Shown here piece after piece: positions 1-64,000 of a stretch of DNA of 64,000 bases (position 1 is its first letter; each line of letters begins with the position of its first letter). Under the pieces are notes generated by a model. It ran no database searches. It was given only the letters and a program-made list of their open reading frames with translations, and was not told the DNA's origin. Where the stretch lies: the IMG/VR virus record IMGVR_UViG_3300047408_000067, positions 26,616 to 90,615 of that record. One strand, 5' to 3'. This DNA is from a virus. The translations under genes were made by a program, and so were the position numbers.

Positions 1-4
1 ACAG

Positions 5-28
5 GCTGGCACAATCCTACGTGCCAGC
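5..28. repeat. Small inverted repeat at left edge
   Basis: An 8-base perfect inverted repeat (GCTGGCAC at 5-12, GTGCCAGC at 21-28) with an 8-base loop. It could be part of a terminator or regulatory hairpin of a gene lying left of the window. There is no long T-run next to it. Positions 29-109 hold nothing I recognise. Confidence 0.35.
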
Positions 29-109
29 ATCATCTTGCTCTTGCCCAGGTAAGTAAACATACCTAACACATACTACAGCTTAGCGATGTCTAAATGCAAG
101 TGCCACGAG

Positions 110-137
110 AAAAGGGCAGGGGTGCTATCCCCTGCCC
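110..137 (-). terminator. Rho-independent terminator of the leftward early operon
   Basis: Read on the minus strand, the arms GGGCAGGGG and CCCCTGCCC (114-122 and 129-137) form a 9-bp GC-rich stem with a 6-base loop, followed by TTTT at 113-110. It lies 12 bases after the stop of the gene at 150-1163 and ends the leftward transcript. Confidence 0.8.
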
Positions 138-149
138 AACCCCCGCTAG

Positions 150-1163
150 TTAGTCGGCGTCCGCGTCCTTGGCTTTCCAGATGCGGTACGTGCCCGCCTC
201 CTCGTTGTGGCGCATGACCAGGCCCAGGTCGTCGGCGTGGTTGTAAATCCAGCCGATGTTCATGCTGGTGTAGTTCTGGTCCTTCTCCGACAGCGTGGTC
301 TTGGTCGACTTGGCCCATGCACGGTGCAGGCGCTTCGCTTCCGTAATCACGTTCTCGGGCTTGCCAGCGCCGTCACTGTCGGCCAGCTCAGCCTTGCTCA
401 CCAGTTTCAGCGCCTGATACACGAAGTAGCGCTTGGCACCGATGGTGGACGGGTTACCCCACCCGCTGGTGTCGACCTTCGGCACTGCGGCTTTCTTGAC
501 CGCGCCGTTGGCCTTCGCCTTGGTTGGGCGTGCCTCTGGCTCGTCCTCTTCCTCGTAGTCCGCAGCCGCACGCTTGGTGCTGGTCTTGGCCGCGACCTTG
601 GCGACTGCCGCTTTCTTGGCAGGCCGCGTAACCACGACTTCCTCTTCCTCCTCGTCGGGGACTTCGTCCTCGTCGTCCTCATCGTCCTCGACAACGGGGG
701 CCTTGGCCTTCACTGGCGCGGCTTTCTTGGCAGGCGCAGCGGTGGCTTTCTTGGCGGCGGGGCGCCCGACGACTTCCTCTTCCTCCTCGTCGTCATCCTC
801 GTCGTCCTCATCATCTTCCTCGTCCTCGTCGTCCTCGTCCTCGACTACGACGCGCTTGGCCGTGGGCTTCGTTGGGGCCTTGGCTGCGGCTTTCTTGGCT
901 GTGGGCTTGACAACGACTTCTTCCTCCTCGTCGTCCTCCTCATCCTCGTCGCCTTCGTCCTCCCCATCGGTGTCCTCGTCCTCTTCCTCTGCGTCTTCCT
1001 CCTCGTCGGTCTCCTCAGCCGCCCCGCTGGACTGCTCCATTGCTTTGGCGCAATCGGCGTGGTACGGGTCGTCGTCGATAATCACTGGCTTGCCCGTGGC
1101 GATTGGTTTGTCACACAGCGTGCAAACCACTGGTGTCTTGCTCTTGCTCTTTGCTTCGGCCAT
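150..1163 (-). CDS. Acidic/lysine-rich low-complexity protein with N-terminal Cys/His motif
   Basis: 337 aa, function not recognised. The N-terminus has CTLC (about residue 15) followed about 20 residues on by H-x2-C, a LIM-like or zinc-ribbon-like knuckle. Residues 45-215 alternate long Asp/Glu runs with Ala/Lys/Pro stretches of the KKAA type, like a histone-H1 tail interleaved with DNA-mimic-like acidic blocks. The C-terminal 110 residues look globular (GWGNPSTIGAKRYF... to the end). ATG start with AAGGAG about 11 bases upstream. Last gene before the terminator. The same acidic/basic composition recurs at 2404-2874, in the SSB tail and at 27733-28176, so it is a theme of this phage. A nucleoid- or DNA-binding role is only a guess. 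Confidence 0.75.
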   Translation of the reverse strand: MAEAKSKSKTPVVCTLCDKPIATGKPVIIDDDPYHADCAKAMEQSSGAAEETDEEEDAEEEDEDTDGEDEGDEDEEDDEEEEVVVKPTAKKAAAKAPTKPTAKRVVVEDEDDEDEEDDEDDEDDDEEEEEVVGRPAAKKATAAPAKKAAPVKAKAPVVEDDEDDEDEVPDEEEEEVVVTRPAKKAAVAKVAAKTSTKRAAADYEEEDEPEARPTKAKANGAVKKAAVPKVDTSGWGNPSTIGAKRYFVYQALKLVSKAELADSDGAGKPENVITEAKRLHRAWAKSTKTTLSEKDQNYTSMNIGWIYNHADDLGLVMRHNEEAGTYRIWKAKDADAD

Positions 1164-1179
1164 TAGCCCGCTAAACTCC

Positions 1180-1563
1180 TTAGAATGGCTGGTCGTACTT
1201 CAGACGCTTTAGTATCTGGCGGTCACGCACCACACCAGCGATGGTGGTACGTAATGTACAGGTAGGAGAACACACCCTCAGCTTTCCGGCTTTCTTGTGC
1301 GCCGCAATCTTAGCCTTACCCGCTACCACTGACGTTGCAAGCTCTTGCGCTCTTGTGCGCATTAGCTCACTACGCATATACAGGGGGACGGCTTTGCTTG
1401 GCACACTACACTTTACCAGCCCAGGCTTCCCTTTGGCAAGGTGGGGCCTGAGCAATGAAGGTGGCTTACTCGCCGCGCTTACGAACGCATCGGCGGGTAT
1501 ATACTTGACAATCAAGATGATTGCCACAACTAACAGCAATCCGAGTTTGGCTTCTGTGTCCAC
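1180..1563 (-). CDS. Small N-terminally membrane-anchored hypothetical protein
   Basis: 127 aa. Residues 7-20 (LGLLLVVAIILIVKY) form one hydrophobic segment, followed by a basic region with three cysteines (one near residue 52 and two close together near residue 100). The start is GTG immediately after the TAG of the upstream gene, with GAAGA nearby as a weak SD. The pattern suggests a membrane anchor with a basic cytoplasmic or external domain. No family recognised. Confidence 0.6.
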   Translation of the reverse strand: MDTEAKLGLLLVVAIILIVKYIPADAFVSAASKPPSLLRPHLAKGKPGLVKCSVPSKAVPLYMRSELMRTRAQELATSVVAGKAKIAAHKKAGKLRVCSPTCTLRTTIAGVVRDRQILKRLKYDQPF

Positions 1564-2010
1564 CTATATCTTCTGCAGTTCTGCCTCCATTAGCTGGAGG
1601 ATACCTTCAGCTTCGTATTGGCCGTCGATGTGTCCAAAACTGCGCGTGCTCACCTCGGATAAGATACTCATCATACCAGTGGTTTCCGACCAGAAATGCG
1701 GCCGGTCCTGGTACTCGAGGAACGTGTCAAACGTCGGCCGCAACATTGTATCCACTGTTGCGTATAGCGTAACCACACACTCCACGGTATCTACTACCAA
1801 GTAGGTGTCGGGGCTATCCTTGCCCTGGTACACCTTCTCACTCGGCTTGCTACCTATATGCAAGCTAGACCTCCTATTTACTTGTTCAAGTGCGCTGCCC
1901 CCACTTGGGGCCAACAAAAACAGTATGCCACCAAAGTTATCCGTGCGGCAATCCCAGTGGAGCGTCAAAGACGAAGTTCGTTGGGAACGGCTCAAACCCA
2001 CCCTGCTCAT
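1564..2010 (-). CDS. Hypothetical protein
   Basis: About 148 aa from an ATG at 2010; an in-frame TTG lies at 2028. The first about 24 codons overlap the previous gene and look non-globular, so translation may begin further in; no start has a clear SD. The middle and C-terminal parts look like a real folded protein. No domain recognised. It directly abuts the next gene downstream (TAG-GTG). Confidence 0.55.
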   Translation of the reverse strand: MSRVGLSRSQRTSSLTLHWDCRTDNFGGILFLLAPSGGSALEQVNRRSSLHIGSKPSEKVYQGKDSPDTYLVVDTVECVVTLYATVDTMLRPTFDTFLEYQDRPHFWSETTGMMSILSEVSTRSFGHIDGQYEAEGILQLMEAELQKI

Positions 2011-2293
2011 TATACACCAAAATGACAAAGGGGTACCCCAGTCTTTGGCGTAGAGCCTGAACAGCTACCACGTTGAAGTAGGCATGTCCCGTTACCAGGA
2101 AGAATATCCTACTGGAAGGCCAGATCCTCTCCACGCTGGCACGTATCTCGGCGGTCACATCTAGTATGTAATCTCGCGTTAGTGGCCGCCGAGCTAGCAT
2201 GGATAATGGATAGAGAACTACCTGGTCCTTGAGCCACTCCTCAAGGACCGCCTTATCGTGGTGGTGTGGTGTTGCTGAGACTACCGTTAGCAC
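1937..2293 (-). CDS. Hypothetical alpha/beta (Rossmann-like) protein
   Basis: 118 aa from GTG at 2293, chosen because AGCAGG lies 6-7 bases before it; the longer frame back to TTG at 2368 reads through another small gene. Hydrophobic strands alternate with helices (VLTVVSATPHHHDK; IFFLVTGHAYFNVVAVQAL; FVILVYNEQGG), consistent with a Rossmann-like fold such as is seen in CARF or nucleotide-binding domains, but there is no diagnostic motif. It overlaps the 52-aa coiled-coil gene upstream and the hypothetical gene downstream. Confidence 0.55.
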   Translation of the reverse strand: MLTVVSATPHHHDKAVLEEWLKDQVVLYPLSMLARRPLTRDYILDVTAEIRASVERIWPSSRIFFLVTGHAYFNVVAVQALRQRLGYPFVILVYNEQGGFEPFPTNFVFDAPLGLPHG

Positions 2294-2411
2294 CACTGAC
2301 CTGCTGTTGGGTCCGTGCTTTCTCCAGCTTCGCTCGCGTACGGTTTGCCTTCGCCATCTGTCGGCCAAGTTTGATCTCCAGCTTCTCCAGCTTGGAGGTT
2401 TGGTCAGCCAC
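2253..2411 (-). CDS. 52-aa coiled-coil micro-protein
   Basis: Starts at GTG 2411, overlapping the TGA of the upstream gene, with AAGG 6-7 bases before it. The first 34 residues are charged with leucines at heptad-like spacing (KLEKLEIKLGRQM, RAKLEKART), typical of a short coiled coil; the tail is Ser/Thr/Asn-rich and ends TAA at 2253. Its 3' part overlaps the start of the next gene in another frame. Function unknown; such proteins are often dimerising adaptors. Supported by SD, stop/start overlap and composition rather than by homology. Confidence 0.6.
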   Translation of the reverse strand: MADQTSKLEKLEIKLGRQMAKANRTRAKLEKARTQQQVSGANGSLSNTTPPR

Positions 2412-2874
2412 GTTTCACCTTCTTACGCCGCACAGGCGCGACCTCTTCCTCTTCTTCCTCGTCGTCTTCCTCGACCTCGGCTACCTCTTCCTCCTCATCA
2501 TCGTCTGGCTCCTCCTCCTCACGCTTGGTAGCAAACAGCATGAGTACTTCGCCAAGCTCGTCATCATAGTCGGTGACAGCAGTTAGGTCATACCCGCGCA
2601 CCCGTAGGGGTTTGCGGACACCCTCGCGGATTTTGACCTTCTCGGTTTTGCTGGCGACAGGGATGACCACTGCTTTCTCGCCCAGCTCCAGCCTGATAAG
2701 CCTGCGCACCAGTTTCTCGTACTCTGGGTTGCGCGACCCAGGCGAGCGCCCCTTTGGCACGTCATCCCTGCGGATGGTGCGGGCAACGACAATCAAGCCG
2801 TTCTTGGGAGCAGCCTGCTCTGGCTCCTCATCGTCCTCTACAGGACGCCGTTTCTTCCTATGGGCTATGACCAC
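2404..2874 (-). CDS. Hypothetical protein with long acidic tail
   Basis: 156 aa from GTG at 2874, preceded by AAGGAG at 8 bases (a TTG at 2913 lies upstream without SD). A basic N-terminus (HRKKRRP) is followed by an alpha/beta-looking core (NGLIVVARTIRR; EKLVRRLIRLELGEKAVVIP; LGEVLMLFATK). The last 45 residues are almost pure Glu/Asp, ending in a basic VRRKKVKRG. The core could be a small DNA- or nucleotide-related domain, but I do not recognise it. A promoter lies upstream at 2913-2942. Confidence 0.65.
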   Translation of the reverse strand: MVIAHRKKRRPVEDDEEPEQAAPKNGLIVVARTIRRDDVPKGRSPGSRNPEYEKLVRRLIRLELGEKAVVIPVASKTEKVKIREGVRKPLRVRGYDLTAVTDYDDELGEVLMLFATKREEEEPDDDEEEEVAEVEEDDEEEEEEVAPVRRKKVKRG

Positions 2875-2912
2875 TTGGTTATCTCCTTGCTGGCACTTTT
2901 TGCCATAAGGCA

Positions 2913-2942
2913 ACTATACAGCAGCAGGCTTCCCATTTGCAA
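2913..2942 (-). promoter_or_regulatory. Sigma70-type promoter
   Basis: On the minus strand TTGCAA, 18-base spacer, TATAGT (2918-2913). It lies in the 88-base gap upstream of the acidic-tail gene at 2404-2874 and should drive 150-2874 to the left. It matches the consensus shared by the other promoters of this window (TTGSMR, N17-19, TAYAVT). Confidence 0.6.
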
Positions 2943-2962
2943 GTTGCAGTTTTGCAGTGGAG

Positions 2963-3220
2963 TTAGTAGTCTCTAGGGATCATGCCAGGAATCTCTTCAG
3001 GGTCCTGAGGGCGTTCACGAGCCAGTTCTATTGTGACGGCCCCATCCTTGCGGATGGTAGCAGCATTGCTCATCCTGGTCCACTTCGTGGTGAGCTTCGA
3101 GTACTCGTCTTCACTCACGTAACCGAATATACGTATCGCTTCGATTATAGACAGTACATCGTTCTCAGCACACGCCTGCTGGACCATCTTCAAGAACGGA
3201 GCTAAACGGTCTCTAGCCAT
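2963..3220 (-). CDS. Small hypothetical protein
   Basis: 85 aa, ATG start with AGG upstream; overlaps the end of the thymidylate-synthase-like gene by 19 bases, suggesting coupling. Mostly helical in the first 35 residues (LAPFLKMVQQACAEN, SIIEAIRIFGY), then a polar C-terminus. No family recognised. Confidence 0.6.
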   Translation of the reverse strand: MARDRLAPFLKMVQQACAENDVLSIIEAIRIFGYVSEDEYSKLTTKWTRMSNAATIRKDGAVTIELARERPQDPEEIPGMIPRDY

Positions 3221-4368
3221 TTACGTACCTGTTCATAGGGTACCCCGTAGGATGATAGTTCTAGATACGCTGCTTGAATCAGGTTCGAATACTTCTCTGG
3301 GTCTTTGTTCCAACGGTACTGACAGAAGTTACGCATCATCGGTGCCCTGAGCTCTGGATACTCAGGCAGACCTTCGAATGCTCTTTCGTCGTCGTGTTGC
3401 TTGAAGTCACGGTACGCCTGCAACGTTTGTATCACAGCCCGCCAGTACGGACCTATCACGTTCTCCAATCGTTTGAAGTCGTCGTGGTGGTACTCTATCT
3501 GTTCGCGGATGTTGCGCTCTGCCCTGGTTAGCTCAGTGGCAACTAGCGGACCAGTCTTCATCATTGGCGGTGTGGCTTCGAAATACTGGTACAAGTCAAA
3601 CGGCTTGACGTCTTCGCACTCTCGGTACTTTTCCCGATACACGTGGAAGCTGTCCTGCACTATGAACATATGTCCCATTGGCACATGCAATGACGCAGCC
3701 ACCCACTCCTGGACGTGGCTCCACTGCATAACGTTGTACGGTATCCCCCATACCGCATCGTTGCTACGAATGATTTGCATCCAGTCCAGCCTGCCTTCTC
3801 TTATCATGGCATGGGCATAGACGTTGCAAGCTCTGTCATTTGTCTGGGCCTGGTAGTTATCCCAATACGGGTGGCTGAGAACAATACTAGCCTGTCTGCT
3901 GTCGGGGTCTGCCACCAGGGTCTGGATTACATGCTCAAGCTGGTCTATTCCAGAATAATCAAGGCTCTTCCTAGCACCGTAGTCATAATGGCGCATTCTA
4001 TCCCCATACGCCGCATTGAAACCAACTACATCACGCTGCCAATGGGGTGTACCTCTTGGGCCATCACCCTGGATGTCGATGATGCTACTGTTGTAGAAGG
4101 CCAGCGCCTGAGCATCATTCTGCCCCGTGATAATATGCATCGCTTCAACAAGGGCAAACGGCAGATTGATCATTCGACCCATGCAGGTCGTAACACGCTT
4201 TCGTGGGTCCAATATAAGAGCCGTGGTGGGGTGTAGTTCCCTCGTCGTCTTACCCCTTGGAGAGGTCTCGGTACCTTTTGCCATGAGGGTCTTACAGATG
4301 TCGGCGTAGTAGTCGTTTACACCCACTGCCGAGAAGTGCCATGCCTGGGGAATATCAGTTATTGTCAT
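3202..4368 (-). CDS. Thymidylate synthase / pyrimidine hydroxymethylase family enzyme
   Basis: 388 aa, longer than ThyA (about 264). Family features visible: GFNAAYGDRMR (residues 117-126, cf. the YGxxWR region), ACN with candidate catalytic Cys181, IIRSNDAVWGIPYN (199-212, the RSxDxxLGxPFN block with Asn212) and DSFHVY (239-244, HxY). In the family, Cys attacks C6 of dUMP or dCMP and a folate C1 unit is added at C5. Retention of Asn212 favours a uracil substrate over cytosine, where Asp is usual. The canonical PCH around the cysteine is ACN here. The product could be dTMP or, as in phages with hypermodified thymine, 5-hydroxymethyl-dUMP; the modification cassette at 15151-19505 makes the second attractive. 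Own promoter at 4389. Confidence 0.85.
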   Translation of the reverse strand: MTITDIPQAWHFSAVGVNDYYADICKTLMAKGTETSPRGKTTRELHPTTALILDPRKRVTTCMGRMINLPFALVEAMHIITGQNDAQALAFYNSSIIDIQGDGPRGTPHWQRDVVGFNAAYGDRMRHYDYGARKSLDYSGIDQLEHVIQTLVADPDSRQASIVLSHPYWDNYQAQTNDRACNVYAHAMIREGRLDWMQIIRSNDAVWGIPYNVMQWSHVQEWVAASLHVPMGHMFIVQDSFHVYREKYRECEDVKPFDLYQYFEATPPMMKTGPLVATELTRAERNIREQIEYHHDDFKRLENVIGPYWRAVIQTLQAYRDFKQHDDERAFEGLPEYPELRAPMMRNFCQYRWNKDPEKYSNLIQAAYLELSSYGVPYEQVRKWLETV

Positions 4369-4384
4369 AGCTTTGTGTGCCTAC

Positions 4385-4840
4385 CTACATTGTAGCAGCT
4401 AAGACTTCTGTATGCCAAACAGGGAAGTACACGTTGGACTTATAGGTATGACCATACCTATTTGCTATCCGCATCTTGCCTTTCCGCAGCCTGCCCTGCT
4501 TGACCAGGTCTTCTAGCATTTGCCATAGACTGTTCTTGTTCTGGAACGTTGTGACCAGTACCAGCTCTTTTGCCGTAAACGGTCCTAAGACCATAGTGGC
4601 ATATTCGCAGCACTGCTGATACAAATCATCCAAGGATTTGTCGCGGCCAGATCTCCTCTCGTCAAAGGGTACTTTGCGTTGACAGTCATTGATAGTGCGG
4701 GCTATGTCGTAGCTCAGTGGTATCTGGAACGCGGGACAGTAGTAACCCTCGCCTCTTTCACGAAGCAGCTTACAGTCGAAGCAAGAGCTAATCCGCCAAG
4801 ACACCTGCCCACTCTCGTAGTTTTTGGTAGTCCTCTTCAT
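4385..4840 (-). CDS. Cysteine-containing winged-helix-like hypothetical protein
   Basis: 151 aa from ATG at 4840, overlapping the upstream nuclease-like gene by 53 bases; an internal GTG at 4804 is an alternative. The N-terminal half has four spaced cysteines (SCFDC, YYC, DC), a possible zinc site. Residues 87-125 (PFTAKELVLV; NSLWQMLEDLVKQGRLRKG) look like a helix-turn-helix plus wing. Possibly a DNA-binding regulator; no family named. Confidence 0.6.
   Translation of the reverse strand: MKRTTKNYESGQVSWRISSCFDCKLLRERGEGYYCPAFQIPLSYDIARTINDCQRKVPFDERRSGRDKSLDDLYQQCCEYATMVLGPFTAKELVLVTTFQNKNSLWQMLEDLVKQGRLRKGKMRIANRYGHTYKSNVYFPVWHTEVLAATM
4389..4418 (-). promoter_or_regulatory. Promoter of the thymidylate-synthase-family gene
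   Basis: On the minus strand TTGGCA, 18-base spacer, TACAAT (4394-4389). The ATG at 4368 lies 20 bases after the -10, giving a very short leader. The start overlaps the 3' end of the previous gene. Confidence 0.55.
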
Positions 4841-5171
4841 ACATGAAGATCCGCCAGTACAGATACTTACCCCTACGGCCTAATGTCCTGCGGTGGTACA
4901 CAGCACATATCGCGACGCTGTCAGGGAGCGTCACAACCGCCTTGATACCCCGCAGTATGGCACGCACACTACCGTAGCCCCCAAGCGAGTCGGTCCTCTT
5001 GATCTGGAACGCGTAGAGCTTGCGACCTATCCACACGTTGTCCAGAATCGACCTGCTCTGGCTGCTCCGTATCGCGACCAGGTGGTACGGGAGCTCCTCC
5101 CCTATCCTGCGTATCTCGTTCTCCTTGGTCTGGCCCCAGGCTTTTCTTGAGCCTTTTCTTGTCCACGCCAT
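4788..5171 (-). CDS. Candidate Hjc-like PD-(D/E)XK nuclease
   Basis: 127 aa, ATG with GGAG 8 bases upstream. The layout resembles archaeal Holliday-junction resolvases and related endonucleases: a basic N-terminus, KENEIRRIGEEL helix with Glu, then AIRSSQSRSILDNVW (Ser-rich turn with Asp) and LYAFQIKRT, where QxK would stand in for the usual ExK. These would supply the metal-binding D and the lysine. Family assignment is by pattern only. It would resolve branched recombination or replication intermediates, together with RecA and the SF2 helicase. Confidence 0.5.
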   Translation of the reverse strand: MAWTRKGSRKAWGQTKENEIRRIGEELPYHLVAIRSSQSRSILDNVWIGRKLYAFQIKRTDSLGGYGSVRAILRGIKAVVTLPDSVAICAVYHRRTLGRRGKYLYWRIFMYEEDYQKLREWAGVLAD

Positions 5172-5185
5172 GAGGCTTACTCCAA

Positions 5186-5716
5186 TCAGGATGGTACGAA
5201 GCAGGTTCTGCAGGTCCAGGGAAAGAACTTTGAAGACGGCCGTCTTTCCATAAGCCGTGGAGCTCTAAGAAGAGACGCCCTTCCATCACAGAGGGGGCAC
5301 CTAACACGAGGTATACGATTGTGTGCCCAGAATGTTCGCCTATGACGTTCGCTAATCCCTTCAGGGCATCCAAGGGACGCCGGGATTCCAAGTTTAGGAG
5401 AACGTAGAGTGGACTTGCAATGCACGCAGGTCCACACGTCTTGGTCAGGGGTTTGGGCCATGAGGCCCCATTGGTGATAGCGGCGCTTTGTGATCCAGGT
5501 ACGCTTTCTGAGGAACTCATTGTATGCTAGCGTCACTCCTTCCGGTGGAAACTTGATTACACAACCAAGGCATCGCTTGGGCGTTACCTTGATACCCTGA
5601 TAGTACGTGAGTAGGATGAAGCATGGACGGCCACACACCACACACGTTCTGCTCTGGCCGCTTTTGGACAGAGTGTAGTTGCTGTTCTTCAGGATGTGGT
5701 CCTCCACTTCAAACAC
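5186..5716 (-). CDS. Multi-zinc-ribbon hypothetical protein
   Basis: 176 aa from GTG 5716 with GGGAGG 6 bases upstream; overlaps the preceding methyltransferase-like gene by 8 bases. Five CxxC knuckles (CVVC, CLGC, CVHC, CPLC, CRTC) spread along the chain would build two or more zinc ribbons; the intervening sequence is rich in Arg. Such proteins commonly bind nucleic acid or act as adaptors. It belongs to a group of about ten small Cys-knuckle proteins in this phage. Confidence 0.65.
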   Translation of the reverse strand: MFEVEDHILKNSNYTLSKSGQSRTCVVCGRPCFILLTYYQGIKVTPKRCLGCVIKFPPEGVTLAYNEFLRKRTWITKRRYHQWGLMAQTPDQDVWTCVHCKSTLRSPKLGIPASLGCPEGISERHRRTFWAHNRIPRVRCPLCDGRASLLRAPRLMERRPSSKFFPWTCRTCFVPS

Positions 5717-6278
5717 TAAGACCTCCCCATTGGTCAGCCATCGCTTCGGCTATACCAGGGAAAGTTACGCTTCGTATCTTGCCTCTGTCAACACTGGTTA
5801 CCATGTCGAAGAAGCGCGTCTGGAAGCGTTTGGGCACATACTTAGTAGGTCTCAGCAAGGGCAGGTGCCGGAGCCATAAATGTGTCTTCTTCTGCTCCGT
5901 GTCGCCAAACTGCCAGGGATGAATCATCTGGTCTGGCAGTCTAATGCGCGTGCTTATGAGACCCACAGGGTTCTCAATGCAGATATAGTATATAGGCGCA
6001 GCCATTAGCTCTCGCACAAACGCCAGTGCTTCTCGTGTCTTCGCTGGACGTCCAGGAGCACGGTACCACACTGCGCCTGATATTGCTAGGTACGTGCAGG
6101 GCGGATGCGCTACCATAAGGTCCCAGCCGTCGTGGAGTATATCCCGCACGTCTCCACGGTAGTGGTAGCCAGGGTTGGCTTCACTACGCGCCAAATCACA
6201 AGAGACAGCAAAATGGCCGCGACGCGCAAACGCATCACGTACACGACCACTAAACTCACAAGCAACCAATACCCGCAC
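5709..6278 (-). CDS. DNA cytosine-methyltransferase-like protein
   Basis: 189 aa. Starts MRVLVACEFSGRVRDAF, a typical AdoMet-binding first strand (FxG-like) of short phage C5-methyltransferase homologues, followed by SCD (acidic end of strand 2), DVRDI and AHPPCTYLA, in which PPC is the catalytic-loop motif. IENPVG takes the place of the usual ENV. It is much shorter than a standard C5-MTase (over 300 aa) and has no recognisable target-recognition domain, so activity or specificity may be unusual. GTG start lies only 8 bases after the -10 at 6287. Confidence 0.65.
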   Translation of the reverse strand: MRVLVACEFSGRVRDAFARRGHFAVSCDLARSEANPGYHYRGDVRDILHDGWDLMVAHPPCTYLAISGAVWYRAPGRPAKTREALAFVRELMAAPIYYICIENPVGLISTRIRLPDQMIHPWQFGDTEQKKTHLWLRHLPLLRPTKYVPKRFQTRFFDMVTSVDRGKIRSVTFPGIAEAMADQWGGLSV

Positions 6279-6286
6279 ACCTACCC

Positions 6287-6316
6287 ACTATAGCCGCCTA
6301 GACTACTCCCCTGCAA
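6287..6316 (-). promoter_or_regulatory. Promoter of the methyltransferase-like gene
   Basis: Minus strand TTGCAG, 18-base spacer, TATAGT (6292-6287). The downstream GTG at 6278 follows the -10 after 8 bases, so the mRNA should be leaderless or nearly so. The 72-base gap 6279-6350 holds nothing else. Confidence 0.6.
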
Positions 6317-6350
6317 TCTAGCTTTGAGTAGGTTTTGAGCAGTCCGTGAG

Positions 6351-6911
6351 CTAGGTGCCGCCACCCCGCCCTGAAGCAACGCGCATTTCTGCCATCCGCC
6401 ACATGCTCTCTCGATCCAGGGCATTGACGTACATCTGGAAGTCTTTGGTTAGGGCGTCAAGTGCTTCTTCCAAACGGATAAGGTTGTCTAACTCTCGCTC
6501 CAAGTTGGCAATGCGCTTGCTCGCCTGCACCTTACCCCAGAGTGCATCCACGTAGACTTTGCTGCTACGCTCGGGGGCAAATATGCGGAAGAGGCGCTTT
6601 TTGGATCTGTCTAATATACGCTCTTGCGCTTTCTTCTCACCCCTAGTTATCCCGAGCAATGCGTTCACTCGTGCAAATTGTGCTGCCCAATACGACTGTA
6701 GCGCACGTAGCTCACGCGGCTGAATCATTGTGATGTCGCTGGGAAATGCGTTGTCCTCAGTTATCTCGGGCATCTGCGCCGGAAACGGTATGCTCAAGCG
6801 CGCCAGAGTCTCAAGTAACTCGGTGCGCGGTACAACCAGTTCCAGGCTGCGGATCATACGTGGGGTCAGCGGGGCTACCGCCGCGAGGTTAGTATGGTCT
6901 TTAGTCGGCAT
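6351..6911 (-). CDS. Helical hypothetical protein
   Basis: 186 aa, ATG with AAGGAG at good spacing inside the end of the upstream gene. Largely helical; residues 95-160 form a charged, probably coiled-coil stretch (KKAQERILDRSKKRLFRIF, SKRIANLERELDNLIRLEE). The position among recombination genes suggests a role in replication or recombination, but no family is recognised. Confidence 0.65.
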   Translation of the reverse strand: MPTKDHTNLAAVAPLTPRMIRSLELVVPRTELLETLARLSIPFPAQMPEITEDNAFPSDITMIQPRELRALQSYWAAQFARVNALLGITRGEKKAQERILDRSKKRLFRIFAPERSSKVYVDALWGKVQASKRIANLERELDNLIRLEEALDALTKDFQMYVNALDRESMWRMAEMRVASGRGGGT

Positions 6912-7242
6912 TTATCCACTCCTTGCCGCAGTCTTGCATGGGGCATCTAGCCAGCACCCCATCCGGAAGGTCGCTACCCCTAAATGTCTCAACGACGCTT
7001 CCGTCGTGTGGACAGACCAGTGCTACGACGAACCCACGCCGGTTCGCTATCAGTTGTGCCGTTACGAGCTTCTCCTGGTCTGCCTGGGTCAACGGTATAC
7101 TCTTCTCTTGGAAGTGCCCGACTGCGCTTCCTAGCGAGCTTCTCCGCCAGTTGAAGTCGACATACCCTGCAACCGGATAGACCTTCAAACGTCTTGGGGT
7201 TCTGGTGTTTCTTGTAGATACCCTTGAGGTGCCAGCAGGCAT
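6901..7242 (-). CDS. Small zinc-knuckle protein, start uncertain
   Basis: Up to 113 aa from ATG 7242. The first about 45 residues overlap the upstream gene and look out-of-frame, while the rest (LTQADQEKLV onward, CPHD and CPMQDC) looks real. A TTG at 7092 with AGAAGAG 7 bases before it would give 63 aa. Three cysteines and a histidine suggest a zinc ribbon. Alternatively it is the 3' part of a gene joined to 6989-7477 by frameshift. Confidence 0.45.
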   Translation of the reverse strand: MPAGTSRVSTRNTRTPRRLKVYPVAGYVDFNWRRSSLGSAVGHFQEKSIPLTQADQEKLVTAQLIANRRGFVVALVCPHDGSVVETFRGSDLPDGVLARCPMQDCGKEWINAD

Positions 7243-7477
7243 GGCAGAGTACTAGATGCCTCTTTCCAATTTGATGGTATTGCGGTACGTCCTTGTCGCT
7301 GCCGTTAGTGTAGTACCACTTGCGTTCCAGGCAGACATTGCAAGTGTAGTTGCTAATCTGGTCGAGTGTTGCGTCTCTAGTGGGGTAGAATTTTCCAGGA
7401 TTCTTGGCTTTCCATTTCTCACGCTCTTTGTAAAGCTGGAGCCAATACCTCTTTTGCCACAAAGCTAGGGTAACCAT
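6989..7477 (-). CDS. Zinc-knuckle protein (HNH-like Cys spacing), overlapping the next gene
   Basis: 162 aa from ATG 7477. Three CxxC motifs (CNVC 46-49, CHAC 78-81, CRVC 103-106) with intervening histidines resemble zinc-finger nucleases of the HNH class or zinc ribbons, but no catalytic HNH is evident. After residue 110 the sequence turns into low-quality Arg/Gly/Pro text typical of the wrong frame, so the functional product may end early or shift into the frame of 6901-7242. The promoter -10 at 7488 is only 10 bases upstream. Confidence 0.5.
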   Translation of the reverse strand: MVTLALWQKRYWLQLYKEREKWKAKNPGKFYPTRDATLDQISNYTCNVCLERKWYYTNGSDKDVPQYHQIGKRHLVLCHACWHLKGIYKKHQNPKTFEGLSGCRVCRLQLAEKLARKRSRALPREEYTVDPGRPGEARNGTTDSEPAWVRRSTGLSTRRKRR

Positions 7478-7487
7478 GTATGCCTAC

Positions 7488-7517
7488 ATTGTACCCGCTG
7501 GGACGGTCTAGCCGCCA
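7488..7517 (-). promoter_or_regulatory. Probable promoter with weak -35
   Basis: Minus strand TACAAT (7493-7488), with a poor -35 (TGGCGG at about 18 bases). The bases after it (GTAGG) match those after the -10 at 4389. The ATG of the downstream gene lies 10 bases after the -10. Confidence 0.4.
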
Positions 7518-8326
7518 GCTTGCGTGATACGTAGACAGTTCAGGCTTTGACGGCAATTAGCGAACATACGATCCCCAGGCTGAACGTGGCCCTTGGAATC
7601 CATAGTGCAGCCGTGCTCTGGCAGCGTACCTTCCTGACGGTGCTTACGCAAGATCTTGTACTGAGCACGTAGCTGTGCGATCAGCTCTGGGTCCCGATTG
7701 ATGGGCAGCTCGAAGTACTCTTGCGTATTCTTGTTCTCGAACCAGAGGATCCCTTTGTTGATGTGGAGCGCCTGCATGTAGTTGTGCAGTTGCCAGCGGT
7801 ATCCCTGTAGATGCTCTGGTAGCTTGTGCGTTCTCTCCACTTCCTTGAAGGTAGCGTCGTTGGCACCCTTGACATCGATGACGTAAATTTCCCCACCTAT
7901 TTCCACCACGTCATCAGGTGTGCCCGCCACATACCACGGAAGATACTCTACAAGCTCCTCTTGCGCGTGTACAGTTAGGTACCCTGCCCGTTGCATACGC
8001 AGGAATATTGTGTGCCATCTAAGATGTCGCCAGTGGCCGTCGTCAAATAGACTGTTGGTACGTGGGTTCTCGTCTATCTTCCCTGGCATACCATTGATAG
8101 CAAGCATCTGCTCGCGTAGGCAGCGCTTAGACCCAGATGGGCTGAAGTAAGTGCGCTGTCTCGGTAGCTTACGGGCCAGAAGTAGTTTGGCTGCGAACGC
8201 AGCTTCCGTCTTACTAAAGTCACCCAAATCCTGGGTGATCATAAACTGGTCTACTAAGGGCGTCAGTATCTTAGTCGGGTCACGCCTGTTCTTCAGGTAC
8301 TTCTTTATGTCAAAGCCAGGAGACAT
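7508..8326 (-). CDS. Cas4/RecB-like PD-(D/E)XK exonuclease with probable Fe-S cluster
   Basis: 272 aa. In order: SPSGSKRCL with Cys69, GHWRHLRWH (98-105, motif-I histidines), AGTPDD (134-139, metal-binding Asp), IDVKG (150-154, DxK in the place of ExK), QLHNY (179-183, the QxxxY helix), then Cys240, Cys258 and Cys264. One N-terminal plus three C-terminal cysteines is the arrangement that binds a 4Fe-4S cluster in Cas4 and AddB-type nucleases. Expected role: single-strand exonuclease making recombinogenic ends in the RecA pathway. No cas1/cas2 or repeats nearby, so this is a solo phage Cas4-like enzyme. Overlaps the next gene upstream by 17 bases. Confidence 0.8.
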   Translation of the reverse strand: MSPGFDIKKYLKNRRDPTKILTPLVDQFMITQDLGDFSKTEAAFAAKLLLARKLPRQRTYFSPSGSKRCLREQMLAINGMPGKIDENPRTNSLFDDGHWRHLRWHTIFLRMQRAGYLTVHAQEELVEYLPWYVAGTPDDVVEIGGEIYVIDVKGANDATFKEVERTHKLPEHLQGYRWQLHNYMQALHINKGILWFENKNTQEYFELPINRDPELIAQLRAQYKILRKHRQEGTLPEHGCTMDSKGHVQPGDRMFANCRQSLNCLRITQAGG

Positions 8327-8645
8327 CTCTACACTGCCTGCAAGAGTCCCTGTTGCACCCGTCAGTTTTGACAGGGAAACCCTTCTTTCTTAGGAACATA
8401 CTGTCACATTTGCTCAACAGGTGCGGGCTTGGGACCAAGATGATACGCTGCTCCGTCTTGGTGTCCTTGGTTTTGAACCACACCTTGCGCTTCGTCAGAA
8501 ACATCAGGCGGTAGTAGCTCTCGTACATCTCGTGGATCCAGGTGCTGCGCTCCCCCACTGGCATGTTCTTGGGCAGTATATATACCCACTTCAGGGTTTG
8601 AATGCTCGTGGGATCTCCCTGTATTGGAAACGCTCTCGCTTGCAT
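8310..8645 (-). CDS. Hypothetical protein overlapping a zinc-knuckle gene
   Basis: 111 aa from ATG 8645, chosen because AGGA lies 5 bases upstream; the open frame extends back to 8738 but that part reads as out-of-frame text. Residues after about 10 look genuine (LKWVYILPKN, STWIHEMYESYYRLMF, RIILVPSPHLLS) and the end has a CNRDSCRQC cluster. It is nested for 242 bases against 8404-8781; a single frameshifted gene is an alternative. Confidence 0.5.
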   Translation of the reverse strand: MQARAFPIQGDPTSIQTLKWVYILPKNMPVGERSTWIHEMYESYYRLMFLTKRKVWFKTKDTKTEQRIILVPSPHLLSKCDSMFLRKKGFPVKTDGCNRDSCRQCRDVSWL

Positions 8646-8781
8646 AGCAGTCCTGACATATGATGATCTGAGGCAGTGTGCAGCCAGACGGTCCCCGCCA
8701 CATGACACACGTCGCTCTTGGGTAGACAATAACCTCACACTCTATACAGCGTAGATTATAGTGTCTGTGGTAACCTGCCAC
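8404..8781 (-). CDS. Zinc-knuckle protein with doubtful C-terminus
   Basis: 125 aa from GTG 8781, whose G is shared with the stop of the gene upstream. N-terminal 45 residues carry CIEC and CQDC knuckles with extra cysteines at residues 25 and 34, a credible zinc ribbon. Beyond residue 55 the sequence is charged Pro/Gly/Gln text that looks like a wrong frame, and 8310-8645 codes there instead. A +1 shift near 8646 would fuse the two. Confidence 0.45.
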   Translation of the reverse strand: MAGYHRHYNLRCIECEVIVYPRATCVMWRGPSGCTLPQIIICQDCYASESVSNTGRSHEHSNPEVGIYTAQEHASGGAQHLDPRDVRELLPPDVSDEAQGVVQNQGHQDGAAYHLGPKPAPVEQM

Positions 8782-9071
8782 TACCCTACCAGTGTACCAC
8801 GGCGAGCGTTCTTTATGCGCGCTTGAATCGCACCAGTGTAGATCACGAACTTCTCAAACTGATCTTCCAGGTAGGCCAGTTCTTGAATCAGTTCGTCACG
8901 GGTGGGATGTTGGAAACCCTGCATACGTGAGCTTTCGATGTCGTCCTGACACATGACCACAAACTGTTTGAGAGCGTCGTAGCATCCCTGGAGAGACCCG
9001 TGGGAGGTCCCTGGCAAGATGGAAATATTGCACGACGGACAGACCAAGGGCGCAGTATCATGATCATTCAT
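8781..9071 (-). CDS. Small hypothetical protein with CPSC knuckle
   Basis: 96 aa. The ATG at 9071 overlaps the upstream stop as ATGA, so it is preferred to the longer frame from 9167. CPSC near residue 11 is followed by mostly helical sequence (DELIQELAYLEDQFEKFVIY). Only one complete Cys pair, plus two single cysteines. Function unknown. Confidence 0.6.
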   Translation of the reverse strand: MNDHDTAPLVCPSCNISILPGTSHGSLQGCYDALKQFVVMCQDDIESSRMQGFQHPTRDELIQELAYLEDQFEKFVIYTGAIQARIKNARRGTLVG

Positions 9072-9409
9072 GAGATGGCCAGATTTTGGCGATGGACCAT
9101 TTCGGCTGGCAGGACCACCAGGTCTATAGGAGAACCCTCTATTTGGTGAAAGGTAATCTGTATACATGGTGCCAGACCTTCTTTGGAAGCTGCACGTTGA
9201 AGCAGTTTCCAGTCTGCCACGCGAATGCTAAATGATAGGCGTTCGGTCTCCTTGTTGTCCGTTAGTAGCTCGTCGTCCTTGACGTCAAACTTGGCATGCC
9301 AGAATCTACCTGATGACGGCTGAGCACGGCCCACTCGTGCTTTCGCCCATGCCTGTTCGTGACGCTTGTTATCCTTCGTGGGCTTATCTGCCCACTTAGG
9401 ACGACTCAT
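9068..9409 (-). CDS. Small PD-(D/E)XK (Holliday-junction-resolvase-like) protein
   Basis: 113 aa, ATG start overlapping the previous gene by 14 bases. The order HEQAWAKARVGRAQPSSG - WHAKFDVKDDELLTDNKET - SFSIRVADWKLLQRAASKEG matches small phage resolvase-like nucleases: N-terminal Glu, Ser-Gly turn, Asp of FDV, DNK in place of ExK, then a helix packing on the sheet. Expected substrate: branched DNA. It is separate from the Hjc-like gene at 4788-5171, so the phage may have two such enzymes. Confidence 0.55.
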   Translation of the reverse strand: MSRPKWADKPTKDNKRHEQAWAKARVGRAQPSSGRFWHAKFDVKDDELLTDNKETERLSFSIRVADWKLLQRAASKEGLAPCIQITFHQIEGSPIDLVVLPAEMVHRQNLAIS

Positions 9410-9677
9410 CGTCAGGCGCTGGATGCATGTGCATCATCTCGTGCTGGAGCTTGGCCTGCCACCACATACCATGCCAGTCTCGCGCGAGGATAAACGCCTT
9501 ACTGTAGTGAAATCCAGACGCCTGCAATTTCTCGAAGTACATGTGAAACATCTGGGCCAGTTCGTCCAGCCCTTGCCCCACTTGATCGCCTTCGTGCGTC
9601 GTGCTCAAACCGCGCAGGAATTCCTCAACTGCATCACCGATCGGTTGGTCGTCTTTTGGTTCTTGTTTCCTAGGCAT
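9396..9677 (-). CDS. Small hypothetical protein
   Basis: 93 aa from ATG 9677, which overlaps the stop of the upstream gene by 8 bases; the open frame to 9713 is longer but unsupported. Trp/His/Met-rich second half (WHGMWWQAKLQHEMMHMH). No family recognised. Confidence 0.6.
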   Translation of the reverse strand: MPRKQEPKDDQPIGDAVEEFLRGLSTTHEGDQVGQGLDELAQMFHMYFEKLQASGFHYSKAFILARDWHGMWWQAKLQHEMMHMHPAPDDESS

Positions 9678-9957
9678 TCGTTGGCCAATCTGGATCTGGA
9701 ATCGGTGCAACATCGCCCGTCATAGCGGGTAGTATGTCGGCACTATGGGTAAGTATAACACCCTGAACGTTGGCAGTACAATCAGCGTGGTTGACCATGT
9801 GAGTGACAGTTTGCAGGTTATCTGTGATGTCCACCATAAGGTCTTGGACCATCTGCTCACTGACTTCAGGCCCCAACGTAAGTTGGATCAGCACTTCACC
9901 AGGGTCGGGTGCTGGCACCACTGATTGGGGTGCTACTTCAATGTCTTTAGTCGCCAC
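9670..9957 (-). CDS. Small acidic hypothetical protein
   Basis: 95 aa from GTG 9957, inside the 3' end of recA (11-base overlap), with GAGGA 4 bases upstream. Acidic, with a predicted helix EVSEQMVQDLMVDITDNLQT. Coupled to recA, hence possibly a recombination accessory, but nothing in the sequence identifies it. Confidence 0.6.
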   Translation of the reverse strand: MATKDIEVAPQSVVPAPDPGEVLIQLTLGPEVSEQMVQDLMVDITDNLQTVTHMVNHADCTANVQGVILTHSADILPAMTGDVAPIPDPDWPTNA

Positions 9958-10984
9958 TCTGTCCTCGCATCTTCACTGCCGCTTCTAGCAGACGTGCCAG
10001 CTTGGGTTCGCGTTCCAGCTTGTTGAGGAAGGCCAAGCGCATCGCAGGTGGTGTCCACTTGGTACCGTAGCGGAGGCCAGTTTGTTCTACTACACCGACT
10101 TCCAGCCCTAGTTGTAGTAGTTCGCTGTATCGATCCACCGCACGTAGCTCGAAAAGGTACCGGAAAGAACCGTCTCTTTCCGCGTTCGCGCCCGTTTTGT
10201 CCTTCTCAACGCGGACCCGTACGACACGTCCAATAGTACCATCTTTCTCAACGACCTTACCGTTTTCAACTTTGCGGGTCTTTCCTTTGATTGCCTCACC
10301 CTTTCGAAAATCGACACGTTGAGAAGCAAAGAAACCAAACGCTCTTCCACCGACGGGTTTTTCTGGGTTGCCATAGTGAACCCCGACGTTTTCTCGCACC
10401 TGGTTTATCAAGACGACAGCAGTTCCGCCAGAGTTTACAGCGTTCCACTTGCGCGCCATCTTGCTGGTTAGCTTCCCCATTTTACCCATTTGGGAAGCCT
10501 CTGCGGATTCCTCCAGCTCGTCCTTTGGTACCAGTGCGGCTATACTGTCCACCCCAACTACTTCGAATTTACCTGAGCGTATGAGTGTCTCACCAACATC
10601 GATTATCTCCTCGCCCACTTCCAGGTCGCCAACCATAGTGAGCGCGCTCAGGTCTATTCCCAGGCGGGCCGCGTGCAGAGGATCGAAGCTATGCTCCGCA
10701 TCCATCAAGGCGCAGTTGAGTCCCGCCTGCTGTGCCAGCGCTATTGTCCTGTACAAGGCATGACTCTTCAGGGCTGCATACTGGCCGTAGAATTCGGTTA
10801 TACGACCCAATGCGATCCCGCCACCCAAGAGAAAATCCAGAGTCAGTATCCCAGTCGAGATTCTCCGGATCTGGAACTTCGGGTCCGATGCGCGGAAGAG
10901 CACCTGCTTCCCGAACCTCTTCTGCAATATCGTCTGCACTTCCGCTAGTTGTGTGGGCGCAAGTGTGGCAGACTTCGACTTCAT
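9947..10984 (-). CDS. recA: RecA/UvsX-type recombinase
   Basis: 345 aa, ATG with AAGGTGG upstream. Clear RecA landmarks: ISTGILTLDFLLGGG, Walker A as GQYAALKS (67-74), LMDAEHSFDP, Walker B VVGVDSIAAL (about 142-151), VLINQVRENVGV and the GNPEKPVGGRA loop-2 region with FFASQRVD. It forms filaments on ssDNA and drives strand exchange. Odd: the Gly before the P-loop Lys is Leu, as in UvsX-type P-loops where Phe is usual there. The 5' end overlaps the zinc-ribbon gene upstream by 296 bases. Partners in the window: SSB, Cas4-like exonuclease, resolvase-like nucleases, SF2 helicase. Confidence 0.95.
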   Translation of the reverse strand: MKSKSATLAPTQLAEVQTILQKRFGKQVLFRASDPKFQIRRISTGILTLDFLLGGGIALGRITEFYGQYAALKSHALYRTIALAQQAGLNCALMDAEHSFDPLHAARLGIDLSALTMVGDLEVGEEIIDVGETLIRSGKFEVVGVDSIAALVPKDELEESAEASQMGKMGKLTSKMARKWNAVNSGGTAVVLINQVRENVGVHYGNPEKPVGGRAFGFFASQRVDFRKGEAIKGKTRKVENGKVVEKDGTIGRVVRVRVEKDKTGANAERDGSFRYLFELRAVDRYSELLQLGLEVGVVEQTGLRYGTKWTPPAMRLAFLNKLEREPKLARLLEAAVKMRGQSGD

Positions 10985-11087
10985 AGACCACCTTCTTCAG
11001 TTGCTCTTCCGTGCGGGGTTCTAGACACGTGAAGCAGCGATGCAGTGGCGCAACTGCTCTGCGCTTCCTCAGAAAATCTAACATCAT
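10689..11087 (-). CDS. Zinc-ribbon protein overlapping recA
   Basis: 132 aa from ATG 11087 with a strong AGGAGGA 8 bases upstream, directly after dnaE. CFTC and CHTC separated by 17 residues make a clean four-Cys ribbon; the second pair lies already inside recA in another frame. The ribbon and following helix (SADDIAEEVREAG) look genuine; the last about 80 residues are less convincing. Possibly a small DNA-binding accessory of the polymerase/recombinase pair. The long same-strand overlap is unusual. Confidence 0.55.
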   Translation of the reverse strand: MMLDFLRKRRAVAPLHRCFTCLEPRTEEQLKKVVYEVEVCHTCAHTTSGSADDIAEEVREAGALPRIGPEVPDPENLDWDTDSGFSLGWRDRIGSYNRILRPVCSPEESCLVQDNSAGTAGGTQLRLDGCGA

Positions 11088-11102
11088 CAGTACATTCCTC
11101 CT

Positions 11103-14100
11103 CTACTTCGGTATCGGGTACTTCGCATCTTCGAACACAATGCTGTTCCTGTCAACTTGTCGCTTGCCATACACCAGAACGACTCGTCCTTTGAACAGAT
11201 TAGCGCCATGTTGTTCCCACCATTTCGGAAACACCACCACGTCCCAGGTACCCAACCCGTCGTATTTGACCTGGACGAAACCCATCTTGTAACCATTCTT
11301 CGTAGTGATTTCACGTACCCTATCCACTTGCCCGCCAACCCAACACCATTTATCCTGAGAGCTTGTTAGGGACTTCAGGTTCAAGGGCCTGCGAACCTTG
11401 CGGTCTAGAACAACGCGGTATTGATCTATGGGGTGGCTAGTCACATACGTACCCAAAAGTTCAAGCTCGGTTTGTCCTCGGTCTTCGTCTCCCTGTGTGC
11501 CAATGGTTTCAAAGGCACCTACTCTGCGTAATAGTTCAATGACGCGGACGTTGCATCTTCGTCGTGTTACTGTCCTCCTCAAATGTTCCTCGGAGGTGAA
11601 TGGCCTGTTCTCTACTAGCTCAGCGCAGGCTGTAACCCCTACACCCTTTATAGCAGTCAGGCCGTAGCGGATGCCACGTTTACCTTCCACGACAAATCCT
11701 GAACCTGACTTGTTTACGTCGGGTGGAAGGAAGCTAAGTCCAAAGAATAACTTCGCCTCGTCTATGTAGACAGGGTAGTCATCCTTATTGGCATAGCTCA
11801 GCAGGGTACAGAAAAACTGTGCTGGATAGTGTGTCTTGAGCCACGCTGTCTGGTACGCTAGTTTCGCGTATGCTGTCGCGTGGGCGCGGTTGAAGCCGTA
11901 CCCTCGGTAGTTCCATATCATGTCCCATATCTTTGTGGCTATTTCTAGGGTGCAACCGTTGTGCAATGCCCCTTGGGCTGCTCCCTTGGATTTGCCACTG
12001 AGCTTGTCGTAGAGTTCGCCCCCATTGAAGAACAGTGGCTTGAGTTCGTCCCATATGTCACCCTTCTTATACTTGATGGCCTCTTTCAGCTCGTCTACAA
12101 GGTGGTGATCGAATCCTCCGATTTGAAGTCCAATCTCCATGACTTGTTCCTGATATAGAACAACCCCCTGCGGTAAGATACGCCTGAGCCGTTTGTCTGG
12201 TAGCCTACGCCTGAGGTCTGTAGTTGCACCATCACGGCCTTCTCTATACTGCTCCACGAACTGGTTAGCACCACCGCGCCCGAGGGCCATGACAGCAATA
12301 AGGTCCTCAAAGCTCTGGAGTTGTAAATCTCGAACAACCTGCCTGGAAGTACCACCTTCAACCTGGAATACTCCCGAGCACGCACCTCTATTGAGAGTGG
12401 CCCAAACCGCTGGATCCTCGTACTCATACATCTCCGCAAATGGATCTTCCCCTATCAGATCAATGCAGTCTTGTATGACATCCAGTGTAGTCAGGCTCAG
12501 GATATCAAACTTCACCACACCTAGCCGCTTGAGACCGTCCATATCATACTGAGTCACTACAGCCGCTTGACCACGCCCCTGTCCACGCCCAACCATCATC
12601 GTTGGGACCAGTTTGCGTAGGTCGAACGCTTGGTCTGCAATAACTATGCCAGCAGCATGCTTGCCTTCGCCTGTGATGAGGTCCTGAGCTGTCGTAGCCC
12701 ACTCATAAAAGCTAGGGTAACTAACCATAGCCCCCTTTAGTACAGGGTGTAGATGCTCGTCTTGAAGCAGTTCCTTTAGGTCGCCACTAGCCTTCAGGTT
12801 GACGATGAGTGCTGCATCTGGCAGAGACTTACTTGCCGCAAATTGCTCGTTGCGCGGATACCCCAACGCCCCCAGGATGCGTTGTACTGTGCTCCGTGGG
12901 CCACCCCTGCCGAACGTACCTACTCGTTGGGATTGGTACGGTGCTTGATTATATCTGCTAAGTAGGTATTTGACGACTTCTTCGATCCTGCTGTGCGGGA
13001 AATCAACATCGAAGTCCGGGAGGCTTGGGCGCGCCGGATTGAGAGCACGCTCAAACATAAGATCATACCGCACAGGATCCACATCAACAATGCCCATAAG
13101 ATAGGCTGCGAGTACCCCCGCCATACTGCCACGGCCAGGGCCGACACGAATCCCACGAGACCTAGCCCAATCAATATAGTCGCGAACAATAAGAAACTCT
13201 TCTTCGAACGTACTGCCGAAGATGACGCCAAGCTCGTATTGTAGACGAGTCCGGTACGTCTCAATATCCTTTGCCAGCCCTCCACGTCTCTCCAGCACTC
13301 GCAACCTCTTTTCGCAGATTGCGCGCATATAGTCAGCAGACGATACTTCCGTATTCTCTCTTGGAGCAACTGGGATGTGCCAGCTTCTTTGCTCCAGTTC
13401 TGGGATACTGAGCTGTATATCGTCTGTGTACTCTCGTATAGTGCGCTGGCTAGCTGCCCATACTGCGGGTTGGTCTGCCCAGAGTGCTCGCATTTCAGAC
13501 GTTGTTTTGAGATGATATCCTGAGCCATCAAAGTGGAATCTGGTCGAATCCCTCCAAAGGGACATCGTCTGGCATGCCAGCCATATGTCGTGTACCGAAT
13601 GGTGCGATGCTTCAACGTAATGGCTGTCGTTGGTGATGACCAGTGGGAACCCGTACTTGTCGTGCCACCTGATAAGCCTGTTGTTGACCTTCTCCTGGTC
13701 ATCGTTAGCCCGCCTGTCGCCAGTGTTCTTCAGGTTATAGTCATGCCGCTGTAGCTCGAGATAGAAGTACGGGAACAGTTCCCTGAAATACTGAGCATAC
13801 TGGAGGGCCGTAGCGTTCTGGTTGGCTAGGATTAGCTGCGGTATTGGACCATTGAGACAAGTCGAGCTGGCGATAAGGTGTCGTCGGTCTTTCCGCGGTA
13901 TTGCTTCCAGCGTACTATAATCGACACGAGGCTTATAATAGAAGTGGCTAGGATCGTTCGCGGTACTGCTAAGTTCGCACAGTACCTCGTACCCTCGTCT
14001 GTCACGAGCAAGCAGTACCAGATGGTGCCGCCTAGGACCCTCTTTCTTGCCGGTCTCAGGATCAACTGTTCTGGTACGGTCAGTACAGTCATCGCAAAGA

Positions 14101-14306
14101 TAGAATTCCTGCCCCACAATAGGTCGAACGTCAGCCTTTCGGCACGCCTGGTAAAACTCAGGAACTCCAGACATGCGTCCATGATCTGTAATTGCGAGAG
14201 CTGACTGCCCATCATCTTTGGCTTTCTGGACCAGATCCGGTATGCGTGATAGCCCGTCTAGCACGCTATACTCTGTGTGGTTGTGTAGGTGAACGTATTT
14301 ACTCAT
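11103..14306 (-). CDS. dnaE: DNA polymerase III alpha subunit (C-family replicative polymerase)
   Basis: 1067 aa; the ATG at 14306 lies inside the upstream stop (ATGAGTAA) and starts with the family N-terminus SKYVHLHNHTEYS. PHP domain at 1-270 with HxH, TDHG, EF, RHH, a Cys in SSTCLNG, LQRHD and NDSH, i.e. apparently all metal ligands kept. Palm aspartates in LPDFDVDF (about residue 430) and the third in KFDILSLTTLD (about 600). A helix-hairpin-helix (LTAIKGVGV, about 880) and a C-terminal OB-like domain follow. It synthesises the phage genome; no separate epsilon or clamp gene is visible in this window. Confidence 0.95.
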   Translation of the reverse strand: MSKYVHLHNHTEYSVLDGLSRIPDLVQKAKDDGQSALAITDHGRMSGVPEFYQACRKADVRPIVGQEFYLCDDCTDRTRTVDPETGKKEGPRRHHLVLLARDRRGYEVLCELSSTANDPSHFYYKPRVDYSTLEAIPRKDRRHLIASSTCLNGPIPQLILANQNATALQYAQYFRELFPYFYLELQRHDYNLKNTGDRRANDDQEKVNNRLIRWHDKYGFPLVITNDSHYVEASHHSVHDIWLACQTMSLWRDSTRFHFDGSGYHLKTTSEMRALWADQPAVWAASQRTIREYTDDIQLSIPELEQRSWHIPVAPRENTEVSSADYMRAICEKRLRVLERRGGLAKDIETYRTRLQYELGVIFGSTFEEEFLIVRDYIDWARSRGIRVGPGRGSMAGVLAAYLMGIVDVDPVRYDLMFERALNPARPSLPDFDVDFPHSRIEEVVKYLLSRYNQAPYQSQRVGTFGRGGPRSTVQRILGALGYPRNEQFAASKSLPDAALIVNLKASGDLKELLQDEHLHPVLKGAMVSYPSFYEWATTAQDLITGEGKHAAGIVIADQAFDLRKLVPTMMVGRGQGRGQAAVVTQYDMDGLKRLGVVKFDILSLTTLDVIQDCIDLIGEDPFAEMYEYEDPAVWATLNRGACSGVFQVEGGTSRQVVRDLQLQSFEDLIAVMALGRGGANQFVEQYREGRDGATTDLRRRLPDKRLRRILPQGVVLYQEQVMEIGLQIGGFDHHLVDELKEAIKYKKGDIWDELKPLFFNGGELYDKLSGKSKGAAQGALHNGCTLEIATKIWDMIWNYRGYGFNRAHATAYAKLAYQTAWLKTHYPAQFFCTLLSYANKDDYPVYIDEAKLFFGLSFLPPDVNKSGSGFVVEGKRGIRYGLTAIKGVGVTACAELVENRPFTSEEHLRRTVTRRRCNVRVIELLRRVGAFETIGTQGDEDRGQTELELLGTYVTSHPIDQYRVVLDRKVRRPLNLKSLTSSQDKWCWVGGQVDRVREITTKNGYKMGFVQVKYDGLGTWDVVVFPKWWEQHGANLFKGRVVLVYGKRQVDRNSIVFEDAKYPIPK

Positions 14307-14691
14307 GGGGCCAAGACGCTGCTTCCTCTTGCGTAGCATCACGAGACGGTGCCTTGGTTGCTCTACTTTGGCTGCCGCCCATAGTATATTGTACCTTATC
14401 GCCACCTGCGGATGCACACCTGTACGCATGAGGCATCGGGACCTGCTCGTCCAAGAACATCCACGCACTGCACTCCACGCAGGCAGCAGATGGACGCACT
14501 AGATTCTGGTGGCTCACTGACTCAGTACCAATTTGCAGATACTGAAGGCAGTGGTTACACCAGATCTTACCCTTGGGGGCGTCTTCTCTTGGCTGGAGTA
14601 TACTTCCTGGGGTGTATCTTTCGTGCAGCAAGTAGCTCCCTGGCTTGTTCATTATCACTGGTAAGAAAGAGTCCTGTTGTGGGATCGACAT
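14299..14691 (-). CDS. Zinc-ribbon protein upstream of dnaE
   Basis: 130 aa from ATG 14691 (GAGGG close by); its stop overlaps the dnaE ATG. CNHC and CVEC about 25 residues apart form a four-Cys ribbon. The first about 40 codons overlap 14567-14767 in another frame. Function unknown; position suggests a replisome accessory. Confidence 0.55.
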   Translation of the reverse strand: MSIPQQDSFLPVIMNKPGSYLLHERYTPGSILQPREDAPKGKIWCNHCLQYLQIGTESVSHQNLVRPSAACVECSAWMFLDEQVPMPHAYRCASAGGDKVQYTMGGSQSRATKAPSRDATQEEAASWPHE

Positions 14692-14767
14692 AGCCCTCTA
14701 TTCCTCGCGCTTTTAGTTGCTGGTCAACGAACTCGGACGGTAACATCAAGCCATTGGGAGTAGGCAT
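14567..14767 (-). CDS. Small basic hypothetical protein
   Basis: 66 aa. The ATG at 14767 overlaps the upstream stop (TGATG) behind GGGGGTGG, so it is preferred to the long frame from 14857. Ends in a basic KYTPAKRRRPQG tail. Its last 125 bases overlap the start of the zinc-ribbon gene. No family recognised. Confidence 0.55.
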   Translation of the reverse strand: MPTPNGLMLPSEFVDQQLKARGIEGYVDPTTGLFLTSDNEQARELLAARKIHPRKYTPAKRRRPQG

Positions 14768-15126
14768 CACCACCCCCATCGCATAACGGTAACCCAAGCG
14801 TAGGTTCCGTAAGCTTTCTCTACGTTCTCTATGCCCCATGCGTAGCTTGGTGCCCACACATCTACTTGGTACTTGCTGAGATAACCAGTGTCTTCACACG
14901 TGACTACCCAATCGTCCTCTACGAATTTGAGCTGAGTACCAGCAGGAAAGTAGCTTCCGCAAGCCGCCGCACCGAGATGGGTTTGGTTGCCCCATCGCAT
15001 CGTGCCACGGACATTATAGAACGTCAGTCGGACGTGTTCCTGCCACAAGCCTTCGTCATCTGCATGCGCTATAGGCGTGACTGCGGATAACATGATAGCG
15101 AGCAGGGCTGCGCGCAAAACTGCCAT
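14767..15126 (-). CDS. Secreted 3D/RlpA-like double-psi barrel protein
   Basis: 119 aa. Residues 1-22 are a clear signal peptide (LRAALLAIMLSAVTPIAHA, cleavage near AHA-DD). The mature part has AAACGSYFPAGTQLKF, VVTCEDTGYL, VDVW and a C-terminal AYGTYAWVTV strand, in the order of the 3D domain found in MltA-type and resuscitation-factor-like wall proteins. Two cysteines could form a disulphide. Probably acts in or on the cell envelope, perhaps on peptidoglycan; catalysis not certain because only some of the three aspartates are clear. ATG is exactly 6 bases after a -10. Confidence 0.6.
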   Translation of the reverse strand: MAVLRAALLAIMLSAVTPIAHADDEGLWQEHVRLTFYNVRGTMRWGNQTHLGAAACGSYFPAGTQLKFVEDDWVVTCEDTGYLSKYQVDVWAPSYAWGIENVEKAYGTYAWVTVMRWGW

Positions 15127-15132
15127 GTAGGC

Positions 15133-15160
15133 AGTGTAACATTTCTGTAACTAGGATGCA
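15133..15160 (-). promoter_or_regulatory. Probable promoter for a leaderless mRNA
   Basis: Minus strand extended -10 TGTTACACT (TACACT at 15138-15133); the -35 is weak (CTGCAT at 17). The ATG at 15126 begins 7 bases after the -10, i.e. at the expected transcription start. Confidence 0.5.
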
Positions 15161-16077
15161 GGTGTGTACTTACGAGTAGCGGATCTACTAGGTGTGCCAT
15201 CCGGATTGGCATGGTATCTGGCACGAGAGTACTTCTGGAACTCACACAGGGAGTGTTCTACGCCGCGCAGGGTCATCTGGTATCCTGGCCAGACTTGATG
15301 CCATTCAACCAGTCTATCAATCCCCTCAATAAAGGTCTCCTGCCTAGCCTGTAGAAACGCGATATAATCTTCCCATTTGATTCCAGAGTTACGCGCACCC
15401 CAGATCCAGAGAATCCCACGCTTACACCCAGGTCCGGCGTTGACCCAATCATTCTCACTAAAGTCCACAAGTCTAGAATAGTTGACGTCAATGGCAAGCT
15501 CGTACGCCAAGAACCGCCCGAACCCTTGTGTGTCATTGAAGATCTGCCATACCTGTTTCAGCGACTTCGCAGACGTAATAGCCCGTAGTAGTGCTGGTGT
15601 TTGCTTTTGTAGCCTGCCCACTAGCCAGCAGATGTTCCTGATTTTGTCTGGAAAGCCACCAAACTTCACGCCAGTAACAGTAAAGGCATCCGTAAACACC
15701 CGACTGCCGTGATTCTCGTAGGCGTTTAGATATCTGGCTGCCCGCTCCCAATCCCAAGCTCCCCACCGTGTCATCTTGCAGCGCAACCACAGGAACCTGA
15801 AGGTATCAATGTCGTTGAACAGTCTGTACACCATGATGGCGAACAGCATGTCTTTGTCATCCTGTATCCGCAGTATGTTGCGGATGAGGAAGATGGTACC
15901 TTTGTCCAGTTCTCTGTAGACGTTGGTGAAGAAGTATTGCTTCAGTACAGGGTCGACAGTCCAAGGGGCTGGCATTTGGAGTTCCATGCGTCTGTAGTAG
16001 ATTGCTTGTCTTTCAACAACAAAGTTCCAGAACGCAGCCATCTTGTCTTGTCGGTAGGCAGGCAGTATGTTGGGCAT
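15151..16077 (-). CDS. Thymine pyrophosphorylase / 5-hmdU DNA kinase helical-domain family protein
   Basis: 308 aa. The N-terminus WNFVVERQAIYYRR, then APWTVDPVL (37-45), then FFTNVYRELD (49-58) is the signature of the alpha-glutamyl/putrescinyl thymine pyrophosphorylase clade (HMUDK_hel). Later blocks also fit: KFGGFPDKI, DTQGFGRFLAYELAID and NDWVNAGPGCKRGILWIWG, an HhH-glycosylase-like all-helical fold. In hypermodifying phages these enzymes act on hydroxymethyl- or pyrophosphoryl-thymine in DNA, either phosphorylating it or adding an amino-containing group. The P-loop kinase part found in some members is absent, so this is probably the transferase type. Last gene of the cassette; starts TAATG at the stop of the radical SAM gene. 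Confidence 0.75.
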   Translation of the reverse strand: MPNILPAYRQDKMAAFWNFVVERQAIYYRRMELQMPAPWTVDPVLKQYFFTNVYRELDKGTIFLIRNILRIQDDKDMLFAIMVYRLFNDIDTFRFLWLRCKMTRWGAWDWERAARYLNAYENHGSRVFTDAFTVTGVKFGGFPDKIRNICWLVGRLQKQTPALLRAITSAKSLKQVWQIFNDTQGFGRFLAYELAIDVNYSRLVDFSENDWVNAGPGCKRGILWIWGARNSGIKWEDYIAFLQARQETFIEGIDRLVEWHQVWPGYQMTLRGVEHSLCEFQKYSRARYHANPDGTPSRSATRKYTPAS

Positions 16078-17078
16078 TAGATGAATGCTAGATGGGACTT
16101 ATCGTCCGCAAGCTCCTCGTTCATGACGTCGTGGTAGACGTGGAATCTGCAGTCATAGAAGTCACATTCTGGAATGATAACTCGCTGCATGGCTGCGCGG
16201 TGTGATTCACTATACCAGAGATCGCGGAATCCATTACCTCCATTTGTGGAGAGTGCGCCAATGGAGATATCCTCAATACGGTCCTGATAGTAACAGCACA
16301 CCCACACTGTGCCGAGTGCGTCGATAACAGTGTGTAGCGGGGAAAGCCAACATTGTCCATTCTGATGAGTCTTAGCAATACCACCGAAGACTCTTCCAGG
16401 GTATCTAGCTCCAAGCTCCTGAATGGTATCTTGAATAGCCCGCTTGTCTTCCTCAGGTAGGAGTTCAGGATCGTCGTTGCAATGGCGCTTCGCCTTGATG
16501 CTAACGTAGTCAACTCCGGCATCTAGTATCTCCTCCGTGAGGTATTCGACTGCTGCCACACTGCTGCTACCAAGCAGGATTTTCCCACCAATCCTACAAC
16601 TAGAGTTCCTACTATCACGTTCCTGGACAATTCGTCGAACGTTGTCCAGTTGGTTGACAGTATAAACAGAGACCCGAATGTAGCGGCTTCCAGCATAAGC
16701 CAGAACATGAACACAAGCATCTGGGCGGGTTCCGTTCGTGATCATCCCGAATTGGAGATTATTGCTAGCGACGATATCAACAAGATCGCGAAACCTAGGG
16801 TGAAGAGTAGGTTCTCCACCTCCGGAAAACTCAAGGGACTCGCCGCCCATCTCGCTAAAATCACGAACGAAACTATCAAAGACGCTGACACCAAGGCTTG
16901 CAGGTCGTGCATTCTCAGCGTTAGAGATGCAGCCAAAACAGCGCATATTGCAACTGTACGTAGGATATACGATCGCCATTGTGGGGGCAACCATCTCATC
17001 GCGCTTGAGCTTGACCGCATCTTTGCGAAAGCTGAGTATCTTGGTGCGTAGATCTACTGGTGCGTATTGCGGAATCAC
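16077..17078 (-). CDS. Radical SAM/SPASM enzyme of the modification cassette
   Basis: 333 aa from GTG 17078, which overlaps the upstream stop as GTGA and has GGAGG 7-8 bases before it (an ATG at 17096 lacks this). CNMRCFGC (about 43-50) is the CxxxCxxC that binds the radical SAM 4Fe-4S cluster; SGGGEPTLHP is the SAM-binding GGE motif. The C-terminal part has CWLSP, WVCCYY, ECDFYDC cysteines like a SPASM domain holding one or more auxiliary clusters. Known members modify peptides, sugars or small molecules through a 5'-deoxyadenosyl radical. Beside a thymine-modifying enzyme and a glycosyltransferase, the likely substrate is a modified base or its donor, e.g. an isomerisation or C-C step. Confidence 0.8.
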   Translation of the reverse strand: MIPQYAPVDLRTKILSFRKDAVKLKRDEMVAPTMAIVYPTYSCNMRCFGCISNAENARPASLGVSVFDSFVRDFSEMGGESLEFSGGGEPTLHPRFRDLVDIVASNNLQFGMITNGTRPDACVHVLAYAGSRYIRVSVYTVNQLDNVRRIVQERDSRNSSCRIGGKILLGSSSVAAVEYLTEEILDAGVDYVSIKAKRHCNDDPELLPEEDKRAIQDTIQELGARYPGRVFGGIAKTHQNGQCWLSPLHTVIDALGTVWVCCYYQDRIEDISIGALSTNGGNGFRDLWYSESHRAAMQRVIIPECDFYDCRFHVYHDVMNEELADDKSHLAFI

Positions 17079-18538
17079 CCGAATGCCTCCAACCATGCCC
17101 TTGCCACGCCGCTAACAAACTTCATCCATCTCCCGTCTTGTGTAGGTTGAGAAGACAAGACTTGCAGCAGGGCTTCGCTACCCATAGCCGCAATTTCTGC
17201 CTGTGCCTCTTCCTCTAGTTCTTCTTCGTCTTCCTCTGGCTCAACGTCTGCCACTGCTAGTGCGGCGACTGGTATGTTTCGGGAAGTGAATACCTCTTGA
17301 CGCTCAACCATTTCGATTTCAGGAATGGGATCATCACAGACGTTATCCCAAAAGCTAGGGCTAACGACACCAGGGTGATGTCCATACTCCAGTCCGTTTT
17401 CAAGGTGGTCGAGTATCGTTGCCGCGTGTACCCTGGCATCACTGTACTCCCGCACAAACTCGATTGCTCTGTAGGCTATGCGCCGTTGAAGGCGTACATC
17501 TGCCATCAATTCGTTGAGTCTTTCGGCGATGCCTTGAGAAGAAGGTGGTAGTCCCCACGTAACGTCGACCTGGGACAGCGGACTCCACCTGTGTTCTTGT
17601 ACTCTTGTGGAGACGGCAGATACACAGCCATACAGCATGGCTTCGAGCATGACGCAGGACGTCTGGCCGTCGAACCTCTGTCCGCCAATAGAGCCGCTGA
17701 GATCCACGCTAACGTTATGCTGGCGATAAATACCAGGAAGTTCTGCTGGAAGCTGCGCCCCCCAATATTGGTGATCAGCTCGCCCACGGCCACGGCGCTG
17801 AGCAACGTGGTCAAGACCAATGCCATCTTTCCAACCCGCACCCACCTTGTTCCTGGCATTATGGTACTCGATGCCAGCGTTGTACAGATCAACAGGATAC
17901 TCAATGTTGGGTAGGGCCTTGATGAACGGATAGATACCTTTCCATTTCTTCCATTGCGGCATCCAGCAAATTGCGCCAGTTTTGTCTGGTAAGCACAAAC
18001 CCGCCTCTCTGGTATCTAGGGGGGTTGGCAGAAACACGAAGTGTCCGGGCAGCCTCGCCAGGGAGTCGTACTTGGATTGATAGCACGTAAACATGTGAAG
18101 GCTCACCAAGTCCGACACTTGACGATACCACGGGTAGTAGCTGTCCCACAGGTTGTCGTGAATCATCACCATGATTGGCAGGCCCGCGTCGGCTGCTTCC
18201 TGATACAGCATCATCCACGACATATCACCAGTGTTGGACTTGATATCATGTGGGCATGGCAGCATGAACATGACCACGTCGTAGTCGCGCAGTAGTTGAC
18301 GATACTGTCTCCTGGCCTCGTCTCCCTTGTAGGCCAGTTGCCTAGCGGGTAGCCTGTAGTACCTGTGGTTGACCATCGTAGGGGCGTCTGGACTAAGGCT
18401 GCGCACCTTACCTGCCCTGCTAGCCCAATAGTAGTCGAACGTGCAACCGATAGCCTCTAGACCATACTGCAACCCTTCGACTATGCGGTTTATCCCACCA
18501 CGCTCTATGATTTCAAAGTCAATTACCAGGAATCTCAT
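17075..18538 (-). CDS. GT-B glycosyltransferase (GT4-like) with acidic C-terminal extension
   Basis: 487 aa; ATG overlaps the upstream stop (ATGA). N-terminal Rossmann part starts MRFLVIDFEIIERGGINRIV, the GG-containing acceptor loop seen in GT4-type enzymes, then VMFMLPCPHD and MVMIHDN. The donor half has CWMPQWKKWKG, VDLSGSIGGQRFDGQTSCVMLEAMLYGC, where an E in the LEAM segment fits the nucleotide-sugar site. The tail from about 430 has an acidic stretch and a helical end. In this cassette the acceptor may be hydroxymethylated or hypermodified thymine; a surface glycan role cannot be excluded. Confidence 0.75.
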   Translation of the reverse strand: MRFLVIDFEIIERGGINRIVEGLQYGLEAIGCTFDYYWASRAGKVRSLSPDAPTMVNHRYYRLPARQLAYKGDEARRQYRQLLRDYDVVMFMLPCPHDIKSNTGDMSWMMLYQEAADAGLPIMVMIHDNLWDSYYPWYRQVSDLVSLHMFTCYQSKYDSLARLPGHFVFLPTPLDTREAGLCLPDKTGAICWMPQWKKWKGIYPFIKALPNIEYPVDLYNAGIEYHNARNKVGAGWKDGIGLDHVAQRRGRGRADHQYWGAQLPAELPGIYRQHNVSVDLSGSIGGQRFDGQTSCVMLEAMLYGCVSAVSTRVQEHRWSPLSQVDVTWGLPPSSQGIAERLNELMADVRLQRRIAYRAIEFVREYSDARVHAATILDHLENGLEYGHHPGVVSPSFWDNVCDDPIPEIEMVERQEVFTSRNIPVAALAVADVEPEEDEEELEEEAQAEIAAMGSEALLQVLSSQPTQDGRWMKFVSGVARAWLEAFG

Positions 18539-19080
18539 ACGGGTAGTTTATCACCTATTGGGGTCTGGTTCAAGGCGACTTCCTGCCGTATATCGATGTC
18601 CTGAACCTGGTACAGTAGATAGTCAGCAGCGGACTCGAGGCTGTCCAGCACTACAAGACTCATAGCCCGCCATGCCGCATAGTCTACGATCCCGCCCGTG
18701 AGATCCACAGTGATAACAGGTTTGCCCCAAGCATAAGCAACACCGATTTCGTGAGCAGAGTCAATTGACGTGTATCCTGGGTAGATGCAAGATAGCACAA
18801 AGTCACTATCGTGGATGAGACGTAGGTTGCGAGGAATGTAGAAGCCAGCTCTGCTGGTAGCCACCCCATCGCGATAAGCATTCGGGGCACGAGGATGAAG
18901 CCACAGTACACTACCAACGAGCCGATCGATATCCGCACGAGGGCGAGTATAATCCGGAGGGACTTTCTGCGCGGCCCATACGGCTCCAATGGTTTCACGT
19001 ACCAGATCCCTGTACAGCGTCTCTAACTGGTGTCGCCATCCAACCTGCATAGTGCCCGACGTGTATGGGCTGACTATCAC
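18535..19080 (-). CDS. Nucleoside 2-deoxyribosyltransferase / DNPH1-like N-glycosidase
   Basis: 181 aa from GTG 19080, in the ATGA/GTGA chain of the operon, behind AGGAG. MIVSPYTSG at the N-terminus, RLIHDSDFVLSCIYPG in the middle and SIDSAHEIGVAYAWGKPVI near residue 120 match the superfamily; Glu of HEIG is the expected nucleophile. The superfamily transfers or hydrolyses the N-glycosidic bond of deoxynucleosides or their monophosphates; members such as DNPH1 and MilB prefer 5-hydroxymethylated pyrimidine nucleotides. Inferred role: making, sanitising or recycling unusual pyrimidine nucleotides for the modification pathway. Confidence 0.65.
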   Translation of the reverse strand: MIVSPYTSGTMQVGWRHQLETLYRDLVRETIGAVWAAQKVPPDYTRPRADIDRLVGSVLWLHPRAPNAYRDGVATSRAGFYIPRNLRLIHDSDFVLSCIYPGYTSIDSAHEIGVAYAWGKPVITVDLTGGIVDYAAWRAMSLVVLDSLESAADYLLYQVQDIDIRQEVALNQTPIGDKLPV

Positions 19081-19505
19081 TCCTGCTTGTCCCTTCTATC
19101 GTCATCATCGTCGACGAAATTGAGACCAAACCACGCCAAGCACATCATGGTCCGGATAAGGACGTCGTAAAACGTGCCCGTCAGTTTGTCCTTATCCCAC
19201 TTCATGACAGCGCCACTTTCGCTAGCAGAATCAAGACGGTACAGCTTGTCTTTCAGGTCTACCAATGCCGTGATAGGCCCATCTTTCTGCCACGCGTCTT
19301 TGTACTGCTGGTTTTTCTGATACACCAGCGTGTCGTAATCTATCAGCGCCATTGCTAACTGTGAATTGATCTCGGTCAGCCACAGTTGTGACTCATAGCG
19401 CTCGTCCGTCGGGTCTAGCCCAAGGACGTGCTCTGCGAACTGGTCCAGTAGCCACCCTTGCTTGATGTCTACCCGTTGCATGTCTGCTGGTGTAACGATC
19501 TTCAC
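19077..19505 (-). CDS. DUF1599-like (nucleotide-modification-associated) protein
   Basis: 142 aa from GTG 19505, chosen because TGGAGG lies 6 bases upstream and because the longer frame (TTG 19526) runs into a terminator stem. DTLVYQKNQQYKDAW followed by LVDLKDKLYRLD and a helical end (YDVLIRTMMCLAW) resembles the all-helical DUF1599/Nmad1 domain found beside DNA-modification genes and related to MazG-like folds. First gene of the cassette. Tail DDDDDRRDKQE. Assignment is by pattern only. Confidence 0.5.
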   Translation of the reverse strand: MKIVTPADMQRVDIKQGWLLDQFAEHVLGLDPTDERYESQLWLTEINSQLAMALIDYDTLVYQKNQQYKDAWQKDGPITALVDLKDKLYRLDSASESGAVMKWDKDKLTGTFYDVLIRTMMCLAWFGLNFVDDDDDRRDKQE

Positions 19506-19520
19506 GATTGCCCTCCAGAT

Positions 19521-19556
19521 AAACAAACGGGGCAGGTACCGTGCCTACCCACCCCG
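19521..19556 (-). terminator. Terminator between the DUF932-like gene and the modification cassette
   Basis: On the minus strand an 11-bp stem (arms 19546-19556 and 19528-19538, two G-T pairs, 7-base loop) followed by TTTGTTT (19527-19521). It lies 30 bases after the stop at 19586 and only 16 bases before the GTG at 19505, with no room for a full promoter, so the cassette may depend on read-through. Confidence 0.65.
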
Positions 19557-19585
19557 CTGTTTCCCACCCTATGTGCGGGTCTAGA

Positions 19586-20695
19586 CTACGCTTCCTGCAA
19601 CGCTGCTACCCTGCGGCGTTCCCGCTTGGGCATAACACGGTGACAGGTCTCGCAGATGCTGTGATGCTGAACAATGTTGCCGCCCACCCGCATCAGCCTG
19701 CGGACAAGGCTTGGATCCTCGAGCACCCGACTGTAGTTGCTCGCCACGTAGGTCACGTGGTTTGCCAGTTGGTACAGGTTCTCCACAGGGTGGTTGACCA
19801 GCCTGTTGCGGATCATATCACGAACAGCGGGTGGGATGCCAAAGTCCTGAAGCATGGCAGCCAGCTCTTCGTCCGTATGGGTGCCGACCGCCACGTCCTT
19901 CAACGCCTTGAAGCGGTCCACTTCAGTCTCCACCTTGTTGAGGATGGTGGGTACGTTGGTGGTGATCCACTCCTTGTCGTCGGCCTCGTCGGCTCGCTTG
20001 GTGTAGTGCATGACGTTTTGGGTGCTGGTCATCCCGTTCGTACACACCAGTCGTTCCCAATAGCCAGATAGATCAAGACCGAGACCAGTACCACCAGGGG
20101 CACTGTATCCGTACGGGCTAACGTACAACTGGACTCCGCTAGCCACGATGTCGTTGACCTTAGCACCCTGATTACCGCCCTCCAGGCGCTGGTAATCCTT
20201 GCCGCCCATGTTGTATTCACTGCCGCCCACCAGGGAGATGTACTGGCGATCTTGCGTTCCCCAGACCTTGTAACCCTTGACGTGCTTGCGGCCACCCATT
20301 GCACGTTCTACGGTGCGCATGTAGTCGAGCGGGTCGCGTACTTCGACCTTCCCGTCAATGATGGCTTGAATCTCACCCTCACGAGTAAGTGCCTTCAGGT
20401 TGCCCTGGCGCTCCCTGAAGCTGTAATCGAGCAGACCCACAACGTGTGCTTGCGCATCGGTGCCCATGTACTTGAGCATGCTGTTGGTCTGTAGCCCGCT
20501 AACGCGGAACAACGTGTCCCAGGCGCTTGCGCCCAGAGGCATTACGTCGTCCTTGTTGCCGAAGCGGTACTGCACCTTGCCGTTGGTACCGACCTGGAGG
20601 CCGTAGCTGTCGTCTGGGGCAAACTGGCGTTCCTCAAGCCCGCTAAAGGGCAGGAGCGTCTGCAGCGCCGTTTCACGATCAACCATCTGTGTCAT
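19586..20695 (-). CDS. DUF932-like protein
   Basis: 369 aa, ATG start, short leader. Overall order resembles phage/plasmid DUF932 proteins: an N-terminal GLQVG/YRFGNKD segment, WGTQDRQYISLV, ERLVCTNGMTS (the conserved C/S-N-G region) and a helical C-terminal half with LYQLANHVTYVAS. The end has CETCHRVMP followed by a basic segment, a partial zinc knuckle. DUF932 proteins are common in large phages and plasmids but have no established function. Confidence 0.55.
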   Translation of the reverse strand: MTQMVDRETALQTLLPFSGLEERQFAPDDSYGLQVGTNGKVQYRFGNKDDVMPLGASAWDTLFRVSGLQTNSMLKYMGTDAQAHVVGLLDYSFRERQGNLKALTREGEIQAIIDGKVEVRDPLDYMRTVERAMGGRKHVKGYKVWGTQDRQYISLVGGSEYNMGGKDYQRLEGGNQGAKVNDIVASGVQLYVSPYGYSAPGGTGLGLDLSGYWERLVCTNGMTSTQNVMHYTKRADEADDKEWITTNVPTILNKVETEVDRFKALKDVAVGTHTDEELAAMLQDFGIPPAVRDMIRNRLVNHPVENLYQLANHVTYVASNYSRVLEDPSLVRRLMRVGGNIVQHHSICETCHRVMPKRERRRVAALQEA

Positions 20696-20702
20696 TGTTG
20701 TG

Positions 20703-20906
20703 CTATGCCACTGCTTTCTTTTTGGTAGCCTCGGGACGCAGTTTGGTGATCTTTACCACCTTGGTCCCGCACTTGGTGTGATTACCTTCGATCATGCCAC
20801 GCTTGTTGGGTGTTACGCGGTACCTCCCTCGCAGGTTCTTGACCTTGACGCGGCACTTCATGCAATACCCATCGTATAGCTCTTGGCCTTCTTCTAAGAC
20901 TGCCAT
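20703..20906 (-). CDS. DUF5679-like zinc-ribbon protein
   Basis: 67 aa from ATG 20906 with GGAG 5-6 bases upstream (a longer frame to 20936 lacks support). YCMKCRVKVKNLRGR resembles the start of DUF5679, a small CxxC-containing domain; a third Cys follows in TKCGTK. Basic C-terminus (KLRPEATKKKAVA). Possibly RNA/DNA-binding. Directly upstream of the DUF932-like gene and in the same transcript. Confidence 0.6.
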   Translation of the reverse strand: MAVLEEGQELYDGYCMKCRVKVKNLRGRYRVTPNKRGMIEGNHTKCGTKVVKITKLRPEATKKKAVA

Positions 20907-20940
20907 TACTTCTCCCTGGGCTGCATGGGCCGACAAGTAC

Positions 20941-20970
20941 AGTATAACCCACTGGACCGTCGGCCTGCAA
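20941..20970 (-). promoter_or_regulatory. Promoter upstream of the zinc-ribbon/DUF932 genes
   Basis: Minus strand TTGCAG, 18-base spacer, TATACT (20946-20941). Lies in the gap 20907-21012 after the SSB gene. The gap otherwise shows no clear terminator. Confidence 0.6.
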
Positions 20971-21012
20971 CCCCACTTAGATTACCTTGTCTGCTCTATC
21001 CGATCGAAAAAC

Positions 21013-22026
21013 TCAGCGTCTGCTGCCGAGGGGGCGTTTCGCGCTGGACGCGGGACGGGTTGGCGCTTTGGTAGTCTTCCGCCGTGGAGCTTCTTCCTCT
21101 TCGTCTTCGTCCTCATCCTCGTCTTCATCACCATCCTCGTCCTCGTCCTCGTCGTCCTCCTCTACTACTGCTGCTGCTTTGCGCCCTCTTGCGGTGGCTG
21201 GCTTGCGAGCCGGGCGCTCTTCTTCTTCAGCTTCCTCATCTTCTTCTTCGTCTGATTCTTCCTCTTCGTCATCCTCGTCCTCGTCGGGTTCAACCCGACG
21301 GCTCTTGGTAGTGGTGGCCTTGCCCTTGGCTACCGTCTTACGTGGGGGAGCCTCCTCCTCGTCCTCGTCTTCCTCCTCCACGTCCTCCACGTCCTCATCA
21401 TCATCTTCGTCACCGATGCCCTCGGCGCGGGCCTTCATGGCGCGGCCACCACCGTAGTAGCTCTGAGCCTGTTGGTCGAGATAGCCTTCAATGTCGATCA
21501 GCTTGAGGTTGCGCTGGTCGAAGGCCTCTTTCTCCTCGGCTTCGATATGGTACTTGGTGTCGGTGCCTTCGCCGGTCCGAGTGATGCTGTAATCGCGGTC
21601 CATGATGGTGCCGCGTCGCTCGTACTTGATGATGAGGTTCTCGACCATTGCACCCGTGAGCTTGAGAAGCCGCACCTGCTTGCTATCGCGGTCCCACACG
21701 TTGACGTACCAACGCTTACCCGCACGGATGTCGCCGTCCAGGCGGCAGTTCTCGATGCACGGGACATACGCACCGTTCCCGCCTCCGCCCCCAGGGACAT
21801 AGTGCTCGCCGTACTCCACCCACGGATTGCGCTTGTTGAACGGCTCGTGCAGGAAGCGCACTGTTCGTGCTTCGCCTTCCTTGAACGTCAAGCGCACATT
21901 CGGCATCTGCTTTGCCGAGTCTCGCATGCTCTTGGCATCTTCGTGTGCCACGGTACGCACCTTGATGGTCTTGGGTGCGTCAACTTCGCTCTTGCCGTTA
22001 CGGGCAAACGTGCTTTTTACTGCCAT
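21013..22026 (-). CDS. Single-stranded DNA-binding protein with long acidic/basic tail
   Basis: 337 aa from ATG 22026 with GAGGA 5 bases upstream; an in-frame ATG at 22131, 6 bases after a -10, would add 35 residues from a leaderless mRNA. The core (about 35-180) has VRLTFKEGEARTVRFLHEP, WVEYGEHYVPGG, a Cys pair (PCIENC) and RWYVNVWDRDSKQVRLLKL, the layout of phage gp32/SSB-like OB-fold proteins. From about 195 on the chain is Asp/Glu-rich with interspersed Arg/Lys-Pro-Ala blocks, far longer than a normal SSB acidic tip. It would coat ssDNA and recruit partners through the tail. Confidence 0.7.
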   Translation of the reverse strand: MAVKSTFARNGKSEVDAPKTIKVRTVAHEDAKSMRDSAKQMPNVRLTFKEGEARTVRFLHEPFNKRNPWVEYGEHYVPGGGGGNGAYVPCIENCRLDGDIRAGKRWYVNVWDRDSKQVRLLKLTGAMVENLIIKYERRGTIMDRDYSITRTGEGTDTKYHIEAEEKEAFDQRNLKLIDIEGYLDQQAQSYYGGGRAMKARAEGIGDEDDDEDVEDVEEEDEDEEEAPPRKTVAKGKATTTKSRRVEPDEDEDDEEEESDEEEDEEAEEEERPARKPATARGRKAAAVVEEDDEDEDEDGDEDEDEDEDEEEEAPRRKTTKAPTRPASSAKRPLGSRR

Positions 22027-22137
22027 ACTGTCCTCGTCTTCGTATACATTTCTACCAAATCCTCTTGAACGCGGCTGGTCTACACGAGTAGACGCTTCCC
22101 TCCTGTGCTCTGAGTACTCTAGCCTAGCCATACCTAA

Positions 22138-22166
22138 AGTGTACTTGTCCCAGCTTTGCGGAGCAA
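22138..22166 (-). promoter_or_regulatory. Promoter of the SSB gene
   Basis: Minus strand TTGCTC, 17-base spacer, TACACT (22143-22138). An in-frame ATG lies exactly 6 bases after the -10 (22131), while the SD-led ATG at 22026 is about 105 bases into the transcript. Confidence 0.6.
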
Positions 22167-22168
22167 AC

Positions 22169-23140
22169 CTAGCTTTTGAAGGGGTCGTAGTCTGGTTCTA
22201 CCAACGTCGTCCAATGCACCCGCCTCTGAAGCATCCTACGCATAGTTTGCTGAGACAGCTCATTGGGATCTTTCCTGCTTACTTGCCATTGTACCACAAA
22301 CACCAGCGGTACACGCTCGGCCAAGTCCCTACACATTTTGAATTGTGCGATATGGCCTGCGGCATCGTTATCGCAGAATACGGTTACCTCATCGAATCGT
22401 TCTGCGATAAGGTCCAGTTGTTCCCTGGTTAGCCCTGTGCCGAGGGTGGCAACGAAGTTGTCGTGTCCGTACTCGTATGATCGAAGTGCGTCTTTAGCAC
22501 CCTCAACAACAACGACTGAATTTCTATCAGGGTTGACGTACGGCAGTCCGTACAGGACGTGGCGTCTATCAAAGTCCTTAGAGTAGAGATATCTTGGGCG
22601 TTGTACCTCGTTGACCGCTCGTCTGATGATACCGACCCACTTCTCTCCCGCTCGTACTGGAATGACCGCGCGTTTAGATCCTCCATCATATCCCAGGTCA
22701 AAACGTACGATAGTCTCTCGATCGAAGCGTCCATACGGCTGTCCATTATGCAGCCACCATGAGCTACCCTTCCTGTATTTGGTTATGTCTACGGTTTTGA
22801 ACCGATGTCTAGGAGGGTGCAGGATTGCGTCTAGCTGCGCCAGGGCACGGTTGCGCACGCTTACTATGTCCAGTGGGCTGCCGTACTCGCTGATAACGTC
22901 TACGGCTTCTCGGTAACTGGTGCGTTGGGTAAGCATTACCAAGCGCGGCAGGTTACCGCGCTCTCCACACACCCAACAGTGCCAGAGGCCAGTGCGCGTG
23001 TTTATCTCCAGGTTAGGTGCGCCCGTCTCACCATGGAATACGCACAGGGTTACGAACTCTTGCTGTATGACCTCCCCATCTAACCTGAGTCGTTCCAGTA
23101 CCTGCGGCACATTGACGTCTAGGTCATCCAGGTCGGCCAT
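22169..23140 (-). CDS. DnaG-type primase with zinc finger and TOPRIM
   Basis: 323 aa, ATG start. CVFH plus CWVC (about residues 33-58) form the CHC2-type zinc finger; NLEINTRTGLWHCW is the usual context. TOPRIM in the C-terminal half: VVVVEGAKDAL (Glu motif) and VTVFCDNDAAG (DxD motif). Much shorter than cellular DnaG (about 600 aa), in the range of compact phage primases. It lays RNA primers for DnaE together with the DnaB-like helicase, encoded 3 bases away. Confidence 0.85.
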   Translation of the reverse strand: MADLDDLDVNVPQVLERLRLDGEVIQQEFVTLCVFHGETGAPNLEINTRTGLWHCWVCGERGNLPRLVMLTQRTSYREAVDVISEYGSPLDIVSVRNRALAQLDAILHPPRHRFKTVDITKYRKGSSWWLHNGQPYGRFDRETIVRFDLGYDGGSKRAVIPVRAGEKWVGIIRRAVNEVQRPRYLYSKDFDRRHVLYGLPYVNPDRNSVVVVEGAKDALRSYEYGHDNFVATLGTGLTREQLDLIAERFDEVTVFCDNDAAGHIAQFKMCRDLAERVPLVFVVQWQVSRKDPNELSQQTMRRMLQRRVHWTTLVEPDYDPFKS

Positions 23141-23143
23141 AGG

Positions 23144-24448
23144 CTAGTCGTCCGACTCTTCTTCTTGGGCCACGGGGCGGCGACGGCTGCTGCGCGCTGC
23201 GGTGTCTTCCTTGATGACGCCGTTGTCGATGTCCAACTCGAACTTGATGGTGTCACCAGTGCGCCCACGGCGGTTCTTCTTCACTACCATCTTCAGATCA
23301 CCAGCTCGGTAGCGCAGCGACAATACCTGGTCACTGTCCGCACCAAGGGCGTCTGTTAGTGAGATGTGGTCCAGCTCTGGTGCATCCTGCGCATCGACAC
23401 CCTTGCGGTTGGCCTGTGCGTTCAAGACAAACGGGATGTCGAACTGGCGGGCTATGTTGTGCTTTGCCATGCGGCTTGTCTGCACTGCCTGAATCCAGTT
23501 GTCTCCACCGCGTACCAAATCGTTGCCCACACCCAGACCGAAGTAGTCAAAGAACGCAATGTTCGGCTCGTGCTGCTCGCACTTCGCCACCATTGTCGCC
23601 ATTGAGAAGCCGCCCTGCGCATTGGGGGTGATAAAACTGGACTTCAGTTGCTGGCGTGCCTTGATGAGAAACCGTCGGTACTTCTTCAGATCCAACGCAC
23701 CCATCATCATGCCCATGTTGCTGAAGCGGTCAGCGAACTCGTCTTTGGCACTCGCCGCCAGCTTGTTGTTGAGCAGCGTTTGTACCCGCATACCGATCTG
23801 GGCTGGAGACATCTCCAGGCTGGCATACAGGACTTTCGCACCAGAAATGACCGCGTTGGTCGCAAAGTACAGAGACATCCACGTCTTGAACTCACCCTGG
23901 CGTGCCACAATGGTGATCAGGTCGGGTGCCTGCATGCCGCCCGTTTGCTTGTCCAGGCTTGGTATCCCAAAGGGGTACCCAATGGACTCGCCAGCAGCTA
24001 CCTGATCGTGTGCCCGCTTCACGTGGTTGTACGTGTGCTGCCAGTTGTTGAGGATGTCGATGTCCTCGCCCTTGGAGTACAACTGAAGTATCTGACGGAT
24101 ATCGCCTTCGAGTTCGGTAGCCAGCACCGCAGGCTCGATACGTCCGAGACGTCGCATTGCCTTCTCGAACATCTTGCCCAGGTCGTAGTCTGCTTTGCTG
24201 CGCTGTGCCTGCGCTACAAGCAGTTCGATTTCGTCTGGGTCCATTGCGTAGACACGGAAGTTAGGAAACCGCACCTTGAAGGTTTCCTTGTTCGTAGCCC
24301 TGTGCTCTTGAAGCCAGATCCACTCTGCCTTGCGACGCATGAACAATGCGTCGGTAACACCCATACGCATAACTTGGGACACACCACGCCCTGGTCCACG
24401 GGTGTGCCGTACAATAGCGCTAATCAATAGATCTTCGTTAGTAGCCAC
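23144..24448 (-). CDS. dnaB: DnaB-like replicative helicase
   Basis: 434 aa from GTG 24448, with GAGGG 4-5 bases upstream (an in-frame GTG at 24496 lies inside the promoter). The RecA-like C-terminal half shows GIPSLDKQTGGMQ, the P-loop as ARQGEFKTW, KVLYASLEMSPAQIGMR, Walker B NIAFFDYFGLG and VLNAQANR. The P-loop has Phe where Gly normally precedes Lys. It unwinds the fork as a hexamer and works with the neighbouring primase. Ends in an acidic QEEESDD tip. Confidence 0.9.
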   Translation of the reverse strand: MATNEDLLISAIVRHTRGPGRGVSQVMRMGVTDALFMRRKAEWIWLQEHRATNKETFKVRFPNFRVYAMDPDEIELLVAQAQRSKADYDLGKMFEKAMRRLGRIEPAVLATELEGDIRQILQLYSKGEDIDILNNWQHTYNHVKRAHDQVAAGESIGYPFGIPSLDKQTGGMQAPDLITIVARQGEFKTWMSLYFATNAVISGAKVLYASLEMSPAQIGMRVQTLLNNKLAASAKDEFADRFSNMGMMMGALDLKKYRRFLIKARQQLKSSFITPNAQGGFSMATMVAKCEQHEPNIAFFDYFGLGVGNDLVRGGDNWIQAVQTSRMAKHNIARQFDIPFVLNAQANRKGVDAQDAPELDHISLTDALGADSDQVLSLRYRAGDLKMVVKKNRRGRTGDTIKFELDIDNGVIKEDTAARSSRRRPVAQEEESDD

Positions 24449-24496
24449 TATGCCCTCTCTTGGCCTCTTGGTCTCTGCGTGGTTTTGCCACCCCAC

Positions 24497-24527
24497 AGTA
24501 TAGCATTCTCTGTAGCTGAGATGCCAA
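24497..24527 (-). promoter_or_regulatory. Promoter of the helicase/primase transcript
   Basis: Minus strand TTGGCA, 19-base spacer, TATACT (24502-24497), in the 86-base gap upstream of the helicase. The transcript would carry the GAGGG SD before GTG 24448. Confidence 0.5.
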
Positions 24528-24534
24528 CTGGCTA

Positions 24535-25374
24535 CTAGAGGCCAAGATAGACTCTTAGCATGTTTCTGTCATACTCGTCCTGAACTCTTGCGGATTCTTT
24601 CAATCGCTGCTGTTTCAACCAGGGGAATACGTACGCGTCGTCGTACTCGTCCAGTATCTCCTCAGATATCTCCATATCCTTGATGTCTTGATAGAATCTG
24701 CCGTAAGTAAAAGTGTGCAGCCCGTCCGGCTGCCGCTTGCACCGATAAAAGGCAATCTGAATGAATGCCTTCAGAGCAAGAGGGTCACCGCCAAATCGAT
24801 GGCGTAGGAGACGAGCAGCACCAACATCCTTCTTCCAATCAAGCTTAGGTGTTTCCCCAAACCTTAGCCTGAAGACAAAGGAGAAGTAGCAGACGAAATC
24901 AGGCCCAGTCCACTTCTCTGCCCTATCCCAGTGACGTCTAAACCTCTTGAAGGGAGAATTACTAGGTTTCGCAGTCTTATATACGTCTATCGCTTTATCG
25001 AATATGCTCTGTATACGCGCTATCGAGTGTGCATTATCCCCTTGGGTATTCCTAGGGTTTTCAATATACCTAAAGGGGCTAACTCTTTTTTGAACGACTT
25101 TCTGAACTTGGTTGGTAATCCCTCCTTGGTTGCCCCTGGGTCCATTCTGGTTGCCCCTAAAAGACGGGACACCATACTTCCTGGCTCTATGCCCTGCCCC
25201 TGCTTGAAGGATTTCCAGACTACCGTCTTCGATAAGATTCCTCAGGGTCTTCTTGGTATACTGCTCCGACCAGCCGAAAATCAACGCTATCTCACTGGCG
25301 CTAACCCTGACTGTACCCATCGCGTTACAGTGTTCTTCAAACCATACCAGTACGAGACGTTGATTTCTGGTCAT
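24535..25374 (-). CDS. Winged-helix replication protein (possible initiator)
   Basis: 279 aa from ATG 25374; the longer frame to 25551 would cross the divergent promoter. The N-terminal 65 residues form a clear winged HTH (RLVLVWFEEHC, VSASEIALIFGWSEQYTKKTL, LIEDGSLEILQAG). The middle is low-complexity Gln/Asn/Gly/Arg and the C-terminal half is globular and helical. The layout (wHTH, linker, second domain, next to helicase and primase genes) recalls lambda-O or DnaD-like initiators, so it could mark an origin or load the helicase. Divergently transcribed from the SF2 helicase. Confidence 0.55.
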   Translation of the reverse strand: MTRNQRLVLVWFEEHCNAMGTVRVSASEIALIFGWSEQYTKKTLRNLIEDGSLEILQAGAGHRARKYGVPSFRGNQNGPRGNQGGITNQVQKVVQKRVSPFRYIENPRNTQGDNAHSIARIQSIFDKAIDVYKTAKPSNSPFKRFRRHWDRAEKWTGPDFVCYFSFVFRLRFGETPKLDWKKDVGAARLLRHRFGGDPLALKAFIQIAFYRCKRQPDGLHTFTYGRFYQDIKDMEISEEILDEYDDAYVFPWLKQQRLKESARVQDEYDRNMLRVYLGL

Positions 25375-25414
25375 AGACCAGAGATTACCCTTGCCCTCAA
25401 AATTGCCATACCAA

Positions 25415-25444
25415 ACTATAGCACCCACGACGTTCCTAGGGGCA
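25415..25444 (-). promoter_or_regulatory. Leftward promoter of the divergent region
   Basis: Minus strand TATAGT (25420-25415) with a weak -35 (TGCCCC at 18). Five bases after the -10 an ATG opens a 12-codon frame (25409-25371) whose TGA overlaps the start of the winged-helix gene. The region 25375-25521 between divergent genes holds both promoters and nothing else recognisable. Confidence 0.5.
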
Positions 25445-25479
25445 TCTAAAAAAGTAGATCGTGAGTTCAAGCTTGTAGA

Positions 25480-25509
25480 TTGCTTCAGACAAACAAAGTA
25501 GGCTACAAT
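25480..25509 (+). promoter_or_regulatory. Rightward promoter of the SF2 helicase operon
   Basis: TTGCTT, 18-base spacer, TACAAT (25504-25509). The ATG at 25522 follows the -10 by 12 bases and has no SD, so translation is probably leaderless or from a 5-7-base leader. Confidence 0.55.
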
Positions 25510-25521
25510 AAAAGCACTGCA

Positions 25522-27036
25522 ATGGCAAGACAATCCAAGCAAGTAATCCATGCGACGGTAGGAGGCAAGCTGGTCCTACCACGATCCCAAGTCCCACGTG
25601 AGTTATTTGAGGCGTTATTGACGCATCTCACGTGGGACAACCCTGAGTACAAGGACAGGCAATTCCGCGGGTTGCAAACCCGATACTATGACCGTGCGAA
25701 ACAGACGTGGGTGGAGATTCCTCAGCATATATACGGGTTGACGCTAAACGATGACGATCAGACGTACGAGATAGCTAGAGAATTCGTTCCAGAGTTCGAA
25801 AGACTGGCGAACGAACGGGGGATAGAGATCGAATGGGAAGATCTGCGGGTCACCCATACTCCCAATCCGTTACCACACGGAATAGAGCTCTGGGAGCCCC
25901 AGAGACCCGCTGTTCGAGACCTGCTAAATGATGATTACGGACATCAAGGCGTTCTTGAGGCACCATGCGGGTCGGGGAAAACTGTTATGCTGCTCTACGT
26001 CGTGGCTGAACTTGGACAGCCAACGCTCATTCTCGCTCACACTGATGATCTTCTCAAGCAATGGCAAGATTACTGCCGCCGTCTTCTGGATTACACGCCT
26101 GGACTGATCCAGGGCGATACTTACGACATAAAGCAAATCACGCTTGCCAGTGTAATGACACTTGCTCGTAGAGAGCTAACCCCCGAGTTCCTCAACCAGT
26201 GGGGCATGGTGATACTGGACGAAGCACACCACTGTCCGGCCCAATGCTTTCAAGAAGTGATGACGCAGTTTCCCGCTTACTATCGGTTTGGCGCTACTGC
26301 TACCCCACGGCGTGAAGACAACCTCCAGGGACTTCTGTACGCGATCTGTGGCCCTGTTATTGCCAAGGTGCAGCGCAGGGCACTAAAGGACGCGGGCCTT
26401 ATCGTAGACCCTGTCGTGATAGTACATGAAACAGGCTTCACTTTCCCATACAGGGACATGCGCCAATGGCATCCTATGGTGCGTGCTCTGATAAATGATA
26501 GGCGGCGCAATGCCCAGATCATCGAAAACATCATCGCCGACCACGACAGCGGTAACCACGTTCAGCTTGTCCTATCTCAGCAAATCGACCACCTCGCTCT
26601 CCTGGCAGGGGCTTTACAAAAACGTCGCCCTGACATTTCCCAAGAGCTCCTTATCGCCGGCGGGACTAAGACAGATAAGTACGGACGTGTCACACGCAAT
26701 ATCCGTCGTACAAAGGCGCAAAGGACGGAAGCTATCGACGCTGCTAGAAAGGGCCATCTGCGCGTACTATTTGGAACTAAGCTGGCAGATGAGGGCCTCG
26801 ATATCCCGCGCCTCGACAGGCTTCACCTTGTGTTTCCCTCAAGGGCACAAGGCAAGATTTCGCAACAAGTTGGACGAATTCAACGTAGACATCCAGGAAA
26901 GAGAGATGTTATCGTCCGCGATTACGTGGATGAGCCTAGAGTCCTTAAGAGCCAGTGGTTCGAGCGAAGAAAAGCCTACGTAGAAATGGAGCTGGAAATT
27001 GTCCGTGCGAATCAAAGGGAGAGCAGAACTGCTTAG
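25522..27036 (+). CDS. SF2 DEAH-type DNA helicase (UvsW/XPB-like)
   Basis: 504 aa from ATG 25522 (a TTG at 25480 lies inside the promoter). N-terminal accessory region about 1-120, then motif I APCGSGKT, Ia LAHTDDLLKQW, II DEAHH, III GATATP, and in domain 2 GTKLADEGLDIP (motif V) and QQVGRIQRR (motif VI). Motif order and size match UvsW, RadD and XPB-like helicases that remodel forks and recombination intermediates. It starts the only rightward operon in the window; its stop overlaps the next gene. Confidence 0.9.
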   Translation: MARQSKQVIHATVGGKLVLPRSQVPRELFEALLTHLTWDNPEYKDRQFRGLQTRYYDRAKQTWVEIPQHIYGLTLNDDDQTYEIAREFVPEFERLANERGIEIEWEDLRVTHTPNPLPHGIELWEPQRPAVRDLLNDDYGHQGVLEAPCGSGKTVMLLYVVAELGQPTLILAHTDDLLKQWQDYCRRLLDYTPGLIQGDTYDIKQITLASVMTLARRELTPEFLNQWGMVILDEAHHCPAQCFQEVMTQFPAYYRFGATATPRREDNLQGLLYAICGPVIAKVQRRALKDAGLIVDPVVIVHETGFTFPYRDMRQWHPMVRALINDRRRNAQIIENIIADHDSGNHVQLVLSQQIDHLALLAGALQKRRPDISQELLIAGGTKTDKYGRVTRNIRRTKAQRTEAIDAARKGHLRVLFGTKLADEGLDIPRLDRLHLVFPSRAQGKISQQVGRIQRRHPGKRDVIVRDYVDEPRVLKSQWFERRKAYVEMELEIVRANQRESRTA

Positions 27037-27433
27037 CTGGCTGCGGCGTAGGAAGGATCTTGACGACAAGCGCAAGGTTCTCACCCGCAGCATAGACAAC
27101 ATCAACACCTGGGTACTTGCATACTATGAACGGCACAACCTTACGGAGGTCGCAGACCCAGAGACCAAGACCAAATGGCAGAAGCGCCAGGGTACCACCC
27201 AGATCTGGAACGATGAAGCACTGAAGGCATTGCTTCGCCGCCGCAGGGTGCCAGAGGAACTGGTCTTTACGCCAGTAACCACAGAGGTGCGCAACGACAA
27301 GGCCGTCTTCCAGCTAATGCAGGATGGCATTCTCAGTATCGAAGACATCGAAGGCGTCAGCACACTACAGACGCACAAACCTTATATCATGGGGTTGAAC
27401 AATGCCAAGCAACACGCCGATCAAGAAGACTAA
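26999..27433 (+). CDS. Hypothetical protein after the SF2 helicase
   Basis: 144 aa from TTG 26999 (GGAG 7 bases upstream); GTG 27005 is an alternative. Overlaps the helicase end by 38 bases. Basic, helical N-terminus (LLSWLRRRKDLDDKRKVL) and a folded-looking C-terminal half (ELVFTPVTTEVRNDKAVF). Might act with the helicase; no family recognised. Confidence 0.6.
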   Translation: MSVRIKGRAELLSWLRRRKDLDDKRKVLTRSIDNINTWVLAYYERHNLTEVADPETKTKWQKRQGTTQIWNDEALKALLRRRRVPEELVFTPVTTEVRNDKAVFQLMQDGILSIEDIEGVSTLQTHKPYIMGLNNAKQHADQED

Positions 27434-27629
27434 CCCCCTGGACAATGGCGACCGCATAGGCGTAAGCTTTGGGGTTACCATCAACATGGGTGACTACCAG
27501 AGTCTGAAGGTAGAAGCTTGGGCAGAGGGTACCAAGCGGGAAGGAGAAACATCTGCATCCGCGTATAAGCGCCTATTCGATCTGGTAGAAAAGCAAGCCA
27601 ACGACAAAGCGGCGGAGTACAAACCATAG
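27402..27629 (+). CDS. Small hypothetical protein
   Basis: 75 aa, ATG start, overlapping the end of the previous gene by 32 bases. A central strand pair (RIGVSFGVTINM, SLKVEAWAEG) and an amphipathic C-terminal helix (AYKRLFDLVEKQANDKAAEY). Layout typical of small phage regulators or inhibitors, but no function can be given. Confidence 0.6.
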   Translation: MPSNTPIKKTNPLDNGDRIGVSFGVTINMGDYQSLKVEAWAEGTKREGETSASAYKRLFDLVEKQANDKAAEYKP

Positions 27630-27631
27630 GC

Positions 27632-27660
27632 TTGCATTCCTGACAAATCCGTGCTATAGT
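27632..27660 (+). promoter_or_regulatory. Strong rightward promoter
   Basis: TTGCAT, 17-base spacer, TATAGT (27655-27660), directly after the stop at 27629. It drives 27733-28176 with a leader of about 65 bases that has no obvious structure. Confidence 0.7.
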
Positions 27661-27732
27661 TCATCTGTGCAGCAACCGATCATCAGGGAAATAGGTCTCC
27701 CTAATCTATTGTGGTTGTTGAGGAGAATCGAA

Positions 27733-28176
27733 GTGGCAAAGAAAAGTACGACAGCGACCGCTAATCGCAAGGTGGCGGTTGCAGAGGAAGAGGACGACGA
27801 GGAAGAGGAAGTAGTAGTAGTCTCGGCAAAGAAGAAGACTGCTGCTCCCGTAGCCAAGTCGGCCACCAATGGCAAGGCGACCACCAAGGCCGCTGTCACT
27901 AAGAAGGCCGCCAAGAGCAACGATGAAGAGGGTGCTTACGCCCCCAATGCCAACAGTATGCGTGATTTCATCATGCGTTCTATGAGGCGGGGCGGCACGT
28001 CTACTGAAATCAAAAAGCGTGCGGCACGGTTTGCTGAGAAGAAGGGCGTGGACGAGCTGTCCGACATCAAGGCGTACAAGAACTTTGACGTCGCGTTCTT
28101 CGCCAAGTTTCTCGAGACCAAGGGCTTCGACGTGAGGATCGACGAGGAAGCGGACAGCTATCTACTTACCACCTGA
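27733..28176 (+). CDS. Histone-H1/acidic-patch protein with C-terminal domain
   Basis: 147 aa from GTG 27733, 8 bases after AGGAG. Residues 1-75 alternate Lys/Ala/Thr stretches with an acidic block (EEEDDEEEE); residues 80-147 look globular (NSMRDFIMRSMRRGGTSTE, VDELSDIKAYKNFDVAFFA). The basic/acidic interleaving resembles the proteins at 150-1163 and the SSB tail. Possible DNA-associated or DNA-mimic protein; function unproven. Confidence 0.6.
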   Translation: MAKKSTTATANRKVAVAEEEDDEEEEVVVVSAKKKTAAPVAKSATNGKATTKAAVTKKAAKSNDEEGAYAPNANSMRDFIMRSMRRGGTSTEIKKRAARFAEKKGVDELSDIKAYKNFDVAFFAKFLETKGFDVRIDEEADSYLLTT

Positions 28177-28194
28177 TTTCAGGGCTGTTATAGT
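28166..28194 (+). promoter_or_regulatory. Promoter of a probable non-coding RNA
   Basis: TTACCA (28166-28171), 17-base spacer, TATAGT (28189-28194), starting inside the end of the upstream gene. Transcription should start near 28200-28201. No gene follows before the terminator at 28293. Confidence 0.6.
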
Positions 28195-28199
28195 GTGGA

Positions 28200-28320
28200 T
28201 CTAAGGAGGTCCCATCTGGCAGGGACGATAGGCTTTTGCGCAACGAAACGGAATCTTGTCGCTGGCCTGCCAGCATCCTTTGATACCAACATCCCCGTTG
28301 GTGATTGCCAACGGGGTTTT
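28200..28320 (+). ncRNA. Probable structured small RNA with a perfect SD sequence
   Basis: Bounded by the promoter at 28166-28194 and the terminator at 28293-28325. No start codon stands at a usable distance from TAAGGAGGT (28202-28210), a full-length consensus SD. The SD segment can pair with the 3' part: ATCTAAGGA (28199-28207) against TCCTTTGAT (28276-28284, one mismatch), followed inside by CTGGCAGG (28216-28223) with CCTGCCAG (28266-28273). The inner 42 bases include a TTGCGCAA palindrome. I know no matching RNA family. It could sequester ribosomes or bind 16S, mRNA or a phage protein. Confidence 0.5.
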
Positions 28321-28325
28321 GTTTT
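28293..28325 (+). terminator. Rho-independent terminator
   Basis: CCCCGTTGG (28293-28301), 6-base loop, CCAACGGGG (28308-28316), then TTTTGTTTT. It ends the small RNA. Its 3' arm overlaps the -35 box of the next promoter. Confidence 0.85.
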
Positions 28326-28333
28326 GCTATAGT
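28305..28333 (+). promoter_or_regulatory. Promoter nested in a terminator
   Basis: TTGCCA (28305-28310), 17-base spacer, TATAGT (28328-28333). The -35 lies in the loop and 3' arm of the terminator at 28293. Expected start near 28340, the first bases of the hairpin at 28339. Confidence 0.65.
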
Positions 28334-28338
28334 ATTGG

Positions 28339-28398
28339 GTGCTAGCAGGCGAATACTTTCTCTTCGCCGGGACGACATTCGCCTGCTAGCACTTTTTT
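28339..28398 (+). ncRNA. Hairpin RNA or attenuator ahead of the proline-rich gene
   Basis: Perfect 16-bp stem (28339-28354 with 28377-28392), 22-base loop, then T6 (28393-28398): a transcript starting near 28340 would be an intrinsically terminated hairpin of about 58 nt. The small gene at 28417 lies just downstream, so it may instead be an attenuator through which only part of the polymerases pass. No ORF inside. Confidence 0.55.
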
Positions 28399-28416
28399 GT
28401 CAGGAAGGAGGATGGT

Positions 28417-28554
28417 ATGTTCGAGGACCCGAAAGCACCAGATCCAAGGCCGGAGCCGCAGCCGCAGCCAGGACAAGAGCCTCGCCCGCGTCCAGATCCA
28501 AGGCCAGAGCCTGCACCAACGCCGGAGCCACAACCAGCTCCGCCTCCGCACTGA
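28417..28554 (+). CDS. 45-aa proline-rich micro-protein
   Basis: ATG 28417 with AAGGAGG 5 bases upstream, an excellent site; TGA at 28552-28554. The protein is MFEDPKAPDPRPEPQPQP followed by more PEP/PRP/PQP units, ending PPPH, a polyproline-II-like chain with a 20-base internal near-repeat in the DNA (28439-28458 and 28492-28511). No hydrophobic core, so it would be extended; a linker, binder or tail-peptide function is a guess. Confidence 0.6.
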   Translation: MFEDPKAPDPRPEPQPQPGQEPRPRPDPRPEPAPTPEPQPAPPPH

Positions 28555-28575
28555 TCCGGTCACCCACCGGAAAAG

Positions 28576-28620
28576 AACCCCGTGATATGGGGCGGTCCCG
28601 TCACGGGGTTTCTTTTTGTC
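28576..28620. terminator. Bidirectional terminator between convergent transcripts
   Basis: AACCCCGTGA (28576-28585), 15-base loop, TCACGGGGTT (28601-28610), then a T-rich run (TCTTTTTG). On the other strand the stem is followed by TTCTTTTCC. It separates the rightward early genes from the leftward late operon. Confidence 0.75.
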
Positions 28621-28635
28621 CTTTTTTCTGGGCAT

Positions 28636-28701
28636 GGAAAGACCCCCTACTCCTCGTTGCTAGCGGCGGGCAAGCACCGCAACGGTTTCAGGGGTCTTTC
28701 C
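28636..28701. repeat. Nested inverted repeat (structured element)
   Basis: GGAAAGACCCC (28636-28646) pairs with GGGGTCTTTCC (28691-28701), 11 bp. Inside, GTTGC (28656-28660) pairs with GCAAC (28679-28683). No T-run follows on either strand, so it is not a standard terminator. It lies downstream of the late operon; candidates are a 3'-end RNA stabiliser, a processing site or a protein-binding site. Confidence 0.45.
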
Positions 28702-28732
28702 TCCCCGCCGTGGCATACGGGGATCTAGAGGG

Positions 28733-28888
28733 TTAGGTTAGAGCAGCCAACACATAGAATGCTAGGCCAGCCCAACCCAGAGCGTGTCCGTAGGAGTGAT
28801 CCCAGTTTGGTCGCCATGACCAAGATGCCATTGCCGCCAGCACCAGCAGTACGAGTGATACAACGAGAACGATTTGATGTAGAGCCAT
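28733..28888 (-). CDS. 51-aa two-helix membrane protein (holin candidate)
   Basis: ATG 28888 overlaps the upstream stop as TGATG, with GGAGG 5 bases before it; TAA at 28735-28733. Residues 6-22 (IVLVVSLVLLVLAAMAS) and 37-50 (ALGWAGLAFYVLAA) are hydrophobic, joined by a short Trp/Asn/Asp loop. Last gene of the late operon, directly after a C39-like peptidase, which is the place and shape of a small class-II-type holin. No sequence signature for holins exists, so this is inference. Confidence 0.65.
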   Translation of the reverse strand: MALHQIVLVVSLVLLVLAAMASWSWRPNWDHSYGHALGWAGLAFYVLAALT

Positions 28889-29316
28889 CAGGCCTCCAAC
28901 CAGACTACGCTGAATGGACCTAGCCGCTGGAATTCCTCACGGCTAAGTGATTCCCATACTCCACGGTAGCCAGGTGCAGAATTGGCTAACCATAGATTGT
29001 TGCCATCCTGTCCCCGTATGGCAACCCAATGATACCAATTACCTCCCGACATCATGCCCGTTGTTTCGCCAGCTATGGCCCAGACTGTTTCGAACGTCAA
29101 CCATCCCTGGCTAGACACCTGGTCGTATTCTGCCAGTACCCGCCTTAGCTGCGAGCCACTACCATCCATCAAACCATACGTGGCATTGATGTTTTCTGGA
29201 TATCCGATCTGAGATACACACTGGTCTTCGGTAGCACGAGGATCCAATCCTGTGGCCCGAAGTACCCAAGCCAATGCACACGCCGAGCACGTCCAGTTGT
29301 TGTGCTGCGTCGGCAT
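28888..29316 (-). CDS. C39/papain-like cysteine peptidase (possible endolysin)
   Basis: 142 aa, ATG start. CSACALAWVLRATGLD holds the candidate catalytic Cys (residue 9 or 12), WYHWVAIRG the His, and LANSAPGYRGVW the Asn/Asp region, the order of C39-type and related bacterial papain-fold domains. GETTGMMSGGNW precedes the His. No signal peptide. It may cleave peptide cross-links in the wall, paired with the membrane protein at 28733-28888. A related C39-like domain sits at the C-terminus of the tape measure. Confidence 0.55.
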   Translation of the reverse strand: MPTQHNNWTCSACALAWVLRATGLDPRATEDQCVSQIGYPENINATYGLMDGSGSQLRRVLAEYDQVSSQGWLTFETVWAIAGETTGMMSGGNWYHWVAIRGQDGNNLWLANSAPGYRGVWESLSREEFQRLGPFSVVWLEA

Positions 29317-29336
29317 CGGAGTAAGTGGTTCCCAGA

Positions 29337-29540
29337 TTACCCTTTTGGGAGTGACTCCGCATCTGATTCAGTTAGCGGAGGGTCAGGCGTAATGGTACCC
29401 TGTAGGCCAGGGTCGAGAGCGTACAGAAAGGCCTCTACGGAGCCTTCCCCTACCCACTTGCCCTGTACTGCTGCTGCTAGTGCCGCAGTAAACAGAGACT
29501 GCTGTTGCTGTAACTGAGTGATCTCTGCGGACTCAGCCAT
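29337..29540 (-). CDS. Small late hypothetical protein
   Basis: 67 aa, ATG with AAGGAG 8 bases upstream; TAATG overlap with the gene before. Q-rich helical N-terminus (ITQLQQQQSLFTAALAAAV) and an acidic Pro-rich end. Function unknown; part of the fibre/lysis end of the late operon. Confidence 0.6.
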   Translation of the reverse strand: MAESAEITQLQQQQSLFTAALAAAVQGKWVGEGSVEAFLYALDPGLQGTITPDPPLTESDAESLPKG

Positions 29541-29839
29541 TAGACTGCTCCTTGTACGCCGTTCATTCGCACGGCCTCCGGTAACTCCATGAACGGAGGT
29601 GGCTCATGAGTTGTGATTGTGATCTCGGTGGCATCCTCTTCGAACCTGATGCCAAAGTCTGGTGGCAGCTTCACATCCTGCTGGTCTGCCACGAAACTAA
29701 CCAGATCGCGTACTTCCTTCTCGGCAGCCTTGGCGGCCTGAGTAGCTGCTTGGACGATTGCATTAGCCTCGTCCGACCTGCCTACCGCGTAGGACAGCCT
29801 CTTTGCCGTCTTCAGGTTCAGTTTCAAAACGATTGTCAT
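29540..29839 (-). CDS. Late hypothetical protein
   Basis: 99 aa, ATG with AGGAGG at ideal spacing. Helical middle (ANAIVQAATQAAKAAEKEVRD) between two short beta stretches (IVLKLNLKT; TEITITTHEP). Unknown; perhaps a chaperone or small structural component for the fibre upstream. Confidence 0.6.
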   Translation of the reverse strand: MTIVLKLNLKTAKRLSYAVGRSDEANAIVQAATQAAKAAEKEVRDLVSFVADQQDVKLPPDFGIRFEEDATEITITTHEPPPFMELPEAVRMNGVQGAV

Positions 29840-29848
29840 TTTGGCCTC

Positions 29849-30907
29849 CTAGTGCCATCGACCCGCTGTTGGTACGAAATAGAGACCCACGAAAAACGTC
29901 AGGTCCCCAGAGCACCAATACGTGTTCGTTGAACTTACTTGGATATAGTCGCCTGCGTTCAGGTCGCGGTACTGAGCGAAAGCCCAATTTATACCTGTGT
30001 TCCGGTAATAGGCGATTGCGAGCGATGTACCACCCTGGTTTATTCCATTCAGGTAGGCACTACAGTACAGGGTCTGGTCGTCCGAGGTAGGTCCAATGTT
30101 TCCAGCAACACTCCAGTAGGCTACCCAACGACCTGGTCGGTCCGTATAGATCGCATTGCTTGTGGCCGTCGATCCGGTGAACGACATATGGACACCTTGG
30201 CTATATTGAATAGCCACTGGTGGATCCGGGACTTGAACACGATTGTATGCAGCTTCCCAACTTTCACCGTTGGGCCACACACGACTTGGACCCCAGGCGC
30301 TATTGGCTCGTGCCTGCCACGTCTGCATCTGCGAGAGCATGTCGTTGTAGTAGCCGACGTAGGCATTGTAGTTCTGCTCCCACGTCGAACCATTGTTCCA
30401 GACACGACTTGGTCCCCAGTAGTAGTCTGCCTGTCCACGCCAATACTGAGCACTCTGGCTCCAGTAGACGGCATTGGCACCCTGCCCAGGATAACTGAAG
30501 CTGTAGCCCTGTGGGTCATGAGAATTCCGCCACTCGGTACCCCACATGGCGTTCCACTGCTGCGCGGTAGTAGACCAGAACTGTCCTGTGGCATACCCTG
30601 TTGGATGCGATGCGCCAAGACCACTGTTCGTCTGTCCAGCAGAGTTGTCCCTGGCGTTGGCAAACTCCGTGTTGTACATTGGCACCCACTGTCCAGCAGT
30701 GGTACTCCATAACTGTCCACTTGCCCACCCCGTAGGATGCTGCCCCGTGGAGTTATCTCTGGCATTGGAGTACTCGGTGTTGTACATGGACTGCCATTCG
30801 CCAGACGTGGCCGACCATCTTTGCCCAGACGTCCATCCGATTGGATGCGAACCTGTACTGAGGTCGTTGGCTTGCGCGACCCAATAGCCCAGATTCTGGT
30901 ATGTCAT
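29849..30907 (-). CDS. Trp-rich repeat tail fibre / receptor-binding protein
   Basis: 352 aa from ATG 30907 (ATGA overlap, GGAGGG upstream). Residues 20-135 hold three imperfect repeats of about 38 residues (HPxGWxSGQxWSxT...W..MYNTExxNARD). Two further repeats contain WGPSRVW. The C-terminal 110 residues (GRWVAYWSVAGNIGP ... FFVGLYFVP) look like a TNF/C1q-type beta sandwich, as in other phage fibre tips and in the fibre at 36962-38311. Last fibre of the array; should contact the host surface. Confidence 0.65.
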   Translation of the reverse strand: MTYQNLGYWVAQANDLSTGSHPIGWTSGQRWSATSGEWQSMYNTEYSNARDNSTGQHPTGWASGQLWSTTAGQWVPMYNTEFANARDNSAGQTNSGLGASHPTGYATGQFWSTTAQQWNAMWGTEWRNSHDPQGYSFSYPGQGANAVYWSQSAQYWRGQADYYWGPSRVWNNGSTWEQNYNAYVGYYNDMLSQMQTWQARANSAWGPSRVWPNGESWEAAYNRVQVPDPPVAIQYSQGVHMSFTGSTATSNAIYTDRPGRWVAYWSVAGNIGPTSDDQTLYCSAYLNGINQGGTSLAIAYYRNTGINWAFAQYRDLNAGDYIQVSSTNTYWCSGDLTFFVGLYFVPTAGRWH

Positions 30908-31758
30908 ACCACCCTCCACTGGATGCCGTTGCTCTTGAAGGTAAAGGAGTCCGGGGATACCACCACGCCGTTCTGCACAGCACCAGTAGTCAGGTTAGCA
31001 GAGCCACCGATAATCGTGGTTCCTCCGGTAGCTGTACAGTTGATGGTACCTGCCTCAGCCGCAACGGTTATGGGGCGCTCAGTTATTGTTGGGTCTGGAA
31101 GGATAAGTGCTTGTGGAGATGCCAGATAGCCGAAAAAGAACAGCTTGCCAGCAAGCATCACTGCTGTGATGTTAGGAGCGTTAGAGCGCAACGTGGTGTT
31201 GCGGAACATGCTCTCTGGGTCACTACCAGCGCTAGGGTGCAGGTAGGCCAGCGCAGTACCGCCAGATGGGGCCTCCAGAGCCACACCAAACGCTGCGGAG
31301 CTACCCAACGTGCTACCTGCTGCTACAACGCTGGCATCCTGTGTGATGAGGTACTGAAGCCTGCTGATACCAGTGACTTTGGTACGCACAAAACCTTCCA
31401 TCGCCACACGTCCCACTGCTCCAGCGGCAATGTTTGCGACTACCACACCAACAAAGGGACCAGCCGCTCCTACAACTGGCAAGACGAAGCTGCGGTCCGC
31501 GTTGGGATCCAACATCACCACATCGCCAGGTACTCTGGCAGCACCAGAGTTATTGACCATGTCCTGGCTCAACCCGCCAGTAAGTGTGATGGTGTTGAAA
31601 CTCCAGCTTCCTGTGATGACCTCGTTGAAGTCAAAGAAAGTGGAGCGATCACTCAACCCAGAGTTGAATCTGGTGGTATCCCGCACACCAGCATTAGGTG
31701 TTGGGTCATCATCAGTGACCTCGGGAAGCAAGAATCCGTGTCGTACTGTTGTCTGCAT
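30904..31758 (-). CDS. Structural/tail-fibre-associated beta protein
   Basis: 284 aa, ATG start, starts 1 base after the end of the DUF2313-like gene. N-terminus with VITGSWSFNTITLTGGLS, a motif common in phage fibre shafts, then a beta-rich domain rich in Gly/Ala/Val with RSFVLPVVGAAG and GISRLQYLITQD. The end includes FTFKSNGIQWRVV, probably the C-terminal strand of a fibre domain. Assigned by context and composition. Confidence 0.5.
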   Translation of the reverse strand: MQTTVRHGFLLPEVTDDDPTPNAGVRDTTRFNSGLSDRSTFFDFNEVITGSWSFNTITLTGGLSQDMVNNSGAARVPGDVVMLDPNADRSFVLPVVGAAGPFVGVVVANIAAGAVGRVAMEGFVRTKVTGISRLQYLITQDASVVAAGSTLGSSAAFGVALEAPSGGTALAYLHPSAGSDPESMFRNTTLRSNAPNITAVMLAGKLFFFGYLASPQALILPDPTITERPITVAAEAGTINCTATGGTTIIGGSANLTTGAVQNGVVVSPDSFTFKSNGIQWRVV

Positions 31759-32412
31759 CTATTGAAACCTCAGATCTGCCCAGGATACGTTACCGATGTC
31801 TGCCCAGGTGTTGTTCCACATATTGCTTGCGTCACCGTGCCAGGTCACTTCGCTATAGGTGATGGTGTAACCCAGATGCGATGGCTTGATGCGCTTCACC
31901 ATCAGATCAATATTCGTCTGTACGTTAGGTGGAAAACCCTTTGGCTTGAGGATACGGATTTCGAAGCTGTAGCGCCTTAGATCAGCAGGTGGCAGATCGA
32001 ACTTTTCAACGATTACAATCTCATCGGCGTAGTTAGCGATCTGAGAGTGTATGTATGCAGGTGTAGGGGTTGCCGTGGACTGCATCCTAGCCAAGATACC
32101 AGCCCTGCGTTCTGGCAATGTCAGTGTGTTATCAGCAGGCGCACTGAACATCTCTTCCCAGAGCGTCATTGCCTGTTCGTTGGCAGTACGCACAAACCAT
32201 GCCGAATGCATCGGTTCTAAGTTAGCAGTAAGGGTCTGGTTGAGCGCTGCCTGGATTTCACCATCACGCATGAAGCGTGTGAAGCGATCAATGGGGTCAA
32301 ACTCAAACCCCACTGCCATGAGGAACTGCTGCATGAAGTCGTCTTCTTCCCAGTATGTGGGAAGATTCTCCATGAGGATTTCTCCCCATCCGTAGAACTG
32401 GTCTTCTCTCAT
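31759..32412 (-). CDS. DUF2313/Mu gp48-like baseplate protein
   Basis: 217 aa, ATGA overlap with the J-like gene. LPTYWEEDD...FMQQFLMAVGFEFDPIDRF, LTLPERRAGILARMQ and YADEIVIVEKFD match YmfQ/gp48-type wedge or tail-fibre attachment proteins, which follow gpJ in Mu- and PBSX-like tails. It would join the baseplate periphery and the fibres. Confidence 0.7.
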   Translation of the reverse strand: MREDQFYGWGEILMENLPTYWEEDDFMQQFLMAVGFEFDPIDRFTRFMRDGEIQAALNQTLTANLEPMHSAWFVRTANEQAMTLWEEMFSAPADNTLTLPERRAGILARMQSTATPTPAYIHSQIANYADEIVIVEKFDLPPADLRRYSFEIRILKPKGFPPNVQTNIDLMVKRIKPSHLGYTITYSEVTWHGDASNMWNNTWADIGNVSWADLRFQ

Positions 32413-34055
32413 ACAGCCGTTACCGTCCCTGCCACTGGTTTTTCCGTACCTGTTACTGTGACATCCGCAGTGCTAAACGTCGATGCCCCTGCCCTGCGGA
32501 TACCGTAGCCCGTCGAGTACATGTTGAAAGTATCGATACCCTTGATGCCTTCAAGCGCTGCTTGCTGGACACGATAGAATAGCACAAATCCATCGTCGCC
32601 ACCAACAGGCATTGCGTTGAGGTAATCGATGATAGCCTGTTTCACATCCTGCTGCACAGCCGCCAGACTGAAGCCATCCTGGACAGTAAGTGTGAATCGC
32701 GCCTCTACCAGTACCGCTACAGCAGCCTCTACCGTTACGTGCGCACCAATAGGTCTACGAGTCTCTATATAATCGTACACCTTGCTCACGGTAGCAGCAT
32801 TCGAGATAGTGTTATCGGAGTTGATGATCACCACTTTGACGGTACCGTAGCCGTTCCACTCTTCGATCACACTAACCGCACCCAGGCTAGTACCAGGAGT
32901 CTCACGTGCCCAGATCTGATAGTCTGTGTCGTTACCGCCAGCAGACCTCTGGCGCACAGTAAGTAGGAATCGCGACAAGAACAATCTGTCCGACTCCATA
33001 TCTACGCCGTTGATTGCCGCTACGGGGTTGACCACGTGACTAACGAAAGCCACAGGTGTTGTCAGTCTGTTGATAGCTCCTGCCAGTACATTGCCCGCTT
33101 TTCCAGCTCTAGCTGCCTGTACTGCGACACCAGTGAAGATCCTGTAGGTGGACGTAGCGTCAGGAATACCACCAGTATCCCACTCTGCAACGTTTAGAAC
33201 CTGAGCAGTGTTATTGATGACCTTCCGCCACTGCCCAATTCCCTTGCCCAGAGTAATCAAGACATAGTAATCTTTCCACTGGTCTACTGTCCACGCCGCA
33301 GTATTGTCCGACAAGCTAGTTGTCGTAGCGCCAGATACCAGACCAGGAGAAGCAACTTTGAAGATAATAGGCGCAGTTTCCAAGCTGTTGAATACCAGAG
33401 GTCGGTCTCTAGTATTCGGTACAGCCGTAGTGCTGAAACCTATGGTGTTAGGGATCACAGTGTTGTTCGCAGCCGTGATCTCCATCACTGTAGTTGCGAA
33501 ACTGGCAGTGTTGCGCAGTACACCGTGCTCTTCAGCACGTAGGTCTAGTAGAGCTCCACCCATGAACTGCGCAAAGCCCTGTGGGAACAGATCATCCAGG
33601 CGCTTGTAGATCCGCTCAAACTCGGGAGACTGTGCAGCAGTCATATCCCAAGGAACTTGACCCTTACGCTTGTCGTATGGTAGCCCATTGGGTGCTATCC
33701 CAACGCGGTCCATAATGCGACTCTGGATGATGTCTGTTGTATTGTTTGTCTGGAACGGCCGTACTGGCAGGTTCACACTGATACGGAACGCACCATCTAG
33801 CTGTGCAACATCCTCACCACCATTATCAACCAGGACCGAGTAGAACCCGATCGGGACAGTGTTGGCGGGCACAGTTGCATGCAGCATCTCGCTGGTCATC
33901 ATTGCGATGTTCGACAGCGAGTATTCGATGGGCGGATCTTCTGGTATGATCAGTCTTGCGGTGGTGGTGGTGAGAAAACCAGACCCAGTAATCTCCAGCG
34001 TTGTGTCGGAGCCAACCTGAGTCAACGAAGGGGTTACTGTGTAGATGTTTGTCAC
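32409..34055 (-). CDS. Baseplate J-like protein with N-terminal IPT/TIG domain
   Basis: 548 aa from GTG 34055 (GTGA overlap). Residues 1-90 form an immunoglobulin-like IPT/TIG domain (SLTQVGSDTTLEITGSGF), then a domain from about 100 with RGQVPWDMTAAQSPEF-like text and YKRLDDLFPQGFAQFMGGA, and the gpJ core (GKAGNVLAGAINRL, GVDMESDRLFLSRFL, VSVIEEWNGYGTVKVVII, AVQQDVKQAIIDYL). J proteins make the wedge ring of contractile baseplates. The Ig-like N-terminus is an addition that may bind fibres or the cell. Confidence 0.85.
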   Translation of the reverse strand: MTNIYTVTPSLTQVGSDTTLEITGSGFLTTTTARLIIPEDPPIEYSLSNIAMMTSEMLHATVPANTVPIGFYSVLVDNGGEDVAQLDGAFRISVNLPVRPFQTNNTTDIIQSRIMDRVGIAPNGLPYDKRKGQVPWDMTAAQSPEFERIYKRLDDLFPQGFAQFMGGALLDLRAEEHGVLRNTASFATTVMEITAANNTVIPNTIGFSTTAVPNTRDRPLVFNSLETAPIIFKVASPGLVSGATTTSLSDNTAAWTVDQWKDYYVLITLGKGIGQWRKVINNTAQVLNVAEWDTGGIPDATSTYRIFTGVAVQAARAGKAGNVLAGAINRLTTPVAFVSHVVNPVAAINGVDMESDRLFLSRFLLTVRQRSAGGNDTDYQIWARETPGTSLGAVSVIEEWNGYGTVKVVIINSDNTISNAATVSKVYDYIETRRPIGAHVTVEAAVAVLVEARFTLTVQDGFSLAAVQQDVKQAIIDYLNAMPVGGDDGFVLFYRVQQAALEGIKGIDTFNMYSTGYGIRRAGASTFSTADVTVTGTEKPVAGTVTAV

Positions 34056-34519
34056 CGAACTGTCCTTGCGAAACTGAATTCTTTCTCGTGGCCCGAAACG
34101 GACACCACACGGAAAGTGATGTACAGTGTGTCGCCTCGGACAATCGCATTGAACTGGTCTATTGCGCGTATCAGGTCAATAGGTGCCAATGCCTCCCGCA
34201 CGTATGTTTCGGAGATACTTTGGATAGCCAGGTCGCTCAAGTTGCGCCCAATGATGACCCAGAAGTCCGAGCCAAAGTTCCTGTCGTAGGCAGCATACGT
34301 CAGACGCTCAGTTACGAGCGACTTGACTATAAGCTGCTCCAAGGTCATAGCAGGGTTGGCAAGCACAAATTCGCCCGCGTTGTTGAACACCAGGAGCTGG
34401 CCTCCAGGTACGTCAAAGTTCAACATTGGTGCTGCGCCCCATGTAGGTTGGGTACCAGGGTCTACGACGTCTACAGTAAACGCTGGATCCTCAAACCTTG
34501 GTACGGTAGTTACTGGCAT
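34052..34519 (-). CDS. DUF2634/XkdS-like baseplate protein
   Basis: 155 aa, ATG start. NAGEFVLANPAMTLEQLIVKSLVTERLTYAAYDRNFGSD is the characteristic wedge-protein block (gp25/XkdS type), followed by EALAPIDLIRAID and a C-terminal beta hairpin. The gp25-like family initiates sheath polymerisation on the baseplate. Located immediately before J, as usual. Confidence 0.7.
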   Translation of the reverse strand: MPVTTVPRFEDPAFTVDVVDPGTQPTWGAAPMLNFDVPGGQLLVFNNAGEFVLANPAMTLEQLIVKSLVTERLTYAAYDRNFGSDFWVIIGRNLSDLAIQSISETYVREALAPIDLIRAIDQFNAIVRGDTLYITFRVVSVSGHEKEFSFARTVR

Positions 34520-34857
34520 TAGACCCTCGTGTGCATCTCCACAAGCCCGTTGACGTTGGATCTCTCGGCAGCACTGAAGATGGCATCAATGAAATCGAGC
34601 AGGTTGCGGTCAACCATACCCCATGCCATTGCTTCGATCTTCTGCCTCAGGTGGTCGTAGTCTGCATCCTCCAGTTCGAGAGTGTCGGTGCTCGCATCCA
34701 GTTTGTCAAGGATGCGAATACCTCTACGCAGTTCGTCGATGTGTACCCCGCGCTGAGGATCTAGTGGCTGACGAATGACAGTGCGGATAGCATCACTGTA
34801 GTCGATGCCTGCTGCACCCTCCGACGCTTCAATTACGCGCAATGGAATCTGTTTCAT
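34519..34857 (-). CDS. Hypothetical tail-module protein
   Basis: 112 aa, ATG with GGAG upstream; shares one base with the next gene. Mostly charged helical C-terminus (DADYDHLRQKIEAMAWGMV). Begins PLRVIEASEGAAGIDYSD. The size and place fit small baseplate or assembly proteins found in many phages before the wedge genes; no family named. Confidence 0.6.
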   Translation of the reverse strand: MKQIPLRVIEASEGAAGIDYSDAIRTVIRQPLDPQRGVHIDELRRGIRILDKLDASTDTLELEDADYDHLRQKIEAMAWGMVDRNLLDFIDAIFSAAERSNVNGLVEMHTRV

Positions 34858-34882
34858 TGGATTCTCCTAATTATTTGTAGAC

Positions 34883-35767
34883 TCATGGATTAGCCTCAAC
34901 CGTCCAACCAGCACCGCCGCCCGTATTATGCCCAATGGAATAGGTGTTAGCCGCTGTTATCGTGTAGTATGACTGCATACCGTATACAGTCGGGACAGCA
35001 CAGGCGGGCTGAGTACAGTTGATCACCGACCACGTACCAATCTTGGTAACCGTTGGGGTGATCACCTTCTGCACCTGCCAGTTCGTCATGAAGTGCCAGT
35101 TCGAACTGGCCCCCGCGTATCCAGCTATAGCGAGGTCACCAGTACCTGGGACACCGACAACTTCGTAATACCGCAGACATCGAGCCAAATCATCTGCCGG
35201 ATGGAGTGGCGCGTAGTCCGCCGCCACGGAGCCAACTACCAGCATGGCTTCATCGAACCAAATGTTGTCTGTTGTTCCACCACTACCCAACCTCACGGCT
35301 ATATAAGTAGCGTCGGTGGGCACCGTCCCAGTCACACGTAAGGTCGTGACCGCAGACGACGGGGCCGTTGCTGCCGGACTTATCGGATTAGTGCCGTCCG
35401 ATACAAGCTGTAAGAAGTGCCCACCAGCCACACTGGTGAACGTCTTGACCGAGACAGAGACGGTCTTGCCCCGTAGTGATCTAACAAGACCTGGCTCCAG
35501 CTTCTGCTCGATGAACGCCCATCCACCAGACACATGGGTATACACCAGCTTGGCACAGGCTGTTCCAGACACCTGATACGTAATCTCCTGTACGACCTGG
35601 CATGACGACACACTGATAAATAGCTGCCAACGGTCAGCAGTCCATGCCTGATGAGTCAGGAAAACCCCGACACCACGTTGCCAGATCTCAAAGCCTCCAT
35701 TGGTCAAGAGGTTCTGGCGCGCAGTGTCACTGCGCAGCTCAGCATTCGGTACCTGTTGGAAAGTCAT
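34883..35767 (-). CDS. Lectin-like tail fibre, paralogue 1
   Basis: 294 aa, ATGA overlap with the next paralogue. N-terminal block NLLTNGGFEIWQRG then TADRWQ starts a jelly-roll/CBM-like domain; LHPADDLARCLRYYEVVG precedes a second, C-terminal beta domain ending GWTVEANP. The same plan occurs at 35764-36663 and 38709-39581. These are common phage carbohydrate-binding fibre modules; specificity cannot be told from sequence. Confidence 0.7.
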   Translation of the reverse strand: MTFQQVPNAELRSDTARQNLLTNGGFEIWQRGVGVFLTHQAWTADRWQLFISVSSCQVVQEITYQVSGTACAKLVYTHVSGGWAFIEQKLEPGLVRSLRGKTVSVSVKTFTSVAGGHFLQLVSDGTNPISPAATAPSSAVTTLRVTGTVPTDATYIAVRLGSGGTTDNIWFDEAMLVVGSVAADYAPLHPADDLARCLRYYEVVGVPGTGDLAIAGYAGASSNWHFMTNWQVQKVITPTVTKIGTWSVINCTQPACAVPTVYGMQSYYTITAANTYSIGHNTGGGAGWTVEANP

Positions 35768-36663
35768 GGGTTGGCCTCGGCAGTAATGCAGTTCCCGGCT
35801 GTGCCGTTATAGGTATACATATCCCCCGCTGCATTGGAGCTTATTTCCACACGAATTCCCCAAAGCGTTGCGGCAGCAGCGTTAGGTTGAGGTGTGTTGG
35901 CGACGTTCCATGTTCCGACCTTGGTCAGCGTCGGACTGACGGCTTTTGTGGCTTTGAAACCGTAGCTTACGTCGTGATACTGACCTGCGGCAGTCGCCCA
36001 AACACGCATCCAAAACTCGCCGCCGCCAGGAACACCAACAACTTCATAATATCGCTGACATCTAACAAGATCATCCGCCGGATGCAAGGGTATATAGTCG
36101 GCTGGCTGGGAGCCAATTACCAACATAGCATTGTCGAGATATACGGTAGCTGATGCAGTCCAATAAATGATTGGCACCACCATCGTCGCATCGTTAGGAA
36201 TGGTGCTTGTAGCCGTAAGTGTCTGGTAGACACCGCCCCCGCTATTGTTGGGGGATGTTCCAGACACACCACCAGTCCCATCAGAGTACAGATAGAGATG
36301 CACAGCGTTTGCTACACTGGACTTCACTCGTATCGAGTAACTCAGCGTCCTGCCACGAACCCAATAGATCTCAACACCCTCGATGAATTGTCGTATCTGT
36401 GTGGCACCAGCCCCGTTCCCAAGCGTAAACGCCACTGCGGCACATGCTTGACTGCCTGTGTCATTGTTACTGGTGTCCCGACTAACAGACATAGAGTCCG
36501 TTCCGGTGATGAACGTTTGCCACCGATCAGACGTCCAGATCTGCCCCGTGGTCCCAAACGGCCCATTGCCGCGCTGCCAGATCTCAAACCCGCCATTTGT
36601 GAGCAGGTTGGCGCGGGCAGTATCCGAGCCAAGTTGTCGGTTATCAAGCAGCGGCGTGGGCAC
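35764..36663 (-). CDS. Lectin-like tail fibre, paralogue 2
   Basis: 299 aa from GTG 36663. NLLTNGGFEIWQRG, TSDRWQ, LHPADDLVRCQRYYEVVG and a C-terminal ITAEANP match the two other copies; the middle and last 90 residues differ strongly. Together with paralogue 1 it forms a tandem duplication with diverged tips. Confidence 0.7.
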   Translation of the reverse strand: MPTPLLDNRQLGSDTARANLLTNGGFEIWQRGNGPFGTTGQIWTSDRWQTFITGTDSMSVSRDTSNNDTGSQACAAVAFTLGNGAGATQIRQFIEGVEIYWVRGRTLSYSIRVKSSVANAVHLYLYSDGTGGVSGTSPNNSGGGVYQTLTATSTIPNDATMVVPIIYWTASATVYLDNAMLVIGSQPADYIPLHPADDLVRCQRYYEVVGVPGGGEFWMRVWATAAGQYHDVSYGFKATKAVSPTLTKVGTWNVANTPQPNAAAATLWGIRVEISSNAAGDMYTYNGTAGNCITAEANP

Positions 36664-36667
36664 TAGA

Positions 36668-36952
36668 CTACCAGAGTCCTACCAAGCGATTGATGAACGT
36701 CATGTCCACAGCTTCGAGTGCTGTATGTAGCCCGTTGATGGCAGACTTGATCAGTGTCTCATCATCAGGCGACATATTGTATGGTTCGGCTTTGAGATCA
36801 ATACCCGCCAAACCATCGTAGTCATGGGTGATCATCTCCTTGATATCGATAAAACTACGCAGGTGAGTACCGATTGCGTAGTTGACATCATATGAACTAC
36901 CAGGAGCTAACCCTGGTGTCGTCTTGCCGTAGATTGGCGGAGGTATGGTCAT
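36668..36952 (-). CDS. Small fibre-linked protein, related to 46008-46304
   Basis: 94 aa, ATG with GGAAG upstream. AEPYNMSPDDETLIKSAINGL matches DPPFNYTPEDVAILKSGMSDL in the protein at 46008-46304, so the two are paralogues placed in front of different fibre blocks. Helical C-terminus. Possibly a fibre-assembly or attachment factor. Confidence 0.6.
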   Translation of the reverse strand: MTIPPPIYGKTTPGLAPGSSYDVNYAIGTHLRSFIDIKEMITHDYDGLAGIDLKAEPYNMSPDDETLIKSAINGLHTALEAVDMTFINRLVGLW

Positions 36953-36961
36953 TGATCTTCC

Positions 36962-38311
36962 TTATCCTGGATATGTTGGTGTCGGAACAAAATAGGCAGT
37001 GATTGTGTACGAATCGTACTTGCCAGACGACGGGGCCGGAGTGATATAGAGCTGAGTTGTGGAATTGACACTTGGGCAGTTGACCATGCCCGCGAAAGTG
37101 TAGGTCATAGTCGGTGGAGGAGTACCACCCTGGATGTCAAAATTCGGGAAGACAACTCCTACACCACCACCATTGACGAGGATCTGCGCCTGCGGCCAGT
37201 TGTTACCACTAGGATGACTGAAGCTAGCGATGGTAAATTGGGCGATGACGATCCACTGTCCAACACGAGGCATAGCGACAGCAGTGAAAGCCTGATTACC
37301 ACCGTTGAACGCCACAGCACCGCTGCTAGCGGATACTGAGACTGGTGTAGCGCCGCTACCCGGAGGGCCTATAGAGGCAACGGGCCACCAGCGCATGTAC
37401 CAGTCGCCACTTGTACCTGCGACGTAAACTGGTTTTCCACCCTGGACGTCGGCGGTCATGTTGATGTACGAACCGAAGACGTATCCACCCGCAGCCATAG
37501 TCAAATGGCCGTTATGGGTCATCGAGTTCAGCGTACCACCTGAGATAGTCTTGTTAGCACACACCTGAGCGGTACTGGTATCGAGCAAGTTGAAACCCGT
37601 AGCGTAGTTCGTCGGTCCACCCGCTGGTAAGCCGATGCCTTGCCCCGAGATATTGTTATAGATGCCGTAGCCAGTAGTGCCAACTCGGAACCAGTCGACA
37701 TTAGTGATCGCATTAGTGGCGATGCTGCCGTTAGCAGTCAGAAGGCCAGTAACTGTGACCGCTCCGTTGGCAGAGAGTAGACCGCCGACAGTAAGTGGTC
37801 CAGGTACCGAAATCAAACCAGCAAGAGAAACCGACAAGCGCGATGTCACCGTAGCAGGGTTGGCACTCGCAGGGGCCGAATACAGATCGACGCCAGCTCC
37901 ATGTGCTACGATCAATCCGCTACCAACACTCGTGTCGTAGTGCATCCAGTTGGTGCCGTCCCAGTAGAGGTTGCCGCCCATATGCGTTCCGCTCTTGGAC
38001 ATCAACATCAGGTACTGTGTCGGAGACTCTACTGCTAGACTAGCATTGGTAGCACCACGCGGGATAATCTGCCCCGCACTACCAACAGCACCAATCAAGA
38101 GGCTGTTATTGACCGTCAGCGCACCAAGGGTAAGTGGATCAGGTACACTGCTACTGCCGCCACCACCCAATGCCGTCTCGACGCCTGCTGAAGTTAGCTT
38201 GTAGAAGTTGCCGTCCGCCTTGGGGTACAGCTTTAGCGAACCAGACGGGGGAGCGGCTGGCGTACTCGCCACAATCTGTTGGATTGGAGCGTTGACCTGT
38301 TGGCGGCTCAT
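36962..38311 (-). CDS. Tail fibre with C1q/TNF-like tip
   Basis: 449 aa. N-terminus has PSGSLKLYPKADGNFYKL, a trimerising head-like module shared with the 869-aa fibre at 39578-42187. Then a Gly/Ser/Thr-rich beta shaft (LTVNNSLLIGAVGSAG; LTVGGLLSANGAVTV). C-terminal 150 residues (VSVSASSGAVAFNGGNQAF ... YFVP) look like a beta-sandwich tip. Likely a receptor-binding fibre. Confidence 0.65.
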   Translation of the reverse strand: MSRQQVNAPIQQIVASTPAAPPSGSLKLYPKADGNFYKLTSAGVETALGGGGSSSVPDPLTLGALTVNNSLLIGAVGSAGQIIPRGATNASLAVESPTQYLMLMSKSGTHMGGNLYWDGTNWMHYDTSVGSGLIVAHGAGVDLYSAPASANPATVTSRLSVSLAGLISVPGPLTVGGLLSANGAVTVTGLLTANGSIATNAITNVDWFRVGTTGYGIYNNISGQGIGLPAGGPTNYATGFNLLDTSTAQVCANKTISGGTLNSMTHNGHLTMAAGGYVFGSYINMTADVQGGKPVYVAGTSGDWYMRWWPVASIGPPGSGATPVSVSASSGAVAFNGGNQAFTAVAMPRVGQWIVIAQFTIASFSHPSGNNWPQAQILVNGGGVGVVFPNFDIQGGTPPPTMTYTFAGMVNCPSVNSTTQLYITPAPSSGKYDSYTITAYFVPTPTYPG

Positions 38312-38712
38312 TTCGTATCTCCTGGCGAAAGTGCTTGTATAGCAGCATCATCTAGCACCCAACGTTCCTCACCATCAGTTGCCGCCACACGCGCTTTGAC
38401 CTGAGCAGTAGCTTCTTCCAGACTTACCGCTGAACGAGCTCGACCTAGAGGACGCATCGCTAGTTGTACGTGCAACATCTGGCCGTACAACGCATCAGCT
38501 CCTCCACCTGGGGGCCACGTTGAGACAGAGCCACAGCCCTCAAAGGGGCATGGTACGATAACTGCATCCTGATTTGGTGAGCCATCAATGTTGGTACCAT
38601 AGGTCACGGTTGCAGGGTCGAGTATCCCACCGTGTGGCTCCGGACGTGCATCGTCATGGATGTATGTCCACATACCATCAGGGTTGTCGAAGCTCGTCGG
38701 TCGGACGCTCAT
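38308..38712 (-). CDS. Hypothetical protein between fibres
   Basis: 134 aa from ATG 38712 (ATGA overlap, GGAGG 7 bases upstream); the longer frame to 38790 runs into the fibre gene. N-terminal part beta-like with CPFEGCGSV (two cysteines); the C-terminal half is helical (RSAVSLEEATAQVKARV). Perhaps a fibre chaperone or small adhesin; unidentified. Confidence 0.55.
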   Translation of the reverse strand: MSVRPTSFDNPDGMWTYIHDDARPEPHGGILDPATVTYGTNIDGSPNQDAVIVPCPFEGCGSVSTWPPGGGADALYGQMLHVQLAMRPLGRARSAVSLEEATAQVKARVAATDGEERWVLDDAAIQALSPGDTK

Positions 38713-39581
38713 GGGTTTGCCTCCACGGAAAATCCTATGGGTTGTGGATTGATATAATACGGACCAGCCGCAGTTGCTGTAAGTGCCCATCGAGACATGG
38801 TAGGAGTAGTTGCGTCGTTGACTATGGTTGTCACGTTGCTAGCAACTCCAGTCCACTGTCCAAGTTGCGTGATAGTTGGGGATATTGGCTTGACGACCTT
38901 GTACGGCATCGAATAGTAGAAGACTTGGCTAGCAGCACCCGAATAGCCTGAGAAGATGAGCGCCGTACCGCCACCGATAATTTCATAATATCTAAGACAA
39001 CGCGCCAGTTCTTCTGCCGGATGCAGTGGCACATAGTCGGCGGCAACCGCGCCGATCACCAACGTAGCTTGCCCTATCAGTGCATTACACGATGCCGTCA
39101 TGTACATCTCAAACCAAACTGTCGTGGCGTCAGTAGGGACAGCAATCGTGACCGTTAGTTTGGTCCACACGCCTATCGGGCAGAAAGCTCCAATGTTTTG
39201 AGCATTCGTCCCGTCCGACGCTAGATTGAGCCGCATCGCGTTCGCCTGATAACAATACATCCAGGCACTCGCCGTAATAGTCCGGCCTCGCAGGTCGCAA
39301 TCTGTCATCTTCAGGATTTGAAAAATCGACCCTGCGGCATTCCCGTAGGTGAACACGTCCTGCAAAATATTGCTCACCGCCCCGCCGAGTGTACTGCTCT
39401 GTTGCGAAACGCTGTGTGTACCTCCAGTTCCTCCCCCACCTACGCCCCATCGGTCCGCACTATAGCCTGTAGTGAATGGTCCGACACCTCGTTGCCAGAT
39501 CCTAAAACCGCCATTGGTGAGCAAATTGCTCCGAGCCGTATCTTGCCCAAGCTCGAGATTGGTTGCTTGCTGACGGCTCAT
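38709..39581 (-). CDS. Lectin-like tail fibre, paralogue 3
   Basis: 290 aa from ATG 39581 (ATGA overlap; AGGAG 8 bases upstream). NLLTNGGFRIWQRG, YSADRWG and LHPAEELARCLRYYEIIG align with the copies at 34883 and 35764. It shares the MSRQQ start with the fibre at 36962-38311, a further sign of module shuffling. Confidence 0.7.
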   Translation of the reverse strand: MSRQQATNLELGQDTARSNLLTNGGFRIWQRGVGPFTTGYSADRWGVGGGGTGGTHSVSQQSSTLGGAVSNILQDVFTYGNAAGSIFQILKMTDCDLRGRTITASAWMYCYQANAMRLNLASDGTNAQNIGAFCPIGVWTKLTVTIAVPTDATTVWFEMYMTASCNALIGQATLVIGAVAADYVPLHPAEELARCLRYYEIIGGGTALIFSGYSGAASQVFYYSMPYKVVKPISPTITQLGQWTGVASNVTTIVNDATTPTMSRWALTATAAGPYYINPQPIGFSVEANP

Positions 39582-42187
39582 CGGCGGAGCTCCTGCACGT
39601 ACAGCCACTGATAGTAACCCGTCTGAGAGTTTAGTGTACCTGAGTTCGTGCTCCAGTAAAGCTGGATTACCGGACTACCAGCCGCCAAGGTCACTGTAGC
39701 CAGAATTGGAACTAGGAAGTTGCCACCAGCAATCGGAGACGAACAGGCACCAAAACGAAGATTCTGGTCGACCCCACCAATATAGATGTGAACCGTGGAC
39801 AACACACCGACCACGCTATGATAAAGTTGGATCATACCCTGAATAAGCAATGGGCCACCAGTGTAACCCGTCAGTGTGAGACCAGTTCCAAATCCAGAAG
39901 GCATCGGCACAGCCGTAGTCGAGGTCGTATTTCCCAATGGCGCTAACTGAAGAACCCAAATACCGTGGATAGCACTCGCAGCAAGCTTAGCAGTGGTAAT
40001 CTGAGCATCAGCAATATCTGCCGCTAAGATCGTACCATCGATGATATTTGCGTTCGACACCGAGTTTGCGGCAAGCTTAGCATTTGTCACTGCTCCATCG
40101 GCAAGATCCGCCGTGGCAATGCTTAGATCTACTATATCGGTCCCACGCCAGGGATAACCTGCCAGCTTGCTCGTAGCTATACTACCGTCTGTAATCCCTG
40201 CACCGTTGTAAGATGTAGGTGGAACTACCGTCTGTACGGCATACTCGACGACGACTCGCTCTGTACCACTGAAAGTATCAGTAAACGTCAATACCGTTCC
40301 AGCAAAGGAATAGTTGCCGCTGGATGCAGACTGCACTACACCGTTTCGTGCGACCATCAGGATAGACTGCGGTACCTGGCTCAGTGTTAGTGTGCTTGCG
40401 GCAGCGGCAGGCATAAACTCCTCGTGGAGTGATGCAGATGGCCCCATTGCGCCAACGGCACCTACAGCCCCTACGACGTAAGTGATCAGGACGCGCTCAC
40501 TGCCGTTGAATGCATCTGTAAACGTTACTACTGAGCCAGCGAAACTGTAGTGCCCATCTGTTCGAGATTGCACTGCTCCGTCGCGTGTGACCATGATAAC
40601 GTCTGCTGGAGTCTTGCTAAGGGTAACTGTTGTCGCTGCCGCCGCAGGCTTGAACTCCTCGGTAACCGCAGCCTGTGGAGTAGCACTACCACCAGCAACG
40701 TAATCTACCGAGATTCGTCCATCTTCGGAAGCTTGGATCGCTGCGCTTAGTGTGAGGATCACTCCAGATATCGAGTAATGGCCTGCACTTTGATACTGCA
40801 CCACACCACTACGAGTCACCAGCGGTATGCCCGTCACGATTGTCGGCAACGTGATGGTTGATTGCCCAACACTCAGGGTAGTTTCAAAGTGTGCTGAGTA
40901 AGCCTGATAGTTGAACGGAGAAACCATGTACTCTACATGCACGTCATCTGCCGTCAAAGCTGTGGTAAACGTGATGACACTGCTTGAGACAGTATAATCC
41001 CGCGTTGCCATCAAAGACTGACCGTTTACAGACACGTCCAAAATGGAAGCTGGAACTACAGGGAGTGTAACCGTACTGGCCGTCACTCCCTGTGCCTCAT
41101 ACACAGCAACCGAGTTGGAACCACCACCGCCGCCAGTCCCTGCTGCTGTCCAACCGACGTCATAGTTGGTGGCGGTGTTCTTGGCTAAGACTTGTCCAGT
41201 AGTCCCTCCAGTGGGTATTGCCCCTGGACCTACAAAACTGGTACCAGCGTAAATCGTACGGGGGCGCTGGTTACTCAAGCCAAAGTCTATTGTGTTGTCA
41301 GCAATCGGGAATAAGATACCACTGCCGACCACGACCCACTGCTGAGTTCCCCCTGCACCAAGATACAGCGCACCTGCCCCAATTAGTTGAAGATTCCGCG
41401 CAACACCAGTTCCCATTTGGGCAGTTCGGATATAAAGATTATTAGCTGTCCAGTCCAGGGACAAGCGCTCCCAATTCGAAGCATCAGTGTACGTGTTGTA
41501 GATACTCAGCGTCTGAGGATTGGTCCCGTTGCGCTGCTCAATAGTGTGGGAAGGGGACTGAAGTATTGATGTCGTGAGTGCCTTAGTGTATACTTGTCGG
41601 AGATACCACCCACCAGCAAGTCCCAGGTCGTATACGCCGTCCCCTATTGGAGACAGGTACGTGTTGGTCATAGCCCATCTGTTGCCACCAGCCGTCCAGA
41701 ACTGGATGTTAGTACCGCCCGCTAGGTTTAGTGACGGAGCCGCAGAACGAATCCAGTCCGTGTACAGATTACCTGCGGTATAGATATCCCGCGGCCTACT
41801 GGCTCCGCTCGCGCCAATGTCATAGGTGTTGTCTGGCGAGAACGTAAGGTTCTGCGTCAGCGGCATGGTGATACCACTACTAGCGCCGATTGGCTGATAC
41901 AGTGTGTCAGCCTGCGCCTTGGTCAGATAGCGTGCGTCAGCCTGGGCCAGCGTAAGACCACCCATGATGGTCTCAGTGCCCGCGGAATCCAGCTTGTAGT
42001 ATTGCCCATCCGACTTGGGATAGAACCGCATCGAACCAGCAGGCGGGTTAGCAGGCTTGACAATCTGGGCTTGCTCAACGTAAGACGGCGCTAACAGTGC
42101 TCCAGGCAGCGTCAATGGAGCAGCCAGCTCTGTATTATCCCAAGGGATATCCTTGAGCATGATGTTAGCAACACGTTGTCTTGTCAT
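39578..42187 (-). CDS. Long modular tail fibre
   Basis: 869 aa, ATGA overlap. An attachment-like N-terminus, GSMRFYPKSDGQYYKL, a repetitive beta shaft (DIYTAGNLY, YDLGLAGG types), four repeats of about 65 residues around 355-660 (..STVTL..VP..ILMV.RNGV.Q...YSF.GTVLTFTD.F.G.ERV.V.Y), a DGSIATSKLAG/NAKLAANS helical-repeat segment and a beta-sandwich tip. The about 65-residue unit also occurs once at 46719-47894. Likely one of the main host-contact fibres. Confidence 0.75.
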   Translation of the reverse strand: MTRQRVANIMLKDIPWDNTELAAPLTLPGALLAPSYVEQAQIVKPANPPAGSMRFYPKSDGQYYKLDSAGTETIMGGLTLAQADARYLTKAQADTLYQPIGASSGITMPLTQNLTFSPDNTYDIGASGASRPRDIYTAGNLYTDWIRSAAPSLNLAGGTNIQFWTAGGNRWAMTNTYLSPIGDGVYDLGLAGGWYLRQVYTKALTTSILQSPSHTIEQRNGTNPQTLSIYNTYTDASNWERLSLDWTANNLYIRTAQMGTGVARNLQLIGAGALYLGAGGTQQWVVVGSGILFPIADNTIDFGLSNQRPRTIYAGTSFVGPGAIPTGGTTGQVLAKNTATNYDVGWTAAGTGGGGGSNSVAVYEAQGVTASTVTLPVVPASILDVSVNGQSLMATRDYTVSSSVITFTTALTADDVHVEYMVSPFNYQAYSAHFETTLSVGQSTITLPTIVTGIPLVTRSGVVQYQSAGHYSISGVILTLSAAIQASEDGRISVDYVAGGSATPQAAVTEEFKPAAAATTVTLSKTPADVIMVTRDGAVQSRTDGHYSFAGSVVTFTDAFNGSERVLITYVVGAVGAVGAMGPSASLHEEFMPAAAASTLTLSQVPQSILMVARNGVVQSASSGNYSFAGTVLTFTDTFSGTERVVVEYAVQTVVPPTSYNGAGITDGSIATSKLAGYPWRGTDIVDLSIATADLADGAVTNAKLAANSVSNANIIDGTILAADIADAQITTAKLAASAIHGIWVLQLAPLGNTTSTTAVPMPSGFGTGLTLTGYTGGPLLIQGMIQLYHSVVGVLSTVHIYIGGVDQNLRFGACSSPIAGGNFLVPILATVTLAAGSPVIQLYWSTNSGTLNSQTGYYQWLYVQELRR

Positions 42188-45100
42188 GTTGTCTGCACCG
42201 GATTGAATTGATCTGTTGAATCTTTGTATGCCACTGCGTCTAGCCCACTACCGTAAGTTTGAAATTCCGTATTGTCCCATAATAACACAGGGAAACCAAC
42301 AGCGTAAGTAAAAGTAGATCCGTTCCAGAGTACCAATGCTACGTTGATCACTCTACCGTGTGTAGTCGATCCTCCATTAGCCCTGGCGGTAAGACTATGC
42401 TTGGTGTTTATCTTAGTCGCTACCGTAAAGGATGCACCGTGGGTTATACCTACTATCAGTCGCTTACCACTGACGAAAGCAGTTGTAATCGTACGACCTG
42501 AAGATAATACAACGATGGGCTTCGCCCGCTGTATATTGCCCGCAACGCTAGCTGTACCCGTAATAGAGACACTCAGGGGGCGTCTACGGGTTATCTGCCC
42601 TGCCGTTACTGCCTTACCCGCACTTATATCGGCGAGATAAGGTACGCGACTCGGGAAACCTACTGCGATGGCTCTACCAGAAGAAACTACTACAAAGCTA
42701 CGGGTTACGTTGATGAAAGCTGTAGTAGTCGCAATACCTATAGATGGTCCAGCCTGTATGGTAGCTTGAATGAAATCAATCAGGCCAGTTGCGGTCGAAG
42801 AACCAACCGAAGTTACAACTAGTGATTTCTTCCTGGTAAGGGTAGCCGATGCAGTAGATATGCCAACAGACGCAGCTACCAGAGATCGTCTTGCAGTAAG
42901 TTGCCCAGATGCACTAGCTACACCATCAGATTCAACGGTTAGGTTGCGTAGTCTGGTTATCGTAGCTATAGTAGTTGCGACGCCAGATATAGAACCTGTG
43001 AAGTTGACGTTCTTCCTGGTGAGTGTAGCTGTCGCAGTAGCCGTACCTGCGACGGTTGCCACCAGAGATCTTCTACGTGTTGGTGCGCCTGCGACTGTAG
43101 CTACACCTGAAACCGTGGCGGTTAGACGTCGCTTGGCAGAAGGCTGTGCGGCATCTATTGCCACACCTACCGATGCTGCTATCAGTGAACGCCGTCTAGT
43201 CGGTGCGAGAGCAACAGTAGTACCTTTTCCAGCCGCACTACCAATAAGATCAATCTTCCAGGGATTGCCTATACCCTTGGCATAATGTTCATTGAGTTCA
43301 ATAAGTGCAAGTGGTCTGTTGTAGATCGCAATCTCATCAACGATACCATTGATAAAATCAGCATTGTCCCAACGCCGACCAAAGCGTAACCCTAGTCCAG
43401 GAGACAAGTATGTTCCTGGCTTGGTTGAGTCACTACCAGTCAAAACACCATTGACGTACAGACGCCCTGTAGTACCATCATACGTAAAGACGATATGCGA
43501 CCAAGTATTATCAACAAGAGTAGTAACGGGCGTTATAATCGCCCAACCTACACCACCTTCGTGGATAGCCCCCTTGATATTGCGCGTACCGCCGTCGAAC
43601 CACAATGTGTAATTGATATTCGAAGCATTATATTGGTCAGCAATCAAGCACGGCAACAAAGCCGATGTACCTTGAACCCCCAGACAATAGAACCATACCT
43701 CAACACTAAAGATAGCAAGAGGTAATGCTTTGACATCAACCTCTGCGGTGGTTGTTCCAGCCCCACCCTGGAAATAACGCATGTCTCCAGGTAAATTGAC
43801 GTCAGCGTAGTTATTTCCGATGCCAGCACCATACGCTGTAACGGTTCCAACTACCGTACCTGTACGACCATTACCAGTGTGATCAAAGATGTTTGGCCCA
43901 GGTTCATCAAACGTCCAACGGCCAACCAATCCCGACATGCGTTCGACCGACACACCATAAGGATTGCGCGCTTTGACCCCCAACGCATAGTGGTTCTGGA
44001 TAGTCGCATCTGGCAAAGTAGTGCTATAGACCGCAACTTCGTCTACTTGACCATCATTAGTTGTGGTGCCAGCAGGATCGGTACCAATACGAAACTTTGC
44101 TCCCGCTGGAGTATTCAAAGTACCAATACCAGCTAAACGACCGCAATCTTCCCCATTTATCATCAACAGCGTTTGACCGTTGACGTAAGCACCTACAAGA
44201 TGATGCCAAGCACCGACTGCCAACACACGAGTTGAGATCGTAGCGTGCCAGGTATCGGTATATACATACCAATAAACCTTGCCATCACTGCCAACATACA
44301 TGATGTGTCCGCCAGTATTGGCAGTGTTGCGTCGATCACATACGCTGAAGGCATTGGTCCACGAATCTGCCTTGACCCATCCCTCAACTGTGAGTGCGCC
44401 ATTAGCACTTCTGGCTGCATAATGGGCAGCAATCTGTGTAGGAGTAAGAGCATAGTTATAGACTGCTGCGTCGTCAATGGTTATGTCAGTTACTGTAGCG
44501 CCATCTACGCGCCCAAGCTGACAACCACTACCAGATAGGGCACCTGTAGTAATGGCTGGAACAGCCGTAGCTGTCCGCCCCGAACCCTGTTGGATACCAT
44601 TGATATAGATACGTTGGATACGTGTGCTCGGCCCCTCAAACACCCATACCATGTGATACCAAGTGTCCGTCAGAAGCCCAAACCCATTCGAGTAGTCGTC
44701 AAACCAGAAACCCAACTTGGCAATCTGGTTACCGTCGATCACACAATGGACAAGTTGGTCAGGATTATGTCCATCACCACAACTGAACAGTTGTTTGTCG
44801 CCGCCAGTCCACGCCCCATTGGACTTGATCCACATCTCAACGGTAAAGCCAGTCGTACCATTGAACGCAGTTAGTAATGGAGCTTGGACATATGTCGCTT
44901 GGAAGCGCGTGGCGGTATCACTATCAGCCAATGCGCTGGTCTGACCACGAATGACAGTACCACCAGTGAATGTGCCTGTCTTGGTATTACCACTGGAGTC
45001 ATTGGCAGCAGTACCAGATGGTTCGTCTAGTCGCCAATAAACTTGCGGTGCATCTCTTCTTACAATACCATAATATGTATCAGGAGTAGGTGAGAAATCT

Positions 45101-46002
45101 GGGATATCAACATAATCATCAACACCATCAAGATTTACCGACGTACCAGCGGCAGGATCAGTTATTGCTCCAATAGCTCCCAACGTAGGGTTGCCGACAT
45201 ACGTACCATTATGTCTTCCTAGTTTACTAGAATCAAAGGCAATGGTGCTACCTGGACGCTCTCCAAGTCGCCAATAACCAGTCAAGTTAGCATTACCAAC
45301 GACAGCAGCACCATACGCGTCGGAGGGTGTGCCACCAAGGATGATCCCATTGCACAGTGCTTGACCAGTGCTAACGCCAATCAGTGTCGGATCAAGCAAA
45401 AGAAACGCAATGCCTGTCTTGAAAGCATTGGCAGGGCTGAGTGTAGGATTGAAAGCAGGGGCCTGTGTATTTTGTGCGACCGTGCTATTATTGTGGTAGA
45501 GAGCCAACCACATAGCCGACCCCTGGTTCACCTGGCTGTCTAAAGTCAGACCTGTGGTGTTTCCCAGAGATGATAGTGACAACCATATATAGGCGAACTG
45601 CTCGTACCGTCCACCTCCAAGTGCGCCAGTCGCAGTCGGCCGCGGCACAGGCATGACTGTATCATTGTTGGTATTGCTGGCAGACTGACTAGCATCTACT
45701 GTCACCCGCCCAAATTTCGCGTAGTATGCCTGCCCTAGATAAGCACTCGCCGCACTTGTGATAAAGTCCTTGGTCAGTCCTGCCGCCTGGATTGCCGAGA
45801 AAATACTGAGATTGCTGGTGCCAGTTGTCTGACTACTTACCAGTGTCCACCCGGTCGGCGCAGAGGGACCAGTCGCACCCAACGAAGCTATGTATGCTAG
45901 TAGTAAATCACCGTTCTGTATTGAAGTCGAAAAGCTAACGGTGATAGTTCCACTAGCAGAGAACGAGCCACTGGAACCCCCTGGCGTGCGAAGCGTTGGC
46001 AT
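42184..46002 (-). CDS. 1272-aa LamG-containing adhesin/tail fibre
   Basis: ATG 46002. The N-terminal 240 residues form a beta domain (IQNGDLLLAYIASLG). Then come three LamG/concanavalin-like lectin domains, recognised by LTGYWRLGERPG / QVYWRLDEPSG / GLVGRWTFDEPG and the closing DxxAxYxxxLxxxxxxxHYA motifs. From about 930 a tandem beta-repeat region follows, with a short C-terminal cap (FPVLLWDNTEFQTYGSG). LamG domains in phage tails bind sugars or assemble on other fibres. Confidence 0.75.
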   Translation of the reverse strand: MPTLRTPGGSSGSFSASGTITVSFSTSIQNGDLLLAYIASLGATGPSAPTGWTLVSSQTTGTSNLSIFSAIQAAGLTKDFITSAASAYLGQAYYAKFGRVTVDASQSASNTNNDTVMPVPRPTATGALGGGRYEQFAYIWLSLSSLGNTTGLTLDSQVNQGSAMWLALYHNNSTVAQNTQAPAFNPTLSPANAFKTGIAFLLLDPTLIGVSTGQALCNGIILGGTPSDAYGAAVVGNANLTGYWRLGERPGSTIAFDSSKLGRHNGTYVGNPTLGAIGAITDPAAGTSVNLDGVDDYVDIPDFSPTPDTYYGIVRRDAPQVYWRLDEPSGTAANDSSGNTKTGTFTGGTVIRGQTSALADSDTATRFQATYVQAPLLTAFNGTTGFTVEMWIKSNGAWTGGDKQLFSCGDGHNPDQLVHCVIDGNQIAKLGFWFDDYSNGFGLLTDTWYHMVWVFEGPSTRIQRIYINGIQQGSGRTATAVPAITTGALSGSGCQLGRVDGATVTDITIDDAAVYNYALTPTQIAAHYAARSANGALTVEGWVKADSWTNAFSVCDRRNTANTGGHIMYVGSDGKVYWYVYTDTWHATISTRVLAVGAWHHLVGAYVNGQTLLMINGEDCGRLAGIGTLNTPAGAKFRIGTDPAGTTTNDGQVDEVAVYSTTLPDATIQNHYALGVKARNPYGVSVERMSGLVGRWTFDEPGPNIFDHTGNGRTGTVVGTVTAYGAGIGNNYADVNLPGDMRYFQGGAGTTTAEVDVKALPLAIFSVEVWFYCLGVQGTSALLPCLIADQYNASNINYTLWFDGGTRNIKGAIHEGGVGWAIITPVTTLVDNTWSHIVFTYDGTTGRLYVNGVLTGSDSTKPGTYLSPGLGLRFGRRWDNADFINGIVDEIAIYNRPLALIELNEHYAKGIGNPWKIDLIGSAAGKGTTVALAPTRRRSLIAASVGVAIDAAQPSAKRRLTATVSGVATVAGAPTRRRSLVATVAGTATATATLTRKNVNFTGSISGVATTIATITRLRNLTVESDGVASASGQLTARRSLVAASVGISTASATLTRKKSLVVTSVGSSTATGLIDFIQATIQAGPSIGIATTTAFINVTRSFVVVSSGRAIAVGFPSRVPYLADISAGKAVTAGQITRRRPLSVSITGTASVAGNIQRAKPIVVLSSGRTITTAFVSGKRLIVGITHGASFTVATKINTKHSLTARANGGSTTHGRVINVALVLWNGSTFTYAVGFPVLLWDNTEFQTYGSGLDAVAYKDSTDQFNPVQTT
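42310..43220 (-). repeat. Protein-level tandem repeat in the 1272-aa fibre
   Basis: About 12 copies of a 23-25-residue unit (RRSLVAxSxGxAxxxAxLTR), encoded by imperfect 69-75-base repeats. The regular hydrophobic/small pattern suggests a beta-solenoid or stacked shaft. DNA copies have diverged, so this is not a recent expansion. Confidence 0.65.
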
Positions 46003-46007
46003 GAGAC

Positions 46008-46304
46008 CTAGACGAAGATACCTGCCATGCGTCGCGAGAACGCACCAAGGTCACGCGCTGTATCCAACACATCATCGCCCTGGTAGATACGCGCCAACAG
46101 AGCTAGGTCAGACATACCACTTTTGAGGATCGCCACATCTTCAGGAGTGTAGTTGAAAGGTGGGTCCAACAACGTCTGGTCTGGCGTCTCGTCCAAATAC
46201 TGTTTTAGCTTGAGCACCATTGGTGCCCACTGCTCGATCATACGGCACACCTGACCAGCAGTGGCATCCATCTGGTTCTTGTCTACGGGGTACCCGACAG
46301 CCAT
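46008..46304 (-). CDS. Small fibre-linked protein, related to 36668-36952
   Basis: 98 aa, ATG start. FNYTPEDVAILKSGMSDLALLARIY aligns with the small protein at 36668-36952. Helical throughout (QMDATAGQVCRMIEQWAPM). Lies between two fibre genes. Confidence 0.6.
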   Translation of the reverse strand: MAVGYPVDKNQMDATAGQVCRMIEQWAPMVLKLKQYLDETPDQTLLDPPFNYTPEDVAILKSGMSDLALLARIYQGDDVLDTARDLGAFSRRMAGIFV

Positions 46305-46307
46305 GCC

Positions 46308-46709
46308 CTAGTCCTCCGTAATGGTCAGGGCGTTAGCAGCGAATCTGGGGATGTCACCGACGTTCATTACTGTGCTGGTACAGTCACCCCAATACAGTTG
46401 GTTACCAGCGCTAGCGGCGTCCATGATAGCCCAACCGACGACCGTGTAGGCTGAACCAGTTACGGCAGGAAATGCGATCTCGATGTTGTTGGCTATAGAC
46501 GAAGCCGAGCGCGTCCAGGCTGCTGCGGCTACCGCTTGTCGTGCATAGCCTGAGCCAGCAACCTCTGTACCTGCCGATGGATCACTAGGTACTACCGTAT
46601 AGAGTGCAACGTAGACTGTAGATAGCGCTGTTAGTGCAGGCGCGGCACCACCCTTGAAGAGATGGTCTAACAAACGCTGTTCGAGGGCATCGGTTTTTGA
46701 ACCAGCCAT
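46308..46709 (-). CDS. Tail-fibre-associated structural protein
   Basis: 133 aa, ATG with AAGGAG at good spacing. Starts with a helix (ALEQRLLDHLFKGG) then STVYVALYTVVPSDPSAGTEV and GSGYARQAVAAAAW, a block widespread in small phage structural proteins annotated near tail fibres. Probably a fibre or decoration component. Confidence 0.6.
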   Translation of the reverse strand: MAGSKTDALEQRLLDHLFKGGAAPALTALSTVYVALYTVVPSDPSAGTEVAGSGYARQAVAAAAWTRSASSIANNIEIAFPAVTGSAYTVVGWAIMDAASAGNQLYWGDCTSTVMNVGDIPRFAANALTITED

Positions 46710-46718
46710 TGCTTCTCC

Positions 46719-47894
46719 TTACGCTGGTGGTGGCGGAGTACCGCCAGGATCGATTGACGTCATGACAGTTTGCAGATAGGAACGCAGTTCAGTGTCTACC
46801 ATAGCGCCCTGTGCTGTTGCTGATGAAGGTGGTGGTACTCCGCCTGGATCAAGCTGCGACATCAAGTTCTGAACATAGGTGCGCAGTTCTGCATCTGCTC
46901 CAGCCATCGTACCAGCGCCGTATGAGATTATTACACGCTCGGAACCATCGAACGCATCCGTAAAGGTGACTGTATTGCCTCCGCCAGTCAAGGCATAATC
47001 ACCATTTACGTAGGACTGAATAACACCTCCACGCGCTACCATCAACAGCATGATCGCAGTAGTGCTCAGGGTTACTACCGTACTACCAGCAGCAGGAATG
47101 AACTCCTCGTGCGCGCCCGTAGACGTAGCACCAGTCGCACCCATGACACCCTGTGGACCCTGAGCACCAGCGGGGCCAGTCGCACCTACAGGGCCAGGAA
47201 TACCCTGCGGACCAGTAGGTCCACCAAGTCCAATAGGCCCTTGAGGGCCTGTGTCGCCTTTAGGACCGCCAAGACCAGTGGGACCAGGATTACCCTGTGG
47301 ACCAGCAGGTCCAGCCGGACCAGGAGCAGTGCTGTCCGCACCTGTAGGGCCTCTAGGACCAGGTGGACCAGCAGGACCCGATGGTCCGGGCGGCCCAACA
47401 ATAACGTCTTCAGCAATGCCGGAATTATTGACAAAGACGTTATCTCCATTGACGTTCGTTGTGCCGCCTACAAGATTGACGGTTATTACACCAGTTATTG
47501 GATCCTGGATAACTTCTAAACCAGCAAACTCCCCACCATTGCGGTCACTGTTCAGGCCATACCGAGCACGATATATAGTCGGCTTATCAAGTCTGGTCTT
47601 GAACAGGATTACCCATTTCCTCTTGGACAATGGGGCCAGGACTACTGTGTCGCCCTGAGTAAGCATGAGATCTTCAGGTATCAGCAGGTCACCCTTGGCT
47701 TCGTTGAAGATCATCGGCCCACCCAGAGAACTTTCGCCATCCATGGCTATAGTGATCTCTGGTAAGCTGGTCTGTACTACACCTGTCCTGAGTACTAGCC
47801 CAACGCCCGTCTGCGCATTCAGTTTGTCCTCCGTGTCTGCAATAGTACGGAGGACGTCTAGTAACTTCTGCGGCCCGTCTATTGTAGGACTCAT
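46719..47894 (-). CDS. Collagen-repeat tail fibre with DUF2577-like head
   Basis: 391 aa. Residues 1-100 resemble the XkdR/DUF2577 baseplate domain ([36 protein letters not shown]). Residues about 165-260 are Gly-X-Y collagen repeats ([10 protein letters not shown] type) able to form a triple helix. Then one copy of the beta module shared with 39578-42187 ([20 protein letters not shown]) and two C-terminal repeats ending GGTPPPPA or similar. A trimeric fibre attached to the baseplate. Confidence 0.75.
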
Positions 47895-50116
47895 ACTGTT
47901 AGAGGAATCCTATTGATTACAGTTTGTTTCCAGCTAGGCCACTGTGGTCCTGGACACTCTGTCTGGGAAGCATCCTTGTGACCTTCAATGGTTAGCTTCT
48001 TGCCCAACTGCTTCTGGACCCAACCAATCGCCTGCCCCATCGCTGTCATCTGGGCATCATTAGGCGCTCCATTGCCAGCGAAGCAGATACCGACGTAGTG
48101 TTGGTTTCTACCAGGACCATTACTGTGCCAGCAAGCTACGGTAAGTTGATTCCCCAATACCGTCTTACCATCTGCTTCCACAAACAATGTGTATGCTATC
48201 CCTGGGAACGGCACTGGCACTCCAGGTTGCCCTCTTGCTGCCTCGGAAGTCTGATACTGTGCCACTGAGAATGCTGTGTCGCTTGACGAGCCAGCAGTGT
48301 AGTGCAGGGTTACACCGCTGATATCTGCTACATTTCTAGAATCGTAACTAGCCTCGTGGTTAGTGGGTAGTGATCCACTCATATCCACTGGTGCCCAACC
48401 TGTTTCTGCCTTCGTCCCAGCAGACATTACCAGCGCACGAACTTCTGCCATCTTGGCATCGAATACGCTCTGGGAAATGCCGCCACCAGCACCATCCCAG
48501 TTAGGATAGACGTGCCACTGTTTGAACCCTGCTTCACCACCACCAGCACCCTTCCAGACACCATAGGCAGCTCTAGCATTTGCAGGTGGATTCGACAGCA
48601 CTTCCATACCACCATACGTTGACCAGTGGACCTGATTGATCTGCCACAGACCAATGTCCTGGGATGGGCTAGGTACAGACATATCGCAGTTGCCGCATTC
48701 GAAGAGACTGATGGTGGTCATCTTGATTGCATCGTCGCCAGGAGCAAAGCCTACACTGACTGCCAGTGCATAGCGATCTGGGATACTAACCGAACCAGAC
48801 ATCTTGGTCCAGTTTCTACCAGATGGGGCACCCGTAGTACCCGTAGTAGACCCAAAGAAACCACCAGCAGCAGCTCTCTGTGACTCCGACTGTGGTCTAG
48901 CTGCATACTCCTCTGGCAGCTTGTCTTCGATGTTCACCGTAAGAGACATCGAAGCCTCTTGGTCGGTTACAACGTGACTACCAGACTTGACGAAGTATTT
49001 GCCAACAAGACCAGTGATCTCGTCCTTGATGTGTACTGCATCACCAGGGCGCATGGTGTTGATGTTGAAAGTGGTGATCGTACCTGTGTTCTCAAATTTG
49101 CTGATCTTGTTATACAGTTTCATGCCCTGCTGCTCTGCGTTGGCTTTGTCGTTGCCAAGATCCAGGGCAACTTCCCCAGGGGCCTGCAAGTTGACAGACT
49201 CAACAAACATACCATACTTGTTGATCTCTGCAGAGTTACCAGACTCAATAATATCTTGTGCAGGGAACTGAAACTGTAGTGTGGGTATGCCAGCCAGAGC
49301 ATCACCACCTTCTAAGAGACCAGCGGTACTCCCATCGCCATTACTGCCGCCCTTGTAGATCCTAACGACGTTGGAATAGTTCTCCATACTAAAGTTGTTC
49401 TGGCTCGAGAAGATATTGCCAGGGTTGTTCTCCCAGGACTCAGGCCCAGGGATAAACTCGCCGCGATGGAAGTTCCAGACGCCAGTTGCATCTACGCGGT
49501 TTACCAGTTCTATCTTACCGTCTTTCTCTTGCAGCAGAAACTTGGCGCTAGCATTGATGTCTCGTGTGTAAGACAACGCAGATACCCACATGTCCCACAC
49601 GGTACGGTTCATGAACGGTTCGCGCTCTAGCTGTACGCCAGTGTCTGCTATATCACCTAGTGGAATGCCATAGTAAGCTGCCGTCCTGGTGATGAACTGA
49701 CTGGCAGTTTCGTCTTCCAGCATAACGGTGTCTTTGTTCCGCATGATGTACCACATGACGTTGTAGCCTGTGGCTTTCAGCGTACCGCCGTTATCACTAC
49801 TGATATTGGTAGCAGCAATGTAGATGTGCTTCAGGAGCTCCCAGTAGATCTCTAGACTGCTGCCAACTGGCCGTACCGCATAACCGTACAGCTTGACCCT
49901 ATCACCTGGCTTGATCTTGTGTGCGATGTCCTGGATATGGACAAAAGTCAGACTGTAATGCTCGGCAGGTTGGTCAAGGTCGTAGTCCCACTGGATTGAA
50001 GACACCAGTTGCGATAGGTCCTGGCTTGTACTGGTATCAGCATCAACTACGACTATCTTATAGGTGTCTATCTTCAGATCAACTACGTTTGGTGTCTGGC
50101 TTTCAAGCAGAGGCAT
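47891..50116 (-). CDS. Baseplate hub with lysozyme-like and amidase domains
   Basis: 741 aa. N-terminal about 400 residues resemble gpD/XkdQ-type hub proteins ([31 protein letters not shown]). A middle domain (about 470-580) with [10 protein letters not shown] and [13 protein letters not shown] looks like a transglycosylase-related lysozyme fold, with the Glu of FECG as possible catalyst. The C-terminus is amidase_2/PGRP-like: [44 protein letters not shown], providing Zn ligands His, His and Cys. This hub would puncture and locally digest the cell wall during injection. Confidence 0.8.
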
Positions 50117-51654
50117 CAGCGTCTAATGCCGCCTGTTCGCGGTACTTCCACTGGCGTATTGGCTGGAACATTACCTGTAGACGGCGCATCTGGGTTTGGT
50201 GTCGGGTTCAGGATAGCGCCCAGGTCATTGAGAGGACTTGGATGGATAGGCGGACTGATAACCGAAGGTAGAACCCCACCATCAGGAGCCAAGATATTAC
50301 CCTGAATGGTATTGGTCATTGTCGTCGTTGGACCAGCCGTAACTGGGATGTCCTTGTAGTATTTTACACCACTACCAACAGGAAGCTGAGAAGTGTACGG
50401 GTTATAGTTGTTGTCCGTCACCCACTGGTTCAGCTCCAGCATGCTCGCCATAGTGTTAGGTCCAGATTTGGCAAGTCGGAACACTGCATCTTGGAACGTC
50501 TCACTAAAGGCAGCATGCGGACCACCAGGATCTCTAATACCCTTAGCAGGTTGACCCTTGATGGTGTCCGTCTCAATGGTAATCGTGGTATTCCTTTGAG
50601 GACCAATGAACGGCGGTGGCACATCGGGATCTGGTTCAACCGTTACCGCCTCAGGGCTAGGATCTTGAACAGGAGGCGCACCTTCTTGTTGTGGTGTCAG
50701 ATCTGTTGAATCTATGCCACCACCAGGACGCCGTGGGTCTTTATACCATCTGTCCTTACCAGCGTCTGGATTAGGTGAAGTAGATACTACTGGAGCACGG
50801 TACCTTTTGCACGAGATCGTGTAGTAGATGTCGTCGATCTCGCCAGCTTTGTGTCTGTAGTTGAAATTAGTGATAACTATCTGGTCATTCCAAATGCCGC
50901 CACCAACGATAAGCATACAGTTCATCTTGAACCGCATGGTCCAGATAATACGTGCTGTCAGGGACTTTGGGTCTTCTAATTCTGTAGGGGAAACGTTGCA
51001 GTAGTCCGAATCGTAGTGGCGCGGAAAGAAACTATCCCAACTGATAGTCTCCATCGACTGGCCGCCAGGGAGGATGATCTCCCCAAGCCCTACTACCCGA
51101 GGCGTCCAGTACTCATGGGTGAAGTCGGCACCAAACTCCTCAGGCATAACAGGGATCTTGATGTCGCCACCGTATGCACCAAGGATGGTGATATCCATGG
51201 TGCCACGCTGTTCGTAATCACCAAGCGTTGGACTACCATCGTCTTCAACGCATGGAGTCCATTCATGGAATACATTCTCGGTACCGTCTGGTGTAGTCGT
51301 GACCTTCGTAAATATGTTGGTACCACCAGCCGTACCTGCGCCTGGGACACCGTTGTGAAGCCAGGGGGCGTATCCTGGAGGAGGTTCCTTCTTGGTGCTT
51401 AGCCCCCATACGTCTGCGTCGGTACCAAGCCCACCAGTCTTCATGGTCCCATCGGGCCACTTGGGACCAAACTTCGGACCTACTACATCAAATGTGTCAA
51501 ATTGGACGTCACCCTGCCAGTAGGTGCTCTTCTTCATCGTAAGACCCAGAGAACCAGGATAGTTCTCTGGATCAGTGGCGTTGGGGTCAAAGTAGGTAGA
51601 TTCGTCTACCTTTACGGCATCGAAACCTTCGCCGGTCTCTGGATTCATTGTCAT
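50116..51654 (-). CDS. XkdP-like baseplate protein
   Basis: 512 aa, ATGA overlap. The middle has IKIPVMPEEFGADFTHE, GLGEIILPGGQSMETISWDSFFP and IDDIYYTISCKRYR, the order of XkdP/gp53-like proteins that cap the tail tube and often carry LysM. The C-terminal 200 residues are Pro/Gly-rich and repetitive, ending NTPVEVPRTGG. No clear LysM. Should sit between the tape-measure gene product and the hub. Confidence 0.65.
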   Translation of the reverse strand: MTMNPETGEGFDAVKVDESTYFDPNATDPENYPGSLGLTMKKSTYWQGDVQFDTFDVVGPKFGPKWPDGTMKTGGLGTDADVWGLSTKKEPPPGYAPWLHNGVPGAGTAGGTNIFTKVTTTPDGTENVFHEWTPCVEDDGSPTLGDYEQRGTMDITILGAYGGDIKIPVMPEEFGADFTHEYWTPRVVGLGEIILPGGQSMETISWDSFFPRHYDSDYCNVSPTELEDPKSLTARIIWTMRFKMNCMLIVGGGIWNDQIVITNFNYRHKAGEIDDIYYTISCKRYRAPVVSTSPNPDAGKDRWYKDPRRPGGGIDSTDLTPQQEGAPPVQDPSPEAVTVEPDPDVPPPFIGPQRNTTITIETDTIKGQPAKGIRDPGGPHAAFSETFQDAVFRLAKSGPNTMASMLELNQWVTDNNYNPYTSQLPVGSGVKYYKDIPVTAGPTTTMTNTIQGNILAPDGGVLPSVISPPIHPSPLNDLGAILNPTPNPDAPSTGNVPANTPVEVPRTGGIRR

Positions 51655-54600
51655 GGCGCAACCTGTCCAGTTTGACCGACTACCGAACCGCCAGTAGACA
51701 GTTGTCTCAGCATATCTGCCATCTGCCCCATCAATGCCCTGATGTCTGTGTTGCCATCCATATGCTCAACGGTCATCAAGCTCTGGATATTGATTACTGT
51801 GCCGCCACCAGCAGCTCCTGGTCCTGTACCTGTTCCTGCAGAACCCTGGATTGCCGCTATGTCTGCCTCTGTTACGGGGCCTTTTCCAGTGCCTGTAGAA
51901 CCTAGCCCGTAAACAGCACCCAGAGACGGACCCATCGCCATCATTTCTTCTGGCGTCATCTCTGCCTTGCCACCGTACTTGCTGAGTACAGAGCCAGACG
52001 GACCTACGTTGAACTTGTTGGTTGCAGGATCCCAACCACCAATCTGGAAGTAGTGGCCTGGGAAGTTACCCTTCGGTCCAATGTTGACGATGCCTGGGAT
52101 ACCAGCCTGCGCATTGTTGGCTAATCTACCCCAATCAATGCTACCACCCTGGTAGACTTCGCTCTGCAGACCCATCTGGCCTAGTGCAGCACCGAGCGTA
52201 GCTACACCTCGGGTACCACCTACATTAGCTGGATCACCACCCTGAATACTGGTGACAATCGCGTATGCTTCCTTCAGGCTTGGGTTGCGTCCGTATGCCT
52301 TGGCGAAGAACGCTGCCGCTGCGGGACCACAAGCTGCCTGAGCCTGTTGATTTGTCAGCTCACCAGTGTTCAATTGGTCTGTAAAGCTAGCCGCAAGACC
52401 CTTGCCAGTCCCAGTACCTGTTGTGGTAGCAGTCGTACCAGAACCAGTTATCCCACTAATAGCTCCCCCACCACCAGCGCGGATAAGTACGTCTCTGATC
52501 TGGGTTAGCAGAGGAACAGCAAGACTATTGTCAAAGCCAGTTGCAAAGACCTCTGCCATTGCTACACGCTCTGGGGCAGCAGTATCATCCACTGCGCCAG
52601 CGCCTTGACCAGTGGCAGCATGGGTCATCTCCCAGAGCTTGCCACCAGCCATTCTACCAAACATACCGCCGCCAGCACCAAGCAAGAGACTCATGATTGG
52701 GCTAAGAACGGCTCCACCGATGAGCGCACCGCCCACACCACCGCCAACAGCACCAATGCCGCCACCAATGGCTTCCCATCGTTCCCTGTCGTTCTGGGCA
52801 GCCATGATTTCGGGTAGTGCTGTAGCGCCCGCTAGTAGAGCACCACCACCTAGCTTACCAAGTCCCTTGAGTCCACCAGCTAGAGTACCTGGTGTTCCCG
52901 GCTTGAAGGCTGGACTACCACCTCGGAAACTAGCCCATACCTGGAAAGCCTCCATGATATCCTTGGGACTTCTCAAACCACCATACGGTGATGGGATACC
53001 AGTCTTACCAAAGATAGGCGAAGAGCCAAACCGTCTTGCACCTGCGACCATTGCTGCACTGGTGATAATGGCTCCAGCAGCAGGTAGTGCATACTGTCCA
53101 ATTCCACCGCCACCATCGTCACCACCAGCAGCCGCTCCAGTCAGAGCTGGAATACCTAATGCTAAAGCACGACTAGCTCCCTCGGGTACCCTACCCTTGG
53201 TGACGTAACGGATAGCAATCGCTTCGGCAACCATCTTGGTAAGATCGCTCTGCACAAAAGCCTTGAACATCTCTGGAAGTGTCTGTCCAATACCAGAGAT
53301 AAAAGCTTCGGAGAATGCTCGTCCTGCCTCGACAAGAACGTTGTCCTTGCCACCCCTGAAGAAAGATGTAACTGCCTCGCCAATAAACTGTCCGATATCT
53401 CGTCCAACATTCTTTAGCTGTTGCTGCCCACCAGACCTGAACCAGTTGGTGAACGAATCCATAAACGCGGTACCCATCATCCGCATCTTGTTCAACAAGC
53501 TGGAATTCTGGAAGTCTACATTTGTAATCAGATTGGTGATCAGGTTGGTAATCGGATCAACACCAGCAATCATAGGAGCTTCGATGGATTCGAACAGCTT
53601 GGTCTTTAGAGCGGTTACCGCTGCATCCATCCTAGTTTGTGCGTCTGCAAAGCTCTTAGACCTCTGTTCCAAGCCACGGTTTACCGCACCACCCCTGCTA
53701 GCTTCGTAATCTTGCTGTGACCTTTGAAGCTGCTCTACAGAAGTGTTTTGGAAACCACGTACAGCTCGCATATCTTGGAAGTATGCCCCCATGAGCTGAC
53801 TTTGTCCAGCTACACGTAGAGCATCTTCCTCGCCCTTGTTGCCCAGACGACGCTGATTGGCAACATATTGATCAACCATCGGGCCACGAAGGTCAAAGAT
53901 CTTGCGCAACTGTACCAGGGTACCCAATGGCCCCTGATTTAGCAGGTTCTCAGGGGCAAGACTCATGTCGTTGCCCATACCCTGCCGTTTCCTGATGTTC
54001 TCCCAGGAAGACACCAGTTGCTTCTGCTTGCCAGTCATCTGGGACACGTCTTTGAAGATGTTGGCAAAAGACGTGGCTGCCTGTTCTGCTGGCATTGTCT
54101 GAGTCATTGCCGCAAAGGCAGCGAACGACTCATTCATAACACTCATCTTCTCTTCAGCAGTGGTGTACCGTTGGATCAATGGCCCCATCGCAGCGGTTAC
54201 ACGCGGGAGTGTTGCTTCCAACTCCGAGAACTTCACTGTACCAACATCGGTAATGGCAAACAGTGAATCGGACACATCGGCTACGTGTTCCATTGTCAGG
54301 CCATAGGTGGACATGACCTGAATAAGTGTGGTTGTAGCCTCTTTGGCATCTGTTCCAGTAGCGCGAGCAATACGTGCGGACTGGTTAGTAAGCTCAAGCG
54401 CTACGCTAGCATCGTAAGCTGCCCTACCCATCTGCTGCAATGCTTCTGTATTGGGCTTGATAGCAGATACGCTAGATGCCGCAGTCTGTAACAGTTCCTT
54501 CATTGATTCGGTAGCTACACCCTGCTGGATAGCTACCATCTGGACCTGTGTATTGAACGTCTTGAATTGGTCTTCACTCAGACCCAACAAGGCATTGGAA

Positions 54601-55019
54601 ACACGCATCTGGTCCTGCCATGCAGCACCAACTTTGATAAAGTCAGCAAAGGATTCTACAGCTCTTTGGGGTAACTGTACAAGAGGCAGCAAAACAGAGA
54701 ATAAGAGCATGGACTTCGTCAAGTCCATGATATTAGACGTCAAGCCACGTGTGGTCTTGCTGTGTTGGTCTAGCTGCGACCTACCCTTCTCGATATTAGC
54801 AACAAGACCACCAAATCCCTGCGAAGCATTGCGCATGACAGTGGACAAACCCTGTACGGCGCGAGAAGTGCTTGTTGTGGATGTGGCAAACCTACTCATT
54901 GCCGCTGAGGCACTGATAACAGTGCGCTCGACGGCAAGATACATCGAGGCTAGGCGGTCAAGGTTCCGCTGCCCGTTGATGACAACGTCGATAGCAGCTA
55001 CAACTCTACGTACCGCCAC
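51651..55019 (-). CDS. Tail tape measure protein with C-terminal C39-like peptidase domain
   Basis: 1122 aa from GTG 55019 (AAGGGA 8 bases upstream), following the chaperones as usual. Long coiled/helical N-terminal half (VINGQRNLDRLASMYLAVER; MKELLQTAASSVSAIKPN), a hydrophobic Gly/Ala middle (GGGIGAVGGGVGGALIGGAV) compatible with membrane insertion, and a C-terminal domain (about 890-1040) with QAQAACGPAAAAFF (Cys), FPGHYFQIGGWD (His) and NVGPSG (Asn), a C39-like papain fold. It sets tail length and probably opens the wall on ejection. Confidence 0.85.
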   Translation of the reverse strand: MAVRRVVAAIDVVINGQRNLDRLASMYLAVERTVISASAAMSRFATSTTSTSRAVQGLSTVMRNASQGFGGLVANIEKGRSQLDQHSKTTRGLTSNIMDLTKSMLLFSVLLPLVQLPQRAVESFADFIKVGAAWQDQMRVSNALLGLSEDQFKTFNTQVQMVAIQQGVATESMKELLQTAASSVSAIKPNTEALQQMGRAAYDASVALELTNQSARIARATGTDAKEATTTLIQVMSTYGLTMEHVADVSDSLFAITDVGTVKFSELEATLPRVTAAMGPLIQRYTTAEEKMSVMNESFAAFAAMTQTMPAEQAATSFANIFKDVSQMTGKQKQLVSSWENIRKRQGMGNDMSLAPENLLNQGPLGTLVQLRKIFDLRGPMVDQYVANQRRLGNKGEEDALRVAGQSQLMGAYFQDMRAVRGFQNTSVEQLQRSQQDYEASRGGAVNRGLEQRSKSFADAQTRMDAAVTALKTKLFESIEAPMIAGVDPITNLITNLITNVDFQNSSLLNKMRMMGTAFMDSFTNWFRSGGQQQLKNVGRDIGQFIGEAVTSFFRGGKDNVLVEAGRAFSEAFISGIGQTLPEMFKAFVQSDLTKMVAEAIAIRYVTKGRVPEGASRALALGIPALTGAAAGGDDGGGGIGQYALPAAGAIITSAAMVAGARRFGSSPIFGKTGIPSPYGGLRSPKDIMEAFQVWASFRGGSPAFKPGTPGTLAGGLKGLGKLGGGALLAGATALPEIMAAQNDRERWEAIGGGIGAVGGGVGGALIGGAVLSPIMSLLLGAGGGMFGRMAGGKLWEMTHAATGQGAGAVDDTAAPERVAMAEVFATGFDNSLAVPLLTQIRDVLIRAGGGGAISGITGSGTTATTTGTGTGKGLAASFTDQLNTGELTNQQAQAACGPAAAAFFAKAYGRNPSLKEAYAIVTSIQGGDPANVGGTRGVATLGAALGQMGLQSEVYQGGSIDWGRLANNAQAGIPGIVNIGPKGNFPGHYFQIGGWDPATNKFNVGPSGSVLSKYGGKAEMTPEEMMAMGPSLGAVYGLGSTGTGKGPVTEADIAAIQGSAGTGTGPGAAGGGTVINIQSLMTVEHMDGNTDIRALMGQMADMLRQLSTGGSVVGQTGQVAP

Positions 55020-55252
55020 TAGCCCAATCCCTTCGCTGTTCTGACTCTAGCCAGCATTCCCTTGATGTTCTTGGCAGATGATGCCTCGCTACCGCCGCCC
55101 TTGAACTTTCCGCCCGTGATGACAGACGCATAGACGAGCGCCCGCTCGCCACGCGGCAGGTTGTAGACTTCGTTAGGAAATCTGCCTGTTTCAATGAAGA
55201 TCCTAGCTAGCAGATTGGTCTCTGGGTGCGCCTCAATCAGAGCTTTTGGCAA
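55019..55252 (-). CDS. Tail assembly chaperone, frameshifted extension (T part)
   Basis: 77 codons in the frame reached from the gene at 55233-55796. The frame opens with TTG directly behind GGAGG, too close for its own start. After a shift the chain reads VEVAKALIEAHPETNLL and continues ARIFIETGRFPNEVYNLP, joining smoothly. G-GT fusions chaperone the tape measure in many phages. Confidence 0.7.
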   Translation of the reverse strand: MPKALIEAHPETNLLARIFIETGRFPNEVYNLPRGERALVYASVITGGKFKGGGSEASSAKNIKGMLARVRTAKGLG

Positions 55253-55796
55253 CCTCCACGAGGTCTTCGTGGAACCCGCTTAGCTCGAGGATCGCGTTGG
55301 AGACGTAGAGCATCAGGCCAGGTTGGTTCTTGTAGATCTCCAAAATGAGGCGGTCTTCCTGCGACGTACGCATCTTGTATTTTGACATCACTTTGGAGTC
55401 TCTGTGATTAGGCGTTTTTACCCCATACGCCACCACCAACGCCTGGAATTTCTGGCCGTCCATCTGCTTCTGGAGGCTGCCAGATCCCGTGTTTTTTACC
55501 ACACGGCTACTGCGCTCGATCAGTTGGCTGTGCTCAGGGCCTGTGAGGTTCGTGATAACCCACGGTGCCCTGAAACCGTACTGCGTCATGTCCAACTGGT
55601 CGTTGAACTTCTTGTCCGAGTCATAGGCGAGTAGCTCCTCCAGAGGATCAACTGGCTCGCCTTGGTACTCCCGAGCAGCTTCCTCTGGAGAGAGCTCCAC
55701 GTTGACGTCGGGCCTCGCGGGAATACGCCGCATGGGGGTGCGGACGTCTGAGGCCTGGACGCCATCTTTGTTTGCAGTTACGTCTTGTGTAGTCAT
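55233..55796 (-). CDS. Tail assembly chaperone (XkdN/gpG-like)
   Basis: 187 aa, ATG start. Located between the tube and tape-measure genes, as expected. Acidic N-terminus (DVNVELSPEEAAREYQG) followed by a helical domain (DRLILEIYKNQPGLMLYVSNAILELSG). The last codons overlap the T frame by 20 bases, the hallmark of this frameshifted pair. Confidence 0.8.
   Translation of the reverse strand: MTTQDVTANKDGVQASDVRTPMRRIPARPDVNVELSPEEAAREYQGEPVDPLEELLAYDSDKKFNDQLDMTQYGFRAPWVITNLTGPEHSQLIERSSRVVKNTGSGSLQKQMDGQKFQALVVAYGVKTPNHRDSKVMSKYKMRTSQEDRLILEIYKNQPGLMLYVSNAILELSGFHEDLVEVAKSSD
55244..55250 (-). other. Putative programmed frameshift site (+1 or -2)
   Basis: On the minus strand GCC AAA A. tRNA-Lys on AAA could re-pair with AAA one base further (+1) because of the four A's, moving from the G frame to the T frame; equally a -2 shift would do. 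No -1 heptamer fits. Downstream of the shift the sequence is open to 55019. Confidence 0.55.
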
Positions 55797-55818
55797 TGCC
55801 CGCTATTACCTTTGATGA

Positions 55819-56292
55819 CTAGTTGCAGTCGCTGCCTTCGGTCTCCCACTCTTGCAGGTCGCCGTCGATGCAGGAAAGCATGTTGTGGTTGATGAACGTG
55901 AACGGAATGGCCTCTTCAACCAGTTCGTCCACCTGGAAACCGATCGGCACCTCCCAGAACTTGACACCGAGCAGCTCGACAACCTCAGAACCGAACGACT
56001 CTGGGTCATCCAACTCGTAGCGGATGAGAGCCGGGATCTGGCGGCTACGGCTGTGTCTCTGGTAGGCACCTACTGTGCGCAGGAAGTGGCTGGTCACCTT
56101 GAAACCCGTGATGGTGCCATCACCTGCTGTGCCAGTCGCCTTGTAGCCCGTCTGACGTGCGCCAGCTAGACGTACCTCACGACGGTTGATTGTGATTCGG
56201 CCCTCGACGCGCTGTACCTGGGTTTGCCACACACCATCAAGGAACAGTTCGCCGTAGGAGCCGTTGATAGTACGATCTGGATTTAGTGCCAT
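55819..56292 (-). CDS. Tail tube protein (XkdM-like)
   Basis: 157 aa, ATG start, right after the sheath gene. NGSYGELFLDGVWQTQVQ, EVRLAGARQTGYKATGTAGDGTITGFKVTS and FGSEVVELLGVKFWEVPIGF match the tube family (PBSX XkdM type, OB-like beta barrel). It polymerises inside the sheath. Confidence 0.85.
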   Translation of the reverse strand: MALNPDRTINGSYGELFLDGVWQTQVQRVEGRITINRREVRLAGARQTGYKATGTAGDGTITGFKVTSHFLRTVGAYQRHSRSRQIPALIRYELDDPESFGSEVVELLGVKFWEVPIGFQVDELVEEAIPFTFINHNMLSCIDGDLQEWETEGSDCN

Positions 56293-56294
56293 CG

Positions 56295-57782
56295 CTATGT
56301 ACCAACCTTCACGGTGACAAGGATGACGTCGATGGTGTCAACCACGGTCATCGTAATGTCAAGGTATAGTCGTTCACCTTCTGACGCATAGGTGGCACTG
56401 AGGGCCACCGTGTAGTTATTGCGGATGGCGCGTTGCCCCGCCATCACACGCAGAAAGTCGCGCACCACACCAACTATGGCATTCTGACCATCCGTGTCGT
56501 TGGGGACTTTCCCGATGTAGTTCGTGCGCGCAGCCAGCTCGATTGCTGCTGCAATAGCGTCGCACGTATTGACAATCGAGACCTTCTTGAAGCCCTGAGG
56601 AATTGGGTTGCCGTCAGCAGCGTAGCCAGGGACCACCAGGGTTGTCACTCCCTTTACCACGTTGAACAAGAGACCTGCCTTGCCCAAGACGGTGACACCA
56701 TTCTTGATGAGAAGGTCAACCGTGCTGCCCTTGTTCTTGGCTTCGAGCGAAATCACCTCCTGCAATGGGTAGTATGTCATTCCCTGGCCCAACGGCAGGG
56801 AAGCACGAATACCTGCAATCTGGGCCGCAAATGCCGAGCCGCGTTTGGTCAACAAGTTACCAGCGGAATCAGTCTGGTTTGCACCAGGATAGACGTACTG
56901 GCAAGCTTCGCTGTTGATACCAGCCGCACTGGCCTGAGCAGTTGTGGCACTCTCGGCAAGATCACTGCCCACAACCATCGCTACGCGGTAGCCATCGGCG
57001 CGCAGGTCTCGCAACCAGGAGGTAAACGTCGCTTCGATGCCAGGCAGGTCTGCGTTCTTGATGTCGCAGGTGAAGACGTCCCACTCGTCTGCTTCCAACG
57101 CAATGGTGGTGAGCAGATCGACGTAGTTCTGCATGGTTGGTGGAGAACCGTTGCTACCGCTGGTCATCGGCAGGGAAATGGTGGCTGGAATGCTGTTTCC
57201 CTCGGCAACCAGTGTGGCGGTGACCCAATAGTTCGCAGGATCTGCGTTGACGAGGTCCACCAAGTTCTTCATGTGTCCTACCGTGCCGCGATTCACACTG
57301 GTGGTCCATACAGCCATCAGTGTCGCGCCAACTGTGAATAGGATGTCTGTCTTGGTGACGTCGCCAGGATTGGGTCTGGTCTGCACAGTAAACGAGTTAC
57401 CGTACACGCCAGCGTTCTTTGCATCGAACCTAATGGCAGTAACGGGTGTTCCAGCCGTGTCTTGTAGGTTGATCAGCGACTTGGCAGCGCTGGCACCCAT
57501 GATGCGGTACATACGCAGCTCACGCGCTCCGCCAATGAACGCTTGACGTCCCGCGTAGTAAGCATTGTTCGGTGCAGTTTCGTCGGCAGTGTAGTAGTTG
57601 ATCAGATCCGAAAAGCTGTCAACAATCTGTACTGCGTTGGCTGGACCCCACGACGACCGGACAATCATCGACACTCTACCGCGAACACCTGTGGTAATCG
57701 CAGCAATAGCATCAGAGATGAAGTTGACGTACAGACCCGGACGAGTCGGGGGTGCAGCAGGAGTCCACGGACCACCTGGCAT
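56295..57782 (-). CDS. Contractile tail sheath protein (XkdK-like)
   Basis: 495 aa, ATG start. N-terminus RPGLYVNFISDAIAAITTGVRGRVSMIV, the usual start of XkdK-type sheaths; DAKNAGVYGNSFTV and the C-terminal DFLRVMAGQRAIRNNYTV plus YLDITMTVVDTIDVILVTV are also typical. Defines the phage as a myovirus. Confidence 0.92.
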   Translation of the reverse strand: MPGGPWTPAAPPTRPGLYVNFISDAIAAITTGVRGRVSMIVRSSWGPANAVQIVDSFSDLINYYTADETAPNNAYYAGRQAFIGGARELRMYRIMGASAAKSLINLQDTAGTPVTAIRFDAKNAGVYGNSFTVQTRPNPGDVTKTDILFTVGATLMAVWTTSVNRGTVGHMKNLVDLVNADPANYWVTATLVAEGNSIPATISLPMTSGSNGSPPTMQNYVDLLTTIALEADEWDVFTCDIKNADLPGIEATFTSWLRDLRADGYRVAMVVGSDLAESATTAQASAAGINSEACQYVYPGANQTDSAGNLLTKRGSAFAAQIAGIRASLPLGQGMTYYPLQEVISLEAKNKGSTVDLLIKNGVTVLGKAGLLFNVVKGVTTLVVPGYAADGNPIPQGFKKVSIVNTCDAIAAAIELAARTNYIGKVPNDTDGQNAIVGVVRDFLRVMAGQRAIRNNYTVALSATYASEGERLYLDITMTVVDTIDVILVTVKVGT

Positions 57783-58093
57783 TATGGGGTCTCCTCAGTT
57801 GCAAATTGGTTGTCAGGTACAGCCATCATCTGGTCAATGGCACCCTGTACCTGAGACTGTGTGTACTGTGCGTCCTGTTCGAGGTATTCCGAAGCGAACA
57901 CCGCGTCGATGACCCAGGCTGGCTGATTGTACAGCGGCATCGAGTACAGGCGGTGGTCTGCGTAGCCCAATGGTGTGGACGTTAGCTCCGTCTGCCTTGC
58001 AGCAGCTTGAGCATCCTTCTCCGCCTGTGTGGGCGAAGGACCCTCTCCATTGTCTTGTGGATTATCCGAAATGTTCGGGGGTGTTCCTGTCAT
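57782..58093 (-). CDS. Small hypothetical protein before the sheath
   Basis: 103 aa, ATG start, sharing one base with the sheath ATG. Polar, Gln/Pro/Asp-rich N-terminus and an amphipathic region (NQPAWVIDAVFASEYLEQ). A neck or tail-terminator-associated function is possible; not recognised. Confidence 0.55.
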   Translation of the reverse strand: MTGTPPNISDNPQDNGEGPSPTQAEKDAQAAARQTELTSTPLGYADHRLYSMPLYNQPAWVIDAVFASEYLEQDAQYTQSQVQGAIDQMMAVPDNQFATEETP

Positions 58094-58977
58094 TACTGTC
58101 CCTCAACGATGATTGTGAAGCTACCACTGCTATTGACCTCAGTTAGAGCTTCAATGTATTCGATCGCTGGTAGCTGTACCCGATCATGCTCCTGTTCTAC
58201 GGTGGTCTGCAGATTGATGTTTCCTGTAAACACGCCGTTTTTGACTTCGTCCTCTCTACTGCTGGCCGCAAAGGCTGTGACCCTCAGGTGCTGCCAGCGT
58301 ACCCTTACTGTATCACTTGGCTCCACAGGAGCTGGTCCAGTGCCAAGTAGATCCCTTATCACCAGTTCTGGGTACAGCACTCCGGTCCTGTTTGGTAGGC
58401 TTATCGATGCTTCCCTGTGCCCATCTACATAGACTATGAACTGCTTGAACAGAGGTGAGCTATAGGGTACCCTGAGAACACGCACCCTGATAGCATTGTT
58501 GGGATCCGCAACCACAATATCTAACGGTACACTGGCAGCGCTTTCGTTGTCACAGATATCTACCGCACCAACGCGCACGGCGTATGTCCCTGGCGCAAGG
58601 TTTCCATCTCCAGAAGGAGCAGCGATAGGAGGTGGATACTGCCAGTCAAACCGCCATGCTGGTATGAGGTTGACCAGTCGGAAACGTGGCCCTCCTTGTT
58701 TCATAGAGCGCTCGAATGCGCCAATTCTGTCCATTACGTCAGCGCGGTTGTTACCGTAGTAATCTATCGTCCAATCGACCACCTGCCTGTATCTGCGCGA
58801 CGTTAGCTGCTCATCACGGTGTGTTAGGTAGCTAACGCGCCAACTAGGTCTTACGAGCGTTACAGGACGATCTTCAAGTACCCGCGTTTTGCTGCCAACA
58901 GGGTATAGATTCCAGATAGCATGCTTCACTGAGTGAAACTGCTCGTCTAGATCTAATGTAACTGTTGACCTAGGCAC
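58093..58977 (-). CDS. Tail/neck structural protein, beta-rich
   Basis: 294 aa from GTG 58977 with AAGGG 8 bases upstream. N-terminal part (AIWNLYPVGSKTRVLEDRP; YRQVVDWTIDYYG) and an Ig/FN3-like middle (GTYAVRVGAVDICDNES). Sits where tail-terminator or stopper genes usually are. Not assigned to a family. Confidence 0.55.
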   Translation of the reverse strand: MPRSTVTLDLDEQFHSVKHAIWNLYPVGSKTRVLEDRPVTLVRPSWRVSYLTHRDEQLTSRRYRQVVDWTIDYYGNNRADVMDRIGAFERSMKQGGPRFRLVNLIPAWRFDWQYPPPIAAPSGDGNLAPGTYAVRVGAVDICDNESAASVPLDIVVADPNNAIRVRVLRVPYSSPLFKQFIVYVDGHREASISLPNRTGVLYPELVIRDLLGTGPAPVEPSDTVRVRWQHLRVTAFAASSREDEVKNGVFTGNINLQTTVEQEHDRVQLPAIEYIEALTEVNSSGSFTIIVEGQ

Positions 58978-59731
58978 GACGTCTGCCCTTGTACGGCTGC
59001 CTACGTCTGCCAGTTTGACCCTCGAACGCAGACTGGATGGACCCCTCTACGATGTCATCTATCTGCCCCTCGGTCTTGGCGATACCCTCTTCGATGAAGT
59101 GTACACCTTCCCAATGGGCCTGTATCGGAGGCATTTTTCTGTTGCCATATGGGAAGATCCACATGGTGCCGCCATCGTTAGCCAGCCCTGCATATGGCAA
59201 GAAGGTCCCAACCTCGGCAGTCCAGACATCACCTTTGAGACGCTTGATCTCCGTAATGGCACCCATCTGGACCTGTACCATTTCGCCGACGTCTGCGCCC
59301 TCTTCACTCTTGGGACTACCAGTTACGCCGTTGTTAGCACACCATTCCTCGTGTAACTCTTGGATAGGCGTCTTGTCTGCTGGACTGACCTCGCCACGCA
59401 TGGAATCTGGCGTATATTCACCCCACGCCGCCAGCAACCTGCCCTGGGAGAACTCAAACGGCTCACCAGTGCTTTCCCTAGAGGTTCTCCTACCAGTAGG
59501 CATATGCCTGCGAATGGCGTCTTTGGTGTTGTACGTCAGAGCATCTGCCAGCGCTATTGCAGAATCTCTATGCACTACTACTAGACGGGCGTTCAATGCC
59601 GCCATGTCCGCGATAGCACCCTCAAAGTCTGCAATCTTGTCCTTGGCGTAGGTAACCCCGCCCCTGCTAGCGCGACCTCTCTGAGTAAACGTCTGCCCAG
59701 AGCTCTGATACATCGCTATGGAATTAGCCAT
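58970..59731 (-). CDS. HK97 gp10-like neck/tail-completion protein
   Basis: 253 aa, ATG start. Helix with ALNARLVVVHRDSAIALADALTYNTKDAIRRHMPTG followed by a beta domain (VWTAEVGTFLPYAGLANDGG) and HWEGVHFIEEGI at the C-terminus, the pattern of gp10/tail-completion proteins, here longer than usual. Basic end (GRRRQPYKGRRR). Confidence 0.65.
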   Translation of the reverse strand: MANSIAMYQSSGQTFTQRGRASRGGVTYAKDKIADFEGAIADMAALNARLVVVHRDSAIALADALTYNTKDAIRRHMPTGRRTSRESTGEPFEFSQGRLLAAWGEYTPDSMRGEVSPADKTPIQELHEEWCANNGVTGSPKSEEGADVGEMVQVQMGAITEIKRLKGDVWTAEVGTFLPYAGLANDGGTMWIFPYGNRKMPPIQAHWEGVHFIEEGIAKTEGQIDDIVEGSIQSAFEGQTGRRRQPYKGRRRA

Positions 59732-60090
59732 CAGCGTGTTACCCCCGCTTGACAGTTGACTTCGTAGTGGTGCAGGCCAAACAGATCGTCTGCCTCGTCA
59801 ATGGAGAGAATGTCCCAGCGGATGGTGTTCTGCACGATCCAGTTGTCTTCGTTGAAAGTAGTGGGGTACAGCAGTCTGTTGTCCTGGATGAAGATGATGG
59901 CACGCCTCAAGCCCTGTGCCCCACCTGTAGCCGCAGACTCGATGCTGCGTCTGTACAAGATACTGTCCACTCTACAGGGCACACCAGGGAAGACAATGCC
60001 CTCTGTGTCTTCGGCATCTTCTACCTCTGGGTCTGCCCGTCTAGGTCCCCAGATGTCGCAAACCCTGTCCAACAACGCCAGAATAGGCAT
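59731..60090 (-). CDS. Probable head-tail joining protein
   Basis: 119 aa, ATG start, one-base overlap with the next gene. A beta-rich core (GVPCRVDSILYRRSIESA; RAIIFIQDNRLLYP; IRWDILSIDEADDLFG) resembles small stopper/adaptor proteins in this position. Family uncertain. Confidence 0.55.
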   Translation of the reverse strand: MPILALLDRVCDIWGPRRADPEVEDAEDTEGIVFPGVPCRVDSILYRRSIESAATGGAQGLRRAIIFIQDNRLLYPTTFNEDNWIVQNTIRWDILSIDEADDLFGLHHYEVNCQAGVTR

Positions 60091-60935
60091 CAGGCTGGAT
60101 CCTGTACCCTGAACCAGTGATGTGTGCCGAGCAGTATGCCGCGACGGATCTCAAGGTCGGTGAAATCATGCCACGGGCGCACTTCCACGCCCACATACTG
60201 CGGAGTAAGTATGTACCCAGGCGCAGGTGCCAGCTCTGGGAAGACCTGCGTGGTCTTCATGTGGATCATGGAGCTTGTGCCGCAGGTGTAGTAGCCCATG
60301 ATGGCAAGAGGCTCTGCACCGAAGGCATATGGATCGTTGTAGGTCGCGGTTGTAGTGCCCCCGCCGCCAGTGTTTAGGGTATAGCTGTAGGAGCCTATCT
60401 TTTCGCTCTGGACACCACTTACCCGCCTGGCCCGTATGGCACCATCGCTTGTAAGGTACAGTTGCTCCACGACCATCAGACAGGCTATTCTAGCCATTAC
60501 GTTCCAGTTGGGCTTACCCTCGGTACAAAACCCCCCGTACTGAAGGCTCCAACTGTACATCAAGGCTTCTGCTCGCCAGATGTAGTTCCACAGTTTAGTA
60601 TCACTCATGGCTGCCAACGCAGGAAAATCTGTGTTGGAGCGAATGTATGCTGGAGTGAGAATCCCCAGAGGCCCTTCGGCAGGAATACCTTGAAAGGGTA
60701 GCGACTTATCGCTCTCCTCACTTGGTGCCTGGAAGTAACTGGCACGGTACCAGGACGTCTGTTCGCCAGTTTGGTCCTGGTACTCGTAGTCAGTCTGGCT
60801 CATTGTCAGTTGGATAGTCCCGATGGGAGGATCCGCGAAGGGCGCATCCTGGGCAACATCGCGGTAGATATTGATTGTGTCGTAATCTACTATAATGTCG
60901 TTGATGTTCATTACGCGGATGCCCAGGATGATCAT
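60090..60935 (-). CDS. Head-tail connector-like protein with FN3-type N-terminus
   Basis: 281 aa from ATG 60935 (AAGG upstream; ATG 60911 possible). Residues 10-85 look like an Ig/FN3 domain (YDTINIYRDVAQDAPFADP). The rest has helical LTPAYIRSNTDFPALAAMSDTKLWNYIWRAEALMYSW, as in gp6-type adaptors. It probably joins the portal and the neck. Confidence 0.6.
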   Translation of the reverse strand: MIILGIRVMNINDIIVDYDTINIYRDVAQDAPFADPPIGTIQLTMSQTDYEYQDQTGEQTSWYRASYFQAPSEESDKSLPFQGIPAEGPLGILTPAYIRSNTDFPALAAMSDTKLWNYIWRAEALMYSWSLQYGGFCTEGKPNWNVMARIACLMVVEQLYLTSDGAIRARRVSGVQSEKIGSYSYTLNTGGGGTTTATYNDPYAFGAEPLAIMGYYTCGTSSMIHMKTTQVFPELAPAPGYILTPQYVGVEVRPWHDFTDLEIRRGILLGTHHWFRVQDPA

Positions 60936-60936
60936 A

Positions 60937-61053
60937 CTAGCTGGCCTTCTTCGCGCCCTGGGTCCCCTTGAGAGGACCCATCTTCACACCAGGAACTCCA
61001 GGCTGCTTCGAGCCGCCCGACTTGGACGGTTTGCTGCCGACGGTCTTCGCCAT
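60937..61053 (-). CDS. 38-aa basic micro-protein
   Basis: ATG 61053 immediately after a TAG, with AGGAG 9 bases upstream; TAG at 60939-60937, followed by the next ATG. MAKTVGSKPSKSGG and a Lys/Gly/Ser/Pro chain: extended, basic and Gly-rich. It may be a small DNA-associated capsid peptide. Confidence 0.55.
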   Translation of the reverse strand: MAKTVGSKPSKSGGSKQPGVPGVKMGPLKGTQGAKKAS

Positions 61054-61668
61054 CTACGTCGTCTCCTCGTGCTCTTCGGGAACGTTCTGGTGCTGTGCGC
61101 GAGATCTGCGCGCGGGAGGACTCCCGCCGCCGCCAGCTTGTCCCGTTGCCAGTTCGTTGTTCTTCTCGATCTCTTCCTTGGCAGATGCCCTGCGCTTGGC
61201 AACCACCTCAGGCTCGTCGCGGTCCTCGCCAGGCTCGGCGAGCTTCTTGTTGATGGCGCCGATCATCTGGTCGCGGTCGGTGTCCTCTGGGAAGTTGAGG
61301 CCGAGGCCCTTGGCCTTCTTGCGCAGTTCCTGACGGCTGAGTACTTCCAGTGGCGCTTCGCTGATTTGGATCGGGTCCACGGGCGGCATGCCAGGACTCT
61401 GCATACCCATCAAAACCCGAGCTACCACGCCCCTCTGCTGGATAGGAACGAGGTCCTCGTCGTCGTCAGGCGTGTACTCCTTGTACATCACCTGCCCGTA
61501 CTTCTCGAGCTGCTCTTCTTCGGTCAGTGGTGGGTTGGTCTCCGAGAACCCCATCGCGCTGCCTTCGACGACATCGCCCTCTTGGCAAACGTTGACGCCG
61601 ATGGTGAGGCCAGCCGTACACTCGTAGTAGTCGGCGTACTCGACTTCGTTCTGTGTTGCTTCTGCCAT
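61054..61668 (-). CDS. Capsid-module protein with SAP/HeH-like domain
   Basis: 204 aa, ATG start. Central EVLSRQELRKKAKGLGLNFP followed by DQMIGAINKKL is a SAP/HeH-like helix-extended-helix, often seen in phage proteins of the head-tail region. Flanked by a beta N-terminus and a charged, disordered C-terminus (ARRSRAQHQNVPEEHEETT). Possibly binds DNA or other proteins at the portal vertex. Confidence 0.55.
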   Translation of the reverse strand: MAEATQNEVEYADYYECTAGLTIGVNVCQEGDVVEGSAMGFSETNPPLTEEEQLEKYGQVMYKEYTPDDDEDLVPIQQRGVVARVLMGMQSPGMPPVDPIQISEAPLEVLSRQELRKKAKGLGLNFPEDTDRDQMIGAINKKLAEPGEDRDEPEVVAKRRASAKEEIEKNNELATGQAGGGGSPPARRSRAQHQNVPEEHEETT

Positions 61669-61671
61669 GAC

Positions 61672-62673
61672 CTATCCTACCGTTGCAATGCCGACGTTGT
61701 CGGGCTTGGGGAGGATCGGGATGAACGGGTACTCCTCGAGAACTACCCGCGTGCTGGGATCCTTCTCCTTCCAGGACTTGGTGTACTTGCCAGTGTTACC
61801 TGACGGTGCCTCGTCGTCCGCGGTTGGCCCCTCCATGATACCGTATGCAGCCCGATCCTCGGCCAGCAACAGGATCTTGTTGTTGGGGATGAACAACTGC
61901 GTGCTCGGCGTGCCAGGAACCGTCCAGTCGTCGGTGTAGGTGTTGTCGTACGTCACCCAATCGACACCCGCCAGCCCCTGAATGACACCCGTCTTCAGGA
62001 ACGAGTCACGCATCTCGTTGCTGAGCAGTTGCTGGATCTTCTGGTTCGCGAACACCGTGGCGTACATGGTGGTGCTGTTGAGGAAGACGCGCCGCACCGT
62101 GGTATTGCTGTCGATGAGAATCTGCAGCTTCCACGCGTTCATGTTCGCCAGGATGTTGCTGTTGACCAGGTCCGTCCACAGTGGCGAAGGGGTGAAGAGG
62201 TGGTTGGCTGGGATCTGGTAATTGACGTTCACACGCGGGGCGTCGGGGCGATTGACGACCAGGGTGCCCGTGATGAGCATCTGCCAGGTTGCCCATTCGA
62301 CGAATCTTTCGATGCCGTCGTCCAGGTCCGAAACCTCTTCAGCCACCTTTGCCTCTGCTGCACTCCGGGCGATGTCGCCAGGTGTGCGCAGCCAGTGGAT
62401 AGCGGTCGGCGTGAAGACCTTCTTGTCGCGCATGTAGATGAACGAGCCAGCCACTTGCCCCAGACCGCGCTGTGGTCGGATGTGGGCTTCCTGGTTGGGC
62501 ACGTTCGGCTTGGACATGAGCTGATTGCCCTGGACGATATCGTACGCCCAAGTTGGGAACGGGTAACCCGTCCTTGCGCCCATCAGCTGAAGGCCGAGCA
62601 TGTTCTGCGGGAACGGCTTGCGGCGAACAAAGCCGTTGAGGACCGTCGGCTGGAGAAGACTAATTTCTGGCAC
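61672..62673 (-). CDS. Major capsid protein (lambda gpE-like)
   Basis: 333 aa from GTG 62673 with AGGAG at good spacing. LNGFVRRKPFPQNMLGLQLM, QEAHIRPQRGLG and MRDKKVFTPTAI are the family N-terminal arm; LFIPNNKILLLAEDRAAYG and the RVVLEEYPFIPILPKPD end also fit. Forms the HK97-fold shell. The decoration gene is next upstream. Confidence 0.9.
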   Translation of the reverse strand: MPEISLLQPTVLNGFVRRKPFPQNMLGLQLMGARTGYPFPTWAYDIVQGNQLMSKPNVPNQEAHIRPQRGLGQVAGSFIYMRDKKVFTPTAIHWLRTPGDIARSAAEAKVAEEVSDLDDGIERFVEWATWQMLITGTLVVNRPDAPRVNVNYQIPANHLFTPSPLWTDLVNSNILANMNAWKLQILIDSNTTVRRVFLNSTTMYATVFANQKIQQLLSNEMRDSFLKTGVIQGLAGVDWVTYDNTYTDDWTVPGTPSTQLFIPNNKILLLAEDRAAYGIMEGPTADDEAPSGNTGKYTKSWKEKDPSTRVVLEEYPFIPILPKPDNVGIATVG

Positions 62674-62682
62674 CGTTAGCTC

Positions 62683-63087
62683 CTAACCCGTGACGATAAC
62701 GGCGTCAAGATTGATGTGAATCTTGCTGCCAACGAAGACGGTTGCGATCTGGCCTGCTGTGTACAGCTTCAGCAGCTCCGAGTACTTGAAAATACCCGTG
62801 AGATAGACGTCGCACACCTGCTGCTCGGTAGCACTGGTGTAGACGTAGTTCGCTGCTACGAGCTCCGCGGCTTCCGTGGCAGGCAGTACCGGACGATACT
62901 GGCCCGTGCCGCCATCGCGAATCAACCCCATACCAGGGACGATGGCGGGCGTACCCGGAGCAACGCTGGCAGCACCCGAGATCTTGCACTGGAGAGCCGT
63001 GCTGCGAAGGATCTCGACAGGGTTGACGACGGCGATGTTGGTTACCGTGCCGTAAGCACGGGTGTTTCCGGTGGGGACTGCTGGCAT
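62683..63087 (-). CDS. Head decoration protein-like
   Basis: 134 aa, ATG start, between protease/scaffold and capsid, the usual place for gpD-type genes. Beta-rich (TVTNIAVVNPVEILRS; EQQVCDVYLTGIFKYSEL; GSKIHINLDAVIVTG). It would stabilise the expanded shell. Confidence 0.6.
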   Translation of the reverse strand: MPAVPTGNTRAYGTVTNIAVVNPVEILRSTALQCKISGAASVAPGTPAIVPGMGLIRDGGTGQYRPVLPATEAAELVAANYVYTSATEQQVCDVYLTGIFKYSELLKLYTAGQIATVFVGSKIHINLDAVIVTG

Positions 63088-63090
63088 CGT

Positions 63091-64000
63091 CTACTTCCTC
63101 TTGGCCGCGAGGCGGTCCTCAAGCTCGGGAACCAGATTCATGTAGCGCTCGGCCTCCTCGGTGGCCTTGGCTGGCTCCAGGAACTTTTCCATCGCATTGC
63201 GCCCTGGCTCCTGGGGAATGCCGTCGCCGCCAATCTCGCTGAGGTCGACGTAGGGCTGCATGTCCTTGGTCAGGTCGTCGAAGAGCTCGTGGTTGGTGTT
63301 GAACAGCTTGACGTAGCTGTCGCGCTTCGCAGGGGGTAGCTTGCCAGAGTCCACCAGCTTGTCCACCGCCGTGTTGGCCTTGGTGTCGTCCAGTTCCTGG
63401 CGAATGGCAGTGATGGCTGCTGTGTTCTCGGTGTTCTGCGTCTTCAGGGTGTTGTACCCCGCGAGAACAACGTCGGCAATGTCCACGCCGTTTTCGAACT
63501 TGAAGCCCGCATCAGCAAACTTCTTGCGCGTGCGGGCCAGGACAGCCTGACTGCCGAACGCATGCTCGACGGCCTCGGCGGTGCTGTCGTCTTCTTCGCT
63601 CAACGTGAGACCAAACTCTTTGTTGAGCTTTGTAATCAGATCCGCGTACTTCATGTCGCCTTCCTCAATGTCGTCATCTTCCTCGACGTCGTCCTCTTCT
63701 TCGATGTCTTCGTCTGTTTCCGGGTCTGCTTCGTACCCAACGAAGAAAGAACGACCTTGATCCTCGTCGTTTTCGGCAGGGCTGTCATCGAATTCCCACA
63801 GGACGTCGCTAAACAACCCGATATGGTACCTGTCCTGCGCTTGTCCCTCACCGAACTGTACTGGAGGCATCTGCTTGAAAAACGGACGGTTGGTAAGACC
63901 GCCGCCGAACAGAACGTTTTTGACCGTCTTGCCGTCTGATCCAGTAAACGAGCCAATCTCGGCGCTGAAGTAGCGGTAGATGTCCCGCTCCAACAGGCTG
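63091..64000 (-). CDS. Mu gpI-like capsid protease/scaffold, partial
   Basis: Open to the right edge; the true start lies beyond 64000. The visible N-terminal part (RDIYRYFSAEIGSF, VLFGGGLTNRPFFKQMPPV) matches the C-terminal end of Mu-I-type protease domains. Then comes an acidic linker (DEDIEEEDDVEEDDDIEEGD) and a scaffold-like helical part (LITKLNKEFGLTLSEED; ENTAAITAIRQELDD). Protease-scaffold fusions are usual: the C-terminus guides capsid assembly and is then removed. Confidence 0.7.
   Translation of the reverse strand, partial: SLLERDIYRYFSAEIGSFTGSDGKTVKNVLFGGGLTNRPFFKQMPPVQFGEGQAQDRYHIGLFSDVLWEFDDSPAENDEDQGRSFFVGYEADPETDEDIEEEDDVEEDDDIEEGDMKYADLITKLNKEFGLTLSEEDDSTAEAVEHAFGSQAVLARTRKKFADAGFKFENGVDIADVVLAGYNTLKTQNTENTAAITAIRQELDDTKANTAVDKLVDSGKLPPAKRDSYVKLFNTNHELFDDLTKDMQPYVDLSEIGGDGIPQEPGRNAMEKFLEPAKATEEAERYMNLVPELEDRLAAKRK

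Follow-up and report, generated by a model that had tools for sequence, protein, structure and literature searches.

What modification of phage DNA, if any, is made by five overlapping minus-strand genes (15151–19505) in the window, the 64,000-nucleotide stretch of viral DNA analysed here, and by which chemistry? A first-pass annotation had read these genes as a thymine-hypermodification cassette and had drawn a route from dUMP to 5-hmdU, incorporation into DNA, activation of the base, a radical SAM step and glycosylation. The coordinates of all five genes, their strand and their overlaps (1, 4, 4 and 4 bases along the cassette) were confirmed, and gene order and content were kept in contigs of related phages. 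Together with a hydroxymethylase encoded elsewhere in the window, the cassette probably decorates thymine positions of the phage's own DNA with a sugar that is further edited by an enzyme. A kinase-free thymine hypermodification system, in which 5-hmdU in DNA is presented by a helical protein, glycosylated and edited by a radical SAM enzyme, was given a probability of roughly 0.6; thymine-directed modification with a glycosylation and a radical SAM step is supported by gene content, protein families and recurrence.

Enzymes of the cassette and the hydroxymethylase

The thymidylate-synthase-family enzyme (388 aa, 3202–4368, minus strand; PF00303, 1e-21; phrog_5131) is encoded outside the cassette, and an orthologue is present in the 90 kb relative. 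It carries Cys-Asn with the catalytic cysteine, RSND and an Asn replacing Asp, as in SPO1 gp29 and YuA gp17, and this signature and its closest relatives identify it as a dUMP-type hydroxymethylase, which upholds the first step of the proposed route. If the enzyme instead supplied 5-hmdCMP and the glycosyltransferase acted on 5-hmC as in T-even phages, the product would be a cytosine derivative; the best PDB match (the CMP 5-hydroxymethylase MilA), the occurrence of TAGT in 5-hmC phages (PMC13390438) and a dCMP-type enzyme in one HEL-bearing record (L112) speak for this reading, but Asn sits where T4 gp42 needs Asp179 for cytosine, dCMP enzymes requiring Asp (PMC6400193), and SPO1 gp29 and the HEL-adjacent enzymes of M6-like phages are the closer matches. 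A cytosine product is thus highly improbable, and 5-hmC was rejected in favour of 5-hmdU on the residue signature.

The gene at 15151–16077 (minus strand, 308 aa), initially assigned to a thymine-pyrophosphorylase family, was identified by HMM search as a stand-alone HMUDK_hel protein (HEL; PF18723, E 7e-68, full length), with 80–84% identity to close relatives and 37% to L012. A PDB sequence search with its profile gave no match, NCBIfam gave nothing, and PF18724 (ADDT) scored 14.5 bits against a cut-off of 26.2, a weak match that reflects distant kinship. Foldseek searches with the AF2 model (pLDDT 89.3) returned as nearest solved folds PUGT of phage PaMx11 (8z2n; a 5-PmdU glycinyltransferase) and HhH 8-oxoguanine glycosylases (prob 0.97 and 0.84–0.89, with weak E-values of about 0.2–0.5), and the model aligned with the helical part of the SP10 5-hmdU DNA kinase at TM 0.75. 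PUGT and the HhH 8-oxoguanine glycosylases have a base in DNA as substrate. In other phages the HEL domain accompanies a 5-hmdU DNA kinase; because it persists, with its invariant residues retained, where the kinase is absent, these data bear on the function of the '5-hmdU DNA kinase' helical domain. HEL is proposed as a candidate base-flipping or presentation module for 5-hmdU in DNA. In L112 the dCMP-type hydroxymethylase is accompanied by HEL, by TAGT and by a radical SAM protein from the subfamily seen in the window, so HEL is not strictly uracil-linked.

The radical SAM/SPASM enzyme (333 aa, 16077–17078, minus strand; alternative in-frame ATG at 17096) exceeded the PF04055 cut-off (47.4 bits against 29.5, E 3e-12) and passed that of the SPASM domain PF13186 marginally (21.6 bits against 21.5), in agreement with its first assignment; G001 and G002 also scored above cut-off. 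Its CxxxCxxC motif is CNMRCFGC, with cysteines invariant across relatives, and identity was 76–80% to close relatives and 61% to L012. A search of bacterial and archaeal genomes, about 85,000 in number, found no relative of the family, and NCBIfam gave sub-cut-off matches only, the best being maturases and sugar or cofactor enzymes. The top PDB matches, Pizza6 designed repeat proteins, were discarded as artefactual, arising from one short match that recurs.

The glycosyltransferase (487 aa, 17075–18538, minus strand) reached 12.7 bits by itself against a Pfam cut-off of 25. By profile it was linked to A8, a glycosyltransferase family found beside HEL elsewhere (hhalign prob 99.8, E 9e-29), whose members exceed the PF00534 cut-off; the GT-B (GT4-like) assignment is therefore reached through homologues, the protein's own sequence being recognised weakly. 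The AF2 model was too poor (pLDDT 42) to be used for a fold search, a PDB sequence search with family A8 gave no match, and NCBIfam held nothing for the window protein. TAGT (PF20691) is lacking in the genome of this phage, no profile match being obtained in G000, G001 or G002.

The NDT/DNPH1-superfamily protein (181 aa, 18535–19080, minus strand) has a conserved AHEIGVAYAWGKP and a conserved Glu; its PF05014 match (E 2e-4, 21.8 bits) lay below the cut-off of 28.8, and the assignment was carried by its homologues in L012 (PF15891, 7e-7, 30.0 bits against a cut-off of 30) and L010 (PF05014, 4e-6). For the DUF1599-like protein (nucleotide modification associated domain 1; 142 aa, 19077–19505, minus strand) a direct Pfam match was lacking, and the name first given was reached via the homologue L063, which was recovered by its profile (E 7e-32) and belongs to PF07659 (E 9e-12, 45.6 bits against 25). 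NCBIfam returned nothing for either protein.

Kinase searches and recurrence of the gene set

The 90.6 kb record and its 90.2 kb relative are mutually circularly permuted, and both are therefore near complete. Neither contained, over its whole length, a 5-hmdU DNA kinase (searched with A4, our own alignment-based kinase model, PF18748 and PF18747) or the amino-acid:DNA transferase ADDT (PF18724), and positive controls were recovered by the kinase and ADDT models; HMUD2 was likewise missing from both records. Among the proteins scanned no PLP enzyme was seen and no TET/JBP dioxygenase was matched. The first-pass annotation had allowed that a kinase and a PLP enzyme may lie outside the window or that the chemistry differs: for the kinase the former was rejected when the whole record was searched, and the latter holds, the activation step dropping out of the route because the kinase is absent from the whole near-complete genome.

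These searches bear on an amino-acid hypermodification of the M6/ViI type, in which kinase and transferase would be divergent, host-encoded or missed and the glycosyltransferase would add a late decoration. Kinase use has been described for M6, ViI and phiW-14 (PMC6449724), and HEL and radical SAM proteins are found in kinase/ADDT loci too. Such a route is nevertheless decidedly unlikely, given the absence of both enzymes from two near-complete genomes with controls recovered, and given that a glycosyltransferase and ADDT occurred together in 0 of 47 independent HEL records. These 47 records (31 without kinase, 16 with) split into two regimes: a glycosyltransferase was present in 22/31 kinase-free and 1/16 kinase-bearing records (p 2.8e-5), ADDT in 0/31 and 11/16 (p 2.5e-7). 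Kinase state changed 12 times on the HEL tree, and of 11 independent contrasts about 7 showed the glycosyltransferase opposed to it (median p 0.04). Two glycosyltransferase models found none in 9 of the 31 kinase-free records, so that either the enzyme is not obligatory or other families exist; as an exception, one record (L047) holds kinase, TAGT and SPASM together.

The radical SAM, glycosyltransferase, NDT and DUF1599 proteins had no tblastn match in 50,697 phage records, nor had a related radical SAM protein (L153) and a related GT-B enzyme (L133); the key genes of the cassette were found in none of the cultured phages searched. When loci were collected with the glycosyltransferase profile (20 loci), the hydroxymethylase was present in 20/20 and HEL in 16/20, with no kinase and no ADDT. 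With the radical SAM profile (80 loci), the hydroxymethylase was found in 67/80 and HEL in 65/80, and the order HEL-TAGT-rSAM-TS was seen in 45 loci; after clustering (36 clusters), HEL was counted in 31, hydroxymethylase in 30, TAGT in 28, kinase in 1 and ADDT in 0. One kinase in all was encountered across both seeded sets. Chance synteny was rejected, since lineages without close kinship share the set and two further seeds lead to it as well. The set is not unique to this phage, and its kinase-free form is seen in many other uncultured phages.

Alternatively, the glycosyltransferase and the radical SAM enzyme might be mere neighbours of HEL and the hydroxymethylase, which would then be the only DNA-related proteins, and have as target a peptide, a small molecule or a glycan of the host surface. 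Many substrates of GT-B and radical SAM/SPASM enzymes are not DNA, and the best sub-threshold NCBIfam matches of the radical SAM protein, listed above, also speak for this. The overlap of the genes within a single operon, the recurrence of glycosyltransferase, radical SAM enzyme, HEL and hydroxymethylase in unrelated phages, and the occupation of the same slot by two different glycosyltransferase families argue against this reading, which was judged improbable.

Proposed order of reactions

In the kinase-free DNA glycosylation proposed here, the enzyme at 3202–4368 would convert dUMP to 5-hmdUMP, which would replace thymidine in the DNA, partly or completely. Once the DNA is replicated, HEL would bind and flip 5-hmdU, the presumed acceptor in DNA, and expose its hydroxymethyl group; the glycosyltransferase would attach a sugar there directly, bypassing a phosphorylated intermediate. 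The radical SAM/SPASM enzyme would then edit the attached sugar, editing of the base being less likely. The NDT protein, as a putative nucleotide-pool N-glycosidase, and the DUF1599 protein probably trim the nucleotide pool, and the finished modification may protect the DNA from restriction.

Reaction order is not readable from gene order, and kinase-type thymidine systems have a radical SAM enzyme without a glycosyltransferase; the radical SAM enzyme might accordingly act first, on 5-hmdU or on the sugar nucleotide before its transfer, and the rebuilt group be glycosylated afterwards, so that plain 5-hmdU would at no stage carry a sugar. This sequence of events is rather unlikely: many sets have HEL and a glycosyltransferase without radical SAM (e.g. 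LuckyBarnes, L062), so the glycosyltransferase can dispense with it, and in L112 the hydroxymethylase found with this radical SAM subfamily is of the dCMP type.

Relation to known DNA modifications

It is tentatively suggested, as a possibility short of an even chance, that such phages make glycosyl-5-hydroxymethyluracil bases with a radical-SAM-rebuilt sugar without a kinase, and that HMUDK_hel is an exchangeable base-presenting adaptor for the kinase/ADDT or the glycosyltransferase route. If true, DNA hypermodification would have a further branch that is widespread but uncultivated; glycosyltransferases that modify DNA and radical SAM enzymes that act on it would be gained as tools, and base J would have a counterpart in bacteriophages. 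Glycosyl-5-hydroxymethyluracil, or a radical-SAM-edited version, would be predicted for many uncultivated phage lineages, and HEL with a glycosyltransferase and without kinase or ADDT would serve as the gene rule setting glycosylation apart from the amino-acid route.

Systems of the M6/ViI/phiW-14 type share the dUMP hydroxymethylase, HMUDK_hel, the thymine target and, in some members, radical SAM, but have the 5-hmdU DNA kinase and ADDT, whereas the window phage has neither and a glycosyltransferase instead. The operon TS-TAGT-TAGT-HEL of Brevibacterium phage LuckyBarnes, a phage in culture, shares HEL, hydroxymethylase and glycosyltransferases and the lack of kinase and ADDT; it differs in that TAGT replaces the GT-B enzyme and in having no SPASM radical SAM protein. 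In pelagiphages, gene sets of TS, aGPT-PPlase1 and beta-glucosyl-HMC-alpha-glucosyltransferase (PMC9599517) provide a published co-location of a glycosyltransferase, a thymidylate-synthase-family enzyme and the wider HEL protein family; in the portions of that source considered here, radical SAM is not described and the presence or absence of a kinase is not discussed. T-even 5-hmC glucosylation (alpha-GT, beta-GT, TAGT) likewise begins with a nucleotide hydroxymethylated by a thymidylate-synthase-family enzyme and ends with a glycosyltransferase acting on DNA, as proposed here, whereas the window phage has a dUMP-type rather than a dCMP-type hydroxymethylase, HEL, radical SAM and a glycosyltransferase of another family. 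With base J, in which thymine in DNA is oxidised by JBP dioxygenases before a glucosyltransferase acts (PMC6449724), the proposed product, glycosyl-5-hydroxymethyluracil, is held in common; the hydroxymethyl group would here be made on the mononucleotide, and the gene set also includes a radical SAM enzyme.

Gene content and completeness of the genome

The five genes at 15151–19505 were confirmed as an overlapping minus-strand array (head-to-tail overlaps of 1, 4, 4 and 4 bases), transcribed in the order DUF1599-like (19077–19505), NDT-like (18535–19080), GT-B glycosyltransferase (GT; 17075–18538), radical SAM/SPASM (16077–17078) and HMUDK_hel protein (HEL; 15151–16077). The suspected HMUDK_hel membership of the last was firm (PF18723, E 7e-68, almost full profile covered), and the radical SAM and SPASM domains were both above Pfam cut-offs, SPASM barely. 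GT, NDT and DUF1599 calls were weak from the window sequences alone and became firm or plausible through relatives: NDT was reached via homologues L012 and L010, DUF1599 via homologue L063, and the window GT profile matched 12 GTs of other phages (probability 99.8 and E 9e-29 in hhalign), a family whose homologues passed the PF00534 cut-off. Directly downstream of HEL, a small protein with an apparent signal peptide is encoded at 14767–15126 (minus strand; 45–85% conserved in relatives, no Pfam match).

Cassette gene order was kept in contigs of related phages, from approximately 80% identity down to the distant relative L012 (radical SAM 61%, GT 55%, DUF1599 50%, HEL 37%, NDT 33%). The source record totals 90,615 bases, of which the window covers 26,616–90,615, and aligns gene by gene with the 90.2 kb relative G001, but with a different map start. 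Because the two ends of the source record map near each other within G001, and those of G001 meet inside the source record, both are close to complete genomes, and gene absences are therefore meaningful. A block at 34883–46304, probably tail or receptor-binding genes, was strongly diverged or unmatched in G001, its flanks being mostly 60–90% identical. Three proteins (150–1163, 21013–22026 and 27733–28176) carry long Asp/Glu runs alternating with Lys/Ala-rich stretches and are partly conserved in G001.

Precursor enzyme and search for an activation step

The thymidylate-synthase-family protein at 3202–4368 (orthologue in G001 62–63% identical) was aligned to SPO1 gp29 (annotated dUMP hydroxymethylase), YuA gp17 and T4 gp42 (dCMP hydroxymethylase). 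In the 3202–4368 protein an Asn follows the catalytic Cys, the motif RSND is present, and an Asn stands where dCMP enzymes have the Asp that T4 gp42 requires for cytosine (PMC6400193); from these residues its product is most likely 5-hmdUMP, which supports the dUMP to 5-hmdU step proposed in the first-pass annotation. A phage-encoded protein at 11103–14339 (minus strand; 85–90% identical in close relatives), which by eye resembles a DNA polymerase III alpha-type subunit, is a candidate 5-hmdUTP-incorporating enzyme.

Phages M6, ViI and phiW-14 use a 5-hmdU DNA kinase, which phosphorylates 5-hmdU within DNA before it is substituted (PMC6449724). Activation of the base had likewise been proposed here, with a P-loop kinase perhaps outside the window. 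Searches with our own kinase alignment (A4, built from 12 sequences), PF18748 and PF18747 found no 5-hmdU DNA kinase in the whole 90,615-base record, G001, L012 or the complete LuckyBarnes genome; as positive controls, A4 found YuA, Ab18 and Sonora, PF18748 found YuA, Sonora, Goe26 and Bue1, and PF18747 found Bue1. The amino-acid:DNA transferase (ADDT, PF18724) was likewise absent from the source genome and relatives searched, and a Walker A scan returned solely helicase-type and spurious matches. The activation step is therefore without a gene.

Kinase-free and kinase-bearing HEL systems

In Pfam tallies, HEL neighbours with no kinase near were the thymidylate synthase family, TET-associated glycosyltransferase (TAGT, PF20691), GT1 and radical SAM; with a kinase near they were HMUDK_HMUD1, ADDT and radical SAM. 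The survey searched 47 HEL records over their whole length (independent at 60% HEL identity, the window's own clade left out), counting TAGT or the window's GT model as GT and scoring a very weak kinase match in G019 (E 2e-5, 23 residues) as absent. GT was present in 22/31 kinase-free versus 1/16 kinase-bearing records (p 2.8e-5) and ADDT in 0/31 versus 11/16 (p 2.5e-7), both p values ignoring relatedness; GT and ADDT never occurred together. A tree of 45 HEL proteins showed 12 changes of kinase state; across its independent contrasts, GT ran opposite to kinase about 7 times versus 0.5 (sign test median p 0.04, range 0.008–0.125), which is supportive, not overwhelming. One record (G006, 57.7 kb; locus L047), the sole one of the 47 with 5-hmdU kinase, TAGT, SPASM and HEL, may represent a mixed pathway.

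The GT and radical SAM families were also used as seeds, so that loci were not chosen by HEL; these seeds are less biased, not unbiased, since their profiles come from genes first noticed beside HEL. All 20 GT-seeded loci had a hydroxymethylase within 6 kb and 16 had HEL, with no kinase or ADDT; three of the four lacking HEL were contigs of approximately 5 kb starting at or near GT, and the contig of the fourth (L132) has its HEL just upstream, in a separately fetched stretch (L101). The radical SAM seed, which recovered mainly the L065/L056 subfamily, different from the window's, gave 80 loci with hydroxymethylase in 67, HEL in 65, TAGT in 69, kinase in 1 and ADDT in 0 (30, 31, 28, 1 and 0 of 36 clusters at 70% identity); 45 had the order HEL-TAGT-rSAM-TS. 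The base-specificity motif was readable in 85 of 87 loci and was Asn in every one of these 85.

Beyond the window's clade, GT, SPASM radical SAM and HEL occurred without kinase in L065 and L099 (window-type GT; L099 in the order HEL-GT-rSAM-TS) and, with TAGT, in L079 and L112. A set of this kind thus recurs, and the window cassette is a divergent form of it whose radical SAM belongs to a distinct subfamily that L112 also has. The cultured phage LuckyBarnes (NC_047851, 2822–6837) has a thymidylate-synthase-family gene (TS), two TAGT and HEL, annotated hypothetical, in one operon; neither kinase nor ADDT was found there. Among 50,697 phage records there was no match to the window's radical SAM, GT, NDT or DUF1599 proteins, the L153 radical SAM or the L133 GT.

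Proposed route and comparison with known systems

The pathway first drawn is partly supported: precursor formation, glycosylation and a radical SAM step are retained and base activation is dropped, which redirects it to a kinase-free glycosylation route and gives a chemically testable prediction. The 3202–4368 enzyme would convert dUMP to 5-hmdUMP, 5-hmdU would be incorporated into DNA, and HEL would flip and present it. The HEL model (pLDDT 89.3) resembles the helical part of the SP10 5-hmdU DNA kinase (TM 0.75) and, among solved structures, the 5-PmdU glycinyltransferase PUGT and HhH 8-oxoguanine glycosylases, enzymes that target a base within DNA; at Foldseek E-values of 0.2–0.5 (probabilities 0.84–0.97) this likeness is a lead. 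GT would then attach a sugar directly and the radical SAM/SPASM enzyme would edit it: SPASM/twitch-type enzymes include ones acting on aminoglycosides and sugars, and in L112 (1228–4999) the window's radical SAM subfamily stands with HEL and TAGT beside a hydroxymethylase of dCMP type (Asp and Cys-Thr), so that the shared element would be the sugar, not the base. HEL may thus also serve 5-hmC. The NDT and DUF1599 proteins, assigned by family, would act on the nucleotide pool.

In the literature searched, key papers being outside its coverage, no description was found of the kinase/GT split, the radical SAM component or the GT-B variant. For glycosylated thymine derivatives in general there are precedents: phage SP-15 carries glucosylated dihydroxypentyluracil (PMC5977210), and YerA41 has a large modification of T for which an oligosaccharide has been proposed (PMC9023294). 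A 2022 paper noted that in pelagiphages a thymidylate-synthase-family gene lies together with an aGPT-PPlase and a TAGT-type GT (PMC9599517), so the link between a GT and this wider gene family is not an entirely new finding.
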